Position numbers and translations under genes: made by a program. From contig NZ_CP040094.1 in NCBI RefSeq assembly GCF_013343235.1, positions 194,501 to 258,500 of the forward strand: 64,000 bases of DNA, written 5' to 3'. Source of the stretch: Nostoc sp. TCL240-02 (lineage in GTDB: Bacteria; Cyanobacteriota; Cyanobacteriia; Cyanobacteriales; Nostocaceae). This document shows positions 1 through 64,000 of the stretch, piece after piece; the stretch's first letter is position 1; each line of letters opens with the position of its first letter. The notes beneath the pieces were generated by a model. It saw nothing but the letters and a program-made list of their open reading frames with translations. It did no database searches and was not told the DNA's origin.

Positions 1-1107
1 AACGCGCTCGATATACTCGCTAGTCGCTTTGCCGGGACGAATACCGGGAATACTGGAACCCATTTTTTTCAAATTCTGCGCTACATCTACCGGGTTGAGA
101 ATCAACGAAGAATAGAAGTAGCTAAAGAAAATGATAGAAATCATGTAAACCAAGGCATAGACCCAAGAGCCAGAACCGCTTGGACTCAAATAAGTGTTAA
201 TTATATTTGCCAATTCAGCATTCTTGGCGAAATTTGCAATCAGTAGTGGCAAACTGAGGATGGCTGCGGCAAAGATAATTGGCATTACGCCGCCTTGATT
301 TAGCCGCAAGGGTAAAAAGCTCCGTTGCTCTGCCAAAACTCGACGACCAACTTGGCGACGAGCCGAAATAATCGGGATGCGGCGCATTCCTTCTTGGACA
401 ACCACAATACCAACAATGGTTGCCAGGAAAACTAAGATTAGTACTATGACGCGACCAACTGTTTCTCGACCGCCGACTTGTACCAAATCGATAGTATCGC
501 CTAATGCTTTTGGTAATGATGCGACAATGTTGACAAAAATTAACAATGATGCTCCATTGCCAATACCTCGTTCTGTAATGAGTTCTGATGCCCACATTAC
601 AAACATAGAACCAGCAGTCAGAGCGATCGCAGTTTCAGCTACAAAGATAGGCCCTGGATTTAAGGCAAATTGCTGGAGGAATAATGCTGAAAAAGCTGTA
701 CTTTGGAGAATTGCCCAACATACAGTGACATAACGGGTAATTTGCGATATTTTCCGCCGACCCGCTTCGCCTTCATTTTTCTGTAAATTTTCTAAAGATG
801 GAATCGCCGCGGTGAGCAATTGGATGATAATGGACGCATTAATAAAGGGTAAAATCCCTAAAGCAAAAACGCCCAAAGTCGAAAGTCCTCGCCCGGAAAA
901 TATATCCAATAAACCGAATATGGAATTATTGCCCGATATAGCTTCGGTAAATCTAGGTCTATCAATCCCTGGTACTGGCAAGTAGATGCCCAGGCGAACC
1001 AAAATCAAAACACCGACAGTTACAAGCAGCCTACCTCTAAGCCCGGCTGCTTGTGCCATCTGCATAAAAGTTTCTTGAGCCGTTGGGGCTTTATCTCGAC
1101 TGATCAT
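1..1107 (-). CDS. secY: Preprotein translocase subunit SecY (partial, C-terminus off the left edge)
   Basis: This is the central channel subunit of the SecYEG translocon, which moves unfolded proteins across or into the plasma and thylakoid membranes. The frame begins with an ATG at 1107 (MISRDKAPTAQETF) and stays open to base 1, giving about 369 residues of an expected 430-440. Family features visible are the first membrane segment, the segment LGIYLPVPGIDRPRF near residue 40, and GIRPGKATSEYIERV at the truncated end, a conserved cytoplasmic-loop region. It is the last gene of the ribosomal protein cluster, 74 bp after rplO, as in many bacteria. The remaining residues lie to the left of the window. 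Identification is firm. Confidence 0.96.
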   Translation of the reverse strand, partial: MISRDKAPTAQETFMQMAQAAGLRGRLLVTVGVLILVRLGIYLPVPGIDRPRFTEAISGNNSIFGLLDIFSGRGLSTLGVFALGILPFINASIIIQLLTAAIPSLENLQKNEGEAGRRKISQITRYVTVCWAILQSTAFSALFLQQFALNPGPIFVAETAIALTAGSMFVMWASELITERGIGNGASLLIFVNIVASLPKALGDTIDLVQVGGRETVGRVIVLILVFLATIVGIVVVQEGMRRIPIISARRQVGRRVLAEQRSFLPLRLNQGGVMPIIFAAAILSLPLLIANFAKNAELANIINTYLSPSGSGSWVYALVYMISIIFFSYFYSSLILNPVDVAQNLKKMGSSIPGIRPGKATSEYIERV

Positions 1108-1181
1108 AGAGTGCTACCTTTATAGTGAACCAGGCGCTGACAGCGAGTTGGCTTGCATTTAAGTGCGCTGTTCCGGCTCAC

Positions 1182-1625
1182 TCATAAGACTTCACAACTC
1201 CCTCCAGCTGCCTCAATTTTGCTACGAGCTGAACCTGTGAAAGCTGCCGCTTGTACCTTGAGCGGAATACTCAATTCCCCGTTACCTAAAATTTTCAATG
1301 GCCCTTTGACAGCAGTCAGAATACCTGCTGCCTTCAAGGAGGTCAAAGTTACTTCTGTATTAGCGGGAAGGGAGGCTAGCTTATCTACATTAATCGTAGT
1401 GTAAATCTTCTGATTAACAATCGGGAAGCCCTTCAGCTTAGGTAAGCGGCGGTACAATGGCTGTTGACCACCTTCAAAACCGGGTCGAGTACCGCTACCG
1501 GAGCGAGATTTTTGACCCCGCATACCTAGACCAGCACTAGCACCTTGTCCGGCAGAAATACCTCTGGCTACACGCTTCTTGCGTTTCTTTGAGCCTTTTT
1601 GCGGCTTAACATCATGGAGTCTCAT
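1182..1625 (-). CDS. rplO: 50S ribosomal protein L15
   Basis: L15 is a late-assembly protein of the large subunit that contacts 23S rRNA. The 147-residue product opens with [18 protein letters not shown] and the glycine- and arginine-rich N-terminal extension typical of L15 ([19 protein letters not shown]), followed by the compact C-terminal domain. Length is normal. It sits between rpsE and secY. The rpmD (L30) gene that lies just upstream of rplO in E. coli is absent. A 140-bp repeat-rich spacer separates it from rpsE. Confidence 0.97.
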
Positions 1626-1765
1626 AAGTTACCAAGTTGTCCTTTGTCATTTGTCCTTTGTCATTTGTCTTTTGTCATTTGTTATTCACTAATGAACGCC
1701 ACTTGCTTCAACAGGGGGAACCCCCGCAACGCAGTGGCTCCTAATGACCAATGACTAATGACTAG
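1626..1765. repeat. STRR heptamer repeat block in the rplO-rpsE spacer
   Basis: The spacer holds tandem heptamers of the type TTTGTCA/TTTGTCC at 1638-1680 and TAATGAC/CAATGAC at 1741-1762. The two blocks are roughly inverse to one another, so the transcript could fold into a long imperfect hairpin. A GC-rich segment (about 1710-1740, containing GGGGGAACCCCC) lies between the arms. This matches the short tandemly repeated repetitive sequences known from heterocystous cyanobacteria. Confidence 0.85.
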
Positions 1766-2293
1766 TTAGATGTAGAGATTTTCAATAGGAATACCGCGAT
1801 CTTCCGCGACTTCAGAAAGAGTCCGCAATGTAGATAAGGCATTGACTGCGGCTCTAGCATTATTAAGCGGATTGTTAGAACCAAGCTGCTTGGCTAATAT
1901 GTTACGAACTCCTGCCAATTCCAACACAGTCCGCACAGCACCACCAGCAATTACCCCAGTACCAGGTGCGGCTGGACGCATAATCACTTTTGCACCGCCA
2001 CCGACACCATCAATGGGATGGGGGATGGAGTTGGATTTAGTAATTGGGATATCAATCAGGTGTTTTTTGCCGTCAGCTACGCCTTTTTTAACTGCGCCAA
2101 TTACATCTGAAGCTTTGCCTACACCGACACCAACTTGACCGCGTTCGTTACCAACGACAACGATCGCTCGGAAGCTGAGTTTTTTACCACCTTTGACGAC
2201 TTTGCTCACGCGGCGGATTTGGATAACCCGCTCTTGCCAAGTGGTTTCCTCTTTTTTGGCACGCTTTGTTCTACTTTTACGCTCTGTTGCCAT
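1766..2293 (-). CDS. rpsE: 30S ribosomal protein S5
   Basis: S5 belongs to the small subunit and contributes to decoding accuracy and to helicase activity at the mRNA entry channel. The 175-residue protein has the N-terminal double-stranded-RNA-binding-like domain ([20 protein letters not shown]) and the C-terminal domain with [19 protein letters not shown]. The lysine-rich start [16 protein letters not shown] is typical of cyanobacterial S5. It lies between rplR and rplO in the spc part of the operon, with repeat-filled spacers on both sides. Confidence 0.97.
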
Positions 2294-2309
2294 AATTTAT
2301 ACTCTGGTG

Positions 2310-2386
2310 AACGTCATTTGTCAGTTGTCATTTGTCATTTGTCTTTTGTCATTTGTCCAATGACTAATGACTAATGACCAATGACT
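2310..2386. repeat. STRR heptamer repeat block in the rpsE-rplR spacer
   Basis: Tandem TTTGTCA-type heptamers (about 2314-2355) are followed by TAATGAC/CAATGAC-type heptamers (about 2356-2384). The two halves are imperfect inverse copies, so a fold-back is possible. No coding sequence is evident. Confidence 0.8.
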
Positions 2387-2749
2387 TTAGAAATCTAAAC
2401 CGGCTTCGCGTGCTGCATCAGCTAAAGCTTTGACACGACCATGATATAAGTTACCACCGCGATCAAAGACTACTTTGGTGATGCCTTTTTCTAGCGATCG
2501 CACTGCGATCAATTTACCAACTTGCACTGATGCGTCGCGGTTTGCACCTGACGCTAAACTAGATTTCAAATCTGGTTCTAAAGTCGATGCTGCCACTATG
2601 GTTTGATGCTGACTATCATCAATTACCTGGGCATAAATATGCTCATTAGAACGGAATACCGCTAAACGTGGACGTTCTGGGGAGCCAACTACTTTGCCAC
2701 GAACGCGGCGATGACGACGGTTTTTTGATTCTCTACGAGTAAGTTTCAT
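2387..2749 (-). CDS. rplR: 50S ribosomal protein L18
   Basis: L18 binds 5S rRNA and helps place it in the central protuberance. The product has 120 residues, the usual length, with the basic start [20 protein letters not shown], the core segment [20 protein letters not shown] and the conserved end [13 protein letters not shown]. It starts 2 bp after the rplF stop, so the two are probably translationally coupled. Confidence 0.97.
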
Positions 2750-2751
2750 TT

Positions 2752-3300
2752 TTACTTCTTACCACCCTTACCAGTCTTACCAGCCTTACGTCTTACCACT
2801 TCACCGGCATAGCGAATACCTTTACCTTTGTAAGGTTCTGGTGGACGAACGGCGCGAATTTTTGCGGCTGTGTTGCCTACAATTTCTTTGTCGTAGCCGC
2901 TAACAATCACGTTAGTAGTACCTTCGACTGCAAACTGAATTCCTTCTGGTGGCTCAATTTGCACCTGATGGCTGTAACCCATGTTTAGAACTAGGTTACG
3001 CCCTTGAAGTTGTGCCCTGTAACCAACACCTTGGATTTCCAAACGGCGCTGAAAACCTTGGGAAACTCCCTCGACCATGTTGGCAACTAAAGTGCGGCTC
3101 AAGCCGTGCAGTTGCTTCGATGTCCGAGTTTCATCCCGACGATTTACGTGTAATATTTCTCCCTCTTGAGAGAGCGAGACATTATCTCTGAGAGTGCGAG
3201 AAAGTTCTCCTTTCGGGCCTTTCACTACAATATTCGTACCATCGATCGCCACTTGAACTTTGGCGGGAATAGTAATTGGACGTTTACCAATACGAGACAT
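2752..3300 (-). CDS. rplF: 50S ribosomal protein L6
   Basis: L6 is a large-subunit protein near the GTPase centre. I chose the ATG at 3300 ([15 protein letters not shown]), which gives 182 residues. The frame is open for 16 codons further upstream, but those codons ([11 protein letters not shown]) are simply heptamer repeat read as protein and match no L6. Two related domains are visible, with the conserved C-terminal segment [16 protein letters not shown] followed by a basic tail. The gene sits between rpsH and rplR. Confidence 0.96.
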
Positions 3301-3420
3301 TACTTTTTGTCCTTTGTTATTTGTCCTTTGTCCTTTGTTACTTACCATTTGTTATTTGCCTTTTATCCTTTGCTCAGACAAATGACCAATGACTAATGAC
3401 AAACGACTAATGACCAATGA
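3301..3420. repeat. STRR heptamer repeat block in the rplF-rpsH spacer
   Basis: TTTGTCC/TTTGTTA heptamers (about 3306-3375) are followed by CAATGAC/TAATGAC heptamers (about 3378-3420) running up to the rpsH stop codon. The arrangement is again two arms in inverse orientation. Confidence 0.85.
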
Positions 3421-3822
3421 CTACCAAACGTAACAAAGCACTTCGCCACCCAAGTTTTGACGACGCGCTTCGCGGTCAGTCATAATCCCACTGGATGTAG
3501 AAATAATGGCAATGCCAATGCCGCCTAGTACTCTTGGTAATTCTTTTCTATTGGAGTAAACACGCAAGCCTGGCTTACTCACTCGCTTTAAGGCGGTGAT
3601 TAGAGGCTGACGATTCTTACCTTTATATTTTAGGGAAATCACTAGGTTATGTTTTACCCCTTCTTCTGCTTCTTCGATTTCAGCAATAAAGCCTTCCTCC
3701 CGTAGCACTTTGGCAATGCTGCGGGTCATTTTTGTAGCTGGCACTTGTGTAGTTTGATGCCGCGCCAGGTTGGCATTGCGGATGCGCGTCAGCATATCTG
3801 CAATTGTGTCGTTAGCCGCCAT
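3421..3822 (-). CDS. rpsH: 30S ribosomal protein S8
   Basis: S8 binds the central domain of 16S rRNA and in E. coli also represses the spc operon. The 133-residue product has the typical start [18 protein letters not shown] and the C-terminal RNA-binding signature [18 protein letters not shown]. It follows rplE directly. The rpsN gene found between them in E. coli is missing here, which is usual in cyanobacteria. Confidence 0.97.
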
Positions 3823-3842
3823 CGTTCCCTCTATAGATGAAC

Positions 3843-4391
3843 TTACTGATCGCGAAAGGGCATTCCTAATTCTTTAAGTAAGGCGCGGCCCTCTTCGTCG
3901 TTTTTTGCTGTGGTGATGATGGAAATATCCATCCCACGCACTTGATCAACGCTGTCGTATTCGACTTCTGGAAAAATTAGCTGTTCTCTTACACCCAGAG
4001 TATAGTTACCCCGTCCGTCAAAGCTTTTAGGGCTAACGCCGCGAAAATCTCGAATTCTGGGCAGTGATAGGCTAACTAGTCGATCGAAAAAGGCATACAT
4101 CCGCTCGGATCTAAGAGTAACCATGATCCCTACGGGCATCCCCTGACGAATCTTAAAGCCAGCGATCGCTTTTTTCGCCCGCGTTACCACTGGTTTTTGA
4201 CCAGTAACAAGCGCAATTTCATTGATGGATGCTTCCAGCGACTTTGCATTTTGAGCCGCCTCACCCAAACCTCGGTTAATAGTTACCTTTACCAACTTCG
4301 GTACTTGATGAACGTTGGTATATTGAAACTGATTAATCAGTTTTGGGACGATTGTCTCTTGATATAAGCTTTTAAGTCTTGTTGTCGCCAT
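3843..4391 (-). CDS. rplE: 50S ribosomal protein L5
   Basis: L5 binds 5S rRNA and contacts P-site tRNA. The 182-residue protein carries the family segments [38 protein letters not shown] and [19 protein letters not shown]. It lies between rplX and rpsH. The 20-bp spacing to rpsH suggests co-transcription without repeats at this junction. Confidence 0.97.
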
Positions 4392-4435
4392 AGTTTTTTG
4401 TCCTGATATCCCTGGGCTTGGTCAGGGAACTTTTA

Positions 4436-4498
4436 TTGTCCTTTGTTATTTGTCGCTTGTCTTTATTACTAATGACCAATGACTAATGACTAATGACT
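4436..4498. repeat. STRR heptamer repeat block in the rplX-rplE spacer
   Basis: TTGTCCTTTGTTATTTGTCG-type heptamers are followed by CAATGAC/TAATGAC heptamers ending at the rplX stop. It is a short version of the two-armed block seen in other spacers of this operon. Confidence 0.8.
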
Positions 4499-4850
4499 AT
4501 TTATCCAAAATCTCGCCAGTTTTTTTAAGTTTTCTGACTTTCTTGCCTTCTGAGGTAAAGGTATAACAAACACGACTGGCAACGTTCTGCTTAGTGGAAT
4601 AAAGCATCACGTTAGAGCTATGAATTGGGAATTCCTGGGTGACAATCCGCCCTGATTCCCCTTCTTGCTGGGGTTTGACGTGCTTGGTTTTAATGTTGAC
4701 ACCTTTGACGATGACTTTACTCAGTTGGGGAAGTGCCTGGATAATTTCACCAATTTTTCCTTTGTCTTTCCCAGCAATCACTTGTACGGTGTCGCCAGTT
4801 TTGACGTGCATTTTGTGGAATACTTTGGGCGTACCCTGTTTGGTTGCCAT
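4497..4850 (-). CDS. rplX: 50S ribosomal protein L24
   Basis: L24 is an assembly initiator of the large subunit. The 117-residue product has a KOW motif near the N-terminus ([20 protein letters not shown]). Its ATG overlaps the rplN stop codon by one base, so translational coupling with rplN is likely. Length fits cyanobacterial L24. Confidence 0.96.
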
Positions 4851-5218
4851 TAAAGCACCTCCGGAGCCAGAGAAACAATTTTGGTAAAGTTTTTATCGCG
4901 CAGTTCACGGGCAACTGGGCCAAAAACTCGTGTACCTCTTGGATTACCGTCTTTGTTGATAATCACAGCAGCGTTATCATCAAAGCGAATACTCATGCCA
5001 CTGTCACGAGATACAGCTTTCCGAGTGCGGACAATTACTGCTTCCACAACATCAGACTTTTTGACAGCCATGTTGGGTGTAGCATCTTTGACGACGGCGA
5101 TAATTTTATCACCGATAAAACCATAACGGCGGTTGCCTCCACCTAAGACGCGGATGCACATTAGTTTACGAGCGCCGCTATTATCTGCGACATTTAGGTA
5201 AGTCTGGGGTTGAATCAC
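4850..5218 (-). CDS. rplN: 50S ribosomal protein L14
   Basis: L14 lies at the subunit interface and forms an intersubunit bridge with 16S rRNA. The 122-residue protein starts [18 protein letters not shown], the classic L14 N-terminus, and ends [20 protein letters not shown]. It precedes rplX with a one-base overlap. Confidence 0.97.
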
Positions 5219-5264
5219 AATTATTCTCCCTTGTGGTGTTGTTAGTTTCTAACAACGATGAGGT

Positions 5265-5513
5265 TTAAGCGGGCTTGACGTTCAGGACTTCTGTGATTTT
5301 CCAGCGCTTGGTTTTGCTCAGGGGTCTAGTTTCCTGAATGCGAACGCGATCGCCTACTTTACACTTATTTTCTTCGTCGTGAACTTTATATCGTTGGGTG
5401 TTAACCACAATTTTGCCGTACTTGGGGTGAGGAGCGCGATTTTCTATGGCAACTACCACAGTTTTTTGCATTTTATCGCTCACTACCAAGCCAACTCGTT
5501 CTTTAACTGCCAT
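5265..5513 (-). CDS. rpsQ: 30S ribosomal protein S17
   Basis: S17 is a primary 16S rRNA-binding protein with an OB fold. The 82-residue protein has the conserved segment [19 protein letters not shown] and the signature [18 protein letters not shown]. It starts 6 bp after rpmC, consistent with tight coupling. Confidence 0.97.
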
Positions 5514-5519
5514 AATCTC

Positions 5520-5747
5520 CTACTTTTTTTCTTTAGCCGATTGACTTGCTGCCCGTTTGCGTTCTGTTTCTAATGTCAGCAATTGGGCTAGGCGATGTCG
5601 AGCCTGTCTGAACTGGTGGGGCTTTTCTAATTGTCTTGTTGCTTTTTGCAAGCGCAACTGAAATAGTTGTCTTTTGATCGCAACAATTTCATCAGAGAGC
5701 TTCTCGTCACTTAATTCTCTAGCTTCTGAAATCTTGGGAAGAGGCAT
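5520..5747 (-). CDS. rpmC: 50S ribosomal protein L29
   Basis: L29 sits near the polypeptide exit tunnel and is part of the docking site for trigger factor and SRP. The 75-residue helical protein contains the L29 core LSDEIVAIKRQLFQLRLQKA and a basic C-terminus. It lies between rplP (3 bp away) and rpsQ (6 bp away). Confidence 0.94.
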   Translation of the reverse strand: MPLPKISEARELSDEKLSDEIVAIKRQLFQLRLQKATRQLEKPHQFRQARHRLAQLLTLETERKRAASQSAKEKK

Positions 5748-5750
5748 AAG

Positions 5751-6176
5751 CTACTCCTGCTCCTGTGGTTGAGAGCGCACAATAAACTTGGTTTTTATAG
5801 GCAGTTTAAATGAAGCTAAACGCATAGCTTCCCGGGCGATTTCTTCAGAAACCCCACCGATTTCAAACAAAATTCGTCCTGGCTTGACTACCGCTACCCA
5901 AAACTCTGGATTACCTTTACCGGAACCCATCCGGGTTTCAGCAGGACGCATGGTTACAGGTTTATCAGGGAAAATCCGAATCCAGATTTGTCCACCCCGA
6001 CGAATATAACGAGTCATTGCCCGACGAGAAGCCTCGATTTGCCGGGAGGTAATCCAAGCAGGTTCTTGTGCTTGGAGTGCAAAATCACCGAAGTTGAGGG
6101 TACTACCACGGGTGGCTAGTCCCTCCATCCGTCCGCGCTGTTGTTTGCGGAATTTAGTTCTTCTAGGGCTTAACAT
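5751..6176 (-). CDS. rplP: 50S ribosomal protein L16
   Basis: L16 helps position A-site tRNA near the peptidyl-transferase centre. The 141-residue protein starts [19 protein letters not shown] and contains [20 protein letters not shown] and [19 protein letters not shown], both L16 signatures. It is between rpsC and rpmC. Confidence 0.97.
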
Positions 6177-6182
6177 GATTGG

Positions 6183-6285
6183 CTACTAGGTACTAGGTAC
6201 TGGGGATTAGGGATTGGGAATTAGGGATTGGGGATTGAGAATTCTTACCCAGCCCCCAGTCCCCATTCCCCAGTCCCCGTTTACC
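6183..6285. repeat. Heptamer-type repeats in the rpsC-rplP spacer
   Basis: The spacer is built of ACTAGGT, GGGGATT/AGGGATT and CCCCAGT heptamers. The GGGGATT run (about 6201-6235) and the CCCCAGT/CCCCATT run (about 6249-6276) are inverse to each other and can fold back. Confidence 0.75.
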
Positions 6286-7063
6286 CTTCATTTGAGCGGT
6301 CTTCAAATTGCTGGCGACGACGTTGTTGTTGACGGCGACGGGGTTCACGTTCGCGATCGCGTGGGTCACGTTCGCGATCACGGCTTGCGGGTGGTAGCGG
6401 ATCTGGTTCCTGTCCAGGAATAATTTCTCCCTTAAATACCCAAACCTTGATGCCCAAAATGCCGTAAACAGTTTTTGCCGTGCAATAAGAGTAGTCAATG
6501 TCAGCCCGTAAAGTATGTAAAGGTACTCTACCTTCACGAGTCCACTCTGTCCGGGCAATTTCTGCACCGTTGAGCCGGCCGCTGACTTGGATTTTAATAC
6601 CTTGAACACCAGCGCGTTGGGCACGCTGAATTGATTGCCGCACTACCCGCCGAAAGGAAACCCGGCGTTCCAATTGTTGAGCAATGTATTCGGCAATTAG
6701 GTAGGCATCAGCATCAACTCGTTGAACTTCAACTACGTTAATGCGAATTTGGCGATTGCTACCCAATAGTCCTTGGAGTCCGGTACGCAAGGATTCTATA
6801 CCTTGCCCACCACGCCCTACTACTACACCAGGTCTAGCTGTGCGTACTTCTAAGTCGATTTGGTCGGCTTTGCGCTCAATCCGCACTTCGGAAATTCCGG
6901 CGTTGTTTTGAGCAAGTCTACCCAGCTTTTGTTCTATATATTGACGGAGTTTGTGATCTTCTTGTAAAAGTTCTGGATAGCGGTCAGGAACAGCAAACCA
7001 ACGGGATTGATGTTCATGTGTAATACCCAGGCGAAAACCAACTGGATGAATCTTCTGTCCCAC
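6281..7063 (-). CDS. rpsC: 30S ribosomal protein S3
   Basis: S3 forms part of the mRNA entry channel of the small subunit. The 260-residue product has the N-terminal KH domain ([16 protein letters not shown] region) and the C-terminal domain with [20 protein letters not shown] and the conserved WVFKGEII. Beyond this is a tail of about 40 residues dominated by Arg, Asp, Glu and Gln ([20 protein letters not shown]). The tail makes the protein longer than E. coli S3 (about 233 residues). It may be a locally expanded repeat. Confidence 0.96.
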
Positions 7064-7116
7064 GAATGCTTCCTCTAAGATTTCTTACTTTACGTAATTT
7101 ATTCGTGTAAGCGTGC

Positions 7117-7473
7117 TTATTTTTCTGGTGCGGCTCCAACGGCCACAGTAATATGGCACGTCGGTTTGCGAATTTGGTAAGCTCGACCTTGCGCTCTTGG
7201 TTGGAACCGCTTTAACGGTGGCCCTTGATCGGCATAAGCCTGAGTAATCACTAGTTGAGTCCGATCTAACCCAGCGTTGTGTTCAGCATTAGCAGCAGCG
7301 CTTCTGAGAACCTTCAAGATGGGTTCAGTGGCGCGATAGGGCATGAATTCCAAGATGATTAGCGCTTCTCGGTACGATCGCCCCCGGATTTGATCGAGTA
7401 CCCGACGCACTTTGTAGGCCGAGATGCGGATAAAACGAGCGATCGCTTTTACTTCAGTAGTATTAGTAGCCAT
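7117..7473 (-). CDS. rplV: 50S ribosomal protein L22
   Basis: L22 lines the peptide exit tunnel. I chose the ATG at 7473 ([16 protein letters not shown], 118 residues). An ATG seven codons upstream is possible but would start inside the repeat-rich spacer. The core shows [20 protein letters not shown] and the C-terminal signature [18 protein letters not shown]. It lies between rpsS and rpsC. Confidence 0.96.
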
Positions 7474-7479
7474 AATTTT

Positions 7480-7556
7480 CTCCAATTTTGTCATTTGTCA
7501 TTTTTCATTTGTCACTTGTCTTTAGCTAATGACTAATGACTAATAACTAATGACTA
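7480..7556. repeat. STRR heptamer repeat block in the rpsS-rplV spacer
   Basis: TTTGTCA/TTTTTCA heptamers (about 7487-7520) and TAATGAC/TAATAAC heptamers (about 7525-7556) face each other as in the other spacers. Confidence 0.8.
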
Positions 7557-7832
7557 CCTACCCGCTTTTTTGTCACTTTTTCCATGACCCCTATAGGTGC
7601 GTGTCGGGGCAAATTCACCCAACTTGTGTCCTACCATCTGTTCATTTACAAAAACTGGAACGTGTTGTCGTCCGTTGTGAACAGCGATGGTATGACCTAC
7701 CATTAGGGGCAAAATTGTCGAAGCTCTTGACCAAGTTTTAATAACTTCTTTTCTGTTATTGTCGTTGAGCTTTTCAATTTTCTTTAAGAGATGATCCGCA
7801 ACGAAAGGACCTTTTTTTAGAGAACGACCCAT
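7554..7832 (-). CDS. rpsS: 30S ribosomal protein S19
   Basis: S19 contacts the A-site region and the head of the small subunit. The 92-residue product begins [20 protein letters not shown] and contains the signature [20 protein letters not shown] followed by [12 protein letters not shown]. It lies between rplB and rplV. Confidence 0.97.
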
Positions 7833-7835
7833 AGT

Positions 7836-7975
7836 TCAATTTTGGATTTAGGATTTAGGAATTAGGATTTAGAATTTCGGATTTTGGATAATTAGGTGAG
7901 TAAATCAGGTTTCACAAATTTTCAATGTTCACAAGTAGACCCCAATCTACAATCCAAAATCTAAAATCTAAAATT
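7836..7975. repeat. GGATTTA/AATCTAA repeat block in the rplB-rpsS spacer
   Basis: The left part is GGATTTA-like units (about 7842-7890) and the right part CCAAAATCTAAAATCTAAAA units (about 7951-7977). The parts are imperfect inverse copies. The unit differs from the TTTGTCA/TAATGAC blocks but the two-armed design is the same. Confidence 0.75.
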
Positions 7976-8839
7976 CTATGATTCACGACCACCGCGACCG
8001 CGTTTAGAAGACTTACGGCGACGACGCACAATGAATTTGCTGCTAAGTTTCTTGCGATTGCGTGTCTTCGCGCCCAATGTGGGTTTACCCCAAGGTGTAA
8101 CAGGTCCAGATCTACCGATAGGAGCCCTACCTTCACCACCACCATGTGGGTGATCCACTGGGTTCATGACGCTACCTCTAACCTTCGGACGGCGACCTTT
8201 CCAGCGATTGCGTCCTGCTTTACCTGCGCTCAGGTTTCTCGCATCGGTGTTGCCCACTTGCCCAATGGTGGCGTAGCAATCACGCCGAATTAAGCGGACT
8301 TCTCCCGAAGGCAACTTGAGAGTTACATAATCACCTTCTTTTGCCACAACTTGAGCGCTAGCACCAGCAGCCCGCACGATTTGACCACCTTTACCAGGAG
8401 TCATTTCTACGTTGTGAACGCTAGTACCTAAGGGAATCCTTGATAGAGGTAAAGCATTACCATCTTCAAAGGGAGATTCAGGGCCAGAAATAATTATTGT
8501 TCCAACTTTCAACCCGTTGGGATGAAGAATGTACCGTTTTTCGCCATCTTGGTAGTACAAAAGGGCAATTCGGGCATTACGGTTAGGATCGTATTCAATT
8601 GCTGCGACTTTAGCAGGAATATTATGTTTATCCCTTTTAAAATCGATGATCCGGTAAAGTTGTTTGTGTCCGCCACCCCGGCGACGACTGGTAATCCGCC
8701 CGGTATTATTCCGACCTTTGGCGCGATGCTTTGAGGTAGTTAGGGATTTTTCTGGCTCGGTTTTTGTGATTTCCGCAAAGTCAGAAACTGTAACTTGGCG
8801 AGTGCTGGGGGTATAAGGGCGATAAGAACGAGTACCCAT
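7976..8839 (-). CDS. rplB: 50S ribosomal protein L2
   Basis: L2 is needed for subunit association and peptidyl-transferase activity. The 287-residue protein starts [20 protein letters not shown] and contains [20 protein letters not shown] and the signature [19 protein letters not shown], which includes the conserved histidine near the catalytic centre. The tail is basic. Length is normal. Confidence 0.98.
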
Positions 8840-8841
8840 AA

Positions 8842-8980
8842 TCTATTTTGGATTTTGGATTTTTGATTTACTTAAATTTCGGATTTTGAATTTTGGATTT
8901 AATGAGTGTTTAACTAATTACGACCATGTTTGGTATTTATTCAGTAAACTCCTCAATCTAAAATCTAAAATCTAAAATTC
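8842..8980. repeat. GGATTTT/AAATCTA repeat block in the rplW-rplB spacer
   Basis: GGATTTT and GGATTTA units (about 8845-8900) lie upstream of AATCTAAAATCTAAAATCTA units (about 8957-8976). The arms can pair imperfectly. No gene is visible in the spacer. Confidence 0.7.
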
Positions 8981-9295
8981 CTAGACTTCTGGGAATAGAA
9001 CTTGTCTAATCTTGTCTTCATCCCCAGGTGCGACTGTAACAATGGCTCGCTTATATTGGGGCTTATAACCGATAAATTTACCAACGCGCCGTTTTTTACG
9101 TGGTGGTAAGTTGGTGTTGACTTTTACAACCTTGACCTGAAATAAGTCTTCGATCGCAGCCTTGATTTCTGGCTTAGATGCCTTTGGAATTACTTCAAAG
9201 GTGTACTTATTTTGCTCCATCAAGATAGTCGCCTTCTCGGTGACTATTGGGCGACGTACTAAGTCGGCAAGGTCGCGGGGGTCAAAGCTAGGCAC
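8981..9295 (-). CDS. rplW: 50S ribosomal protein L23
   Basis: L23 is at the exit tunnel and docks trigger factor. The 104-residue product has [22 protein letters not shown] and the segment [20 protein letters not shown]. Its start overlaps the end of rplD by 8 bp, so the two are translationally coupled. Confidence 0.97.
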
Positions 9296-9926
9296 TGTAG
9301 ACCTCCTGAATTTTTTCTAGGGCTGATGCCGTAACTACAATTTTGTCAGCGTGCAGTAAATCAAAAACATTTAACTGGTCGGCTGCAATTAGTTTTAAAT
9401 TTTCAATGTTGCGGGCTGACAAATAAACATTATCTGTATCCGCAATTTCAGACAAAATTAACAGTGCCTTGCTTTCTGGCGCTACTCCCCAACGGGCAAG
9501 AGCTGCTACTAAGTCTTTAGTTTTCGGGCGAGATAGCTCGGTGCTAAATTCTTCTACTACGATCAAATCGTCAATGCGGCTGACAAATGCTGTCCGCAGT
9601 GCTAAACGTCGCTCTTTGCGGTTCAACTTCAGGTCGAAATCTCTAGGCTTTGGCCCAAAGATCACACCACCACCACGCCACAATGGTGAACGAATAGACC
9701 CTGCACGAGCGCGACCAGTACCTTTTTGTCGCCAAGGTTTACGACCGCCACCTCTAACTTCAGCACGAGTTTTTGTACTGGCGTTTCCTTGACGAGCATT
9801 GGTTAATTGCCGTACTAAGGCACGATGCACGATATGGGAGGCTGTTTCTTCTTTGGCAACGCGCAACTCGAAGGTCGTCTCGCCGACCTGTTCTCCTTGC
9901 CAATTTTTAACTACGCTTTCAACCAT
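9288..9926 (-). CDS. rplD: 50S ribosomal protein L4
   Basis: L4 lines the exit tunnel and in E. coli autoregulates the S10 operon. I chose the ATG at 9926 ([16 protein letters not shown]), giving 212 residues. The frame is open for 22 more codons upstream, but those codons ([11 protein letters not shown]) are heptamer repeat and not an L4 N-terminus. The central loop [20 protein letters not shown] type segment is present. It overlaps rplW by 8 bp. Confidence 0.95.
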
Positions 9927-10074
9927 CTTTGTTATTTTGTCCTTTGTCTTTTGTCCTTTGTCTTTTGTCATTTGCCATTTTTCTTTTGCCATTTGTCATT
10001 TGTTCTTTGTCCTTAAACCAATTGACAAATGACTAATGACCAATAACTAATGACTAATTACTAATGACTCTTGA
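9927..10074. repeat. STRR heptamer repeat block in the rplC-rplD spacer
   Basis: This is the longest block of its type here: TTTGTCC/TTTGTCT heptamers (about 9931-10010) followed by TAATGAC/CAATAAC heptamers (about 10021-10075). The arms are imperfect inverse copies. Confidence 0.85.
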
Positions 10075-10707
10075 CTATCCCACTACTTTCGCGGGTACAA
10101 CACTTACCAGAGCGCCTGGTTTACCAGGAATGGCTCCTTTAATTAGCAATAAATTGCGTTCTGCATCAACTCGCACTATGGTCAGCTTACGGATTGTAAT
10201 GCGTTTTCCACCTAAACGCCCTGCCATCCGCTTACCTGGATAGACACGACCTGGTGTTGTACCAGCACCAATAGAACCTGGCGCTCTGTGGTTTTTGGAA
10301 CCGTGTGACATGGGCCCACGACCAAAGTTGTTGCGCTTCTGGTTTCCCGCAAAACCGCGACCGATGCTTGTGCCGACTACATCGACAATTTGACCCGCAC
10401 TAAAAATATCTGCTTTAATCTGTTGACCTAAAGCATAATCACTAGAACTATCAGTGTGATATTCATTTAGGTGACGCAATGCTGGGGCAGATGATTTAGC
10501 CAAATGACCCAGTAGTGGTCTGTTCAGTGCTTTTGGTTTAACTTCGCCAAAACCAACTTGGATGGCAAAGTAACCGTCGGTTTGTTTCGTTTTAACTTGT
10601 GTAACAGTGCATGGACCTGCTTGAATGACAGTCACAGGAATAGCTACTCCTGCTTCGTCAAATATTTGGGTCATGCCCAGCTTGGTGCCGAGAATACCTA
10701 CAGACAC
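10075..10707 (-). CDS. rplC: 50S ribosomal protein L3
   Basis: L3 is an assembly initiator of the large subunit near the peptidyl-transferase centre. The start is a GTG at 10707 ([17 protein letters not shown]), preceded by AAAGGAGA about 11 bases upstream. The product has 210 residues and contains the L3 signature around [20 protein letters not shown]. It is the first gene of the operon. The rpsJ gene that leads the E. coli S10 operon is not present here. Confidence 0.97.
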
Positions 10708-11662
10708 AGTAACTGGTTCTCCTTTCTACTTGCTGACCTTGGAATTGGACTCTAGAGGACACGCTTTGTACGCATCAGTTTAGGCTGAGTTAGCCTGCGA
10801 AATTTGGCATGGTTTTAGTAAACCAGTCCAAAAACTTTGGGACACAACAAACCGTGTCCGTACTGCTTGGTGAATCTGTTTAGCTTCACTCAATAGATCA
10901 CCAGAACAGCTACAATTCTCTTCCGTTTGGGAAGGAGTAACTTCTGGAATCAATGCAAGGCGCTACAGTTTTAAGCTGTGTGCAGCAATGCTTTCGTCCA
11001 AGCAATTGCTTTGGCACTTTCTGGAGGCAGCGCTGTCGGCGGGTTTTCCGATTTGTGTACGCCCTAATGACGGTTTCCCGGAGGTTGGCTACTGCCCTGT
11101 TGCAGTTGGACTTAAGCGGTCTTTACCGCCCAGTATCCATTAACTGAGACTGACGTAATGCCATGAAACCAACATTGCTGCTCAGTTTTACTTCCTTAAA
11201 TACCTTAAACTATTGTTTAAGATTTCGCCTGCTTTTTCAGAGGCACGGGAGCAAATTCACTCTGGAGCTTAGGATTGGCTTTGATTGTTCATCCATAAGC
11301 TCCAATGTTGACCTGAAAGCTTTCTTAGTTTACCAGTCTATGATCAATCTGAGTTATATTATCCAATTTGGATTAAATTATCAGCTCTTAATGCTAACAC
11401 TACCTCAGAATGACAGTAAAAAGTTTATCTAATTTGCGTGTTTGGTCACAATCTAATAATATAAATTATTTATTTATGTTTGTCCAGTAATTTATAGAGT
11501 TATTTTTAGTGAGTAGGGAAGAACAGGGAAGCATCGGGCAAAGGGAGAATAAAAAATTATCTCTTTCCCCTCTGCCTCTTCTCAATACCCAAAGAAAATG
11601 CTTTTAATCTAGCGGTTCAGGGTAAATAATAGAGATATCTAAGTGGGATAAGACGAAAATCT
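10708..11662. other. Long divergent spacer and rplC leader without a recognisable gene
   Basis: I see no coding sequence I can support in these 955 bp. The half near rplC (10770-11160) is rather GC-rich and contains several short perfect stems, for example ACTGC-GCAGT around 11092-11107, GCGGT-ACCGC around 11118-11131, and the palindrome AAGCAATTGCTT around 11000. The half near ndhN is AT-rich. The region probably holds the promoters of the ribosomal operon and of ndhN and may include a structured leader, which is inference. Confidence 0.5.
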
Positions 11663-12139
11663 ATGGCACTAATTACCACTGGCAACGGTTTAATCCGCGA
11701 TCTGGAAAAATTTGGCGCTCTTGGAGTGTATGTACCTCTGGAAGGGGGTTATGAGGGTAGATATCAACGCCGACTACGCGCTGCTGGCTATACCACCCTC
11801 CACATTACTGCCAAGGGACTGGGCGACGTAGCTGCCTATCTCACAAGAATTCATGGAGTCAGACCTCCTCATCTTGGAAAAAAAAGCACTGGTAGCGGTG
11901 CGGCAGTAGGTCAGGTGTACTATTTGCCACCAATTCTCGATTCTCATCTAGAACAGCTACCACCAAAGTCAAAGGGGCTGGTTTTGTGGATTATTGAAGG
12001 GCATATTCTTTCTAATGAGGAACTTGAGTATTTAACGAATTTGCCTCAGTTAGAACCACGAGTGAAAGTAGTAATTGAGAGAGGTGGCGATCGCGCCTTC
12101 CGTTGGACTTCTCTAGAAAAAACTCTGTTAGCTAGTTAG
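11663..12139 (+). CDS. ndhN: NAD(P)H-quinone oxidoreductase subunit N (NDH-1)
   Basis: NdhN is a small peripheral subunit of the thylakoid NDH-1 complex, found in cyanobacteria and plastids, that serves respiration and cyclic electron flow. The 158-residue protein starts MALITTGNGLIRDLEKFGAL and contains YEGRYQRRLRAAGYTT, both typical. It is divergent from rplC. A perfect 14-bp hairpin made of heptamer repeat follows its stop codon. Confidence 0.93.
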   Translation: MALITTGNGLIRDLEKFGALGVYVPLEGGYEGRYQRRLRAAGYTTLHITAKGLGDVAAYLTRIHGVRPPHLGKKSTGSGAAVGQVYYLPPILDSHLEQLPPKSKGLVLWIIEGHILSNEELEYLTNLPQLEPRVKVVIERGGDRAFRWTSLEKTLLAS

Positions 12140-12151
12140 TCCTTTGTCATT

Positions 12152-12191
12152 AGTCATTAGTCATTGAGTTATAAGCAAATGACTAATGACT
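12152..12191. repeat. Perfect heptamer-derived hairpin after ndhN
   Basis: AGTCATTAGTCATT (12152-12165) and its exact reverse complement AATGACTAATGACT (12178-12191) flank a 12-base loop. It is an STRR block arranged as a perfect 14-bp stem. It could act as a 3' end or RNA stability element for ndhN but has no T-tract. Confidence 0.7.
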
Positions 12192-12953
12192 TAATTCAAT
12201 CAGCATTTCAATAATGCTGAGTCGAAAAGCACAAGATGCAAATAATCGGCAGGAAGTCTGGTAAATAAATGCTGTATCTAGACGAATTTGCTTAATGCCC
12301 ATCTGATGAAGGGTATGTCAGCTTTTGTCGCAGGGTGAATCAACAGAATTTCTGGAAATTGTTGCAGAAACGGTAGAAGTGGTCATCTGAAATGGTTGTA
12401 AGATTTAGAGACTACGGCAAAAGGCTTTCTGATTTTGAGGAAGAAAAGCTATGTTCAATCAAGGTTGCGAGAACGCTTGCCAGATGACACATCAGGCTGG
12501 AACAATAGCAGTCTTGCCAGCCGCCTACCCCGATGGATAAAGTTGACGCAGCATCGGGAAAAAGTTTTACAGAAAATTCAACAATTAAAACAGAGGTTGT
12601 AATTAAGGTTTTAATTCTGTTGGTGAGCGAATTTATAACCACCCCACAGAGAAAGAGCGATCGCAATCACTAGCAAAATTGGTATCGTGTATCAAGGAAA
12701 CTGGGATAAAAATAAATTATCCCGATCGACGAGAGTGCAACCATCCCCAGTAATTATGAATTCTAAATAGTTATTATAGTTACCACTAATCCCTGAGCCG
12801 GGTTTGATAGAACTACCCAGACCTAAGCCAAAAGCTAAAATGTATATCAGTGGAGATATTAAGCCTGATGCAGTCAAGACTAGGCATATTGAAAAGAGAG
12901 ATAAAACTTTAGACCACTCCCTGCAAAATGGACGCGAAGGTGATTAAGCAACA
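12192..12953. other. Gene-poor stretch with decayed coding remnants
   Basis: No intact gene is recognised. On the plus strand at 12402-12602 there is an open frame of 66 codons without a good start, with coding-like content (LRERLPDDTSGWNNSSLASR, then a basic glutamine-rich helix-like end). Pieces with similar character lie upstream in other frames (FLEIVAETVEVVI around 12340-12388), which suggests a frameshifted pseudogene. On the minus strand at 12692-12877 a TTG-initiated frame of 61 residues resembles a signal-anchor followed by a short domain. I cannot assign either. Confidence 0.3.
12402..12602 (+). pseudogene. Possible C-terminal remnant of an unidentified gene
   Basis: The frame runs from just after a stop at 12399 to a stop at 12602 and lacks an ATG. 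It reads as a plausible soluble C-terminus (SRLRERLPDDTSGWNNSS, RWIKLTQHREKVLQKIQQLK). The upstream DNA has protein-like segments in other frames, so frameshift decay is the simplest reading. The identity of the parent gene is unknown. Confidence 0.25.
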
Positions 12954-13493
12954 ATGAGACGTAAACCCTCTAGTAGATCGGCTACTACTTCTAAACCCTC
13001 TATTTTCCAATCCCCTATGTTTAACCTCTTCACCATCGCAATTATGGGAGGGGTGTTGATTTTAGGAATTGGGATTGGCATTGCTTTTAGTTCTACAACC
13101 ACGTTAGCCCCATCAAATGTGGCTTCCCGTGAATTCATTGACACCAAAGCACCAAACCCGGAAATTTGTGTACAGTACGGAGCTAGCGCGATGGTGATGG
13201 ACGCTAGACTGTTCGTTACTCTAAACCCTTTTAATGTTTATGTTGCCCAGCCGAGTATGCGTCCTGGATGTGTGATCCGACAAAATAACTGGGCGCTTTT
13301 AGAGCAACGTAAGTTGGTGACATCCGATCAGGTAAATGAGTGCAAAAATCGCCTGAACACCTTTGGCTTTACAGGTAACTTGGACAGTGACAAACCTGAT
13401 ATTAGGTGTATATATCAGAATGAAGCTGCTCAAAACTTCTTTACGGCTCAACCAGGAGCAGTTGGAACTCCTCAAGAAACGGACAGATTTTAG
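12954..13493 (+). CDS. DUF3172-type membrane-anchored protein
   Basis: The 179-residue protein has a basic Ser/Arg-rich start, one membrane segment at about residues 24-46 (LFTIAIMGGVLILGIGIGIA), and a conserved domain with CVQYGASAMVMDARLFVTLN and PSMRPGCVIRQNNWALLEQR. This pattern matches, from memory, the cyanobacterial and plastid family DUF3172, whose function is not known. Several cysteines are present in the lumenal or periplasmic part. The gene stands alone, facing the DeoR-type regulator. Confidence 0.7.
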   Translation: MRRKPSSRSATTSKPSIFQSPMFNLFTIAIMGGVLILGIGIGIAFSSTTTLAPSNVASREFIDTKAPNPEICVQYGASAMVMDARLFVTLNPFNVYVAQPSMRPGCVIRQNNWALLEQRKLVTSDQVNECKNRLNTFGFTGNLDSDKPDIRCIYQNEAAQNFFTAQPGAVGTPQETDRF

Positions 13494-13627
13494 ATTTGGG
13501 CTTTGGGGTTAGGGAAGAGGTGATAAGTGACAGGTGACAGGTGCAGGGGATAATCTGTACCCTCTTACCTGTACCCTATTCCCTTATTCAGTGCCTAATC
13601 CCCAGTGCCTTCATCAGATCATTCGTA

Positions 13628-14383
13628 TTATTCACGGATAATGGTCAAACCTAAAGCTTTGTAGGCACTCAGCATATTATTAGATACTGTAGGTGCTGTT
13701 ACTAAGTAAGTCAGGGCACGAATGGACTCCACTAGATAAGGAGCAGCCGTGTCCAATTTTTCAGCTGTCACTAATCCTACTACCTCAGCCGATCCAGCAA
13801 TCATGGCTCGTTTGACGTGGGCTTCGTCTAGATTAGGTACACTAATCCCAATCTCTGGATGTAAACTGCAAACCCCCAACATACACAAATCTGCACGAAT
13901 CATCCGTAATGTCTCAATCGTGACAGTACCCACGTTCACCAAGGCTTTTTTATAGAGTTGTCCACCTAACATCACAACCTCTATACGAGGATGTTCTGCT
14001 AAAGCAACGGCGATTGGCGGACTGTTTGTGATGACTGTCGCTTGCAAATCTAGGGGCAAATGACGGGTTACTTGGAGAGTTGTTGTACCTCCATCCAAAA
14101 TCACCACCTGTCCCGTACAAACTAATTTTGCTGCTGTCCGAGCGATCGCTTCCTTTTCTTTTGGCGCTTGCTTTTGGCGATCGGCATAACTGGCGGTGGC
14201 TGGAGATTTGAGGAGCGCTCCCCCATGAACGCGTTGCAATAGTCCGGTTTGTGCCAGTTCTCGCAAATCCCGGCGAATCGTATCCTCTGAAACTTTGAGA
14301 ACAGCACTAAGTTCTGTCGAAAGTACCTTTTTATCACGACGCAGAATTTCTAAGATGAATTGTCGTCGTTCAGCAGTTAGCAT
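13628..14383 (-). CDS. DeoR/GlpR-family transcriptional regulator
   Basis: The 251-residue protein has the N-terminal winged helix of the DeoR family (MLTAERRQFILEILRRDKK, then VSEDTIRRDLREL for the recognition helix) and the C-terminal phosphosugar-sensing domain (VVILDGGTTTLQVTRHLP, then VNVGTVTIETLRMIRADLCM). Regulators of this family respond to phosphorylated sugars. It is divergent from the transketolase gene with a 201-bp spacer that holds a perfect inverted repeat, so it probably regulates that gene and itself. The ligand cannot be read from sequence. Confidence 0.9.
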   Translation of the reverse strand: MLTAERRQFILEILRRDKKVLSTELSAVLKVSEDTIRRDLRELAQTGLLQRVHGGALLKSPATASYADRQKQAPKEKEAIARTAAKLVCTGQVVILDGGTTTLQVTRHLPLDLQATVITNSPPIAVALAEHPRIEVVMLGGQLYKKALVNVGTVTIETLRMIRADLCMLGVCSLHPEIGISVPNLDEAHVKRAMIAGSAEVVGLVTAEKLDTAAPYLVESIRALTYLVTAPTVSNNMLSAYKALGLTIIRE

Positions 14384-14414
14384 AATTAATTTTCCTGAAA
14401 TTGCGTTTTTAGAC

Positions 14415-14465
14415 TTGAAAATGCACGTTTGTGAGTTTATACTTATTAAAAAGCAGCATTTTCAA
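14415..14465. promoter_or_regulatory. Perfect 10-bp inverted repeat, candidate operator for the DeoR-type regulator
   Basis: TTGAAAATGC at 14415-14424 and its exact reverse complement GCATTTTCAA at 14456-14465 are separated by 31 bp, between the divergent regulator and transketolase genes. The half-site centres are 41 bp apart, close to four helical turns, which suits a protein binding both on one face. A second small palindrome (TTCAATTGAA) overlaps the right half. The function is inferred from position and symmetry. Confidence 0.5.
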
Positions 14466-14584
14466 TTGAATTCAAGCACTTTTATGCATAGTTAAATGTA
14501 CTAATTTTGGCATTTGATGAAACTAGATGGTTCCAATTTGTTTGTCTTAGCTCCCAATCCCCAGTCCCTTTTACTAAATAAACC

Positions 14585-16504
14585 ATGACTATTATTGATA
14601 CCCAATTTCCAATCGATCTTGGTGCTTACCAATTTTTAGCGCTCAATCCAGCCAATTCGAGCCTCACAGATGAACAGCGAGAGATTCTAAAAGCGAATAT
14701 TCAACTTTGTCGGGATGCGATCGTGTTTTTTACAGCAACTGGTGCCGCTAGTGGAGTAGGTGGTCATACTGGTGGCCCGTACGATACAGTGCCAGAGGTA
14801 ATGATTCTCGATGCCTTTTTCCGGGGAGCATCGGAGCAATTTGTGCCAATTTTCTTTGATGAAGCAGGACATCGAGTCGCCACCCAATATCTCATGGCAA
14901 CGTTGCATGGTGACTTACCTGCCGAGCAACTTTTACGTTATCGCCAAGCACATTCCCATTTACCAGGACACCCCGAATTAGGGTTAACTCCTGGTGTGAA
15001 ATTTAGTTCTGGCCGCCTGGGCCATGTTTGGTCTTACATCAATGGTGTAGCAATGGCAAATCCGGGCAAAGTTGTTTTCTGTCTTGGTTCTGATGGATCT
15101 CAGCAGGAAGGCAACGATGCCGAGGCTGCTCGCTTGGCTGTTGCTCAACATCTCAACGTCAAGCTGATAATTGATGACAATGATGTAACGATCGCTGGAC
15201 ATCCTTCTAAATATTTACCTGGTTTCAGTGTCGCCAAAACCTTAGAAGGTCACGGCTTGAAAGTACTTCAGGGAGACGGGGAAGACTTAGACGATTTATA
15301 CCATCGTCTTTGTGAAGCTGTGAATACTCCCGGAGCGATCGCTATTATCAATAAACGCCCGATGTGTCCTGGGATTGAAGGTTTAGAAGGTTCCACTCAT
15401 GGTCATGATGTAATTCCTGTAGATTTAGCAGTTAAGTATCTAGAATCTCGTGGACAAACTGCGGCTGTCGAATACTTGAAGAGTATTGAGAAACCCAAAC
15501 AAACATATACATTTCTGGGTTCCAGTGACAAATGGGGCGCTAATCGCAATGTGTTTGGTGAAGCCGTGGTGGGTGTCCTCAGTCACATGAGTGAGGCGGA
15601 GCGTAAAGAAAAAGTCAAGGTCATTGATAGTGACTTAGAAGGCTCCTGCGGTTTGAAGAAAATTCACGATACATACCCGGAAATATTTATTCCTTCCGGT
15701 ATTATGGAACGGAGCAACTTTTCTGCTGCGGCTGGATTTGGGATGGAGAAGGGCAAGCAAGGTATTTTTGCGACCTTCAGCGCCTTCTTAGAAATGTGTA
15801 TCTCAGAAATTACAATGGCACGGCTGAACTATTCCAATGTTCTGTGCCACTTTTCCCATGCGGGTATAGATGACATGGCAGATAACACCTGCCATTTCGG
15901 TTTGAATAATATGTTTGCCGACAACGGCTTGGATGATGGCTACGAAACACAGCTGTACTTCCCAGCAGATGTTAATCAAATGACAGCTTGTGTAGAAGCC
16001 ATATTCTTTGAGCCTGGACTGCGGTTTATTTTCTCCACCCGTTCCAAAGTCCCCAATATTCAGGACAGCAACGGCAATGACTTATTTGGAAGTGGCTACA
16101 AATTTGTTCCCGGTAAAGATGAGGTTGTACGAGAGGGAACGCAAGGTTATATCATCAGTTTTGGCGATGCTCTCTACCGTTCTCTGGATGCTGTAGAACG
16201 TCTGAAGCAAGAAGGGCTAGACGTTGGTTTGATTAATAAACCAACTTTAAACACCATTGATGAAGAAATGATTACCAAAATTGGTAACGCTCCTTTTGTC
16301 CTTGTAGTAGAAGCCTTCAATCGGCGGACAGGCTTAGGCAGCCGTTTTGGTTCTTGGCTGCTAGAGCGCGGGTTGACTCCCAAATATGCTCATCTTGGAA
16401 CTCATAAAGAAGGTTGCGGTGGTTTGTGGGAACAGTACCCATATCAAGGTATCGATCCAGTGAGCATTATCAACAAGGTGAAGGAGTTAGTTGGAGGACA
16501 GTAA
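14585..16504 (+). CDS. Atypical transketolase (thiamine diphosphate enzyme)
   Basis: Transketolases move two-carbon units between sugar phosphates. The 639-residue chain has both halves of the fold. In the N-terminal half: GGHTGGP with His61, DEAGHR, GHPELGLTPGVKF, the thiamine-diphosphate motif GSDGSQQEG at 168-176 with DDND downstream, and STHGHDV. In the pyrimidine domain: MERSNFSAAAGFGME, whose Glu should activate the cofactor, and SHAGIDDMADNTCHFG. Several motifs differ from the housekeeping enzyme, for example GHV where GQG is usual, so the substrate may differ from that of the Calvin-cycle enzyme. The divergent DeoR-type gene suggests inducible sugar metabolism. Confidence 0.85.
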   Translation: MTIIDTQFPIDLGAYQFLALNPANSSLTDEQREILKANIQLCRDAIVFFTATGAASGVGGHTGGPYDTVPEVMILDAFFRGASEQFVPIFFDEAGHRVATQYLMATLHGDLPAEQLLRYRQAHSHLPGHPELGLTPGVKFSSGRLGHVWSYINGVAMANPGKVVFCLGSDGSQQEGNDAEAARLAVAQHLNVKLIIDDNDVTIAGHPSKYLPGFSVAKTLEGHGLKVLQGDGEDLDDLYHRLCEAVNTPGAIAIINKRPMCPGIEGLEGSTHGHDVIPVDLAVKYLESRGQTAAVEYLKSIEKPKQTYTFLGSSDKWGANRNVFGEAVVGVLSHMSEAERKEKVKVIDSDLEGSCGLKKIHDTYPEIFIPSGIMERSNFSAAAGFGMEKGKQGIFATFSAFLEMCISEITMARLNYSNVLCHFSHAGIDDMADNTCHFGLNNMFADNGLDDGYETQLYFPADVNQMTACVEAIFFEPGLRFIFSTRSKVPNIQDSNGNDLFGSGYKFVPGKDEVVREGTQGYIISFGDALYRSLDAVERLKQEGLDVGLINKPTLNTIDEEMITKIGNAPFVLVVEAFNRRTGLGSRFGSWLLERGLTPKYAHLGTHKEGCGGLWEQYPYQGIDPVSIINKVKELVGGQ

Positions 16505-16574
16505 TAGCTACAAGCACAATATTATTAGGCAATACAGTTCAGTTAAGGCTAAAACTCTTTGCCAAAGTCAATTT

Positions 16575-16642
16575 TTTAACGTAGACGCGGAGCGGCTTGC
16601 CGCAGGCTACCGCAAAGACGCAAAGGACGCAAAGAGAAGAAA
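16575..16642. repeat. GC-rich dispersed repeat after the transketolase gene
   Basis: The stretch GACGCGGAGCGGCTTGCCGC followed by GCAGGCTACCGC and AAAGACGCAAAGGACGCAAA resembles short dispersed repeats common in Nostoc intergenic DNA. It is read through by an open frame, but the translation has no protein-like character and I do not call a gene here. Confidence 0.5.
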
Positions 16643-16733
16643 GATATGCTTAACCCAAGCGTATTGCATTACTAGGGCATGGCGCATAGTAGATGGGGTA
16701 TTGGTTCGATTTTCCATGCCCAATGCCCAATTT

Positions 16734-17600
16734 TTATTTAGTTTTGGGTAAAGGTTGACCAAACTCAATTACCTGGGGATTGGAAGCATTGGGGATTGTT
16801 GGAACTGGAAATTCCGACGTACCAGAAGGAGGAATGCTATTTAAGTTACCGGGTTGATTTGGGAAAGAAGGAGGGGGAAGAATCAAAGCAGGTTGTTGAG
16901 AGGCTGTATTCGGATTTAGGGGAGGTACAGTGACAAAAGGCTGCCCTAAGTTATTGGTAATTGTTGTGGGCAGGTCATTTGATATAGGCGGAAGTGTGAG
17001 TAAGGGTGCTTGTAAATTAGTAGTAGTTACAGGTAGGTTACTAGGCGGCTGTGACTTATGTGGTGTTTGAGTTTGTTTCTTGGGTGAAGATGCTGAGTTT
17101 CCTGGTTTTGCGGCAGTAGTTTTACCAGAACTAACCGGACGTAATACCCAGCAAGTGGAGTTTTTTCGGGAAACTGGTTGCAGTTGTACCTGTTTAGGAT
17201 TAAAAGCAGTCCCTGGCGCTAAATCTAAGACAATGCGTGTGTCATTTGCATTCAGTTGAGAAACGCGAATGCTTTTAATTGCTCCAGAATAATTTTGTTG
17301 CGTGGTAACTTTGCCCAACTTGGTATTCGGTAAATCTACAACAAGCCGAGAGGGTTGGGCTAAGTAGAAATAACGGGGAGTTGTGCCTGCTGAAAGGTTA
17401 ATTTCGAGTTGCTGTGTTTTTGGGGAAAAACGCCAATTATCTAGCTTTGCTACTGGTGTAGCAGCAGTAGTATAAGTTTCAAAGGCGATCGCTGCACAAA
17501 AGCCTAATAGACTGATGTTAAATAGCTGCTTGCGCCATTGGCAAAATTGCCTAGTCTTTAGTCCCTGATCCATTCTTTTTATCTGCTCCATAAAACCCAT
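16734..17600 (-). CDS. AMIN-domain exported protein
   Basis: The 288-residue protein has an N-terminal membrane/signal segment at about 26-45 (LFNISLLGFCAAIAFETYTT), then an AMIN domain at about 50-150 (VAKLDNWRFSPKTQQLEINL, PSRLVVDLPNTKLGKV, IKSIRVSQLNANDTRIVLDL). AMIN domains target proteins such as AmiC and secretins to peptidoglycan or the division septum. The rest is a Pro/Thr/Asn-rich, probably disordered tail with no catalytic domain. An internal ATG at codon 11 is an alternative start. A role at the cell wall is likely. Confidence 0.8.
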   Translation of the reverse strand: MGFMEQIKRMDQGLKTRQFCQWRKQLFNISLLGFCAAIAFETYTTAATPVAKLDNWRFSPKTQQLEINLSAGTTPRYFYLAQPSRLVVDLPNTKLGKVTTQQNYSGAIKSIRVSQLNANDTRIVLDLAPGTAFNPKQVQLQPVSRKNSTCWVLRPVSSGKTTAAKPGNSASSPKKQTQTPHKSQPPSNLPVTTTNLQAPLLTLPPISNDLPTTITNNLGQPFVTVPPLNPNTASQQPALILPPPSFPNQPGNLNSIPPSGTSEFPVPTIPNASNPQVIEFGQPLPKTK

Positions 17601-17640
17601 ACAATGCGCTCACATTGCTGTTTACTTGGTGCTTTAAATC

Positions 17641-17668
17641 CCTAGAGGCGATTAATCGCGTCTCTACC
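17641..17668. repeat. Palindromic dispersed repeat, GCGATTAATCGC type
   Basis: AGAGGCGATTAATCGCGTCTCT is nearly self-complementary. It belongs to a family with other copies near 22880, 22917, 52183 and 58211 in this window. It lies between the AMIN-domain gene and its exported neighbour. Confidence 0.65.
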
Positions 17669-17680
17669 CCACCCCCCAAT

Positions 17681-18160
17681 TCAATTAGCTTCGGGCACAG
17701 CAGTAAATTTTAAGGTTTGTGGAATGCCATTTACGCTTAATTGACCTGTCATATTACCTTTATCCACAAGTTGCATTTGAATTGTGACTGAATTCAGAGG
17801 ATCGTTTTGAGGGCGAGGAATATTACAAAGGATTGATCTACCAACTTTTCCAGATAAATTTAACTGTTGATTTCTGAATATGCCTGCCAGAGAGTGCTTT
17901 TCGTCAGTATCGGCGTTAGTGTTTGCCGATAATACAGAAGCATTTAAGTAAATACCCGACTGCTGAATGTTTAACGTTAGAGTATCCGATTTTTCACAGT
18001 TCGGCAAATTCTCTGACAGAGTTAGACGATACCTGCCGTTCACTGGCGGAGGAGCCTTAAGATTGTTTTCCCCGTAAACGGTTACAGTTTTAAACAACAG
18101 TAGTACTGAAATTATTGCTACTCCGTAAAAAGCCAAAGATTTGAAGTTGAAATGATTCAT
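17681..18160 (-). CDS. Hypothetical exported protein
   Basis: The 159-residue protein starts with a signal peptide or anchor (LAFYGVAIISVLLLFKTVTV, about 9-29) followed by a small beta-rich domain with two cysteines (NLPNCEKSDTLTLNIQQ and GRSILCNIPRP), which may form a disulfide. I do not recognise the family. It starts 4 bp after the end of the antiporter gene on the same strand, so the two are probably one transcription unit and the protein may act with the transporter outside the plasma membrane. Confidence 0.7.
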   Translation of the reverse strand: MNHFNFKSLAFYGVAIISVLLLFKTVTVYGENNLKAPPPVNGRYRLTLSENLPNCEKSDTLTLNIQQSGIYLNASVLSANTNADTDEKHSLAGIFRNQQLNLSGKVGRSILCNIPRPQNDPLNSVTIQMQLVDKGNMTGQLSVNGIPQTLKFTAVPEAN

Positions 18161-18164
18161 GATT

Positions 18165-20375
18165 TCAATTCCTCAATGTTGGCTCTTGACTACTAACTTC
18201 AGGCAGCATAGAGGCAAGGTGAGCGGTAACTTGACTGTAGCGGCGGGTAATCAGCAAAGAAGAACGACATTGGATAGCTAGTTGATCTGTATATCTTCCC
18301 AAGGTTTGGCGTTCGATACCCCAAGTGCGGCTGGTGCCAGCAATAGTTAAATCAACACCTTCTGAGGCTTGAATTACAGCTTGGATTGGTTCTGGGGCTT
18401 CGACAATTTTAATTTCAATGCGATCGCGTACACTTGTGGGCAACTGCTCCATCATCATGTGCAGTTCGTAAGTCAATTCTTCTCTAGTGTGATTTGCTGC
18501 TATCTGTAATATTTGCAACATACAAGTCTCACGATTGATTAGCAGTCTTAGAGCTAGTATGAGTGCTAAATCATCATGGATATTTGCAGAATAAGGTACG
18601 AGTAAACTTTCTAATCGCTCTTTGGCTTTATCTACAAATACTGCTACATCTACTGGTGCGGTGGTAAGTATTTGTCCGACTCGTCCACCTAAACGATTAC
18701 TACTAAAAGCTGGCCGATGCCAGCCTACAAGAATGAGATCAACTTGTTCTAATGTGGCAATCTGTGCTGTTTCGCGGGCAACGTTGCTGGAGATGCGAAC
18801 GATAGGATGCACACAAGAACGAGTTTCTGACGGTTCGAGAGTATTAATTAATTCTTCTAATTGCTGGCGGCGCTGGGCGATTAATCTGTCTGCTTCAACT
18901 GGGGTACTTTCAAAGGCATAGTCTTCTTGAAATTCAATCAAGCTAAGGGGGTTAACTACGGCAGGATATCGGTAACTGAGAGCGACACCGACGGCGGGCT
19001 GCGCCAAGGCTACTGCCAACTGTACTAAACCTTTTTGGCTACTTGGATTAGCCACTGGCACCAAAATTCGGAAAGGATGAGGGTAAGTTTCATCTCCAGC
19101 AGAGGTATCTAGAACTGTTTCTGCTTCCAACTCGGGTTCTACAACATCTAACCTGATCAGCTTCTTCGGATATGTCCATTCCAGCAGTGGCGAGGTCATG
19201 AATGTAGTTACCAATGCCATAATTACCAGCATGGTAAATATTAAAGGGGAAATTACTCCTAACTCTAGACCAATGTTTAGTACTATCAGTTCGGTTAAAC
19301 CGCGAGTATTCATTAACCAACCCAGTGCCGAGGCTTCCCGTTTACTAATGCCACTGACACGGGCTGCGACATAAGTACCAACATATTTGCCTGCGATCGC
19401 TACTCCTAAAACTAACGCACACAAAAGCCACAATTCTGGACGGTTCAGCAAACCAATCTGTGTTTTTAAGCCACTATAGGCAAAAAATATGGGTAGCAAG
19501 AATATCAAAACAAAATCTTCGGTTTTTATTGCCAATTCCCTGACTAAATCTTCGTTTTTGGGCATTGCTGCTCCCAGTAAAAATGCCCCAAAAATTAAGT
19601 GAATCCCAATTAGTTCGGTAATTAATGCCGACGCAACCACACCCATATAAATCCCAGCTAGCAGCAATTGGCTGAGTCTTCCCGCCCGCAGGTAGTGTTT
19701 GGCAAGGCGTTGCAGGAACCAACGTCCTGCCGTCAACATCAAGCCGATGTAGACGATGCTGGCGATAATTGTGGGTATAGCACCAGCAAAGTCACCAGTT
19801 CGAGCAACTGCGATCGCTACTGCCAAGAGACACCAAGCTGTCACATCGTCTACGGCTGCACAAGTTAGCGCCAAGGTTCCTAAACGCGTTCCTTGTAAAT
19901 TGTTTTCAGTAATGATTCGCGCCAACACTGGAAAGGCAGTAATCGACATTGCCGCCCCCAAAAACAAGGCAAAGGCGGTGAAGGATACACTTGCATTAGA
20001 AACTAGGGGATAAAGGATCGCAGCTAGCAATGTTCCCAAGGAAAACGGCACTAAAATGCTGACATGAGAAGTTAAAACAGCTACTTCTAATTGCCCACTA
20101 AGATATTTTGGATTTAGTTCTAGCCCAATCAGAAACATAAAAAATATTAGTCCCACTTGAGACAAAACATTTAAAAAAGGAATAGTTTCTGGTGGAAACA
20201 AAGTAACTGCTAAATGGGGGGCAACTAAACCAAATAAAGATGGGCCGAGCATAATTCCGGCAACAATCTCACCAATTACCAAAGGTTGCTTAATGGAACG
20301 GAATGCTAGCCCTACTAACCGTGAAAGTCCAATAATAATCAGTACTTCAACCAGAACGAGAATAACTATGTGCAT
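18165..20375 (-). CDS. CPA2-family cation/proton antiporter with C-terminal USP-like region
   Basis: The 736-residue protein has a Na+(K+)/H+ exchanger domain of about 12 membrane segments in the first 400 residues (IGEIVAGIMLGPSLFG, AAMSITAFPVLARIITE, LTCAAVDDVTAWCLLA with the paired acidic residues typical of CPA2 transport sites, MNTRGLTELIVLNIGLELG). Residues about 430-736 are soluble and resemble two universal-stress-type domains (FRILVPVANPSSQKGLVQLA and LLVPYSANIHDDLALILALR). It probably exchanges Na+ or K+ for protons and senses a nucleotide or stress signal. It is adjacent to a second antiporter. Confidence 0.9.
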   Translation of the reverse strand: MHIVILVLVEVLIIIGLSRLVGLAFRSIKQPLVIGEIVAGIMLGPSLFGLVAPHLAVTLFPPETIPFLNVLSQVGLIFFMFLIGLELNPKYLSGQLEVAVLTSHVSILVPFSLGTLLAAILYPLVSNASVSFTAFALFLGAAMSITAFPVLARIITENNLQGTRLGTLALTCAAVDDVTAWCLLAVAIAVARTGDFAGAIPTIIASIVYIGLMLTAGRWFLQRLAKHYLRAGRLSQLLLAGIYMGVVASALITELIGIHLIFGAFLLGAAMPKNEDLVRELAIKTEDFVLIFLLPIFFAYSGLKTQIGLLNRPELWLLCALVLGVAIAGKYVGTYVAARVSGISKREASALGWLMNTRGLTELIVLNIGLELGVISPLIFTMLVIMALVTTFMTSPLLEWTYPKKLIRLDVVEPELEAETVLDTSAGDETYPHPFRILVPVANPSSQKGLVQLAVALAQPAVGVALSYRYPAVVNPLSLIEFQEDYAFESTPVEADRLIAQRRQQLEELINTLEPSETRSCVHPIVRISSNVARETAQIATLEQVDLILVGWHRPAFSSNRLGGRVGQILTTAPVDVAVFVDKAKERLESLLVPYSANIHDDLALILALRLLINRETCMLQILQIAANHTREELTYELHMMMEQLPTSVRDRIEIKIVEAPEPIQAVIQASEGVDLTIAGTSRTWGIERQTLGRYTDQLAIQCRSSLLITRRYSQVTAHLASMLPEVSSQEPTLRN

Positions 20376-20732
20376 GGTTTCCTCACAATTAACTATCTGG
20401 TTTCTCTAAGATGAATCTTTAAAGGGTCTGAAAATGTCAAGTTCATTAGATACAACCAAGATTAAGTTGCACTTAGTTGTAATGTCAATTACTGAGAGGA
20501 TGTACTTGAAGAGTTGAAAAATGAATTTTGATGATTTTAGGAGATAAATTTAGAATAACTGCCAAATTGCCAATACAAAAAAATAGATAATTGGGATTGG
20601 TTTCGTAGTATTCGTTAAAAGTGGGCACAAACAAATTAGCCGTTATAGCTTAGAGTCTAAGCGGATAATTTTACCCAACTCCTATGTAACTAATATCAGT
20701 TAATTGGTACTTAATTTTATATTTATCTTTGC
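20376..20732. other. Spacer between the two antiporter genes
   Basis: AT-rich, no gene or clear structure seen. It should hold the promoter of the 736-residue antiporter gene. Confidence 0.4.
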
Positions 20733-22022
20733 TTAAGCAGAAGACTTATCATAGCTTGTACCATGCAATAAAAAGGCAATTAGTGGTGATGCCATGAGTG
20801 TAGTAATGACTGCCATGATAACCATTATAGTGAATAAAGTTGGGGTAATTATACCTTGCTCAAGACCAATATTAAGGATGATTAACTCCATCAAACCACG
20901 AGCATTCATGAGAGCGCCAATAGTTGCAGATTCACGCCAATTTTCCCCGGATAACCTTGCAGCCAACATACAAGCGACACCTTTACCAAGAATTGCGATC
21001 GCAATAATTAACAGCGTAATTCCCCACAAAGTAGGCGTGTTTACCAATCCAATTTGAGTGTTCAGTCCAGAGAAAACAAAAAATATCGGTAGTAAAAAAG
21101 AAGTAGTTAAAAACTCAGTATATTGGCGAATTTGTTGAGCGAATTCTCCGCGTGGTGTTACTGCTCCCAGCACGAAAGCACCGAATATTGCATAGATGCC
21201 TGTAATATCGGTAAACCATGCACAAAACATCAAAATTATCAACATCAAAGTCAGAGTTTGTCTGTTCACACCTGCATCGCGTTTTGTCATCCGTGTGAAC
21301 GCTCTCAGTAGAGGTTGACCAAGAAAAATTGCAAATAGCACGTAGCAAATGCCACCACCAATTGCTAATATGGCAATGTTCAAAGAATTTTTCACGCTAG
21401 CAAGGACGATCGCTAGCAAACACCAAGCAACTGCATCATCTACCGATGCTGCACCTAAAGCTAAAGTCCCAAAGCGGGTTTGTGCAAGACCGCGTTCGTA
21501 AAGAATGCGAGCTAACATGGGAAATGCTGTAATTGTCATCGACGCACCCAGATACAAAGCGGCTGACCAAGGCATTACCTTTGGTTGAAAGAAATCGCCA
21601 TTATGATAAAACCAAAAAGATGCGATCGCTCCTAAAATAAAAGGAGTGATAATTCCAGCAGCAGATAGCAGACTTGCACTTTTGATATGATGTTTTAAAA
21701 GTTTAGTGTTGAATTCTAAACCAATCAAAAACATATAAATTACCAACCCAATCTGGCTGATAGCATATAAAATCGACATCGATGGATTGGGTATCTTGAG
21801 TCCTACAGCCGTGATGATGGGAAGCTTAGGAAAAAGCCATTGCTGAAAGTCCGGTGCAATCAATCCCAAGAGTGATGGGCCTAGCATTACACCTGCAATC
21901 ATTTCGCAAACAACATCGGTTTGACCAAGATAGCGCCGTCCTAAAATCGTGACGATGCGACAAGTGGCTAAAATAACTGTAAGTTGCAAAAATAGCTGAA
22001 TAACCAGATCAAAATTTGACAT
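20733..22022 (-). CDS. CPA2-family cation/proton antiporter (short form)
   Basis: The 429-residue protein consists of the membrane exchanger domain only, with about 12 hydrophobic segments. CPA2 motifs visible are CEMIAGVMLGPSLLGLIAP, GASMTITAFPMLARILYE, LGAASVDDAVAWCLLAIV and GALMNARGLMELIILNIGLE. It lacks the soluble C-terminal region of its neighbour downstream. The two are paralogues in the same orientation 357 bp apart, which may reflect an old tandem duplication with different regulation. The transported ion is not known. Confidence 0.9.
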   Translation of the reverse strand: MSNFDLVIQLFLQLTVILATCRIVTILGRRYLGQTDVVCEMIAGVMLGPSLLGLIAPDFQQWLFPKLPIITAVGLKIPNPSMSILYAISQIGLVIYMFLIGLEFNTKLLKHHIKSASLLSAAGIITPFILGAIASFWFYHNGDFFQPKVMPWSAALYLGASMTITAFPMLARILYERGLAQTRFGTLALGAASVDDAVAWCLLAIVLASVKNSLNIAILAIGGGICYVLFAIFLGQPLLRAFTRMTKRDAGVNRQTLTLMLIILMFCAWFTDITGIYAIFGAFVLGAVTPRGEFAQQIRQYTEFLTTSFLLPIFFVFSGLNTQIGLVNTPTLWGITLLIIAIAILGKGVACMLAARLSGENWRESATIGALMNARGLMELIILNIGLEQGIITPTLFTIMVIMAVITTLMASPLIAFLLHGTSYDKSSA

Positions 22023-22432
22023 TGCACTTCCTTAATATGCGTCTCTGCATTGAAAAATATTTTCAGACTCCAAAGCTTGTCCTGTTTTTCTCATAGATGA
22101 GTACATCAGCACAAGTGCTAATTTTAGAAATATTAAGATAGCTGCTTTTAATTTGATAGCAACTGCCCTATTTTTCGTAAAAACGGATACAACTTTGTGT
22201 CAATACAACATATTGCATCTAAACTGAAACCGCCACATACAGCAGATTGCAACTTTATAAGGTACAGATGATTTTAAGGGCACAGTACTGCTGTAAACCT
22301 ATCTGTGTACTTTATTTACCTGAAAAACGCTGTATTAGTTAATTTTTACAAACCGATGTATTTGCATAACAATAACATTTACGCAATAACTCTCTAAAAC
22401 TCTTATTCTTTCTCTACAAGACCCTATGCAGC
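22023..22432. other. Spacer upstream of the short antiporter gene
   Basis: No gene is visible. It is AT-rich, lies between the start of the short antiporter gene and the end of the next membrane protein gene, and should contain the antiporter promoter. Confidence 0.4.
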
Positions 22433-22867
22433 TTACAACCACTCCCCACCCCGAAAACGCCAACGAAGGAAAATAATTCGCATCAGGCTTTGTGAACTAA
22501 TAAAAACTGCTAGCCACACGATGCTATAGTGCAGTAGAAAAACTGTTAACGGTAATTCTTCTTTCGGTAAAGGTATTGGTAAAAAACCAAATAGTTTGAC
22601 TCCACAAAATACAAATATTAATTCCCATATACCAGCTAAGAGTTGATAAGCTGCGGGCCAATCCCTGTCCCATCGAGATTTTTGGAGATAGTTATAAAGT
22701 ACATCCCAACCTAATCCAAATACGGCTACATAAACAAGTATCCAAAAATAAACCGAGTTAGCACCAGGGCCAATCCAACCTATTGCAAAAGGTAAAGATA
22801 CAAGTACGCCGACAGTTGCAAGTAATAATAATCGAGTTTGCCAACGACCAAATAAAGTTGGTGTCAT
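22433..22867 (-). CDS. Conserved cyanobacterial-type membrane protein
   Basis: I place the start at the ATG at 22867 (MTPTLFGRWQTRLLLLATVG), which gives 144 residues with about four membrane segments. The frame is open for 60 codons further upstream, but this part is made of two copies of a palindromic repeat (read as QTRLIASLL and QTRLIVSLL) and is unlikely to be protein. The conserved-looking middle is GWDVLYNYLQKSRWDRDWPA. I do not know the function. Confidence 0.65.
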   Translation of the reverse strand: MTPTLFGRWQTRLLLLATVGVLVSLPFAIGWIGPGANSVYFWILVYVAVFGLGWDVLYNYLQKSRWDRDWPAAYQLLAGIWELIFVFCGVKLFGFLPIPLPKEELPLTVFLLHYSIVWLAVFISSQSLMRIIFLRWRFRGGEWL

Positions 22868-22879
22868 AATAGTTAGGAG

Positions 22880-22941
22880 AGACACGATTAATCGTGTCTG
22901 TACAGGAGTTAGGAGTAGAGACGCGATTAATCGTGTCTGTA
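22880..22941. repeat. Two tandem copies of the GAGACRCGATTAATCG palindromic repeat
   Basis: GAGACACGATTAATCGTGTC (22880-22899) and GAGACGCGATTAATCGTGTC (about 22919-22938) lie about 39 bp apart, both nearly self-complementary. They sit just upstream of the membrane protein gene and keep its upstream frame open by chance. Confidence 0.75.
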
Positions 22942-23094
22942 ATGAAAAAGAGATGTTAGAGTTTTTATAGATTAATTGTGAAAGGATGTTACATCTACTT
23001 TCATTGAAAGTTGAGTAAGATTGTGGTGCTTTTTGCGAAGATGGCAAATATGAAAATCTTGGCTAATTTCAAAGCACCAACATATCTATATTAA

Positions 23095-23841
23095 TTAGGA
23101 TTGTTTAAGATGATAATTAAATTGAGAATGGTAAGCTGCATTGGCAAAGCCGACTGAATGTATCGCATCCCAATTTATCACATCTTCTAACAAAGCTTGA
23201 TAACCAAATGTATTAGGATGAAGACCATCTTCACTTAAACGTTTGAGCCGCCAATTTTCACCGCGTTCCATCCATTGCTCAAAAATATCTAAATAGGGAA
23301 TCTGCCGTTTGCTGCAAGCAATTCGAGTTGCTTCTTTGTAGCGGTACTGATCGATATGATTATAGTAAAAACAATCTAAAAATGGCATCTTGGCTTCATC
23401 TACTGGTACCATGCCCACAAATAACACAGGACACAGTTGCTGTGCTAAATCTAGCAGAGAAGCAATTTCTTTTTCAAATAGGGTAAAATCTGTGTAACTT
23501 CGACCATCAGGACGTGCCAACCGCGCTGAGTCATTCACACCTACGGATAAAATAATCAAGTCGGGGACACGATTTCGCAGTTCACCTCGGTGGCGAAATT
23601 CTACTTCTAACCTTTGTGCTACTTGTTGCGTGCGATCGCCTCTTACCCCTAAATTATAAAGAACATGACCGGCACTATCCGGCAACATCCACCATCGCCG
23701 TAGTTGCTCGATCCAGCCTCCTTTTTCCGGGTCGCCGAATCCATAAATTAAGCTGTCCCCCAGCGCGACAATCTTCATTGACTGAGAGTGATTTGGTGGT
23801 ATGGACAGCTGCATTGAGGAAGAAGCTAGAAATGTGTGCAT
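23095..23841 (-). CDS. SGNH/GDSL-family hydrolase
   Basis: The 248-residue protein has the SGNH blocks: block I with the nucleophile Ser in KIVALGDSLIYGFG, the block III motif GVND (ILSVGVNDSARLA), and block V DGLHPNTFGY with the catalytic Asp-x-x-His pair. Such enzymes are esterases or lipases. ATGs at codons 10 and 22 (MKIVALGDSL) are alternative starts, and the last is just upstream of block I and fits many homologues. No operon partner is evident. Confidence 0.85.
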   Translation of the reverse strand: MHTFLASSSMQLSIPPNHSQSMKIVALGDSLIYGFGDPEKGGWIEQLRRWWMLPDSAGHVLYNLGVRGDRTQQVAQRLEVEFRHRGELRNRVPDLIILSVGVNDSARLARPDGRSYTDFTLFEKEIASLLDLAQQLCPVLFVGMVPVDEAKMPFLDCFYYNHIDQYRYKEATRIACSKRQIPYLDIFEQWMERGENWRLKRLSEDGLHPNTFGYQALLEDVINWDAIHSVGFANAAYHSQFNYHLKQS

Positions 23842-24217
23842 TTAACAACTATATTTTATATCTTTACAAGATTCTATACATTTCTATACCATAGATGGCT
23901 ATCTTTAGTGTGCAAGCATCTATTTGTTGATATGGTTGCAAGGTTAATATTGCCGTAGTTGAGGGTCTGAAAGTCAAGTGTCGAGTTTAGAACTTGAAAT
24001 GGCCGAGGCATCGCACAAATCATTGATACTGATAATATGAAGTTGAGGGAGTGTTAGAAAATTGGCTAGAGTTCTTACATCAAAAACGAATCGCCTCAGA
24101 AACCCATGACAGTCTGTATCATTCCAACTTTCGAGACTGGCTAGGTAGACGGCAATAAAACTCATAAAAAACTTCCCTAACCCTCTCAATTTACTAAGAA
24201 GATTAGGTACTTAAAAA
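23842..24217. other. Spacer with a possible short coding remnant
   Basis: On the plus strand at 24051-24158 a GTG-initiated frame reads VLENWLEFLHQKRIASETHD and ends RDWLGRRQ, which looks protein-like but is only 35 residues long. It may be the tail of a lost gene next to the tRNA. Nothing else is seen. Confidence 0.25.
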
Positions 24218-24290
24218 TGGAGCTAAGCGGATTCGAACCGCTGACCCCCTCAATGCCATTGAGGTGCGCTACCAACTGCGCTATAACCCC
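24218..24290 (-). tRNA. tRNA-Ala (anticodon GGC)
   Basis: The minus strand reads GGGGTTATAGCGCAGTTGG and folds into a standard cloverleaf. The acceptor stem is GGGGTTA with TAGCTCC, the D arm is GCGC-AGTTGGTA-GCGC, the anticodon arm CCTCA-ATGGCAT-TGAGG has anticodon GGC, and the T arm contains GGTTCGAATCC. The discriminator is A and CCA is not encoded. The length is 73 nt. Confidence 0.95.
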
Positions 24291-24383
24291 TTCAGATCCA
24301 TTATACATAATCGCTTAATTTTAGTACTTTGTCAAGCTTTTTATGAAAACTAAATTTTAAATATCTCCTCTACCATTAGACAC

Positions 24384-24578
24384 TCACAACGACACTTGCA
24401 ACAAGTAGGTCATACAGTGCCCCATCAAAAAGTAAACTACTAACATGGCAGCAGCAGCCAGAGCAACCAACGTACCAGCCAACATGAGAGAAAATTCTTT
24501 ACTCTCGTAGGCTTTTTCCATTAAGTGCAGCGACCACGCTACCAAAGCTACATCAAAAAGTAAAATAGGAAGCAACAT
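24384..24578 (-). CDS. Small hydrophobic membrane protein
   Basis: The 64-residue protein has two membrane segments (LLPILLFDVALVAWSLHLM and LMLAGTLVALAAAAMLVVYF) joined by a short charged loop EKAYESKEF. I do not recognise it by name. The codon usage and the upstream AT-rich region look normal for a small conserved cyanobacterial membrane protein. It lies between hisF and tRNA-Ala on the same strand. Confidence 0.55.
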   Translation of the reverse strand: MLLPILLFDVALVAWSLHLMEKAYESKEFSLMLAGTLVALAAAAMLVVYFLMGHCMTYLLQVSL

Positions 24579-24677
24579 ATTTTTTAATAATTGTTAATAC
24601 TTGTAAAATAATATTAACACCCTTTTTAAGAAGTGTGTCTAACCTCAGATAGATGTCATTAACAGGTGATTTGTGGG

Positions 24678-25451
24678 TCAAGATAATGTTCTTACTGGCA
24701 CATTGCGATCGCGTAAATAATTTTTGATTTCTGCTACGCTTAATTGCCCGTAATGTAATAGCGATGCTAGTAGTGCTGCTTCCGCTTTGCCTTCAGTTAG
24801 AGCTGTGTAAATATGTTCACAATTACCTGCACCACCAGAAGCAATGACTGGAATTTCTACAGCGTTTGCAATAGCCCGTGTGATCTCGATGTCATATCCG
24901 GCTTGAGTTCCATCAGCATCCATACTTGTTATTAGAAGTTCTCCAGCACCGCGTTTCTCAACTTCCTGGGCCCACAATAGGGCATCTAAGCCTGTATTTT
25001 CCCTGCCACCCCGCACATACACATCCCAACCTGGATTTTCCGGGTTATTTCTGCGTCTGGCATCAATAGCAACAACTATGCACTGATTACCAAAGCGATC
25101 GCTGGCCCGATTAATCAAGTCTGGATCACGCACCGCCGCAGAATTAATACTAACCTTATCTGCGCCTGCTCGTAACAAAGCTTTAACATTTTCTAAGGAT
25201 TGAATGCCACCACCCACAGTCAATGGAATAAAGACCTGTTCAGCAGTGCGGTAGACCACATCTAAAATTGTAGCTCGGTCTTCATGAGTAGCTGTAATAT
25301 CCAGAAATACTAACTCATCAGCACCGGCTTCGTTGTAAACCTTGGCCAACTCTACCGGATCGCCTGCATCTTGGAGATTGACAAAGTTAACTCCTTTTAC
25401 AACCCGTCCCGCCTTCACATCTAAGCACGGTAAGATTCTTTTAGATAACAT
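24678..25451 (-). CDS. hisF: Imidazole glycerol phosphate synthase subunit HisF
   Basis: HisF is the cyclase subunit that, with HisH, makes imidazole glycerol phosphate and AICAR in histidine synthesis. The 257-residue TIM barrel begins [20 protein letters not shown] with the catalytic Asp in CLDV, and carries the second catalytic Asp region [13 protein letters not shown] and phosphate-binding VIASGGAGN. Length is standard. It is not in a histidine operon here and is divergent from ruvB. Confidence 0.97.
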
Positions 25452-25535
25452 AATAACTTTTGTACTTCTGGGTAATTGACCGGAATTTAAATTTTAAATT
25501 GGCGCGGGTATTTCCAAACGAAAATTTTCACAGGA

Positions 25536-25662
25536 ATGGGGCATTGGGAATTGAAAAGAGGCAGAGGGGCAGAGAAGAAAACTCTTTTCCCTTGCTCTCT
25601 GCTCCCTTACTCCTTGCTCCCCTGCTCCCTGCTCCCCTGCCTCCTCACTCCCTAGTCCCTTA
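25536..25662. repeat. CTCCCTG/CTCCTTG repeat block between hisF and ruvB
   Basis: A purine-rich half (AGAGGCAGAGGGGCAGAGAA) is followed by tandem pyrimidine-rich units (CTCCCTGCTCCCCTGC). The two halves can pair imperfectly. It is in the divergent promoter region of hisF and ruvB. Confidence 0.65.
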
Positions 25663-25680
25663 AAAGTAGATAGCTGAATT

Positions 25681-26781
25681 ATGGCGATAATCTCCTCGAA
25701 AAAACAGCCTCCAGAACCCAACGGAGAACCAAAGCAACGTCGGGAGTCGGCGAAAGCACCATCCACAGAAAATATTTTGAAGCCTGAAGCTGCTATTGAT
25801 GAACAAGAACAGCAGGAAGAAGGTATTCGGCCGCACCGATTTGCCGATTATATTGGACAAAAAGATTTAAAGGATGTGTTAGATATTGCCATCAAAGCAG
25901 CCAAGTCTCGTGGTGAGGTGCTGGATCACTTACTGCTGTATGGGCCACCAGGATTGGGCAAAACCACAATGGCAATGATTTTAGCATCGGAAATGGGGGT
26001 AAATTACAAAATTACCAGTGCGCCAGCCCTAGAACGTCCACGAGATATTGTTGGGCTACTGGTGAACATGAAGCCAGGGGATATCTTATTTGTGGATGAA
26101 ATTCATCGTCTCTCGCGGATGACGGAAGAAATTCTGTATCCAGCAATGGAAGATTATCGCTTAGATATTACTATTGGCAAGGGTTCCAGCGCTCGGATCA
26201 GAAGTTTGCCTCTGTCAAAGTTTACCCTCGTGGGAGCTACAACGCGTGTGGGTGCTTTAACTTCACCACTGCGCGATCGCTTCGGTTTAATTCAAAAACT
26301 CCGATTTTACGAAGTTGACGAACTGACTCAAATTGTACTGCGAACCGCTCAATTACTCAAAACCCCCATTACAGAAGATGGTGCCACAGAAATTGCCCGT
26401 CGTTCACGCGGAACTCCACGTATTGCCAATAGGCTGCTAAAGCGGGTACGTGATTATGCGGAAGTAAAAATATCTGGTGAAATTAATGAAAGCATTGCAT
26501 CCGAAGCATTGCAACTATTCCAAGTAGATCCTTGCGGTTTAGATTGGACAGATCGCCAGATGCTAAGTGTGATAATTGAACAATTTAACGGTGGGCCAGT
26601 AGGTTTAGAAACAATGGCAGCAGCCACAGGTGAAGATACCCAAACAATTGAAGAGGTGTACGAACCTTACCTCATGCAGATTGGGTATTTAACTCGGACT
26701 CATCGTGGAAGGATGGCGACCAAGGCAGCATATAAGCATTTGGGATTCACGCCGCCTAATGAACAGTTGTCATTATTGTAA
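25681..26781 (+). CDS. ruvB: Holliday junction branch migration helicase RuvB
   Basis: RuvB is the hexameric AAA+ motor that with RuvA drives branch migration of Holliday junctions. The 366-residue protein has Walker A GPPGLGKT at 88-95, Walker B DEIH at 139-142, sensor 1 in [21 protein letters not shown], the arginine-finger region, and the C-terminal winged helix ([17 protein letters not shown]). A polar N-terminal extension of about 45 residues precedes the conserved start [11 protein letters not shown], as in other cyanobacteria. It is not next to ruvA or ruvC. Confidence 0.97.
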
Positions 26782-26784
26782 TTA

Positions 26785-26830
26785 TGGGGATTGGGGATTG
26801 GGGATTGGGGATTGGGCATTGAGCATTGGT
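26785..26830. repeat. TTGGGGA heptamer array after ruvB
   Basis: Four or five tandem GGGGATT heptamers followed by degenerate copies (GGGCATT, GAGCATT) start three bases after the ruvB stop. This is an STRR array in the plus-strand 3' region of ruvB. Confidence 0.8.
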
Positions 26831-26916
26831 TATTAATTCTTCTCTCTCATCTTCCACTTCTCCTTGCTACCGTGCTCCCTGTTCGCCACTTTCAAGATAG
26901 ACACAGGTAAACCTAG

Positions 26917-27723
26917 ATGATTAAGTTGATTGTTGGTATTTTTCTCAGTCTGTTACTCGTGTTTGGCTGGGGTGCGCCAGTCATGGCACAATCTCAACCG
27001 CCCATTACTCAAGAACAGTTAAAACAAGGTGATGAGTGGGCAAATCAAGCCTTTACAGCGACGAATCAAGGTGATTTTGCGACGGCTGAAACTTACTGGA
27101 CAAAGATTATTGAGCAATTTCCCACTAATGCGGGGGCGTGGAGTAACCGAGGAAATTCGCGGGTGAGTCAGAACAAATTACTAGAGGCGCTGGCAGATTA
27201 TAACAAAGCCATAGAACTAGCGCCGAATGTCACCGATCCTTATTTGAATCGGGGGGCAGCATTGGAAGGGTTAGGAAAATGGGACGATGCGATCGCAGAT
27301 TATAATCATGTCTTAGAACTCGATCCTAATGATGCGATGGCGTACAATAATCGCGGTAATGCCAAAACAGGTTTAGGAAAATGGGAAGATGCGATCGCAG
27401 ACTATAAAAAATCTAATGAGATAGCCCCAAATTTTGCCTTCGCCCGTGCTAACTACGCCCTCGCTCTATATGAAACTGGTAAAAAAGAGCAAGCAATCCG
27501 TGAGATGCGAAACATCGCCCGTAAATACTCCAAATTTGCTGATGTGCGTGCCGCCCTCACAGCTGCATATTGGGTAAATGGAGAACAAGGTGAAGCTGAA
27601 AGCAACTGGGTAGCAGCTTATGGACTTGATAGCCGCTATAAGGATCTCGACTGGGTGAAAAATATCCGCCGTTGGCCCCCCAGCCTAGTTACAGCTTTGG
27701 ATAAGTTCTTGAAAATCCAGTAA
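26917..27723 (+). CDS. Exported tetratricopeptide-repeat protein
   Basis: The 268-residue protein has a signal peptide (LIVGIFLSLLLVFGWGAPVMAQ, probable cleavage after AQ or AQS) and at least four TPR units from about residue 40 to 190: GDFATAETYWTKIIEQFPT, NKLLEALADYNKAIELAP, GKWDDAIADYNHVLELDP and GKWEDAIADYKKSNEIAP. TPRs mediate protein-protein contacts. The protein is probably lumenal or periplasmic. The DNA repeats GATGCGATCGCAGA in consecutive TPRs are HIP1 octamers fixed in coding sequence. No specific partner is implied by the neighbours. Confidence 0.85.
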   Translation: MIKLIVGIFLSLLLVFGWGAPVMAQSQPPITQEQLKQGDEWANQAFTATNQGDFATAETYWTKIIEQFPTNAGAWSNRGNSRVSQNKLLEALADYNKAIELAPNVTDPYLNRGAALEGLGKWDDAIADYNHVLELDPNDAMAYNNRGNAKTGLGKWEDAIADYKKSNEIAPNFAFARANYALALYETGKKEQAIREMRNIARKYSKFADVRAALTAAYWVNGEQGEAESNWVAAYGLDSRYKDLDWVKNIRRWPPSLVTALDKFLKIQ

Positions 27724-27781
27724 TTAGCAAGTAAATAAAAGGGGAAGTGGAGCAATTGCTCCCACTTGATTGTGAGACTTT

Positions 27782-29170
27782 CTACACTAAGTTAGTCTCA
27801 AGAACTGGCTGATTTTGCTGACGCTTTCCAGTTACCACCATTGGTACACCACCGCCTGGTGCTAACAGAAAGCTTTTCCGAACTGGTAGTACTGGCTTTG
27901 TATCAGCTAGTTTCATTTGCCAACTAGATAGTACAGTTGCCAATACCAGTTTCATCTCAAATAGGGCAAATGCCATCCCAATACAGCGACGATTACCACC
28001 ACCAAAGGGCAAATATTCAGATGGAGTAAATTGGCGTTCTAGAAAACGATCTGGCTGAAACTGCTTTGAATTGGGGTATAAATCTTCTCGATGATGGTTC
28101 AAATAAATACAAGGAATCAATATAGTACCAGGGTCAAATTTGTAGCCTGCAATTTCTAAAGGTGATTTAACCAATCGATTTAATCCCAACATCGCCACTG
28201 GATACAGGCGCATTGTTTCCGAACAAACTGCATTCAAATAAGGTAATCGGAAAATGGCGTTTGGGTCTTTGTTCTCACCCAGGCTATCCAGTTCTTGCAT
28301 CAGTTTTTCCCGGACTTCAGGCTGATGATGAATCCAGTACAGCGCCCATGCCAAAGAACTGGCTGTAGTTTCATGCCCTGCAACCAACAAAGTCATCAAC
28401 TCATCACGTAATTCCAAATCTGTCATCGGCTCACCTGCTTCATCACGAGCCGCCATCATTAAAGACAGAATATCACTTCGAGACTGGTCGCCAAGCGATC
28501 GCCTCTCTTGAATTTCAGCATAGATGAGATCATCCATTTCCTGTCGCAAACGTAGATAACTTCCCCAAGGACTACGAGGCCCTAAATCCTGTCTTAATAA
28601 TGGGAACATGAGCAGTATTGCTCGCAAAATAGGTCTTTTTGGATTCAGGATCGCAATCAGGATTTCTTTGAGTTTTTCATAACGAAGTCCGTCCTTTAGA
28701 CCAAATACAGCCTTCAAAATCACCTGAAAGGAGATTTCTTGCATGGATGGCAAGACTGTAAAGGTTTCTCCAACTGGCCACTCACTAGTTACTTGCTTGG
28801 TAATTTCACAGATTAAATCACCATAAGCCTGCATTCTTTCCCCATGTAGAGGAGGTGTCAGCAGTTTACGCTGGCGCTGGTGAGGTTTTCCTTCTAAGGA
28901 TAGTAGAGAATTTGGCCCCAATAAAGGCGAACCTGAACCTGCTGGTGTACCAGAATCTAACTGTTTTGGATCTGTGGCAAAAATCTGCTGAATTGCTTGA
29001 GGATTGCTAATGAAGACTTGAGGAATAAAAACTGGGCCAATTCGAAGGGTGAAGATATCACCATAGCGTTTAGCACAGTCTTCCATGTATTCCAATGGGT
29101 TAGTCAGCCATTGATACGTCTGTACCCAAGGGTGAGTTTGAGGGCCGTTAGGCAGTTTAAGTGCAGACAT
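27782..29170 (-). CDS. Cytochrome P450, CYP110-like
   Basis: P450s are heme monooxygenases. The 462-residue protein has the I-helix motif AGHETT at 264-269, the K-helix ExxR (ETMR, 318-321), the PERF-like QPDRF, and the heme loop FGGGNRRCIG with the thiolate Cys at about 396. There is no membrane anchor. The overall sequence resembles CYP110, a family typical of heterocystous cyanobacteria that acts on fatty acids, alkanes or terpenes, but the substrate cannot be read from sequence. No ferredoxin or terpene synthase gene is adjacent. Confidence 0.88.
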   Translation of the reverse strand: MSALKLPNGPQTHPWVQTYQWLTNPLEYMEDCAKRYGDIFTLRIGPVFIPQVFISNPQAIQQIFATDPKQLDSGTPAGSGSPLLGPNSLLSLEGKPHQRQRKLLTPPLHGERMQAYGDLICEITKQVTSEWPVGETFTVLPSMQEISFQVILKAVFGLKDGLRYEKLKEILIAILNPKRPILRAILLMFPLLRQDLGPRSPWGSYLRLRQEMDDLIYAEIQERRSLGDQSRSDILSLMMAARDEAGEPMTDLELRDELMTLLVAGHETTASSLAWALYWIHHQPEVREKLMQELDSLGENKDPNAIFRLPYLNAVCSETMRLYPVAMLGLNRLVKSPLEIAGYKFDPGTILIPCIYLNHHREDLYPNSKQFQPDRFLERQFTPSEYLPFGGGNRRCIGMAFALFEMKLVLATVLSSWQMKLADTKPVLPVRKSFLLAPGGGVPMVVTGKRQQNQPVLETNLV

Positions 29171-29256
29171 TTTTATTAATCTCCCAATAATTCGAGCAAG
29201 ATTGTGATCAGCTAGTCATTCATCCACGCATAGCTGGATTAATCTTAAAACACAGA

Positions 29257-30060
29257 TTAAGTAGATAAACTCACCAATTTTTGAATCTGCCTTGGGGTCA
29301 ATTCTTGGACATTACGCAAAACTACTGCTGCTCCTGCTGCTATTAGCGTCTCACCATAAGCATCACTACGCAGTGCTGTTTCCTGTACGTGGGGCGGTAA
29401 AACCCCTACACCAAGCCAAGTGCGAGAAGAATCTAGATTCCGCGCTTTCTCGACGGTATACATATCTGCTACCGTATCTCCTACATACACGATCGCTAAT
29501 TTTTCCTCAATTCCATTCTCTAACTCACGAACTGTGGCAAAAAGTCCAGTGGGGTCAGGTTTACCTGGTGCATCTTCCATCGCAATTAACACCGGAGATT
29601 CTAAGCCAAGGCGTTTTTCTAAGACATAGTTCGCAGAAGCACGAGTTGCGCCGCTAAAAAATCCCCAAGCAATCCCCGCTTGGGTAAGTTGTTCTAAATA
29701 GCTAGGTTGTAATAGTAGTGGTTCATTACAGATATACCCAGTAAAATTATTTGAGTCTGGGCCGCGGTAACGCGATTGAAAAAAAGCAACGATCGCACTG
29801 TAATCTAGTTGCAGTTGTTCGCGGCTCTGTCCTTGGGTTTCAAAATAACGGTAAATTAATTCCTGCGATGCTTCCCAATCGTTATTCCAAATGCCTTCAG
29901 ACTTCAGTTGGTCAATATCTAGTGGGGTTGGGCGATATGCTTGGGTAGCAAAATATTCTACCGTATCTGCGATCGCCCGACGATAAGAACCGCCAACATC
30001 GCGCACAACGCCATCAATATCGAAAACAACGATCGCTTTTACAGAAGTTGGTTGAGTCAT
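29257..30060 (-). CDS. HAD-superfamily phosphatase (TIGR01548-like)
   Basis: The 267-residue protein carries the HAD motifs: motif I with the nucleophile in VVFDIDGVVRDVGG, motif II in FFSGATRASANY, a lysine in GKPDP, and motif III with acidic residues in VYVGDTVADMYTVEKA. A cap domain lies between motifs I and II. It matches a HAD IA group found in cyanobacteria with unknown substrate. It stands alone, 87 bp from the P450 gene on the same strand. Confidence 0.85.
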   Translation of the reverse strand: MTQPTSVKAIVVFDIDGVVRDVGGSYRRAIADTVEYFATQAYRPTPLDIDQLKSEGIWNNDWEASQELIYRYFETQGQSREQLQLDYSAIVAFFQSRYRGPDSNNFTGYICNEPLLLQPSYLEQLTQAGIAWGFFSGATRASANYVLEKRLGLESPVLIAMEDAPGKPDPTGLFATVRELENGIEEKLAIVYVGDTVADMYTVEKARNLDSSRTWLGVGVLPPHVQETALRSDAYGETLIAAGAAVVLRNVQELTPRQIQKLVSLST

Positions 30061-30333
30061 GGATAGGAAGCAAAAGAGTTTTACATCATCATAATGCGCT
30101 CATGACTCAGGTAGAAAATCGGGGTCGAGGGTTTGCTCTGGCGTGAAGGGAGATTGTTCGGGGAAGAAATTAATAATCCCCAGTCTTTGTCGGTCATAAG
30201 CCTCTGTAGTTAGCGCCGACTACACCTTATGTTAGCCAATCCAATTACTGTTTGGTCATTTGATAGGGTATTGCGTTAAAATAAGCGATCGCTATCCTAG
30301 TTAAGTAATGCCCGGAAATTCCCGGAGGTGTGA

Positions 30334-30633
30334 TTGACCAAGTTTATTTTGAAAATTCTGTGGTTAGACGAAAACGTTGCTCTCGCAGTGGATCAAGTTG
30401 TAGGCAAAGGCACCAGTCCTTTGACTAAGTACTTTTTTTGGCCCAGAAATGATGCCTGGGAAGAGTTAAAAAAGGAATTAGAATCCAAACATTGGATTAC
30501 TGACCTGGATCGTGTCGAGTTGCTTAATAAAGCAACAGAAGTGATTAACTACTGGCAAGAGGAAGGTAGAAACCGTCCAATGGCAGAAGCTCAGTTGAAA
30601 TTTCCAGAAGTTGCCTTCACAGGTAGCGCCTGA
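30334..30633 (+). CDS. Plastid/cyanobacterial ribosomal protein PSRP-3 (Ycf65)
   Basis: PSRP-3 is a small-subunit ribosomal protein of cyanobacteria and plastids. The 99-residue product contains [20 protein letters not shown] and [20 protein letters not shown], both typical. The start is a TTG at 30334, since an in-frame TGA stands directly before it. GGAGG at 30324-30328, five bases upstream, supports this. Rare TTG use may lower expression relative to other ribosomal genes. Confidence 0.9.
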
Positions 30634-30643
30634 TATTACAATA

Positions 30644-32608
30644 TTAGCGATGTCTACGACGGGTGGTTCCTGAGCGCAGCCGAAGGGCTACGCCTACGCG
30701 CTGTTCTACAAACTGCCACAGTTTGATAGTCTTGTCTCTGCTGCCACTTGCAATTAATTGTCTAACTTTGCTCACAGCAACAGCAGATACTGAGTCTACA
30801 TGACCAGAGAGAGTAACAATCTCTTCTGCTGTGCTTACCCTCCAAAGTTTAACTGTTTTGTCGCAACTTGCACTTAGGAGTGTTTCGCCATCGGCAGTAA
30901 AAGCCACAGCCACCACAGACCAAGAATGGCCAACAAGTGTGCAAATTAGCTGACCAGTGTTTACCTCCCACAATTTAATAGTGTTATCATCACTACCCGT
31001 CGCCAAAATTTGACCATCAGGACTAAAAGCGACTGTCAAAACCGCCCATGCATGACCCGAAAGGGTGCTTAACAAGCTATAGCATGGGCGGTTTTGAATA
31101 AGAGGCAAGGGGGCAGGGGGCAGGGGGCAGGGGGAAAGGGGAATGTCCTCTGCTGTTTGTGAGTGGTCTTTTAACTCAGCACTATTCATATCTCCCTGCT
31201 CCCGTTCGGCTACGCTCACGGCGAGCCGGCTCCCTGCTCCCTTACCTCTTCCTAATACAGTTATTTCCCACAGGCGAATTGTTCTGTCATAACTTGCGCT
31301 AGCTAAAAGATGCCCTTGGGGACTAAATGCTACTGAATTGACTTGTAATTGATGTCCAGTTATGGTGCAAATTTCTCTGCTAGTATTTACATCCCACAGT
31401 TTGATTGTCTTATCCCAGCTACCGCTAGCGAGAATCTGTCCATCAGGACTGAAAGCAACTGATTTTACAGCGTGTGAGTGTCCCAATAAGGTGGAGATTT
31501 CCTTTAAGGTCTCAACCTCCCACAATTTGATCGTTTTATCATCGCTAGCAGTTGCCAGAATTCGACCATCAGGACTGAAGGTCACTGATTGTACAGCTTG
31601 CGAATGTCCTGATAAGATAGCTAGGACTTTTTGGGTATTTAAATCCCACAATTTGATGTTTTTGTCATCACTAGCACTGGCTAAGGTATAGTCGTCAGGA
31701 CTGATGGCAAGGGAATTTACACTACTTAATCTCCCAGAATGCCCAGTTAGGGTATGCAAGCATTGCCAAGGAGGATTTGGTAATTTCAAATTTTCAGTTT
31801 TATATCTGATACCCATTGCTTGCATAACTTCATCAGCTGATTGAAAGCGGCGGTTAACAGCATTTTGTAGCAGCTTGTCGAGGATTTGGGCTAGGCGATC
31901 GCTTACCTTGGTAGTAAGATATTGTTGCCAGACCCAACAATCATTGGCAATATCAAATAAATCAAAGGGAGGAATCTGGGTAAGTAAGTAAATACAAGTT
32001 ACACCCAAGCTATATAAATCACTAGCAAAAACTGCTTTTCCTCTCGTTTGTTCTGGTGCAGAATATTCTGGACTGCCGATAATGGTTTCAGATGTTAGCG
32101 GATCACTTTCTGTGACGATTTTCGCAGTGGTAAAATCGACTATGACCAAATCCCCCTTCTTGGTAATTGGGGATCTACGGATGATATTTTGGGGTTTAAT
32201 ATCGCGGTGGATGATGTTGCTTCGGCGTAGACCGCCGCAGGCATCGCTAATAAAGTGCAAAACTGGTAATAAATCTTCTAGCAGTTGCCAAATCTGAGTT
32301 TCATTAAAAGCACCTTCCTCTTCAACCACCTGAGCTAAATTAGTGCCTGCAATAAACTCCTGCACTAAATAAAAATGCTCGTTTTGCTGAAAATAAGCCA
32401 ATAAAGCGGGAATTTGTGGATGCTTCCCTAATTCCTCTAGCTGTTGCGCCTTTTGCTGAAAAGTTTTAAATGTCTCGTATTCCTGCGAGATTTCTTGAAC
32501 AACGCAAGGAATTGGCGGAAACTGACCCTCATCTACAGCGAGAAAGGTTTTACAGAATCCCCCTTTACCAATTGATTTTAATAAACGATAACGTTCTTGT
32601 AAAAACAA
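30644..32608 (-). CDS. Protein kinase-like protein with seven WD40 repeats
   Basis: The 654-residue protein joins a kinase fold (about 1-270) to a WD40 propeller (about 283-640). Kinase elements are the glycine loop GKGGF (13-17), HRDIKPQN (134-141) and the APE-like SAPEQ (183-187). The usual lysine of the VAIK motif is Gln38 (CVVQEIS) and DFG is DFT (158-160), so activity is doubtful. Seven WD units are present, for example LATASDDKTIKLWEVETLKE. Between units 4 and 5 lies a low-complexity insert of about 65 residues encoded by repeat DNA (about 31065-31260), and the C-terminal 17 residues are also repeat-derived. It ends 10 bp from the PSRP-3 gene, which it faces. Confidence 0.88.
   Translation of the reverse strand: MFLQERYRLLKSIGKGGFCKTFLAVDEGQFPPIPCVVQEISQEYETFKTFQQKAQQLEELGKHPQIPALLAYFQQNEHFYLVQEFIAGTNLAQVVEEEGAFNETQIWQLLEDLLPVLHFISDACGGLRRSNIIHRDIKPQNIIRRSPITKKGDLVIVDFTTAKIVTESDPLTSETIIGSPEYSAPEQTRGKAVFASDLYSLGVTCIYLLTQIPPFDLFDIANDCWVWQQYLTTKVSDRLAQILDKLLQNAVNRRFQSADEVMQAMGIRYKTENLKLPNPPWQCLHTLTGHSGRLSSVNSLAISPDDYTLASASDDKNIKLWDLNTQKVLAILSGHSQAVQSVTFSPDGRILATASDDKTIKLWEVETLKEISTLLGHSHAVKSVAFSPDGQILASGSWDKTIKLWDVNTSREICTITGHQLQVNSVAFSPQGHLLASASYDRTIRLWEITVLGRGKGAGSRLAVSVAEREQGDMNSAELKDHSQTAEDIPLSPCPLPPAPLPLIQNRPCYSLLSTLSGHAWAVLTVAFSPDGQILATGSDDNTIKLWEVNTGQLICTLVGHSWSVVAVAFTADGETLLSASCDKTVKLWRVSTAEEIVTLSGHVDSVSAVAVSKVRQLIASGSRDKTIKLWQFVEQRVGVALRLRSGTTRRRHR
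31096..31258. repeat. Low-complexity and GC-rich repeat inserted in the WD40 gene
   Basis: On the plus strand the stretch contains several GGGGGCA units, then CGTTCGGCTACGCTCACGGC and CTCCCTGCTCCC units. These are intergenic-type repeats, here read in frame between two propeller blades. Confidence 0.7.
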
Positions 32609-32629
32609 AATTTTCTACCAAAATTACAG

Positions 32630-32712
32630 GGTAGGCATCTTGCCTACCCAAAGTAAAATATAACCATTTTAAATTGCATTTCTCGTAGGATAGCAAAGCT
32701 GTGCTACCCTAC
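32630..32712. repeat. Two hairpin repeats between the flotillin-like and kinase-like genes
   Basis: GGGTAGGCATCTTGCCTACC(C) at 32631-32651 is a 9-bp perfect stem with a 3-base loop. GTAGGATAGCA and TGCTACCCTAC at 32684-32712 form an 11-bp stem with one mismatch. They lie in the 110-bp spacer after the flotillin-like gene and could serve as its 3' end, but neither has a T-tract. Confidence 0.6.
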
Positions 32713-32718
32713 CGGATA

Positions 32719-34845
32719 TTACTTATCCACTGGAAAATTCACAACTATCGGTGGAAGACCGTTATCTGTGGTTGGTTGTGTTTGGGTAACTACTGGTTGC
32801 GGATGCAAAGGTGTTGGTTTCAATTCACCCTTACCAGTTTGATTCCATAAAATCATGGATAGTAGCCCATCCACTAAGCCGTTATTGCTACCGTTACTAC
32901 CAACTAAGACATCTGGAATTAAGCGGACATGGCGATCGCCGATAATCTGCATTAGTTGCATTGCTGTATAACCTTGCGAACCCAAGGCTTCCACACCAGC
33001 GCGGTAGGTTTCAGCTTTAGCGTTACCTGTGGCTCGAATACCTTCAGCCTCAGCAATTGCCCGGAGTTTTGTCCCTTCAGCTTCACCAGTAGCCTGCTTA
33101 ATTTGAGCTTGAGCTTTTAGGTCAGCTATATGCACACTCTGCTCTGATTTCACCATTTCTTGCTGAATCTCAGCCAGTGCTGTTTCCCGGACAAGCTGCT
33201 GCCGTTGGGTTTGGGCCATCTGCTGGACTTCATAAGTCTTGCGTTCTTCTTCAGCAATTTTCCGGTCTGTCTGTGTCTGCATTAACGACGCTGGTGGCTG
33301 AATATCACCGATGAGGGTGTCGATCGCTTGCACATCATAAGCCCGCAATGCTGTTTTAATATACTCAGCAGCCTCAGTTTGCCGCTCACTCCGAGCAGTC
33401 AGAAAGTCTAGTACAGTATAGTCTTGGGCTGAGTTGCGGAAATAATTACCAATAGTCGGTTCTAATACATGGTCTACCAAATTTTGCATTGCACCAACGC
33501 GGGAAATTACCTTCGGAGCATCTAAAGCACCCACATGGATAATTTGTGCTACTTCTAAATCAAAGGCAAATCCATCACGCGATCGCACAGTTAAGGAAGC
33601 TAGTTGAGCATCATAACTGTGGCGTTCGGTGCGACTTGACCAGTTTAAGACAATGTTGGTCGTTGGTACTAGTTCCATCTTCATAATTCGGGAATTAATC
33701 GGGTGCTTACCAGGATATAGCGGTTCGATCCACACACCCTTATGTCCCTGATTCACTAAGTTACCGTGAGTGAAAGCTGCACCGCTGACATCTTGATGTG
33801 CCTTACCCACGAAGGAAATCACCACACCCACATACCCAATGGGAATTTCTGTCATCGGCACTTGTTCAACCTGGACAAACCAAGGATTCAAGTTCCAAGA
33901 ACCAGAAAGCAACGTCTGTTCTTGTAAACCTCGCCGTCCGCCGCCATCAATAAATTTCTGACCATTTTGGAAATTGTCGTGTCCCTCAATTATGGGGCCT
34001 GCGAGTTCACCAGCAGAGATTGGTAAACCATCTAAGGTAGTGACAATGCCAACTTTGTCAGATGCCAGACTGTACACCCGCAAATGTTCTGGAGCCATGC
34101 CATGAGCGCTGGCATTTGATGCCATGATGACTTTAAATAGGGCAGTGTTAATCCGGTACGTACCAGCAGTGAGAAAACCCATCTGCCGCCCTTTTTCACC
34201 ACCTTCAGTCAGGAATTTGCGAGCATCTTGGAAGTTGTCACAACCCACGATTTTACCCAAAATCCGCTCTGGTGGGTTGGATGCGCCATCTGCTGCCACA
34301 ATCAAAGCAATTTCCCCTTGGGGAACGACAATTACCGATTCTTTCTTTACAGAATATTGCCAAGGCCAATAGCCCCAGTGCCAACCAGGAGCTAAAGTAT
34401 CTGCCTGCAAGCCAGCTTCGCCGTTGAGGGCAATCAAACTGCCTGCGGGGAGTCCACGCCCGGAAAGGGTAAATTTCCTCACTACAATACCGACTTCACG
34501 TTCACCAATGACTACAAGTCCCCCAAAGAATAGGGGGACGAATATGACGAAACCGCCGACAAGTAGGATGGGAACTAGTACAACAGGATCAATTCCAGCA
34601 GTTTGATATTGAGTCCTGCTGATTGGTAACTGAGCAATATTTGGTGTAGTCTGATTTCGCTGGACTGATGCCGAAGTAATTTCTTTTGCAGTAGTTATGT
34701 TAACAGAAGTAGCATTGGCAGAATGAATACCACCAGCCATCGCTAACGTTGCTACGATAGAGGCTGCAAAACGAGCTACCTTATTTTGTTTACGAGTGCC
34801 AAGCAAAGATGAAAAGCTTTTCATAATTTGTGCCCGTTTGGGCAA
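32719..34845 (-). CDS. Flotillin-like SPFH-domain protein
   Basis: Flotillins are membrane scaffold proteins of the SPFH/band 7 group. The 708-residue protein has an N-terminal signal-like segment (about 20-45), a membrane segment at about 90-118 (VVLVPILLVGGFVIFVPLFF), a long SPFH region (GEREVGIVVRKFTLSGRGLP onwards), and a helical C-terminal region rich in Glu, Gln and Ala (REQLVRETALAEIQQEM-like, then GEAEGTKLRAIAEAEGIRAT), typical of flotillin oligomerisation. It lies upstream in sequence of the WD40 kinase on the same strand, 110 bp apart. No NfeD-like partner is seen. Confidence 0.88.
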   Translation of the reverse strand: MPKRAQIMKSFSSLLGTRKQNKVARFAASIVATLAMAGGIHSANATSVNITTAKEITSASVQRNQTTPNIAQLPISRTQYQTAGIDPVVLVPILLVGGFVIFVPLFFGGLVVIGEREVGIVVRKFTLSGRGLPAGSLIALNGEAGLQADTLAPGWHWGYWPWQYSVKKESVIVVPQGEIALIVAADGASNPPERILGKIVGCDNFQDARKFLTEGGEKGRQMGFLTAGTYRINTALFKVIMASNASAHGMAPEHLRVYSLASDKVGIVTTLDGLPISAGELAGPIIEGHDNFQNGQKFIDGGGRRGLQEQTLLSGSWNLNPWFVQVEQVPMTEIPIGYVGVVISFVGKAHQDVSGAAFTHGNLVNQGHKGVWIEPLYPGKHPINSRIMKMELVPTTNIVLNWSSRTERHSYDAQLASLTVRSRDGFAFDLEVAQIIHVGALDAPKVISRVGAMQNLVDHVLEPTIGNYFRNSAQDYTVLDFLTARSERQTEAAEYIKTALRAYDVQAIDTLIGDIQPPASLMQTQTDRKIAEEERKTYEVQQMAQTQRQQLVRETALAEIQQEMVKSEQSVHIADLKAQAQIKQATGEAEGTKLRAIAEAEGIRATGNAKAETYRAGVEALGSQGYTAMQLMQIIGDRHVRLIPDVLVGSNGSNNGLVDGLLSMILWNQTGKGELKPTPLHPQPVVTQTQPTTDNGLPPIVVNFPVDK

Positions 34846-34930
34846 CTAATTAGCTAAGTTAACACTTCAGCAAGACTTGCCTCGATTTCTTAAACTTGAC
34901 GTAATTTTTTTGAAAAATTAAATAAATAAT

Positions 34931-34961
34931 TTGTAGGTTGGACATTGCCCAACCTACAAAG
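34931..34961 (-). terminator. Perfect 12-bp hairpin after atpC, likely 3' end of the atpB-atpC operon
   Basis: TTTGTAGGTTGG (34931-34942) and its exact reverse complement (34950-34961) enclose a 7-base loop, 18 bp after the atpC stop codon. On the minus strand it is followed by an AT-rich stretch with no strong T-run, so it may be a terminator or an RNA-stabilising end. The GTAGGTTGG core is also a common cyanobacterial repeat. Confidence 0.6.
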
Positions 34962-34979
34962 TTGAAATAGAAAGTTAAA

Positions 34980-35393
34980 TTAGACCAAACCGCCAGCCGC
35001 TTGAAACCGAGCGCGGGCGCGTTTGAAGGCTTGATTTGCCTTAATTTGGGCTTGGCGATCGTCTGCTGAGACCTGAGTGAGTCCCGCTTCTGCTTGGTTG
35101 TAAGCAGCACGAGCTTCTTCTAGGTTAATTTTGTCGCCACGTTCAGCGCCGTTAACCAGAATTGTCACTTCGTTCTCTTCGACTTCGGCAAAGCCACCCA
35201 AAAGGGCGATCGCTTCCCAATTCTGATTTTTCGCGGCACGGACTCGCATTACACCAGTATCCAGGGCGGTTAAAAGTGGTGCGTGTCCAGTGAGGATACC
35301 TAGTTGACCAGTTGTGCTAGGCAAAACTACTTCTTCAGCTGGAGCATCCCAGACTGTTTTATCTGGAGAAATTACCCGAACGGTTAATGTCAT
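34980..35393 (-). CDS. atpC: ATP synthase epsilon subunit
   Basis: The epsilon subunit belongs to the central stalk of F1 and inhibits ATP hydrolysis. The 137-residue protein starts [20 protein letters not shown], contains the N-terminal beta barrel with [19 protein letters not shown], and ends in a two-helix region ([16 protein letters not shown] onwards). It is downstream of atpB in the two-gene operon usual for cyanobacteria and chloroplasts, where the other ATP synthase genes are elsewhere. Confidence 0.97.
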
Positions 35394-35394
35394 T

Positions 35395-35509
35395 TGTCTT
35401 TTGTCCTTTGTCCTTCGTCATTTCTCACTTGTCTTTTGCCATTAGCCATTAGCCATTAGCACTTAAACTAATGACTAATGACCAATAACTAATGACCAAC
35501 GACTAATGA

Positions 35510-35512
<3 letters not shown>
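35395..35512. repeat. STRR heptamer repeat block in the atpB-atpC spacer
   Basis: TTTGTCC/TTTCTCA units and ATTAGCC units (about 35397-35462) are followed by TAATGAC/CAATAAC/CAACGAC units (about 35468-35511), again in inverse orientation. The first transcribed arm starts next to the atpB stop codon. Confidence 0.8.
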
Positions 35513-37293
<1,781 letters not shown>

Positions 37294-37905
37294 TTAGCAG
37301 TTAACTTGCTGCTTTTGCTTGCGTTTAAATTTGGAGATGATGCCAAAACTACCCAAACCAAGCAAGCCAATCAAAGAAGTTGGTTCAGGAACAGCAGCAG
37401 TGTGATATGTTACATTATCTAGCACTGTAGAGCCGTTATTCCAATTTACACGAACTTCATCAACCAGTCCTGTATAACCTGATGACAGAAAAGTTGGTGT
37501 GGAAGAAGGTATAAGCGATGCAGATGTCGCCTGTAGTGTTCCTCTATTGTAAAGTGAAAAGTTGACTGGGATAGAGAAATCATATCCAGCAAAATAACTG
37601 CCATCAAAGATTACGGGTGATGCAAAGTAGAATGGAATGCTACTTGGGCCATTCCACTTGTCATAGTTCCCATAAATTCGGTTCGGAATTGACTCAGGAG
37701 TGTATGGGGGTTGCTCAAAACCGTAATAAATCCAATTATTATCCCATTCGATTCCACCATAACCATCCGGTACTAGAAGGTTATCACCTTTTAGATCGTC
37801 AAATGTTACGACAGTAGACGCATTGGCATTTATAGAAATGGCTAAAGCTGACAAAGTACAAGTCAAGAATGTAAGCGTTGCGCGTAAAAGGTGATAAGTC
37901 TTCAT
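37294..37905 (-). CDS. PEP-CTERM sorting-domain exported protein
   Basis: The 203-residue protein has a signal peptide (LLRATLTFLTCTLSALAISI, ending NANA), a central beta-rich domain without a known name, and a C-terminal PEP-CTERM signal: VPEPTSLIGLLGLGSFGI followed by a basic tail (SKFKRKQKQQ). PEP-CTERM proteins are sorted by exosortase and often end up in the extracellular matrix. The exosortase is not in this window. Confidence 0.88.
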   Translation of the reverse strand: MKTYHLLRATLTFLTCTLSALAISINANASTVVTFDDLKGDNLLVPDGYGGIEWDNNWIYYGFEQPPYTPESIPNRIYGNYDKWNGPSSIPFYFASPVIFDGSYFAGYDFSIPVNFSLYNRGTLQATSASLIPSSTPTFLSSGYTGLVDEVRVNWNNGSTVLDNVTYHTAAVPEPTSLIGLLGLGSFGIISKFKRKQKQQVNC

Positions 37906-38672
37906 TAATTAACCTCGTTGTATCTAAAATACACACAAATTTAGGAGCGAAATTAAACAAAAATCTCCCATAGCAGACGAAGATTTAGCCTTTAGCTGCG
38001 ATCGCACACAGCAGTAAATACTATGTTATCGACATAGTATTTACTTGATTTCAACTAGGTTGTATAACTAGGAGCATTATTGGTAAAGAGAATTAAAAAA
38101 ACAAGTATTATTACTGGGATTCACTAAAAATTTATAAAAGTAATTTATATACTTTTAAAAAAGAAAATTTTCAAAGCTATATTATATAAAGCTTAGATAG
38201 CAATTTATCGGCTATTACTAAATTGATATACACACAGTCTTTGTATAAAATTATCGTAATTTATATGAAATAATGGAGATTTGTATTACGTTGTGTGCTT
38301 TGCGTGGGTACAGCCCATCGTAGGCATCACCAACGGAGCATTTACTAAAAGTTAGTTAGCAATATTAGGACTAATATTTAATTTTTGAAATCTACGTAAA
38401 GTGTATAAGTGCAAAAACTAGGGTACTATTCCAAGCTTTTGGTGCGTTACGCTTCGCTAAGACACCGAAAAAACTACTTAGATTTTTCAAAAAAATGTAC
38501 GATTTTTATCTATAGATATATATAAAGCTATCTATAAACTACATTTCCAAAAGTTCTGAATATCCGTAAGATAAAGATAGATAGATACAAAAAACAGTTT
38601 TTAGCCAAACCGTGATGCCTGAGTTGGGCATAGGTGCGGCTTCATCCTCACAGTTTCACCGAGCAAAAGCTT
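37906..38672. other. AT-rich spacer between the PEP-CTERM and SirB1-like genes
   Basis: The 767 bp are strongly AT-rich. Around 38300-38340 and 38444-38465 there are short GC-rich pieces (GGTGCGTTACGCTTCGCTAA), which are typical dispersed Nostoc repeats. No gene or RNA is recognised. Confidence 0.45.
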
Positions 38673-39494
38673 ATGATTTTCTCGTCAGCGCGACAATATT
38701 TTTACCAAGAGATTCAGCAGGCTGACGAGCATATTGACCTAGCAAAGGCAGCTTTGTATATTGCCCAAGAAGAATATCCGAAGCTAGATCCAGAGGAATA
38801 TCTCAACGCCCTTGATACAATGGCATGGGAGCTTCAAGAACGCCTACCAGACTCACGATATCCTTTGCGGATAGTTCAAAGTATTAATCAGTATCTATAC
38901 GATGATTTAAAGTTTTCTGGTAATAAGATTGACTATTACGACCCGCGTAACAGTTTTTTCAATGATGTAATTGACCGCCGACTAGGAATTCCTATTACCT
39001 TAGCGTTAGTTTACCTAGAGGTTGCCAGACGGATCGATTTTCCAATGGTAGGTGTGGGAATGCCAGGGCATTTCTTGATCCGCCCAGATGTTCCAGATAT
39101 AGAAATTTTTGTGGATGCTTTTAATGGCGGTGAAATAATATTTGCTCAAGATTGCGAGGAAAGGCTGTCTCAAATTTATCAGCAACCCGTGACGCTACAA
39201 CCAGAATTTTTAGCCGTGGTCGGTAATCGGCAATTTTTGGCACGGATGCTGACAAATATAAAATTTATTTACCTCAAACAACAAGAGTTAGAAAAAACGC
39301 TGGCAGCAATTGAACGAATTTTGTTGCTGTTTCCTAATGTAACTTTAGAATTGCGCGATCGCGGCTTAATCTCCTATCAACTTGGTAACTACCCCCAAGC
39401 CGTAGACGATTTACAAAATTATTTAGCAAAAGTTCCTGATGCCCAGGATGCATCAGTAATTCGGCGGCTACTTACAGAATTGGGGAGGAATTAG
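38673..39494 (+). CDS. SirB1-family transglutaminase-like protein with TPR end
   Basis: I chose the ATG at 38673 (MIFSSARQYFYQEIQQADEH, 273 residues). An ATG 13 codons upstream is less likely. The protein matches the SirB1/transglutaminase-like fold: YPLRIVQSINQYLYDDLKFS, FNDVIDRRLGIPITLALVYL, GVGMPGHFLIRP with the conserved His, and VDAFNGGEI with the conserved Asp. The C-terminal part (about 190-273) has TPR-like helices. Whether it is an active peptidase or a scaffold is not known. Confidence 0.85.
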   Translation: MIFSSARQYFYQEIQQADEHIDLAKAALYIAQEEYPKLDPEEYLNALDTMAWELQERLPDSRYPLRIVQSINQYLYDDLKFSGNKIDYYDPRNSFFNDVIDRRLGIPITLALVYLEVARRIDFPMVGVGMPGHFLIRPDVPDIEIFVDAFNGGEIIFAQDCEERLSQIYQQPVTLQPEFLAVVGNRQFLARMLTNIKFIYLKQQELEKTLAAIERILLLFPNVTLELRDRGLISYQLGNYPQAVDDLQNYLAKVPDAQDASVIRRLLTELGRN

Positions 39495-39635
39495 GGAATG
39501 GGAGTGGGTGGCAGGGGAGCAGAGGAAAAAGGGCAACTAAAAAGGGAGAAGAGGGGAAAGAGGTAATTTTTAATTCTCCCCCTTGCCCCCTGCTCTATGC
39601 CCCTCTGCCTTTTCTGCCCAATACCCAATGCCCAA

Positions 39636-40076
39636 TTACAAATTTTCCGCGACTCGTTTGAGGCGACGGAGTTGGGCTTGCATATCTTCTTTTGTCCAAG
39701 ATGCGGCAAAGGTATTGAAACCCCAACTGACTAAAGGGTTAGGAATATCGAACTCAAAACGGTTTAGTAGGAGCGTTCCCTTTTCTGTGGGTTGACATTC
39801 CCAGCGATCGCGCCCTTGAAAAAATCCTTGAAATTCCCAGACTACCAAACCCGGTTGTCGTTCCACAACTACGCTATTCAACGTAGGTTTCAGTAGAGGA
39901 ATTTGAATGATAAAACGACTTTCACTACCAACATCAGTACTCCAAGATTCACCCACAGGTTCGCAACGGAGGACAGGATTAAGCCAGCGTTGCATGAGAG
40001 CTAAATCGCTAATACAGCGCTCTACCACCGTAGCTGTAGCATTAATTTGAATCGATTGTTCTAAAACTTGAGGCAT
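39636..40076 (-). CDS. SRPBCC-family (START-like) protein
   Basis: The 146-residue protein starts at the ATG at 40076 (MPQVLEQSIQINATATVVER), as nine codons upstream would add only a His-rich stretch from a non-conserved start. The SRPBCC pattern is seen in the N-terminal strand QSIQINATATVVERCISD, in NRFEFDIPNPLVSWG, and in a long C-terminal helix. The fold binds hydrophobic ligands. The ligand is not known. Confidence 0.8.
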   Translation of the reverse strand: MPQVLEQSIQINATATVVERCISDLALMQRWLNPVLRCEPVGESWSTDVGSESRFIIQIPLLKPTLNSVVVERQPGLVVWEFQGFFQGRDRWECQPTEKGTLLLNRFEFDIPNPLVSWGFNTFAASWTKEDMQAQLRRLKRVAENL

Positions 40077-40274
40077 TCCACATCTTCGATGCTGTTGCTG
40101 CAATTAGAGTAACGCAAAATTCGCCATTGCCAGTAGATTAAATCAAATATTTAGTAACAAAGTCAAAAATTACTCTTGATCTCAATATTATATGTATGTG
40201 TTTACTGGTAAATTTATAGGCAAAACACTTACTCAGTGTTTGCGGCGAATACTTAAGCTTAATTCCCAAAAACC

Positions 40275-41927
40275 ATGAACACAACTTGGCAAGGAATAAC
40301 CCAGGTGATAGAAATTGGTTTGCCCATGAGGGTGCAGCAATTTTTGGCACAATCCCCCAGCCTGCAACCGACGCAACCAGCAGTGAATCAAGGAATCACT
40401 GATGTACAAGGTATTGTTCAACAGATAATTCTGTTTACGCCCCGTCTCCTGGGGGCAGTAGCAATTTTGTTAATAGGTTGGCTAATTGCAGCGATCGCAG
40501 CAGCAGTAACGCAAGGAATCCTCAAGCGCACAAACATAGATAACCGCATTGCCGCAGGAGTAACAGGTCGTCAAGATGTTCCCCAGGTGGAGAAATTAAT
40601 CTCCACCTTAGTCTTTTGGAGCATTATTCTATTAACGGCGGTAGCTGTTTTACAGACGTTGGATCTGGAGGTAGCCTCTCGACCCCTCAATAATTTTCTC
40701 AATCAACTTATTGGCTTTTTGCCAAATTTGGTTGGTGCGGGAATCCTTTTGGCGACCGCCTGGTCTTTGGCGACCATTGTGAAGATTATCACTGTGCGAT
40801 CATTACAGGCATTTAATCTGGATGAGCGTTTAAATCCAGAACCAGAAGACAGCGCACCCAGCCTCAATCAGTTGTCTCTGAGTGAGACGATTGCTAATGC
40901 TCTGTATTGGTTTATATTTTTACTGTTTCTTGCCCCAGTTTTAGACACTCTCGGACTAAGGCAGGCTCTACAACCAGTACAAGCTCTTATTACAGAAGTT
41001 CTGCTAATTCTGCCGAACATTTTAGCGGCGATCTTAATTGCTGTAGTTGGCTGGTTCATCGCTAATGTAGTACGGCGGATTGTAACGAACTTATTGGCGA
41101 CAACTGGGATCGACCATTTAGGTAGCCGGTTGGGATTATCTGCGAGCGCGGGGGTACAACCTTTATCAAGTATTATCGGTACAATTGTCTATGTTTTGAT
41201 TTTGATTCCTGTAACGATCGCAGCGCTTAATGCCTTGCGAATTGATGCGATATCTATCCCGGCGATCGCTATGCTACAACAGGTTCTCAACGCTCTCCCT
41301 GCCATCTTTACAGCCGTGGCAATTTTAATTGTTGCCTATTTTGTGGGGCGGTTTGTGGCGGATTTAGTTACAAGTATCCTCACCAATTTAGGCTTTAACA
41401 ACATTTTCACTATTTTGGGTCTGACAACACCTACTAGACGCATCGAAATTTCAACTGAACCAACAACTGCCCATATCCCAAGCCGCACTCCATCGGAAAT
41501 TGCGGGTATTGTTGCCTTAGTGGGTATCATGTTGTTTGCAACGGTGGCGGCGGTGAATATCTTGAATATTCCAGCCCTGACAGCATTAGTGTCTGGTATT
41601 GTGATTATATTTGGGCGAATTTTGGCGGGATTGGTAATATTTGCCATTGGCTTATTCCTGGCAAATCTAGCTTTTAACATCATTACCAGTTCCGGCGAAC
41701 GTCAGGCAGAGATTTTGGGACAAGTAGCGCGGATTGCCATTATTGCTTTAGTCTCTGCAATGGCACTGCAACAGATTGGAGTTGCCAGTGATATTGTGAA
41801 TTTAGCCTTTGGACTTTTACTCGGTGCGATCGCAGTTGCTATTGCCCTAGCCTTTGGTCTTGGAGGGCGTGATATTGCCCGCGAACAAGTTCAAGAATGG
41901 CTAAACTCTTTCAAAAATAGAAACTAA
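40275..41927 (+). CDS. Mechanosensitive-channel-like protein with TM-helix repeats
   Basis: The 550-residue protein has at least ten hydrophobic segments in repeated units of the form GAVAILLIGWLIAAIAAAVT, GFLPNLVGAGILLATAWSLA and ILPNILAAILIAVVGWFIAN, each followed by a positively charged short helix (RR or KR). This resembles the conserved TM helix repeat (PF05552) of cyanobacterial and proteobacterial channel proteins such as CmpX. It lacks the large MscS cytoplasmic vestibule. A role in osmotic response is an inference. Confidence 0.8.
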   Translation: MNTTWQGITQVIEIGLPMRVQQFLAQSPSLQPTQPAVNQGITDVQGIVQQIILFTPRLLGAVAILLIGWLIAAIAAAVTQGILKRTNIDNRIAAGVTGRQDVPQVEKLISTLVFWSIILLTAVAVLQTLDLEVASRPLNNFLNQLIGFLPNLVGAGILLATAWSLATIVKIITVRSLQAFNLDERLNPEPEDSAPSLNQLSLSETIANALYWFIFLLFLAPVLDTLGLRQALQPVQALITEVLLILPNILAAILIAVVGWFIANVVRRIVTNLLATTGIDHLGSRLGLSASAGVQPLSSIIGTIVYVLILIPVTIAALNALRIDAISIPAIAMLQQVLNALPAIFTAVAILIVAYFVGRFVADLVTSILTNLGFNNIFTILGLTTPTRRIEISTEPTTAHIPSRTPSEIAGIVALVGIMLFATVAAVNILNIPALTALVSGIVIIFGRILAGLVIFAIGLFLANLAFNIITSSGERQAEILGQVARIAIIALVSAMALQQIGVASDIVNLAFGLLLGAIAVAIALAFGLGGRDIAREQVQEWLNSFKNRN

Positions 41928-41962
41928 AAGTTGATGAAGGCGCAATTTCATCTGTATATAGC

Positions 41963-42076
41963 AATCCTAAATCATTCGTGAGAATTTGAAATTGTTGCTA
42001 CCCTTCTTAGTCTCCCCAAGACATTGGGGGGACGGCATTAGCTGGGAGGTAAATTTTTTACAACTTATTTAGGATT
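41963..42076. repeat. Miniature inverted-repeat element candidate upstream of the Rpn-family gene
   Basis: AATCCTAAAT at 41963-41972 and its reverse complement ATTTAGGATT at 42067-42076 enclose 94 bp that contain ATCATTCGTGAGAA and the GC-rich stretch AAGACATTGGGGGGACGG. The right end lies 8 bp before the start codon of the nuclease gene. I did not see a convincing target duplication. The left part recalls a dispersed Nostoc repeat. Confidence 0.5.
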
Positions 42077-42084
42077 CTTAATAG

Positions 42085-42924
42085 ATGGCAGAATATGACA
42101 ATCTTTGTAAAATACTTGCAGAAAAATATCCCCGTGATTTTACCCGTTGGTTATTAAATCAAGAACCACGAACAATTGAAATCTTAAAAACTGAATTGAG
42201 CATCGAACCTATACGTGCTGATTCAGTAACATTTCTGCAAACAGAAAATCGAATTTTACACCTAGAATTCCAAACCACAATCAAATCCCCAAAACCAATT
42301 TCTCTGCGGATGCTAGATTATTATGTCCGATTGACAAGGAAATATCAAGTTCCTGTTACGCAGGTAGTGATTTTCTTGCAAGAGACAAGTAATGAAATCG
42401 CTTTTACCGAAGAATATGTTAACGAAGTCACAACCCACCGTTATCGAGTTATCCGAATGTGGGAACAAGATTCAGCACTATTTCTTAACAATCTGGCGTT
42501 ATTACCTTTAGCACCGTTAACGCGAACAGATTCAGCCCAAGTACTACTATCGCAGGTTGCCAAAGAAATTGCTAAAATTACAGATGTTGAGACAAGACAA
42601 AATACTGCTGCTTACACGGAGATTTTAGCAGGGTTGAAGTTTGAGAAAGATTTTATTCATCAATTATTGCGGGAAGATATTATGCAAGAATCAGTGATTT
42701 ATCAGGATATTTTGCAGAAGGGAGAAGAAAGAGGAGAACAAAAAGAAGCATTTCGATTTTTAAAGCGTCAGTTAAATCGGCGATTTGGAGAAATCGATTC
42801 ATCAATATTTGAGAGAATTCAAGTCTTATCTACTGAACAATTGGAACAATTAGGAGAAGAATTTTTAGACTTTTCAAACGTATCTGATTTAGTTGCTTGG
42901 CTTGAGCAAAATACAAGCATTTAA
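42085..42924 (+). CDS. Rpn-family PD-(D/E)XK nuclease/transposase-like protein with DUF4351 end
   Basis: Rpn (recombination-promoting nuclease) proteins are DNA endonucleases related to transposases. The 279-residue protein has an N-terminal nuclease-like domain with the motif VTFLQTENRILHLEFQTT (acidic residues followed by E-x-Q, the Q in place of the usual K), then RMWEQDSALFLNN. The C-terminal 60 residues (FLKRQLNRRFGEIDSSIFER and VSDLVAWLEQ) match DUF4351. Such genes are widespread in multicopy form in cyanobacteria. The gene is directly behind a candidate miniature repeat. Confidence 0.85.
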   Translation: MAEYDNLCKILAEKYPRDFTRWLLNQEPRTIEILKTELSIEPIRADSVTFLQTENRILHLEFQTTIKSPKPISLRMLDYYVRLTRKYQVPVTQVVIFLQETSNEIAFTEEYVNEVTTHRYRVIRMWEQDSALFLNNLALLPLAPLTRTDSAQVLLSQVAKEIAKITDVETRQNTAAYTEILAGLKFEKDFIHQLLREDIMQESVIYQDILQKGEERGEQKEAFRFLKRQLNRRFGEIDSSIFERIQVLSTEQLEQLGEEFLDFSNVSDLVAWLEQNTSI

Positions 42925-42938
42925 AATAAGTTCCTACA

Positions 42939-44420
42939 TCATTTTCTGAGTTTTACCTTATGGAGTAATTCATCTTTAATCCGATTGAGAATTGAAGTTT
43001 CATCCAGGTTTGTCAAAATGCGATTAATTACTGCTTTCGGCCCATCAGGCCCCCAAGTTGCGCCGTTGGCTAAATAAACTTTGGTAACTTGTCCAATACC
43101 GTAAGAAGAAACACCAGCTACTCCCCCTTGCGTAAGTGCCACTGATATATAAGGGCCAAGGGCAATACCTGCTGTAGCTGTTGCAGAGATACCAAGTAAA
43201 GTTTTCAATCCACTCAAACCCAAGTTTGCTAACAATTCACTAGCACCAATTCCGCCCATACTCAGGGCGATTTTTTGTAGCAGTTGTACAGCACCAGCTT
43301 CGGTCATAGAGAAGCCATAAAGCTTAGATAAACCCAAAATCAGAGCAATATCAATGACCACACTACTCAGAATATCTACCACAGTTACAGGATTAAGTGC
43401 GATCGCTAATGCCTTAGTCATCACAGCCTTCCAAATCAACTGATTAGCATTCTGTTCCCGAATCATCAGTTTTCGTTCGATTAACTGCTCATTTACAACA
43501 TCGGCATAAAGCATGGTATTAAGAGCAACCAAGGCTTTACCCTCACGATGCAGAATCTCCAAGATTTTCAACTTTAGTTCTTCGACTTGGGCATTCCCTG
43601 TACGCAGCTGTATGCCCCTAGTACCATCAGGGCGACGAATTGCCGTCTTTACCAATGGCGATGCCGCAGCCATGACAATTTCTAGAGGCGTGACTAATTC
43701 CCGCACCCTTTCATCCCGAATTTTGTGATAAATAGCCATCCGGTCTGCTTCTGGATACTGGTCTACTTTGTTAAACACTAAAATTATCGGTTTACCTGCT
43801 TCCCGCAACTGAGAAAGGGCAGCGTATTCTAGCTTTGTCATGTCGCCAGAAATCACAAACAAAATCAAATCCGCTTGTTTAGCAATCTGTTCAGCTAATG
43901 CGGCACGGGTTGCACCATCAACTTCGTCTAACCCAGGAGTATCAATTAATTCCACCTGCGATTGACCTACACTAGGGAGAGTAACCCGCAAAGCCCGTTC
44001 AGTTTCTCCAATTGCTTCCTCGCTAATACTCCAATTAACTGTTTGTGCAGTCCGGGTGACACCGTGCAGGGGCCCTGTTTCAAATACTGTTTGTCCCACC
44101 AAAGAATTGAGTAGCGAAGACTTACCACGCCCTACCATGCCAAAAGTCGCAATCTGCACCACCATCCGGTCTAACTTCCCCAGCATGGTTTCCAAATCAG
44201 CAATTTCCGTTTCCAATCCGGTTTTTTCTTGTGGGGTGAGGTCGAGATTGGCTACCAAGTTTCGCAGCGCCGTTTGTGCTTGTTTATAGTTCAGTTCCGT
44301 CTGAATGTCTTCAAAACTGAAAATGGCATTATCCAGTTCTTCCTCCCAACTAGGAGAATTTGCTTCAGTGTTAACAGAATCGCTTTGATGAGGTTCAGGC
44401 ACGGGTAATGTCGAAGTCAT
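42939..44420 (-). CDS. Dynamin/Era-like GTPase with membrane-associated C-terminus (DUF697-like)
   Basis: The 493-residue protein has a GTPase domain with G1 VGRGKSSLLNSL (around residues 96-107), G3 DTPGLDE, and G4 NKVD (VFNKVDQYPE). A helical region with ERKLMIREQN follows, and the C-terminal part has hydrophobic segments (NPVTVVDILSSVVIDIALIL) as in DUF697 proteins. It resembles GTPases that cyanobacteria keep in several copies, possibly membrane remodelling or cell-volume related. It converges with the Rpn-family gene. Confidence 0.85.
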   Translation of the reverse strand: MTSTLPVPEPHQSDSVNTEANSPSWEEELDNAIFSFEDIQTELNYKQAQTALRNLVANLDLTPQEKTGLETEIADLETMLGKLDRMVVQIATFGMVGRGKSSLLNSLVGQTVFETGPLHGVTRTAQTVNWSISEEAIGETERALRVTLPSVGQSQVELIDTPGLDEVDGATRAALAEQIAKQADLILFVISGDMTKLEYAALSQLREAGKPIILVFNKVDQYPEADRMAIYHKIRDERVRELVTPLEIVMAAASPLVKTAIRRPDGTRGIQLRTGNAQVEELKLKILEILHREGKALVALNTMLYADVVNEQLIERKLMIREQNANQLIWKAVMTKALAIALNPVTVVDILSSVVIDIALILGLSKLYGFSMTEAGAVQLLQKIALSMGGIGASELLANLGLSGLKTLLGISATATAGIALGPYISVALTQGGVAGVSSYGIGQVTKVYLANGATWGPDGPKAVINRILTNLDETSILNRIKDELLHKVKLRK

Positions 44421-44610
44421 ATCAATTTTAGATTTTAGATTTTAAATTTTAGATTTTTAAATTAGCCCTGTCTCTTATCCTAGTTATTTTTAGCAGGGGT
44501 TTGTGGCTCAAAGGAGAATAACCCTCATCAACGCTGAGTGAGGAGTGGGAAGAAATAAACCAATGACCAATGACTAATGACCAATGACTAATGACCAACA
44601 AAAAGTCATA
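44420..44610. repeat. Heptamer-type repeats between the GTPase gene and tpiA
   Basis: TTTTAGATTTTAGATTTTAA units at 44426-44460 and CAATGAC/TAATGAC heptamers at 44561-44594 fill most of this divergent spacer, which must also contain the tpiA promoter. Confidence 0.65.
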
Positions 44611-44660
44611 AACTGAAAAATGCATCTAAATAGCACGTTAGGATCTTGACTAAATTACCT

Positions 44661-45392
44661 GTGCGGAAAATCGTTATTGCCGGCAACTGGAAAATGTACA
44701 AAACCCAGGCAGAGGCCCAGGAGTTTTTACAAGGATTTCTGCCCCACTTAGAGGAAACCCCCGAAGGGCGAGAAGTAATATTGTGTCCTCCGTTCACTGA
44801 TTTAAGTGGTTTGTCCAAGAGTTTGCACGGTAGCCTCATCCAACTAGGGGCACAAAATATCCATTGGGAAGAATTTGGAGCCTATACGGGTGAGATTTCT
44901 GGCCCAATGCTGACAGAAAGTGGTGTGCGCTTTGTGATTGTCGGTCATAGTGAACGACGGCAATACTTTGGTGAAACGGACGCAACTGTTAATCTGCGCC
45001 TCCGAACTGCTCAAAGGTTTGGTTTGACCCCTATTCTCTGTGTTGGTGAAACTAAACAACAACGAGATGCAGGAGAAACTGAATCGCTGATTGCTCTCCA
45101 ACTCGATAAAGGTTTGGTAGATATCGATCAGCATAATTTGGTGATTGCTTATGAACCGATTTGGGCGATTGGTACTGGTGACACTTGTGAAGCAGTGGAA
45201 GCTAATCGAATAATTGGCTTAATTCGGAGCCAGTTGAGTAATCCAAACGTATCAATTCAATATGGTGGCTCAGTTAAGCCAAATAATATTGATGAAATCA
45301 TGGCTCAACCAGAAATCGATGGCGTTTTAGTGGGAGGAGCAAGTTTAGAACCTGAAAGTTTCGCTCGGATTGTGAATTTTCACTTAGTGTAA
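44661..45392 (+). CDS. tpiA: Triosephosphate isomerase
   Basis: TpiA interconverts dihydroxyacetone phosphate and glyceraldehyde 3-phosphate in glycolysis and the Calvin cycle. The conserved start [13 protein letters not shown] suggests the GTG at 44661 as start (243 residues). A TTG 15 bases upstream is an alternative. Catalytic residues visible are Lys in GNWKM, His in [14 protein letters not shown], and Glu in [14 protein letters not shown], and the phosphate loop is YGGSVKP. Confidence 0.96.
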
Positions 45393-45407
45393 TGTGCTTT
45401 CTTTTCG

Positions 45408-45428
45408 TTCCCATGCTCTGCATGGGAA
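45408..45428. repeat. Perfect hairpin repeat between tpiA and folP
   Basis: TTCCCATGC (45408-45416), a 3-base loop and GCATGGGAA (45420-45428) form a 9-bp perfect stem. The hairpin resembles dispersed cyanobacterial repeats of the type TTCCCAGGC...GCCTGGGAA. It fills the 52-bp gap between two co-directional genes. Confidence 0.75.
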
Positions 45429-45444
45429 TGCCTAATGTAGATTT

Positions 45445-46305
45445 ATGCCAAGCAATTTGATAATTCGAGAACGCTGTTTCGAGTGGGGACAGCGGACTTA
45501 TTTGATGGGTATTTTGAATGTAACGCCTGATAGCTTTAGTGATGGGGGTGAGTTTAACACTACCTCTGCGGCTTTAATACAGGCGCAAGCACTGGTAGCG
45601 GCTGGTGCTGACATTATCGATGTGGGCGGTCAATCAACTAGGCCAGGGGCAAAGCAAATAACTCTGGCAGAGGAACTTGACCGGGTGTTAGCGGTGTTAC
45701 AGGTGCTAAGACCAGAAATTTCAGTCCCGATTTCTGTAGATACAACCCGTGCGGCTGTAGCCAGGGCATCTGTAGAAGCTGGAGCGGATATTATTAATGA
45801 TATTTCTGGCGGCACTTTTGACTCAGAAATGTTGCCGACAGTTGCAGAGTTAAGTGTGCCGATTATTTTAATGCACATCCGGGGAACACCACAGACGATG
45901 CAACAACAGACTGATTATCAAGATTTGCTCGGTGAAATTTCTAGTTTTTTGGCTCGGCAAATTGAGATAGCAACTAATGCGGGCATCGATCTGGATAAGA
46001 TTATTATTGATCCTGGTGTTGGTTTTGCTAAGAACTATGAGCAAAATTTAGAAATTTTTCACGGCTTGCGATCGCTAACAACACTCAATTGTCCTATCTT
46101 GGTAGGAGCATCCCGTAAAAGTTTCATTGGTCGCATTTTAAATCAACCAGATCCCAAAGCACGAGTTTGGGGAACGGCAGCAGCTTGTTGTGCTGCTATT
46201 TTTAATGGCGCTGATATCCTCCGAATTCACGATGTTCAAGAAATGCACGATGTTTCACTAGTCGCCGATGCCCTATTGAGACAACCCATACAGCATGATT
46301 GCTAA
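45445..46305 (+). CDS. folP: Dihydropteroate synthase
   Basis: FolP condenses p-aminobenzoate with the pterin diphosphate in folate synthesis and is the sulfonamide target. The 286-residue TIM barrel has GILNVTPDSFSDGGEF, DVGGQSTRPGAKQ, NDISGG, DPGVGFAK and GASRKSFIGR, all signature segments. The start ATG is 52 bp after tpiA, and co-transcription is likely. Confidence 0.96.
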   Translation: MPSNLIIRERCFEWGQRTYLMGILNVTPDSFSDGGEFNTTSAALIQAQALVAAGADIIDVGGQSTRPGAKQITLAEELDRVLAVLQVLRPEISVPISVDTTRAAVARASVEAGADIINDISGGTFDSEMLPTVAELSVPIILMHIRGTPQTMQQQTDYQDLLGEISSFLARQIEIATNAGIDLDKIIIDPGVGFAKNYEQNLEIFHGLRSLTTLNCPILVGASRKSFIGRILNQPDPKARVWGTAAACCAAIFNGADILRIHDVQEMHDVSLVADALLRQPIQHDC

Positions 46306-46308
46306 GTA

Positions 46309-47145
46309 TTACCGTTCTTCGGTTTTTTTGCCGTTACCTTCTTGTGTTACTGACTCAGCTATCAACTCTTGAAACATTTCACTTGAGTTAGCTGGGTCTA
46401 CAAAGACAATTTTGGCATTACTGCTCTCACCAAGTTTTTGGCTAGCATCTACGTAATCTTGAGCCACGAGATACCGCAAAATGTCCCTACTATCTGGATT
46501 GGAACGGAGAGCTTGAGAAATGATTTGCACTGAAGCCATAGTTCCTTCTGCTTTCTTAATAGCAGCTTCCTTTTCCCCTTCGGCTTCGGTAATTAGCGCC
46601 CGTTTTTTGATGACGGCGGCTTGCTCCTCTTCTCTAGACTTTCGCACACTTTCAGGTAAGGTAATTCTCTGAATATCTAACCGGAGAATCTCAACTCCCC
46701 AATCTGCCGTTACATTATTCAACTGATCTAAGATAGCTGAGTCCATTTCTGCTCTAGAGACGTTGGTCTGCTCTAGGGTATTTTGGGCAATGATCTCTCG
46801 GAGCGTAGTTGTAGTTATCTGTGTTAATGCCCCTTGCAGATCCTCTATCGCGTAAAAGCTTCTCTCAATATCTCGAATGCGCCAGTATACAATAGCATCC
46901 ACTTCTACGTAAATATTATCTTGGGTGATCACATTCTGAGGTTTGATGTCTGTATACTGCTCTCGTGTAGTATCTTCCATCACAATCTGATCTACCAAGG
47001 GAACAATAAAGTTCAGCCCCGGTTTAAGTTTCCGATGATACCGCCCCAAACGTTCGACTAGCGCTTCATTTCCTTGATTAATCAGTTTTGCAGAACCTAA
47101 TGCATAACCTATAAGGGCTAAAACTATAGCAATAATTGGCTCCAT
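46309..47145 (-). CDS. Stomatin/prohibitin-like SPFH protein (QmcA-like)
   Basis: I chose the ATG at 47145 (MEPIIAIVLALIGYALGSAK, 278 residues), where the N-terminal membrane segment begins. Thirteen codons upstream are possible but not conserved-looking. The stomatin pattern is present: EALVERLGRYHRKLKPGLNF, VIVYWRIRDIERSFYAIEDL-like and TLRE IIAQ region, then a helical segment EKEAAIKKAEGTMASVQII. Such proteins scaffold membrane proteases. It converges with folP, with 3 bp between the stop codons. Confidence 0.88.
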   Translation of the reverse strand: MEPIIAIVLALIGYALGSAKLINQGNEALVERLGRYHRKLKPGLNFIVPLVDQIVMEDTTREQYTDIKPQNVITQDNIYVEVDAIVYWRIRDIERSFYAIEDLQGALTQITTTTLREIIAQNTLEQTNVSRAEMDSAILDQLNNVTADWGVEILRLDIQRITLPESVRKSREEEQAAVIKKRALITEAEGEKEAAIKKAEGTMASVQIISQALRSNPDSRDILRYLVAQDYVDASQKLGESSNAKIVFVDPANSSEMFQELIAESVTQEGNGKKTEER

Positions 47146-47527
47146 GTATGCTCCTATTCGGCTTTTGGGAGAATTTAGTGTCAAAGATATGCTACTAGCT
47201 TGTCATATCTTTAGAGTTTAATGTTTTGAGTCTGTAATTTTATGAACACCTGCAGCGATGTCGAGTCGCTGCGAGTCTTGTACATAATTTTGTAAGTAAA
47301 ACTATTTTGCGGAATGCGATCGCTATTAAAGCACCTCGATCGCACCCTGGCAAGGACTACTTCATGTAATCAACATTACTTGTACTGACATATTTAGCCA
47401 GTCTGGACTGACATACAGTATATTCACTTAAATTTAATTAATTTTACGTAAAATTTAGTAGCGGTTTAAAAATTCCCCTATAAATCGGGTTAAAATTGGC
47501 TTCAGACATTAAAAATATAAAAATATT
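47146..47527. other. Spacer between the stomatin-like and small membrane protein genes
   Basis: No gene is recognised. A HIP1 octamer (GCGATCGC) lies around 47317-47324. The two genes are divergent, so both promoters must be here. Confidence 0.4.
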
Positions 47528-47872
47528 ATGGGCAGATTGTTAATAAAACTTATAGGTTTAATCCTATTTTTCACAGGGTTATACTTTTTTGGTCAAAATA
47601 TTATATTTGTTAGCGGTTACTACATACCTTTTTCCAGCAGATTACCAGCGACAGCTTCCGTATTAGCGATTATGGCAGGTGTGTTTACATTGGTGTTTTA
47701 TCGCAGAGAAGCTAGTCAGCTTGGATGGATTTTGTTAGGTATTGGGATAGTACTAGTTTTCTTGAGTGGTGGAGTAATTTTCAGATCAACTAGCTTATGG
47801 AATCTATTTGTTGCTTTCGGCGCATTAGCAACTGGATATAAATTATTGAATGAGGGCAGAATAAACTTTTAA
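47528..47872 (+). CDS. Small four-segment membrane protein
   Basis: The 114-residue protein has hydrophobic segments at about 6-28, 42-60, 66-85 and 92-108 (IGLILFFTGLYFFGQNIIFV, ATASVLAIMAGVFTLVFY, LGWILLGIGIVLVFLSGGVI, LWNLFVAFGALATGYKLL). I do not recognise a family. It is flanked by non-coding DNA on both sides and may be a single-gene unit. Confidence 0.55.
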   Translation: MGRLLIKLIGLILFFTGLYFFGQNIIFVSGYYIPFSSRLPATASVLAIMAGVFTLVFYRREASQLGWILLGIGIVLVFLSGGVIFRSTSLWNLFVAFGALATGYKLLNEGRINF

Positions 47873-48277
47873 AGTTTTGAAATATAATCAAATTTTATCA
47901 TATTTGCTATAGCAATCTTATTTGATTAATATGAATTGAAAGACAAAGTTCCTCAACTTATCACAGAAGTTGGGGACTTTCTATCTCGCGAATAACTTAG
48001 GATTGTGATAGTAGCCAAAACTACACTTGTCGCTACTTCATATTACAGTCAGGAAAATTTGACATTATAATTTCTCTATCTGCTCTACTAGTGCTGAGAG
48101 TGCATTAGAGCGCTTAAATTAACTTTTAGTTAAGTGCCAATTTGACGTTCGACAGGCACACATAATCCGTGTCAACTGGATGGATAGTCTCTTAATGATG
48201 ACTTTAGATCGGGGGGTTTTACTAAGGTTGAGGCTACTATTACAATGGAAAATGTTGATTATGAGGAACAAGCAAGA
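47873..48277. other. Spacer upstream of rpsU
   Basis: No gene is seen apart from the possible 11-codon upstream extension of rpsU. The region presumably holds the rpsU promoter and leader. Confidence 0.4.
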
Positions 48278-48457
48278 ATGACCCAAGTGATTCTTGGAGA
48301 AAATGAAGCAATAGACTCAGCTTTGCGTCGGTTTAAACGTCAGGTTTCCAAAGCTGGGATATTAGCTGATGTGAAATATCATCGGCACTTTGAAACACCC
48401 ATTGAAAAACGCAAACGTAAGGCAGTGTCAGCTAGACGCAAAAGAAATTTTAAATAA
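48278..48457 (+). CDS. rpsU: 30S ribosomal protein S21
   Basis: S21 helps base-pair mRNA leaders with 16S rRNA. The conserved start is [20 protein letters not shown], so I take the ATG at 48278 (59 residues), with GAGGAAC about 12 bases before it. An ATG 11 codons upstream is possible. The end is [13 protein letters not shown], basic as expected. Confidence 0.88.
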
Positions 48458-48626
48458 ACCTATGAGCTTTGAAGGATGGCTTCGTTTCTCTTGGAATCAC
48501 TGAAGAGAGAATCGCGATCACGCACACCTGTTTTTTTAAGGATGGGCAGCGTAACAGCGTCAGCCATTATTTTTACAAAAATTAAGAAAACTATGCCGCA
48601 CCTCAATTACGGTATAGAGCGCGTTA

Positions 48627-48697
48627 AGGGCTTTATTTTGGTTGGATGGAGCAAGCTAAAATCGCTGCCCATCAACCAAAATAAGCGCCTTTACCAA
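48627..48697. terminator. Large imperfect hairpin between convergent rpsU and pth
   Basis: AAGGGCTTTATTTTGGTTGG (48627-48646) pairs imperfectly with CCAACCAAAATAAGCGCCTT-like sequence ending near 48697, with a loop of about 20 bases. A second pair, GATGGGCAGCG (48541-48551) and CGCTGCCCATC (48663-48673), is perfect and alternative to the first. The position between convergent genes suggests a bidirectional terminator, though a mobile repeat is possible. Confidence 0.5.
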
Positions 48698-48709
48698 ACA
48701 AGCTGGCCC

Positions 48710-49351
48710 CTAAGACTCAGAATTATTAATGGTGCGGCTATTACAAACATTCATCGCCTTTTCTACTCCCTGTTTGAGACTTAGTTCAATACACTCAACC
48801 ACAAACTGAAGTATAAGAGACATCTGCTGATTTTCGGCAGAGGAGAATCGCCCCAAAACGTGGGAGACAGTATTAGAATCATCGTTATCAGCTGCACCTT
48901 TGGGTTTACCAATACCGATTCGCAAACGGGGAAAGTTTTGGGTACTCAGATGTGCGATCGCACTTTTCATCCCGTTATGTCCCCCAGCCGAACCAGATAA
49001 GCGCAGCCGAGTTTTTCCCAAAGGCAAATCCATATCGTCGTAAATTATCAGCACTGACTCAGGCGGCAATTTATACCAACTTGTCACCGCTTGAATTGAC
49101 TGTCCTGAGCGATTCATATAAGTTAACGGCTTTAGCAAGCGAATCTTACCTCCAACTGGGGCCATACCCTCGCCATACTCACCTTGAAACTTGCGGTTTT
49201 CTGCTAAGGAAATGCGCCAAGCACGGGAGAGGGCTTCTACAGCAGCAAAGCCGATATTATGGCGTGTTTGGTCGTACTTGCTTTCTGGATTCCCCAAACC
49301 AACAATTAGTTGTGGAATCACCAAAGCTGGTTGTGTAACAGCTTCTGTCAT
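48710..49351 (-). CDS. pth: Peptidyl-tRNA hydrolase
   Basis: Pth releases peptides from tRNAs dropped by ribosomes. I chose the ATG at 49351 (MTEAVTQPALVIPQLIVGLG, 213 residues). An ATG 11 codons upstream is possible. Visible family features are GLGNPESKYDQTRHNIGF with the catalytic His in RHNIG, LKPLTYMNRSGQ, YDDMDLPLGKTRLR and GSAGGHNGMKSA. Confidence 0.95.
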   Translation of the reverse strand: MTEAVTQPALVIPQLIVGLGNPESKYDQTRHNIGFAAVEALSRAWRISLAENRKFQGEYGEGMAPVGGKIRLLKPLTYMNRSGQSIQAVTSWYKLPPESVLIIYDDMDLPLGKTRLRLSGSAGGHNGMKSAIAHLSTQNFPRLRIGIGKPKGAADNDDSNTVSHVLGRFSSAENQQMSLILQFVVECIELSLKQGVEKAMNVCNSRTINNSES

Positions 49352-49417
49352 TTTGCCTATAGTCAATTGATATGCATCACTCACTTAGTACAGTGTCTAA
49401 GCTAGTTTTGAGGGTTT

Positions 49418-49465
49418 GTAGTAAGCACTTCAGTGCTTAAAATCCAGGACTAAAGTCCTTACTAC
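49418..49465. repeat. Nested palindromic repeat between pth and tatA
   Basis: The outer arms GTAGTAAG and CTTACTAC (about 49418-49425 and 49458-49465) enclose two smaller hairpins, GCACTTCAGTGC and GGACTAAAGTCC. The RNA would form a three-way junction. This pattern recalls dispersed cyanobacterial repeats. Confidence 0.7.
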
Positions 49466-49502
49466 GAACTTGTTCACCCTTGGTAGCTAATGAGACAAAC
49501 TA

Positions 49503-49778
49503 CTAGCTAGGTTGAGAAGAACTAGCGGTAGTATCCTGCTCCGATTTAGCAGGGTAGATTTGCTTAGGTTCCAATTCAGCAGTAGTCTTGACAGCTTCTT
49601 CTAACTGTTCTGCTTCTTTTTGAAACTCGGTTTGAAACTCCTTTGAAGCTTCTTGGAAACTACGGATTGTTTTACCCACACTCCGACCAATTTCTGGTAG
49701 CTTTTTTGGCCCAAAGATTAACAGCGCCACTACCATAATTACAGCCATTTCCGGCAGACCGATACCAAATATATTCAT
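49503..49778 (-). CDS. tatA: Twin-arginine translocase TatA/E-type subunit
   Basis: TatA-type proteins form the pore of the Tat pathway in thylakoid and plasma membranes. The 91-residue protein has the N-terminal membrane helix (FGIGLPEMAVIMVVALLIFG), the hinge FGPKKLPEIGRSVGKTIRSF, and an acidic helix with a polar tail. It follows psbH on the same strand, but an intrinsic terminator lies between them. Confidence 0.92.
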   Translation of the reverse strand: MNIFGIGLPEMAVIMVVALLIFGPKKLPEIGRSVGKTIRSFQEASKEFQTEFQKEAEQLEEAVKTTAELEPKQIYPAKSEQDTTASSSQPS

Positions 49779-49863
49779 TTTTGTCTCCTGTCAACTATAG
49801 AACCACTACAGAAACTCATATATTATGTAGTCTACTCAATAGTTAGTATGCACTGACCATTCA

Positions 49864-49887
49864 CAAAAAAACCCGGAAGAACCGGGT
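49864..49887 (-). terminator. Intrinsic terminator between psbH and tatA
   Basis: On the minus strand ACCCGG and CCGGGT form a 6-bp perfect stem around a TTCTT loop, followed directly by TTTTTT. It lies 42 bp after the psbH stop codon, and is the clearest intrinsic terminator in the window. Confidence 0.85.
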
Positions 49888-49928
49888 GTAACTTAACTTG
49901 TTATCCAAACTTGATAGCGGTGTATCCG

Positions 49929-50132
49929 TTAGCGTCCTAAACTCCGCCAATCGACATTTACATCCTGAACTAACAGTGATCTATTGTAAAGTTGCAGAAT
50001 AATCAGCAAAAACACAAAAAATAGCGCCATAAAAACAGCCATCACAGGGGTAGTACCCCAACCTGGAGCCACTTTTCCATACTCAGAGTTAAGTGGTTTC
50101 AGGATATCTCCCAACCTAGTCCTTTGTGCCAT
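49929..50132 (-). CDS. psbH: Photosystem II reaction-centre protein H
   Basis: PsbH is a small PSII subunit with one membrane helix, needed for PSII assembly and repair. The 67-residue protein starts [20 protein letters not shown], with the thylakoid helix at about 29-48 ([20 protein letters not shown]). It is divergent from psbN, the usual arrangement in cyanobacteria. Confidence 0.97.
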
Positions 50133-50217
50133 AGTTCACCTAATATTACTTGCCAAAGCTTTTTTTAATCTTCTGTAATATTCTATAAGAATAGCACTCA
50201 TCATCTATCCCTCAATT

Positions 50218-50349
50218 ATGGAACCCGCAATAGTTCTTAGCATTTCTATGGCCGCCGTGGTGATTGCCATCACCGGAATTTCAATTTATACCTCTTTTGG
50301 CCCTCCTAGCAAGGAATTGAACGATCCGTTTGACGATCATGAAGATTAA
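50218..50349 (+). CDS. psbN: PsbN (photosystem II assembly factor)
   Basis: PsbN is a 43-residue single-helix protein needed for PSII assembly and repair. The frame begins at ATG 50218 (MEPAIVLSISMAAVVIAITG) and ends KELNDPFDDHED before TAA at 50347-50349, matching the family. It is only 85 bp from the divergent psbH start, so the two promoters must be compact. Confidence 0.94.
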   Translation: MEPAIVLSISMAAVVIAITGISIYTSFGPPSKELNDPFDDHED

Positions 50350-50432
50350 AACAGTCATTAATCATTGGTCATTAGTCAGTGGTTTGTGGTCTGTAGAAAA
50401 TCACAACTACCCACTGACAGAGCAATAGTGGC

Positions 50433-53400
50433 TCACTCCAGCCTGGAATTTATCGCTGGTATTACCTTGAAACTGGCGATTTTCCAAGGCTGTATTGTTA
50501 AGAGTTGTTGCCCAGATGAGAATTCAGTAGTAGAGGAACGCTCTAATAAATCTACTGTATCTCCTAGATTTAACCCTAAATTACTTTGCAAAGATAACTC
50601 GGCTGTTTCTCCGTGACATTCATAACACCGCAGAATTAACTGCTGTGGGTCATCTTCTGATGGCTTCAAGGCCATCAAGATTAAATTTTCAGCTGCTAAA
50701 CCTAGGAAACTCACCCCCAACCCATCTTTACCAGCAGAAAGGGAAGGATTTTCAGGTGGGTTTTCATTAGCAGGATTCAATATGACTTGTAACGGTATAT
50801 TCAATTCATAGCCACGCCGTACTGTATGGGCTGATTGCCAGCTACCAGCATGAGGATACAAGGTATATGTAAACTCATGAAAACCTATATCAGCTTCTGA
50901 GTCTGGCCAATTGGGACTGCGTAGGAGTGTCAAGCGGAGTTGATTTGGTTTGCTGTCGTAGCCATATTTACAATCATTTAGCAAACTAACTCCGTGAATA
51001 CCCTCCTGTGTTTCTACTGTCAAATCAGCCCAACGCAAAGCGGGGACTTCCCATTTTGCCTCTTCTGCGGGGGTTTGGGGTTTAGTTGTCCGGCGAATCG
51101 CGCCACAGGGAATTTCATAAGTAGCAAAGTCTGCTTCGATATTTAGAGGAAAAGCAGCTTTCACCAATACATGATTTTCTTGCCAATTGACGGTGGTAGC
51201 TATCTTCAGTAGAGGTGAACCAGCTTGCAAAATATAGTCTTGGCAAAATTCCGATTCACCCAATTGACGTACCACGCGCACACGAATTTGCACTGGCCCT
51301 TGTTCTAGCCACTGAATAGATTGAAGATTTGTTGAGGGTAAGGGATGTTGGGCATAATTGGGGTCTATATTCCAAGCATCCCAATATTGACCGCTATCTT
51401 TAAAAGCTTGTAGTTGATTTCCCGCACCACTCAAAAGTTCTCGTTGATAAGTTTTATCAAAAACACTTGATAAATCCCCAGTATCAGGATCGATAACAAC
51501 CCGCAAGAATTCATTTTCTAAAATCCAGTCTGGGAGGAGTGAGGGAGATGGGGGGGATGAAGGGGATGAAGAAGATGAGGGGGAAAGCCAAAATATGCGG
51601 TAGCCTACTGGTGGAATTTCGGTGGCGAGAAATAGTAGGGTTGATGGTTCAGATAATTGGGAGACAAGTTGCTTTCCAGAAGTATCGTAAATCTGCCATT
51701 CTTCTTGTGTGGGTAAAGCTACAGAGACTACCTCAGAACGCTGCCAATTGAGAGAATTGAAAACGAAAATAGGTAAACTATTGGGTTTTGGTGGTTCTGA
51801 TAGGGTAATGTGAGATGCGATCGCTAAAAGTGATTCCTGTAATATCTTCGTTCCCACCTGTTCTACTTGCTGCCACTGGGGTAAGGCATCTATGTAAACT
51901 TGGGTAATTGAAGAACCAGGTAAAATATCGTGAAACTGTTGAAATAAAACCTGCTTCCAAGCTGCTTCAATTTTTGGTTTAGGATATGTCACACCACAGC
52001 TTATGGTTGCCAAGGTAGCAAAGAGTTCAGCTTCATATAATAAATTTTCACAACGACGATTCCAACGTTTTTGATCTGCGTGGGTAGTGTAGCAACCGCG
52101 ATGGAATTCTAAGTATAGTTCGTCATTCCAGATGGGGAATGAGGGAGATGGGGAAGCAGGGGGAGAATCATAATTACTGACAGACGCGATGAATCGCGTC
52201 TCTACAATTTGTTGTAAATATTTTTCAGCTGTCGTGAATTCGATATCGGGGAAGAAAGGCGACTTTTGCCAGCGTTGGGCGGTTTCTAACATATCACGAG
52301 TGGGGCCGCCGCCGTGGTCGCCGACACCGGGAAGCCAGAGGGATTCTGATAAACCAGTTTGAGATTGCCATTCCAGAGCGTAGGATGCCATTTTAACTGG
52401 GTCAATGCTTTCACCGATAGGTGCAGACATCAAACTAAAGACTTCGCTACCGTCAGGCGATCGCCACCAAAAAGCTCCATAATCAAATTTAGTAGTATCA
52501 TTCCACCGTAACTTCTGGGTGACAAAATACTCAATTCCAGCATTGGCGAAAAACTGCGGTAAAGTTGCACAGAAACCAAAAGTATCTGGAACCCATACCA
52601 TAGTTGAAAACTGTCCAAACTTTTCCTGGATGTATCTTTGACCATACAATAGCTGACGGACTATTGATTCACCAGAAATTAGATTGAGTTCCGGTTCCAC
52701 CCACATCCCGCCGACAACTTCCCAACGTCCAGCAGCTACCTGTGCTTGAATCGCTTGAAACAAATCCGGGCGATGTTCCTCAATCCAAGCGTAAAGTGCG
52801 GGAGTGGAATGGCAGAAAATTAACTCAGGGAAATCTGCTTGCAACTTCAGAACCGACTCAAAAGTGTTTTGCGCCGCATTCCAAGTTTCACTCACAGGCC
52901 ATAGCCATGCTAAATCTAAGTGAGCATGACCCAATAAGTAAATTTTAGATTTTAAATCCCCCTGCAAAAGAGGGGCTAAGATGTCGGATTGAATTAAGTT
53001 TTGGCGTAGAGATAAAAATGACTTTACCAACTCTTCTTCCTCAGTGTCCTCTGCGCCTCTGCGGTTCGTAACCTCCCCCACCATCGCCGCCAAAACATCC
53101 AACTTCTCCGGTACAAACTTTTCTAAATAAAGTTGCAACACAGCTAATTCATCAGCCACAAAACCCGGATCGGGATTATTATCAACAGTAGACTCATAAA
53201 CTAGGAGCGATCGCACTAAAGCACCATCACAATGTCCCGGACTCTCTAACCGCAAAGCTACAACAAACTCTTCTCCTGGTGTTACCCCCTGACCCAGAAG
53301 CACTCTCGGCGAACAATCAAATAAATCACCCTTCAGTACTAACTCCCCATTCACATAAATCTCAGCAGAATCTGCCCACCAAACCAGCGCCAGCCGCAAA

Positions 53401-53678
53401 GATAACCCAGCTAAAGGATAACCCTGTAAATCTTGGGGCACTACCAACCTTTGCACTAGCCATAGTACTTTTTTCCCCCCAGTCCAAGCGATATGTTCTT
53501 TAGCATTCAACTGAACAGGTTGCCAATGAGACAAATCAGTAGCGACAATATCAGTAATAATCAGGTCAGATTCCTGATATAGCCAGCTAGACTGAAGATT
53601 AACTTGGCAAAAAGAGCGCAGTTGCTCAATTGCTTGTGAGATGATTTTGGTATGAGATTGAGAGACAGTCGGGGTCAT
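50433..53678 (-). CDS. GH38 alpha-mannosidase with repeat-derived in-frame inserts
   Basis: GH38 enzymes hydrolyse alpha-mannosidic bonds. The 1081-residue protein has the metal-binding start of the catalytic domain HAHLDLAWLW (His251, His253, Asp255), the nucleophile Asp365 in VWVPDTFGFC, and the motif GVGDHGGGPTRDMLETAQ. It also carries stretches of repeat-encoded, low-complexity sequence: RRGAEDTEEE (206-215), ETRFIASVSNYDSPPASPSP (around 52140-52205), and PSSSSSPSSPPSPS (around 51533-51595). These lie outside the core motifs and probably form surface loops. The product is likely cytoplasmic (no signal peptide). Confidence 0.92.
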   Translation of the reverse strand: MTPTVSQSHTKIISQAIEQLRSFCQVNLQSSWLYQESDLIITDIVATDLSHWQPVQLNAKEHIAWTGGKKVLWLVQRLVVPQDLQGYPLAGLSLRLALVWWADSAEIYVNGELVLKGDLFDCSPRVLLGQGVTPGEEFVVALRLESPGHCDGALVRSLLVYESTVDNNPDPGFVADELAVLQLYLEKFVPEKLDVLAAMVGEVTNRRGAEDTEEEELVKSFLSLRQNLIQSDILAPLLQGDLKSKIYLLGHAHLDLAWLWPVSETWNAAQNTFESVLKLQADFPELIFCHSTPALYAWIEEHRPDLFQAIQAQVAAGRWEVVGGMWVEPELNLISGESIVRQLLYGQRYIQEKFGQFSTMVWVPDTFGFCATLPQFFANAGIEYFVTQKLRWNDTTKFDYGAFWWRSPDGSEVFSLMSAPIGESIDPVKMASYALEWQSQTGLSESLWLPGVGDHGGGPTRDMLETAQRWQKSPFFPDIEFTTAEKYLQQIVETRFIASVSNYDSPPASPSPSFPIWNDELYLEFHRGCYTTHADQKRWNRRCENLLYEAELFATLATISCGVTYPKPKIEAAWKQVLFQQFHDILPGSSITQVYIDALPQWQQVEQVGTKILQESLLAIASHITLSEPPKPNSLPIFVFNSLNWQRSEVVSVALPTQEEWQIYDTSGKQLVSQLSEPSTLLFLATEIPPVGYRIFWLSPSSSSSPSSPPSPSLLPDWILENEFLRVVIDPDTGDLSSVFDKTYQRELLSGAGNQLQAFKDSGQYWDAWNIDPNYAQHPLPSTNLQSIQWLEQGPVQIRVRVVRQLGESEFCQDYILQAGSPLLKIATTVNWQENHVLVKAAFPLNIEADFATYEIPCGAIRRTTKPQTPAEEAKWEVPALRWADLTVETQEGIHGVSLLNDCKYGYDSKPNQLRLTLLRSPNWPDSEADIGFHEFTYTLYPHAGSWQSAHTVRRGYELNIPLQVILNPANENPPENPSLSAGKDGLGVSFLGLAAENLILMALKPSEDDPQQLILRCYECHGETAELSLQSNLGLNLGDTVDLLERSSTTEFSSGQQLLTIQPWKIASFKVIPAINSRLE
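51533..51595. repeat. GGGGGATGA-type low-complexity run inside the mannosidase gene
   Basis: The plus strand reads GAGTGAGGGAGATGGGGGGG and continues with GGGGATGAAG-like units. In the gene frame it gives the Ser/Pro run. It is probably a short tandem repeat expanded in place. Confidence 0.65.
52181..52206. repeat. GACGCGATGAATCGCGTC palindromic repeat inside the mannosidase gene
   Basis: CAGACGCGATGAATCGCGTC at 52181-52200, followed by TCTAC, matches the palindromic family seen near 17645, 22880, 22917 and 58211. Here it is in coding sequence and contributes ETRFIAS to the protein. Confidence 0.75.
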
Positions 53679-53765
53679 ATATTCGCTAAGATAAAGTGTT
53701 GGTTATTTTTATTGTTTGGCGAGAGTCTCACAACTTAACAAGACTTGAACTAAAAAATTACTACT

Positions 53766-55415
53766 ATGTCTTCTGGTTCCTCTGGTCGTTATCAAAGCAG
53801 ACTATTTAACTTTGTCCACCAGCAATCTCGGCGGGTGACACAACAGTGGGAACACACCTTCCGGCATTTGCAAGTTGCCACTAAGTGGGGTGTGGAGGCA
53901 CTACTTTACCCAGTGTATCTACTGTTTCAGTCATCTGAATCATCTGGGAAAACGCTACAGACCAAAGAGCCACAAACTAGACTAAAATTACAACCAAATG
54001 ATACTGATTTCCAGCCCGAAATTCCAAATGCTGATAGTCCTATTCAACAAGTACTAGAAGCAGTCAATTACGTGTTGTCAGATGAAGCTGTCTCCACTCC
54101 TACAAAAACATCTGAAACTTTCAATCCCTTGGCTTTATTGGGAGTTTTTCGGCTGAAGTTTGTTGATAAAAACTCGACAAATAACGTAAGTTATATAGAA
54201 TCTTCAAGTATTACAGAGAATAAAGCGGGGATTATCAACTCTTTACAGTTAGATAACGCTCTAAAACAGCAATTTCCAGCAGTGCGGGGAATTGCCACAA
54301 ATTTGAGGAATCGGAATTTAGTACTTGTTACTACCGAAAATGAAATTTTAGATATTTTGACACCCCAGCAGCAGGCAAAGTTAGAAGAGCGAATTATTAA
54401 CGAAGTTGCTAATTACTGGCAGTCTTGGCGGTTGATTATAGCCAAAAAAGAAACGGAGCTACTACCACAAATTGACCGTTTATTAGCAAAACTAACTGAT
54501 GGGAATACAACCAAAATTCCAGCTTTAGCTGAGGGCATATCAAAAGATTTACTTAATACTGAAAGATTATTAGCATTTCTAGATATAGCTGTTGCTAAGT
54601 TGGAGTCAAATGCTTTAGTACCTGTGCAAGAACGTAGCCAGGAAATTGTTCAAGTTGCCCAAACTCAGTTAAACATATTTCTTTATGGCAAAGAGCAATT
54701 AGCTGCTAAGGGAGAAATTGCAACCACTACTGATGGTTTGGAAACTCATACACTGAATATTCAGGCTTTGATTGAGGCGGCGCTTAATTACTTTTTTGGT
54801 GTTGGTAATAGAAAAACACTTGATTCAACAACTAGTGATGAGCAATTGCCAGGTAAACTATTATCATCACGCTTTAGAAAAGCCTTGTCTAAAAGCCCTC
54901 TATTGGAGAACCAGGATTTAGCTGGTGATCCTTGGCTAACATGGAATGATTTATTTGGAGACACTGAAACCGTTGGTGAGAAATCAGTGAGAGGTTCTCA
55001 AGTTCAAAATCCTGCTTTAGCGGCAAGTTTATCAGTAGGGCATTTTCCCCAAAAGAATTTAACTGTAAAACAACCTAAAATCGGATCTGGTTTGGTGCAA
55101 AAGAAACAAGCAACTAGTAATCTTGCCTCAAGCCAAAAAATATCTGGAAAAGTTTCCTCTGCAAAACAAACTCAAGCCCATACTTCCCTAAATAAACGCG
55201 AGATTCGTAAAGGGGAAATTTTACAACAGCAGTTTCATCAAAGTAGTCAAGTTGAGGCACAGCCAGACTGGATAGAAACCAAAGCAACTTCAACAGGATA
55301 TGAGAAGCATCCCTTAGAGCAACTTCTGGAATGGGTTGATTATGCTATGCTCTGGCTAGAAGAGAAATTTGTAAAGATTTTTCAGTCATTACGGCAGATG
55401 TGGCAGGGAAAATAA
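53766..55415 (+). CDS. Conserved cyanobacterial-type protein of unknown function
   Basis: The 549-residue protein is soluble, with no signal peptide. Its N-terminal part (about 1-60) contains RLFNFVHQQSRRVTQQWEHT and KWGVEALLYPVYLLFQ. A helical middle (about 190-350) is rich in Glu, Lys and Leu (EERIINEVANYWQSWRLIIA, QVAQTQLNIFLYGKEQLAAK). A Ser/Gln/Lys-rich disordered stretch follows, and the last about 40 residues (HPLEQLLEWVDYAMLWLEEK) resemble the helical end. I do not know the family. It is divergent from the mannosidase, 87 bp apart. Confidence 0.7.
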   Translation: MSSGSSGRYQSRLFNFVHQQSRRVTQQWEHTFRHLQVATKWGVEALLYPVYLLFQSSESSGKTLQTKEPQTRLKLQPNDTDFQPEIPNADSPIQQVLEAVNYVLSDEAVSTPTKTSETFNPLALLGVFRLKFVDKNSTNNVSYIESSSITENKAGIINSLQLDNALKQQFPAVRGIATNLRNRNLVLVTTENEILDILTPQQQAKLEERIINEVANYWQSWRLIIAKKETELLPQIDRLLAKLTDGNTTKIPALAEGISKDLLNTERLLAFLDIAVAKLESNALVPVQERSQEIVQVAQTQLNIFLYGKEQLAAKGEIATTTDGLETHTLNIQALIEAALNYFFGVGNRKTLDSTTSDEQLPGKLLSSRFRKALSKSPLLENQDLAGDPWLTWNDLFGDTETVGEKSVRGSQVQNPALAASLSVGHFPQKNLTVKQPKIGSGLVQKKQATSNLASSQKISGKVSSAKQTQAHTSLNKREIRKGEILQQQFHQSSQVEAQPDWIETKATSTGYEKHPLEQLLEWVDYAMLWLEEKFVKIFQSLRQMWQGK

Positions 55416-55667
55416 CACTAATTCGTAATTCGTAATGACGCTCAAGGTCTCGCTAACATAGTTCTTAATTAAAACTTTTGACATACTCACCGCTCTCCTC
55501 GACTAATGACATGAAATACCCTACCAAACTTCTGTGATTTAGCTTCGTTTTTTCAGGTTTCAATTCTAGACCGACGACCTACAAAAAACTAGCCAAATCT
55601 CTTTGAAAGTAATGCGTAAGAAGAATTCTAAGCGTCAAGACCTTCCTGGAATCAATATATTAAACAA

Positions 55668-56848
55668 CAGAAATGTTGAATGCTGATACAAAACTTTACA
55701 TTATTAGTTACACTAAGTCTCAAAAGCTTAAATTAGTCAGCAAAACATCATCTCCTCAAACCAATGAACATAGCTGATTTTCTGACACATACAAGATTGA
55801 AGATAGCGGAATTTATCTAATAGTGTATGTCCCCATTGTTCGGGAATAGATAAAAGCTGTAAAATCAGATAGGCTATCAAGCTCACGTAAATTTGTATGG
55901 TAATACCATTGACGTTTTTGGTAATGAGTTTGTCAAGTTTTAAGTGCATCTTTAAAAACTTCCACAACAATTCAACTCCCCAACGTAATCGATAAATATC
56001 CCTAATTTCATCATCATGAACAGCTGCATCTCCCGACTCTGGTAAATTAGTCACTAAGCGAAACTCGGTTTTTGTCTCTAAATCACAGAAATTAATTACT
56101 CTATAAGCTTGAGCATCATCAGATGCACCAACTTTGACCAATCCATTTGAGCCATCAAATTCTAGTTTCCAATTGTTTTTTATCCGCAAAACAAAATATT
56201 TGTTTTCTTGTACTAATTCTTGGATAAATTTTAATCCAGCAAAACCCCTATCCATTACTCCAACAGCATTTATTGGGAGACTAGACATCATTTTGGAACC
56301 AAATTTATAATCATGGTCATGTCCAAAATTGATGAAGTTATCTTCTGGGCTTCCTGTGGAGAGATTTAAGGAACTAAACAGCTTGACTTGATGATGACCT
56401 AGTACCCATAACAATTTACTTGTGAGAGTAATAATTGTTGAATCTATTGGACAAATTGCATATTTATTGTGTAACTTTTTTTGAACTTTCTTCTGTACTA
56501 ATTCATTTAATTTTTGGTAAATCTCTTGAAAAGGTTTTTGGCTTCGATGTAAATTTGCTTTAGAGAAAGTAGAAATATCTACCTCAAAACAATTGTTATT
56601 TAATCTGTTAAACAAATCTCGCATACTTGTTAAGCTGTTATCCAGGGCATAGGATAGCCAGCACTCAAAAAACAGACGACTGTTCAATACTGGATAATCG
56701 TTTTTTGGCAGGCTTTTCAGTATATCTTTGACAATTTTGGGAAATGAATTTATAATCACAATCAAACTAATATATTTTAAGCCTTAGCCCAAAACTACCA
56801 TATTTTGGGCTATTTTTATCGGATTTTTCTTAACATTCAACACTTCTG
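55668..56848 (-). mobile_element. IS4-family insertion sequence with target duplication
   Basis: The 1181-bp element ends in inverted repeats that share CAGAARTGTTGAATG: CAGAAATGTTGAATG at 55668-55682 and the reverse complement of CATTCAACACTTCTG at 56834-56848. ATTAAACAA occurs directly outside both ends (55659-55667 and 56849-56857), a 9-bp target duplication. It contains one transposase gene. The intact ends and duplication point to a fairly recent insertion. Confidence 0.9.
55737..56765 (-). CDS. IS4-family transposase
   Basis: The 342-residue DDE transposase has the first catalytic Asp in ICPIDSTIITL, the second in GVMDRGFAG, and the C-terminal Y-(2)-R-(3)-E-(6)-K box as YRLRWGVELLWKFLK around residue 262. 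No frameshift or stop is seen. It occupies most of the element. Confidence 0.92.
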   Translation of the reverse strand: MIVIINSFPKIVKDILKSLPKNDYPVLNSRLFFECWLSYALDNSLTSMRDLFNRLNNNCFEVDISTFSKANLHRSQKPFQEIYQKLNELVQKKVQKKLHNKYAICPIDSTIITLTSKLLWVLGHHQVKLFSSLNLSTGSPEDNFINFGHDHDYKFGSKMMSSLPINAVGVMDRGFAGLKFIQELVQENKYFVLRIKNNWKLEFDGSNGLVKVGASDDAQAYRVINFCDLETKTEFRLVTNLPESGDAAVHDDEIRDIYRLRWGVELLWKFLKMHLKLDKLITKNVNGITIQIYVSLIAYLILQLLSIPEQWGHTLLDKFRYLQSCMCQKISYVHWFEEMMFC

Positions 56849-56880
56849 ATTAAACAACATACTCGGCATTATAGCGGTTA

Positions 56881-57420
56881 TCAGTCTTGTGAGGTACAGT
56901 AGCAGCAGTGAGTAAACCAACCCAGCAAATTCTCTATTGTCACTTCTGCGAATGCCGTATCTAATGCCTGGAGTAAATCAGGGTATGTCCTTGCACCGAT
57001 GCGACGGAGAATGTTCTTAATCTTGGACCAACAATTCTCAATCGGTGAAAAATCGGGAGAATAGGGGGGGAGATAAATGAGATGAGCGCCAGCAGCGATG
57101 AGCAAAGCTTCAAGTTCATCACTTTTATGGATTGAGCAGTTATCCATGATCACCACTGCACCAGGCCAAAGTTTGGGTACGAGCTTTTGGGCGATGAAGG
57201 CATCAAAAGTCAAAGCATCGATAGAACCTAAGCCACTCCATTGGGTGAGCAGTCCTTTCAAGCTAATTGCACCAATTACCGAGACATTTTTCCCTTTGCG
57301 GTTGGGCTTTTGAGCATAGGTTTGAAGGCCAGGCAAGGCGCGGGCACATTTGCGGATGAAGGACAGATTAACTCCCGATTCATCTAAGAAAATCAGCTCT
57401 TCGACGGGTATCCCCCTCAA
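56881..57420 (-). CDS. IS630 transposase, DDE catalytic part (frame B)
   Basis: This 179-residue frame has the DDE catalytic motifs: LDESGVNL (first Asp), VIMDNCSIHKSDEL (second Asp), and PYSPDFSPIENCWSKIK (Glu). The listed start is a TTG in the middle of a longer open frame (upstream codons read GSDEVQLARFEYWKLL), so this is not a separate gene start. It would be joined to frame A by a shift at the A9 run near 57485-57493. Confidence 0.88.
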   Translation of the reverse strand: MRGIPVEELIFLDESGVNLSFIRKCARALPGLQTYAQKPNRKGKNVSVIGAISLKGLLTQWSGLGSIDALTFDAFIAQKLVPKLWPGAVVIMDNCSIHKSDELEALLIAAGAHLIYLPPYSPDFSPIENCWSKIKNILRRIGARTYPDLLQALDTAFAEVTIENLLGWFTHCCYCTSQD

Positions 57421-57460
57421 GAGTTTCCAGTACTCAAATCGGGCTAGTTGGACTTCATCA

Positions 57461-57847
57461 CTACCTTTTTTGTGAGGTGGAGACTTTTTTTTTGAGGTTG
57501 AGGTGAAGTTTCCAGCGAACCATCCGATTCACCGTAGCTACCCCAATTAAGACCTCTGTTTTCTCGTAAAGTCGTTCCCGCAATTCGCTTAACGTCGCAT
57601 CGGGCTGTGCTATGACGAGTTGGCGCAGGATTTCTAACTGTTCAGCATTCAACTTTGTTGCTGTCTGCTCAGTCCGCACCTTGGGGCCTATCATCCCCAA
57701 TTCTCGATGGCGTTTGAGTAAATTTTGCACAAAACTTAAGGTGACACCAAAGTTTTTAGCCAGTTTTCGTTGGGAAATGTCACCGCAGGCATAAGCATCA
57801 ACTATTTTTTGACGCAAGTCGAGAGAGTAGGCTTTCATCACCACCAA
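57461..57847 (-). CDS. IS630 transposase, helix-turn-helix part (frame A)
   Basis: The 128-residue frame starts MVVMKAYSLDLRQKIVDAYA and has the HTH region SQRKLAKNFGVTLSFVQNLL with a second helical domain SELRERLYEKTEVLIGVATV, the paired DNA-binding domains of IS630. It ends after the A9 run with a stop at 57461-57463. Reading through into frame B needs a change of register by one base (+1). Confidence 0.88.
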   Translation of the reverse strand: MVVMKAYSLDLRQKIVDAYACGDISQRKLAKNFGVTLSFVQNLLKRHRELGMIGPKVRTEQTATKLNAEQLEILRQLVIAQPDATLSELRERLYEKTEVLIGVATVNRMVRWKLHLNLKKKVSTSQKR

Positions 57848-58180
57848 TTATCAGTAGAATTGCTCTCTCCTACTGTACTGAAGTAGACTGATAACCGCTA
57901 TATATTGAAACCGTGTTTAGTAGTATCACCCGTGTTTTTTCTAAATCCATTCATGCGATAACTTATGAAGAATTTTTATTGAAACTTGAAGTATTTATTT
58001 TTGCATTTACTGTTCAAAAAGCATTTCAGTAAAAATCAATTTTAATACTATAAGCTTATTTAATATTTATACTGAGAGTTGAGTCTAAGTCACGGTTGCG
58101 CGTAGCACAACCGTCAGCTTATTGTGTGCGATCGCATGAATTGACAGGTGTAGAATTTGATAACCCGCAACTTTGGTTAG

Positions 58181-58284
58181 TAGTCTGTCAACATAAAAAT
58201 GACGGATGTAGAGACGCGAAATTTTGCGTCACTAAAAGGTTTTGGATAATACAAACAATCCCCCAAAATTTAATTGACAGACTA
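58181..58284. repeat. Candidate miniature inverted-repeat element with nested palindrome
   Basis: TAGTCTGTCAA (58181-58191) and its exact reverse complement TTGACAGACTA (58274-58284) bound a 104-bp segment. TTAG occurs directly outside both ends (58177-58180 and 58285-58288), a possible 4-bp target duplication. Inside is the hairpin GACGCGAAATTTTGCGTC, a member of the dispersed palindrome family. I see no gene in it. Confidence 0.55.
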
Positions 58285-58349
58285 TTAGGGCGTGTTTTCA
58301 AATTCTTAGATCCGCTCAAACTCTTTTTAAGAAGGGCAAAAATCTTTCA

Positions 58350-58374
58350 AAGTCCCCCTTTTTAAGGGGGACTT
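58350..58374 (-). terminator. Perfect hairpin after the SLH-fasciclin gene
   Basis: AAGTCCCCCTT and AAGGGGGACTT form an 11-bp stem with a 3-base loop, 24 bp after the gene's stop codon. The position suits a terminator although there is no T-tract. The same sequence is a common cyanobacterial repeat. Confidence 0.55.
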
Positions 58375-58397
58375 GGGGGGATCTAATATATGTTGAC

Positions 58398-60104
58398 TTA
58401 GAAGTTGTAGCCAAGTCCTAATTGTAACCCTACATCAGTTTGATCCATAAAAGCAGCATTTACAGCGCCATTTAAGGTAAATCGAGAACCGAGAGGAACG
58501 TCTACACCACCAGTTAGGAGTAGTCCAAAATCAGTATTGTTATTAATTTCAAGGGCTACGCCGGCACCGATATAAGGAGATATAGAGAAGGTTTCGTTAC
58601 CTACCTCACCGGCTGCGCGAGGTCTAAAATCCAAAGTCAAGGGAACCAAAAACTCTGTATTGTCCCCAAACAGTACCGATGGTCTTACTGATATATTACG
58701 TGTCAGACCAATTTTACTGATTACTGCAAAGTTACCATCGCTCAAAGCTGTATCGTTGCCGCTCAAACCAATGTTACCAGCAACCCCAATATAGCTGGGG
58801 CCACCAAGAGTAGTTCTACCTGGTCTAACACTAGGTGTTGTTCCATCTGCATTTCCTGTTGGTGGTTGATTTAATTGACTGATGTTAACATCAGGCGGGA
58901 CAAGGACTTGGTTAATTGCATGGATAACACCATTGCTAGCTTTAACATCCGCCTGGATAACTCTGGCATTATTCACTGAGATTTGATTGCTAGCGCGATC
59001 GATTTGAATATTTACAGGTCTTTCTTCAGCAGTTTGCAGTTCCCCAGCCGCGAGTTGACTAGAAGTGACTGCACCAGGAACCACGTGATATGTCAAAATC
59101 TTAATCAATGCTTGTCTATTTTCTGGTTGCTGTAACTGCTGTAAGGTAGCAGCAGGTAAAGCAGCAAATGCTTGATCGGTGGGAGCGAAGACTGTATAAG
59201 GGCCTGGCTGTTGAAGAACATCTGTTAAGCCGGCTGCCTTTAATAAAGAAGTCAGAGTTGTAAGAGAACTACTGGATGAAGCAAGAGTCACAATATCGCT
59301 ACCAGTTTGAGTTCCACCAACAACATACTGACTAGCTGGAAGATTGCTAGCAATGGGTTGTACTCGTCCCTGTTTAGCCAAAGCTTGATATAAGAGTGCC
59401 GCAGCTTCAGCACGAGTTAGAGGTTGTTGAGGATTGAGTTGTTTTACATCTGGATAATTAACAACAATATTAGATTGTGTTGCAGTAGTAACACTGGCAA
59501 TGGCATACTGCGGGATGCTTGAAGCATCGGTGTAGTAGGTGCTGAGGTCAGTACTGGTTCCAGTGTTGCTAGCGGTTAAGCCTAAACCACTCGTTAAAGC
59601 AACGATCGCCTGTACCCTGGGTATTTGTTGATTTGGCGAAAACACATTCCCTGGATAGCCTGCTAAAAATCCAGTTTCGTAAGCGAACTGAATTGCAGAA
59701 GCCGCCCAATAACCAGCAGGAACATCACTAAATCCACCTGTGGTTAATTGCCGAACTCGGTTTTGGTTAGGGAAAGCTTTTTGAATCAGGGCGGCAAATT
59801 CAGCACGAGTCACAGCTTGATTTGGTCTGAAGCTGCCATCAGGAAAGCCAGCAATCACGTTATTGTCAGCTAGGGCTTGAATGAAGGGACGCGCCCAGTA
59901 ATCTGAGGAAACATCAGACAAGTTAACTGTTGAAGTTGGAGATGGTGTTGCAGGGGATGGTGTTGCTGGAGATGGTGTCTCAGATGGAACGGTAGTTTGA
60001 GATGAAGCTGGGGTAGAAATTACGATGGGAGTTATTGTAGCAGCTGTCATTCCCAGAACTAGTAAAGCAACCCTTGCTGATGGCCAACGAAAAAAACTAA
60101 ACAT
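58398..60104 (-). CDS. SLH-fasciclin-beta-barrel exported protein
   Basis: The 568-residue protein has a signal peptide (VALLVLGMTAATITPIVIST), a Pro/Ser/Thr linker, three SLH units at about 60-245 (SDVSSDYWARPFIQALADNN, SDVPAGYWAASAIQFAYETG, and a degenerate third with NPQQPLTRAEAAALLYQAL), a fasciclin domain at about 265-400 (PYTVFAPTDQAFAALP, ILTYHVVPGAV, NGVIHAINQVLVPP) and a C-terminal region of about 130 residues that looks like outer-membrane beta strands, ending in LGYNF. SLH domains bind peptidoglycan-linked polymer and the terminal aromatic suits outer-membrane insertion. Combining all three in one chain is unusual. Confidence 0.88.
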   Translation of the reverse strand: MFSFFRWPSARVALLVLGMTAATITPIVISTPASSQTTVPSETPSPATPSPATPSPTSTVNLSDVSSDYWARPFIQALADNNVIAGFPDGSFRPNQAVTRAEFAALIQKAFPNQNRVRQLTTGGFSDVPAGYWAASAIQFAYETGFLAGYPGNVFSPNQQIPRVQAIVALTSGLGLTASNTGTSTDLSTYYTDASSIPQYAIASVTTATQSNIVVNYPDVKQLNPQQPLTRAEAAALLYQALAKQGRVQPIASNLPASQYVVGGTQTGSDIVTLASSSSSLTTLTSLLKAAGLTDVLQQPGPYTVFAPTDQAFAALPAATLQQLQQPENRQALIKILTYHVVPGAVTSSQLAAGELQTAEERPVNIQIDRASNQISVNNARVIQADVKASNGVIHAINQVLVPPDVNISQLNQPPTGNADGTTPSVRPGRTTLGGPSYIGVAGNIGLSGNDTALSDGNFAVISKIGLTRNISVRPSVLFGDNTEFLVPLTLDFRPRAAGEVGNETFSISPYIGAGVALEINNNTDFGLLLTGGVDVPLGSRFTLNGAVNAAFMDQTDVGLQLGLGYNF

Positions 60105-60975
60105 AGAAATATCCTCTTTTGAAATTCTTGGATTGACTATTGGAAAATAGTGGGTGCAAGGTTAGGTTAATACAAATATCCAGATGAGTGCTTGGTTTAC
60201 ATCGATTATGGATGGGAACCCCAAATACAACCGTTAACTCTGGAAAATCAAAATGTTGGACATTATGAGTAGCTGCTCTGACATCTCATCACATTTATCC
60301 AAATATTCACCACAAATAGTATTATATTCCTATTTGATTTTTAAAGAACCGCAGATAACACTAATAACGATAATCAGTTATTCTGTGCTAATATCCTACG
60401 TTGCAATAATAAAGATCATTCGTACAAATAGACGATTTTATCAATAATAAAATCGCCATCAGGCAGTAAGAAAATTGGCTTTTAATAGCCGTTTCTTTAT
60501 AATTGCCGACGAGGGTTAATACCGTCAAGCTCAATGCATCACGATCTTTGACAAGGTTTAAGAAGTAGCAATGTATATTGACGATATCATGTATTATTAT
60601 CCTTTAATGGAGATTATACAACTAACTAATGGCTGGATTACGATCAAAAACTTTCACTCTTTAGATAGTTGTCCTTGATAGAAAAATTTCTAATACTAGA
60701 CTGGAAATTAACAATCGCAATCAAAGATTTAGGGCATGATTGCACCAAGATTTTTACCTCATAATTATTCTTTTGCAAAAGACAATTTTATGGAAATCAA
60801 TCCAAGGATAAACTAGGATTTTTGATAAGAGTCAGGCAAACCTACACGCGTAGGGACAATTTATAAATTGCCCCTACCTGAAAATAAAGGTTTTGGCTAT
60901 TATTTGCGTAAGTCTTATTTGAATTTCAGAGAATTGCAACGTCTCTTCGCATTTTGAGCCAGTCACAAGTGTTAC
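60105..60975. other. Spacer between the hybrid kinase and the SLH-fasciclin gene
   Basis: No gene is supported. A 64-codon frame at 60253-60447 has a start but no family resemblance. A 28-base near-palindrome is present at 60850-60877. The end near 60105 contains the promoter of the SLH-fasciclin gene. Confidence 0.45.
60850..60877. repeat. 28-base near-perfect palindrome
   Basis: GTAGGGACAATTTATAAATT followed by GCCCCTAC is self-complementary except for one position. It is downstream of the histidine kinase stop on the minus strand and could be its 3' end. It resembles dispersed cyanobacterial palindromes. Confidence 0.65.
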
Positions 60976-63900
60976 TTATCTTTGACCTAGCAAATCTACA
61001 ATTGCGGTTATTAATTCAGTTGGTTGTACTGGCTTGGCAATATGTTTCTGAAAACCAGCGGCTAAAACTCGATCGCGATCGCTTTCTCCCGCATAAGCCG
61101 TAAGAGCGATCGCCGGAATTTCCCCTCCCTCTTCCCTTGGCATAGCTCTGAGCAGCCTAATCAGGCTGTAGCCATCCATCTCTGGCATTCCTAAATCACT
61201 GATTAACACATCAGGTATGGTCTTGACTATGACAGCTAGCGCCTCTGTTACCGATGCTGCAACAGTTGTTAGTGCCCCATTCTGTTGTAGCAAAAAGTGC
61301 AAAAACTCCTGTGTATCAGCATCATCATCAACAATCAATATCTGTAGTCCAGCGATCGCTAACGAGTTAAATTTCTCTCTGCCTCCCCCAGTTTTCTCAT
61401 CTCCCCTACTCTCTTTGATCACAGGCAGTCTGACAGTAAAAATTGCTCCTTGTCCTTCTCCTGGACTAGCTGCTGTTATAGTTCCACCATGCAACTCTAC
61501 TAAGTTGCGAACTATTGCCAATCCCAACCCCAGCCCGCCAAATTTTTTGGTTGTACTGCTATCGGCTTGACGAAAATATTCAAATGCGTGGGGGAGGAAT
61601 TCAGGGGAAATCCCTTGTCCAGTGTCTTTAACTTGAATTAGTGCTGAGTGGGAAGTAAATTCCCCACTTGATGATAGGCTGACTTCCACAGATCCGTTAC
61701 GGGGAGTGAACTTGACAGCGTTCGAAAGTAAATTCCCTACAACTTGCTGTAAGCGATAATAATCGCCTGACACTTTACCAACATTAGGGTCAAGCTGTAT
61801 TTTGATCTGGATGGATTTGCTTTCTGCGATTAACCGGACTGTTTCTAATGCAGCATCAATTACAGATGCTAGGTTAACAGTGGCAAAAGTCAGGTTCAAC
61901 TTACCGCGAATAATTCGGGATACATCCAGCAACTCATCAATTAATTGAATCTGCAATTGAGTATTTCTTTCGATGGTTTCTAAGGCCCGATTGGTAGTAG
62001 CTTCATCAAATTTGCGGCTTTTGAGTAGCGATGACCAGCCTAAAATGGGGTTGAGGGGCGATCGCAATTCGTGGGAGAGAATGGCGAGAAACTCATCTTT
62101 GTTTCGGTTTGCCTGTTTGAGTTCCTCTGCTTGCTGTCTAAGTGTCTTTTCTAATTGCTTCCTTGGGGTTAAGTCCAGAATAAAACAGATCCAAGATGGC
62201 GGATCTTTCTCTACCAAAGCACCACCAATTAGGATGGGAATGCGCGAACCATCTTTGCGGATATATTCTTTTTCAAAAGGATTACATACTCCAACCGTTA
62301 AAAGTTGCTCTATCCCCTGCTCATCAAGAGCGTGATATTCCGGTGGAGTCATCTGTTTTCTGCGTACTTTACCTGCTAATAGTTCCTCTCGCGTATAACC
62401 CACCATTTCTAAAAAGGCCTCGTTCGCCTCAGTAATATGGTCTGGTGTAGCGAACATAATACCAATAATATTGGAATCAACTAAGCGCCTTAATTGAGTT
62501 TCACGCTGGCGTAAATTATTTTCTATCTGTTTGCGCCCAGTAATATCCTGAGCAGTACCCATCATCCGAACTGGCTGCTCGTTGGCTTCGTAAAAGACAC
62601 GACCTTTAGCAGCAATCCAATGAATGCTACCATCAGACCAAAGACTGCGGTATTCAATGTCATACTCAACCTTTTCCTGAAAACAACGAGCGATCGCTTC
62701 ATTAATAGGTTGACGGTCTTCTGGATGTATGCAGTTGATAAAAAGCTCATAGTCCATTTCGACTTCTGGGGCGAGTCCAAATAGCTCCTTACATTTCTCT
62801 GTCCAAACTAACTCGTTGGTGGTGATATTCCAAAACCACATACCCAGTTCCGCAGCAGTAGTGGCTAACCGAATCCGTTCTTCACTTTCGCGCAGGTTTG
62901 TTTCAATTTGCTGGCGTTCGCGCAGCGCAGCTTGCTGTTCGGTAATATCAGTACTAGCACCAACCACCCTAACTACCTGACCATTTGTATCCCGGACAGC
63001 AAACCCCTGGTCTTGCACACATAAATAGCGGCCATCTTTGTGACGGAATCGATACTCGATGCTATAACGATTGCCATTGGCCATACTAGTCATAAACTGG
63101 TCATTAACTCTTTGTTGGTCATCAGGGTGAATGAGTTTTTGCCACCACTCGAAGGTAGGTTCAGCTTCTTGTTGTGTGTAGCCAAAAACCTGGGTTAAAC
63201 CCTGAGTTCTTTCCACAGTACTTCTGTGAATTTCCCAGTCATAGATTAGGCAATTAACCGCCGCAGCTGCTAGCTCAAATCTTTCATTACTTTGCCGCAG
63301 CGAATTTTCTATGTGTCGTCGCTCTGTAATATCAAAAGCAATACCTAAAAGATATTTCGGTAATCCCTCAACAGTTTTGCTATATACAGTGTCATAGCTA
63401 CAAAACCAGCGCCACTCTCCATTCGCGTGTCGAATGCGGTACTCAAAACTAAGGACTTCGCCCTGACGCGCAGAATTAAATCTTTCAAAATAAGTAGGGA
63501 GTTGAGCTAAATCTTCAGGGTGTAGAAGTTGGATAAATAAATCCTTTCCCATTGCCTGGATCTCTGCTGATGTGTAGCCCCAACCTTGAGCAATTTCGTA
63601 ATTAACATAAGCATTTCGCTGCTCAATGAGATCATATATGTAGAGTATCCCCGGAAGAGTACCAGCAATTTGTTGCAACAAACGTTGACTATCCCACAGT
63701 ATCTGAGATTCATTTGCATTAACTTGTTGAATATTTTCAGCAGAGCTAGAGTTTTCCTCTAGCTGCGCGCGCTTAAATTCTGTAATATCCGAAAAAGTTG
63801 TGACGATCGCAAAGGGAGTGTTTACTCCTGCTTGGAACAGAGGTTGTGAAGACAACAATAGCCACACTAGCTCACCATTTGGCTTATAAAACCCACAGAC

Positions 63901-64000
63901 CAAATCCAAGCAAGGTTTACCTGTTTTTTGAGCAGCGATCGCTGGGTGAGTTTCGCTAGTTAAAGGAGAGCCATCTTCATGAAGAAATTGCCACTTGGAA
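60976..64000 (-). CDS. Multi-PAS hybrid sensor histidine kinase (N-terminus off the right edge)
   Basis: The frame has no stop up to base 64000, so the N-terminus is outside the window; the methionine read at 63909 would be a TTG inside a PAS domain and is not the start. Visible are at least five PAS/PAC repeats (for example GWGYTSAEIQAMGKDLF, FGYTQQEAEPTFEWW, FGLAPEVEMDYELF, MVGYTREELLAGK), then HisKA with the phosphorylatable His in FLAILSHELRSPLNP, a HATPase with N box QVVGNLLSNAVKFTP and DTGQGISPEF, and a C-terminal receiver (LQILIVDDDADTQEF, phosphoacceptor Asp in LISDLGMPEMDG, Lys in IAKPV). It is a soluble sensor with internal phosphorelay. Confidence 0.93.
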   Translation of the reverse strand, partial: SKWQFLHEDGSPLTSETHPAIAAQKTGKPCLDLVCGFYKPNGELVWLLLSSQPLFQAGVNTPFAIVTTFSDITEFKRAQLEENSSSAENIQQVNANESQILWDSQRLLQQIAGTLPGILYIYDLIEQRNAYVNYEIAQGWGYTSAEIQAMGKDLFIQLLHPEDLAQLPTYFERFNSARQGEVLSFEYRIRHANGEWRWFCSYDTVYSKTVEGLPKYLLGIAFDITERRHIENSLRQSNERFELAAAAVNCLIYDWEIHRSTVERTQGLTQVFGYTQQEAEPTFEWWQKLIHPDDQQRVNDQFMTSMANGNRYSIEYRFRHKDGRYLCVQDQGFAVRDTNGQVVRVVGASTDITEQQAALRERQQIETNLRESEERIRLATTAAELGMWFWNITTNELVWTEKCKELFGLAPEVEMDYELFINCIHPEDRQPINEAIARCFQEKVEYDIEYRSLWSDGSIHWIAAKGRVFYEANEQPVRMMGTAQDITGRKQIENNLRQRETQLRRLVDSNIIGIMFATPDHITEANEAFLEMVGYTREELLAGKVRRKQMTPPEYHALDEQGIEQLLTVGVCNPFEKEYIRKDGSRIPILIGGALVEKDPPSWICFILDLTPRKQLEKTLRQQAEELKQANRNKDEFLAILSHELRSPLNPILGWSSLLKSRKFDEATTNRALETIERNTQLQIQLIDELLDVSRIIRGKLNLTFATVNLASVIDAALETVRLIAESKSIQIKIQLDPNVGKVSGDYYRLQQVVGNLLSNAVKFTPRNGSVEVSLSSSGEFTSHSALIQVKDTGQGISPEFLPHAFEYFRQADSSTTKKFGGLGLGLAIVRNLVELHGGTITAASPGEGQGAIFTVRLPVIKESRGDEKTGGGREKFNSLAIAGLQILIVDDDADTQEFLHFLLQQNGALTTVAASVTEALAVIVKTIPDVLISDLGMPEMDGYSLIRLLRAMPREEGGEIPAIALTAYAGESDRDRVLAAGFQKHIAKPVQPTELITAIVDLLGQR

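Follow-up and report, generated by a model that had tools for sequence, protein, structure and literature searches.

The spacer arrays of the S10-spc operon are STRRs (short tandemly repeated repetitive sequences), a known repeat class of heterocyst-forming cyanobacteria. STRRs are generally described as arrays of direct repeats, and their heptamer sequences in these organisms were reportedly presented by Mazel in 1990. REP/REPIN-like mobile palindromes share a single conserved sequence whose foot is fixed and are moved by a RAYT-type transposase. Such an identity was considered for the elements described here and rejected, since they have no single sequence and unrelated heptamer families serve in the same spacer.

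In the available portions of the cited papers, ttgtcagttgtcag is among the STRR-type sequences given for Nostoc PCC 7120 (PMC2408588), and STRR hairpins are placed in the hupS-hupL intercistronic region and ahead of hoxW, where transcript stability or translation coupling was suggested, the function of STRRs being termed unknown (PMC2670836). The text available on the tRNA-Leu(UAA) group I intron of Nostoc describes two classes of seven-nucleotide repeats in P6b that give a similar stem and show repeated class shifts (PMC4476775), and an excerpt of another source has these heptanucleotide repeats pairing into a hairpin (PMC3488679). According to the accessible part of a further paper, GGGNATC heptamer repeats occur in both Xanthomonas and Nostoc, two Xanthomonas genomes hold 70 and 75 convergent inverted pairs, and the Xanthomonas arrays lie near their 5' neighbour gene (PMC4692102).

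As at hupS-hupL and hoxW, STRRs able to form a hairpin lie between cistrons in the S10-spc operon, here between co-directional genes and with a hairpin predicted, but those are single cases, whereas nine spacers of one operon are considered here and 95 loci are compared. The likeness to P6b consists in different heptamer classes that give a similar stem, with switching, although P6b belongs to one structured intron and the present elements are mRNA spacers with at least six heptamer families. The S10-spc arrays are tandem heptamers of period 7, intergenic and dispersed in many copies like STRRs; however, whereas STRRs are generally described as direct repeats, many arrays here face a partner array with which they form the two arms of a pair, strongly polar and matched in family.

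The window is a stretch of 64,000 nucleotides from Nostoc sp. TCL240-02. In its S10-spc operon, on the minus strand, two facing heptamer arrays able to pair, with period 7 in both arms, are present in all nine spacers for which the sequence-only reading had claimed them. They are given below in window numbering, with the best ungapped arms (the one nearer the 5' end of the minus-strand mRNA first) and the z value from folding each spacer in the mRNA sense against 200 dinucleotide shuffles, together with the atpB-atpE spacer.

9953..10068, minus strand: rplC-rplD element; arms 10068-10019 (GTCATTR type) and 10002-9953 (TGACAAA type); 36/50 paired; z -7.4
8845..8980, minus strand: rplW-rplB element; arms 8978-8955 and 8868-8845; 21/24 paired; z -3.4
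7838..7975, minus strand: rplB-rpsS element; arms 7975-7944 and 7869-7838; 24/32 paired; z -1.9, weak
7490..7554, minus strand: rpsS-rplV element; arms 7554-7530 and 7514-7490; 20/25 paired; z -4.1
6202..6278, minus strand: rpsC-rplP element; arms 6278-6248 and 6232-6202; 23/31 paired; z -3.3
4438..4497, minus strand: rplX-rplE element; arms 4497-4470 and 4465-4438; 20/28 paired; z -1.8, weak
3316..3421, minus strand: rpsH-rplF element; arms 3421-3376 and 3361-3316; 33/46 paired; z -4.1
2310..2388, minus strand: rplR-rpsE element; arms 2388-2359 and 2339-2310; 25/30 paired; z -3.5
1660..1762, minus strand: rpsE-rplO element; arms 1762-1743 and 1679-1660; 17/20 paired; z -4.3, partly from an insert
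35388..35513, minus strand: atpB-atpE spacer (ATP synthase beta, then epsilon); facing heptamer arrays like those of S10-spc

The pair TTTGTCA/TAATGAC, put forward earlier as the common heptamer, serves in six of the nine spacers; the other three belong to other families, namely rpsC-rplP with GGGGATT/CCCCAGT (family GGGGACT/AATCCCC) and rplW-rplB and rplB-rpsS with ATTTTGG/AATCTAAA (family labels ATTTTAG/AATCCAAA and ATTTTAG/AATCCTAA, respectively). An array is present in the spacer formerly named rplF-rpsH, but the order in the mRNA is rpsH-rplF, and the statement that nearly every longer spacer carries an array holds for nine of the ten spacers of at least 70 nt, the exception being rplO-secY (75 nt). 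Arrays are also absent from rplE-rpsH (20 nt), rpsQ-rplN (46 nt) and rplV-rpsC (53 nt), as well as from the operon junctions of -8 to +6 nt, in agreement with the claim that tightly coupled junctions lack them. Two spacers, rplW-rplB and rplB-rpsS, have a 3' array that exceeds the 5' array in length; in the minimum-energy fold of the former the 5' arm pairs with inner copies of the 3' array and the 3' side ends at 8874, while in that of the latter inner 3'-array copies are likewise paired and the 3' side ends at 7868. The loop of rpsE-rplO holds a second hairpin-forming insert, the source of part of its folding energy.

The imperfect hairpin proposed for every spacer is clear in seven of the nine (z -3.3 to -7.4, with only 0 or 1 of 200 shuffles equally low) and weak in rplX-rplE and rplB-rpsS, where 9/200 and 11/200 shuffles, respectively, were as low. 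In the nine spacers, 59-96% of the final 20 nt is predicted to be unpaired. The next start is, however, approached to within 5-8 nt by the ungapped stems in rplW-rplB and rplB-rpsS and by the folds in rpsC-rplP and rpsE-rplO, so that structure does not leave the binding site free in every spacer. A search of Rfam over window positions 1-13000 gave 0 matches at the gathering score. Since the stem-loops lie directly past stop codons, two-armed arrays are commonest between convergent genes, and termination is proposed for the STRR hairpin upstream of hoxW in the available part of PMC2670836, the elements could be regarded as intercistronic transcription terminators or attenuators that set operon polarity. 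This is very improbable, given that a scan found 0 terminator-like minus-strand sites (stem, then T run) in the nine spacers, that the sequence 3' of the stems is A-rich rather than T-rich in two spacers, and that nine such signals inside one essential operon are implausible.

Relatives were compared at 51 loci from Nostoc and at 44 others, the latter comprising 40 genera (of 54 other genera matched) and 4 named loci that possibly repeat a genus. Position and two-armed form largely persist across both sets while the sequence changes, the outcome that the sequence-only reading had named as support for selection. Stems fell below all 20 dinucleotide shuffles in 421/458 Nostoc spacers and in 226/346 from the other loci. 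Among control spacers, significant stems in Nostoc amounted to 0/42 for rplV-rpsC and 1/51 for rplO-secY, and in the 44 other loci an array was found in 11/44 (rplO-secY), 6/22 (rpsQ-rplN) and 1/36 (rplV-rpsC). Outgroup spacers are short (medians of 13-35 nt at seven of the nine positions) and, thus, the arrays appear as added length.

Heptamer families, at least six in number, were defined by hand, and among 774 spacers of at least 55 nt both arms were classed in 663, one arm in 82 and neither in 29. The arm families match in 556 of the 663, where 432 are expected and the highest of 300 permutations reached 452; the commonest unmatched class pairs are GAGT with TGAC (34) and GAGT with ATTTT (25). 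Moreover, pairing is better with the 3' half native to the spacer than, on average, with 3' halves swapped in from other genomes (242/336 in the other loci, 309/448 in Nostoc) or from other spacers of the same genome (247/336 and 364/448). The two halves score higher as an inverted than as a direct repeat in just 203/336 and 332/448. Replacement of whole heptamer cassettes is frequent and tends to involve both arms at once. Each spacer has a few recurring cassettes scattered over the genus tree, with 66 changes in total (10, 14, 13, 22 and 7 at five spacers), a count that may mix exchanges with new switches because the tree was built from the operon itself.

Within Nostoc allele groups, diversity was 0.049 in paired and 0.154 in mismatched columns, a count with ascertainment bias in that polymorphic columns drop into the mismatch class; the direction held in 19/21 groups, and the gap was small at most when the partners were slid by 1-3. 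A conservative count, biased in the opposite way, still gave a difference (0.066 vs 0.103, p = 1e-3). Base-by-base compensatory changes were not found within allele groups (2 cells at the real register against 0-6 in slid controls), and covariation is visible solely between heptamer families as wholes. A mismatch recurs once per heptamer: in Nostoc, the probability that one mismatch is followed by another 7 bp on is 0.55, compared with 0.12-0.28 at other spacings. Read on the sense strand, mismatches show a strong skew within the operon (A·A 1095 vs U·U 54 in Nostoc) and a weak one beyond it (co-directional elements: A·A 40 vs U·U 15). G·U was not favoured over A·C in the Nostoc stems (266 vs 505); selection on RNA helices might predict a G·U preference.

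On balance, there is an even chance that the elements are intercistronic mRNA hairpins kept for pairing and not for sequence, with a likely role as punctuation against exonucleases and in the separation of cistrons. Each element would be an RNA hairpin between cistrons, made of two facing heptamer arrays, whose 5' arm would begin at or just past the upstream stop and whose 3' arm would usually end some 15-30 nt before the next start, leaving the ribosome-binding site mostly single-stranded. Slippage would homogenise each arm separately, which would generate one unmatched position every 7 bp, and selection would hold the remaining heptamer positions complementary to the opposite arm. With pairing constrained and sequence free, whole cassettes could give way to others in the course of time, by exchange or replacement, while the two arms stay matched. 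As mRNA punctuation, the hairpin would block 3'-to-5' exonucleases and keep the translation of neighbouring cistrons separate and, thus, each cistron of a long operon could have its own stability. Since relatives largely keep the pairing despite replacement of the repeats, these 'junk' repeats look like selected RNA structures; we infer that the mRNA is the selected molecule, with a role in decay or decoupling. Against this reading stand the lack of base-level compensation and of a G·U preference, the weak mismatch skew outside the operon, the share of spacers whose halves do not score higher as an inverted repeat, and the stems that reach close to a start.

The genome sample, 80 stretches of 20 kb (1.6 Mb), amounts to 20% of the genome, with closer coverage of the first 2.7 Mb. 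It takes in the S10-spc region, which is included in the array counts, the two-armed survey and the polarity counts and set apart in the gene-orientation comparisons; genes were called with a home-made model (75.5% coding), and the called starts sometimes extend into arrays. Period-7 arrays numbered 404 between genes and 48 within them, and two probes of 20-21 nt gave 397 and 250 genome-wide matches with at most 2 mismatches, overlaps included. Two-armed arrays occupy 4/67 divergent, 51/338 co-directional and 23/94 convergent sampled spacers, a frequency that climbs with the count of adjoining 3' ends; the depletion between divergent genes has p = 0.002 against convergent and p = 0.05 against co-directional spacers. 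In the 51 co-directional cases the median 5' arm lies 6 nt past the stop and the 3' arm 30 nt ahead of the start. The operon, with 7/9, exceeds these other co-directional spacers (p = 7e-5; only genome positions 195500-205500, approximately rplO to rplC, are excluded from this count). Two-armed arrays are enriched in the operon, while the form itself is genome-wide and facing arrays are found in the window at atpB-atpE as well.

Given how widespread the arrays are, part of the pattern may be mutational, and a neutral DNA-level origin of the elements is possible. Slippage would expand the heptamers, and the second arm would come from fold-back repair, from template switching or from ready-made two-armed cassettes that insert. 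The elements would have no function and would persist where they are harmless, between genes but neither in promoters nor at coupled junctions. We consider this by-product account a real, if rather doubtful, possibility. It agrees with the abundance of period-7 arrays between genes, the short outgroup spacers, the absence of base-level compensation, the avoidance of divergent (promoter) regions and the scatter of few recurring cassettes. Template copying, however, should yield perfect arms, yet one position per heptamer is unmatched, and the lower variability of paired columns, the skew of operon mismatches by transcribed strand and the operon enrichment also argue against it. The suggestion that expansion is tolerated where translation is uncoupled explains the absence of arrays from coupled junctions and from the short spacers of most outgroups, but not the arm matching or the lower variability of paired columns. 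The architecture, its conserved form, arm matching, enrichment and lower paired-column variability are computational findings.

In the genome sample, two-armed arrays have a strong polarity, with the G-rich arm first, that is absent from array-less hairpins. It holds alike on either strand and largely regardless of gene direction (the polarity counts cover arrays with a G-C difference of at least 3); single arrays show it in any gene orientation, most weakly between divergent genes, and the orientation of an array is set by the side of the intergenic region on which it lies. In a second genus, a 160 kb sample gave the same direction, not significantly (G-first 17 vs 9, p = 0.17). By our reading of the available text of PMC4692102, the Xanthomonas GGGNATC pairs share this polarity in another phylum. 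The mRNA-hairpin model leaves it unexplained. A polarity identical on both strands, and present in single arrays in any gene orientation, is natural for a DNA feature and, with the frequent cassette switching across the genus, would suit DNA elements without an RNA role, such as protein-binding arrays, cruciforms or recombination sites. These are improbable, as the divergent-gene depletion, the location right past stops and the strand-skewed mismatches point to transcripts. The G-rich-arm-first rule constrains any account of heptamer-array origin. A replication-strand bias of TTTGTCA, apparent by genome position among the first 100 matches, was discarded, the totals being balanced (192 and 205).

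A broader version of the mRNA-hairpin reading, which we think unlikely, would make the heptamer repeats of filamentous cyanobacteria in general sequence-free mRNA punctuation, in which any heptamer serves if the arms match and cassettes are swapped freely between species. The mismatch every 7 bp would limit helix runs to about 6 bp, blocking exonucleases yet escaping RNase III, and the G-first rule would apply to heptamer palindromes generally, those of Xanthomonas included. The S10-spc case makes STRR function testable, offering nine sites in one essential operon, control spacers without arrays on the same mRNA, and natural alleles whose arms match although their sequences are unrelated.

The stop codon recurs at +7 and +14 above other offsets, in 86 and 117 of 458 Nostoc operon spacers and in 56 and 42 of 366 from the other loci. 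Seeding of arrays by stop codons was nevertheless rejected, because just a minority of operon spacers is in register and the genome-wide excess is small (49 and 47 of 1043 vs 20-39 at other offsets). The rpsS-rplV array shares its register with TAG, the stop codon of rpsS.

The S10-spc ribosomal operon lies on the minus strand of the window, from rplC to secY; eight of its genes were verified with Pfam, and the remaining names are those presumed from gene order and sequence. Two facing heptamer arrays of the STRR (short tandemly repeated repetitive) type are present in nine of the ten spacers that reach 70 nt; rplO-secY (75 nt) is the one without them. The sequence-only reading had described mostly one heptamer pair, TTTGTCA/TAATGAC, which applies to six spacers, the other three carrying two further families:

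GTCATTR/TGACAAA: six of the nine spacers (rplC-rplD, rpsS-rplV, rplX-rplE, rpsH-rplF, rplR-rpsE and rpsE-rplO)
ATTTTAG/AATCCAAA: rplW-rplB and rplB-rpsS
GGGGACT/AATCCCC: rpsC-rplP

As that reading had anticipated, the spacers fold in the mRNA sense better than their dinucleotide shuffles, strongly in seven cases and weakly in two. Two other hairpins accompany these two-armed elements:

4392-4430, minus strand: small hairpin CCCTGACCAAGCCCAGGG with leader in rplX-rplE, downstream of the array and before rplE
5219-5264: perfect hairpin GTTGTTAG-AAA-CTAACAAC in rpsQ-rplN, without arrays

The former, almost constant in 51 Nostoc loci irrespective of the preceding set of heptamers (cassette), is a separate conserved element.

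In 80 stretches sampling 1.6 Mb of the 7.89-Mb genome, S10-spc region included, 404 period-7 arrays are intergenic and 48 genic, and intergenic arrays of periods 4, 5, 6, 8, 9, 10, 11 and 12 number 29-98. Among 111 array pairs at most 250 bp apart, there are 43 inverted and 11 direct matches, and 3000 random draws, in which pairs from one stretch were skipped, gave 176 inverted and 174 direct matches. Two-armed structures contain 95 of the 404 intergenic arrays. Equal frequency elsewhere would have told against a particular role in this operon; the two-armed form does occur genome-wide, but the operon is nonetheless enriched: in spacers of 70-250 nt, an array together with a stem that outdoes 20 shuffles is present in 7/9 vs 51/338 co-directional spacers outside it. 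Convergent (23/94) and divergent (4/67) spacers outside the operon differ from each other (p = 0.002), as do divergent and co-directional ones (p = 0.05), and thus the more gene 3' ends border a spacer, the higher the frequency.

Orthologous spacers were compared in 50 Nostoc genomes plus the window, 40 loci of other genera and the named loci. Among spacers of at least 45 nt, the native stem outperforms each of its 20 shuffles in 421 of 458 in Nostoc, where the two-armed form largely stays while the heptamer sequence alternates, as expected under selection, and in 226 of 346 in 44 other loci. The control spacers did so in 0/42 (rplV-rpsC), 1/51 (rplO-secY) and 20/49 (rpsQ-rplN, a short perfect hairpin without arrays) Nostoc cases, and in 2/36, 12/44 and 9/22, respectively, in the other loci, some with arrays. 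In 44 more distant loci (L106-L149), median lengths are 13-35 nt at seven of the nine spacers, rplX-rplE and rplR-rpsE being longer, and 14 loci have at least one spacer with an array; L109 (Kamptonema), L113 and L116 (Symploca) have 11, 9 and 7, rplV-rpsC and rpsQ-rplN among them.

A given spacer holds, across Nostoc, one of a few alternative cassettes, each two-armed:

rpsC-rplP: GTCATTA/TGACAAA, GGGGACT/AATCCC, GGGCATA/AATGCCC
rplX-rplE: GTCATTA/GACAAAG, GAGTTAG/TAACTCA, GATTTTA/AATCCAAA

On a tree built from the operon's own coding DNA, five spacers require at least 10, 14, 13, 22 and 7 changes of cassette family; much of this turnover is probably exchange by recombination, since the same cassettes recur. 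Arm families are concordant in 556 of 663 spacers (432 expected), and own arms outpair swapped ones in 309/448 Nostoc and 242/336 other spacers. At rplR-rpsE of L090, L098, L174, L187 and L195 (L090 and L187 appear to be one record), the arm types are swapped, with TTTGTCC leading and TAATGAC following, which would be expected had the element flipped or given way to a reverse-complement version of itself.

Across 21 groups of ungapped, alike Nostoc spacers (139 sequences), column diversity is 0.049 at paired positions, 0.154 at mismatched positions of the same arms, 0.111 in loops and 0.034 in the last 15 nt. Controls with slid partners show at most small gaps, the biggest at +3 (0.056 vs 0.081, p = 0.05), and counting all ever-complementary pairs as paired gives 0.066 vs 0.103 (p = 1e-3, 14 of 21 groups). 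Compensatory double changes show no excess within Nostoc groups; therefore, the support for selection on pairing comes from constraint and from the matching of cassettes rather than from covariation of single base pairs. Since homogenisation inside an arm might likewise gather variation at a single position of the heptamer, the constraint is no proof of such selection. Mismatches recur 7 bp on, as expected if each arm is homogenised separately, at 0.55 in Nostoc (0.12-0.28 at other spacings tested) and 0.50 in the other loci (0.19-0.22), which argues against one arm being copied from the other. Moreover, the mean longest perfect run is 6.5 bp in Nostoc and 7.0 bp elsewhere, vs 9.1 and 8.7 bp with the same mismatches shuffled. 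Sense-strand mismatches (A·A, G·A, A·G, U·U) number 1095, 458, 414 and 54 in Nostoc and 322, 280, 83 and 61 in the other loci; the base composition of control spacers (A 0.35-0.36, T 0.26-0.27) is by itself insufficient for the A·A/U·U skew, which is weak outside the operon (40 vs 15). G·U is rarer than A·C in stems (266 vs 505 in Nostoc, 166 vs 300 in others), a result that lends no support to an interpretation as RNA helices.

In Nostoc, the 5' arm starts 1-9 nt from the stop codon's first base (medians by spacer). The far end of the stem lies a median of 18 nt upstream of the next start in Nostoc and 21 nt in the others, and in the window's nine predicted folds the last paired base is 5-35 nt upstream of that start. 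These positions, near the stop and short of the start, fit a hairpin that would sit at the 3' end of each cistron and mostly keep the next ribosome-binding site open. A transcription terminator is unlikely. Like intercistronic hairpins in general, those of the operon may block 3' exonucleases and separate the cistrons. For STRR hairpins, a role in transcript stability or coupling is proposed in PMC2670836, which also describes one at hupSL; STRRs themselves are likewise in print, as is a conserved stem, trnL P6b, in which one heptamer class has replaced another (PMC4476775). In searches of an open-access library, outside which key older papers lie, no report was found of two-armed STRRs in ribosomal operons or of matched-arm cassettes or a polarity rule in Nostoc, a weak absence.

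This polarity places mostly G-rich arrays (plus strand) in the left half of intergenic regions and C-rich ones in the right half, regardless of gene directions. Outside the S10-spc-alpha region, 206 arrays agree and 58 disagree, the bias being weakest between divergent genes (24 vs 12). Hairpins are G-first, C-first or tied in 27, 3 and 3 cases with both arms in arrays, 14, 3 and 2 with one, and 52, 47 and 20 with none. Single-array regions (194, of which 133 scorable) obey the rule in 98 cases; of the 133, 42 have a complementary partner where the rule predicts it and 5 have one on the opposite side. Operon spacers with significant stems divide into 366 G-first, 23 C-first and 32 ties in Nostoc and 181, 25 and 20 in other loci; a second genus (17 vs 9) leans the same way, not significantly. 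In Xanthomonas, PMC4692102 describes inverted heptamer pairs in convergent orientation, with arrays near the 5' neighbour gene, which reads as the same polarity.

The architecture seems to extend beyond secY, in stretch L012 outside the window (gene names presumed from order and sequence), and the window holds further arrays, either G-rich or of ATTTTAG or ACCAATG kinds, and other repeats:

L012:8434-8615: facing arrays between rpsI- and rpmE-like genes
L012:9494-9558: facing arrays between truA- and rplM-like genes
L012:10408-10483: facing arrays between rplQ- and truA-like genes
window 25588-25640, 26785-26829, 31108-31141, 44425-44463 and 44559-44598: further heptamer arrays
window 1691-1742: hairpin-forming repeats of other kinds inside heptamer arrays or loops

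Such inserted repeats, e.g., GTAGAGACGCGATTAATCGCGTCTCTAC and a longer one with the end CACTGGCTCAC, also sit within arrays or loops of ribosomal spacers in L174, L187, L192, L193, L196-L199 and L216; therefore, the arrays act as insertion sites.
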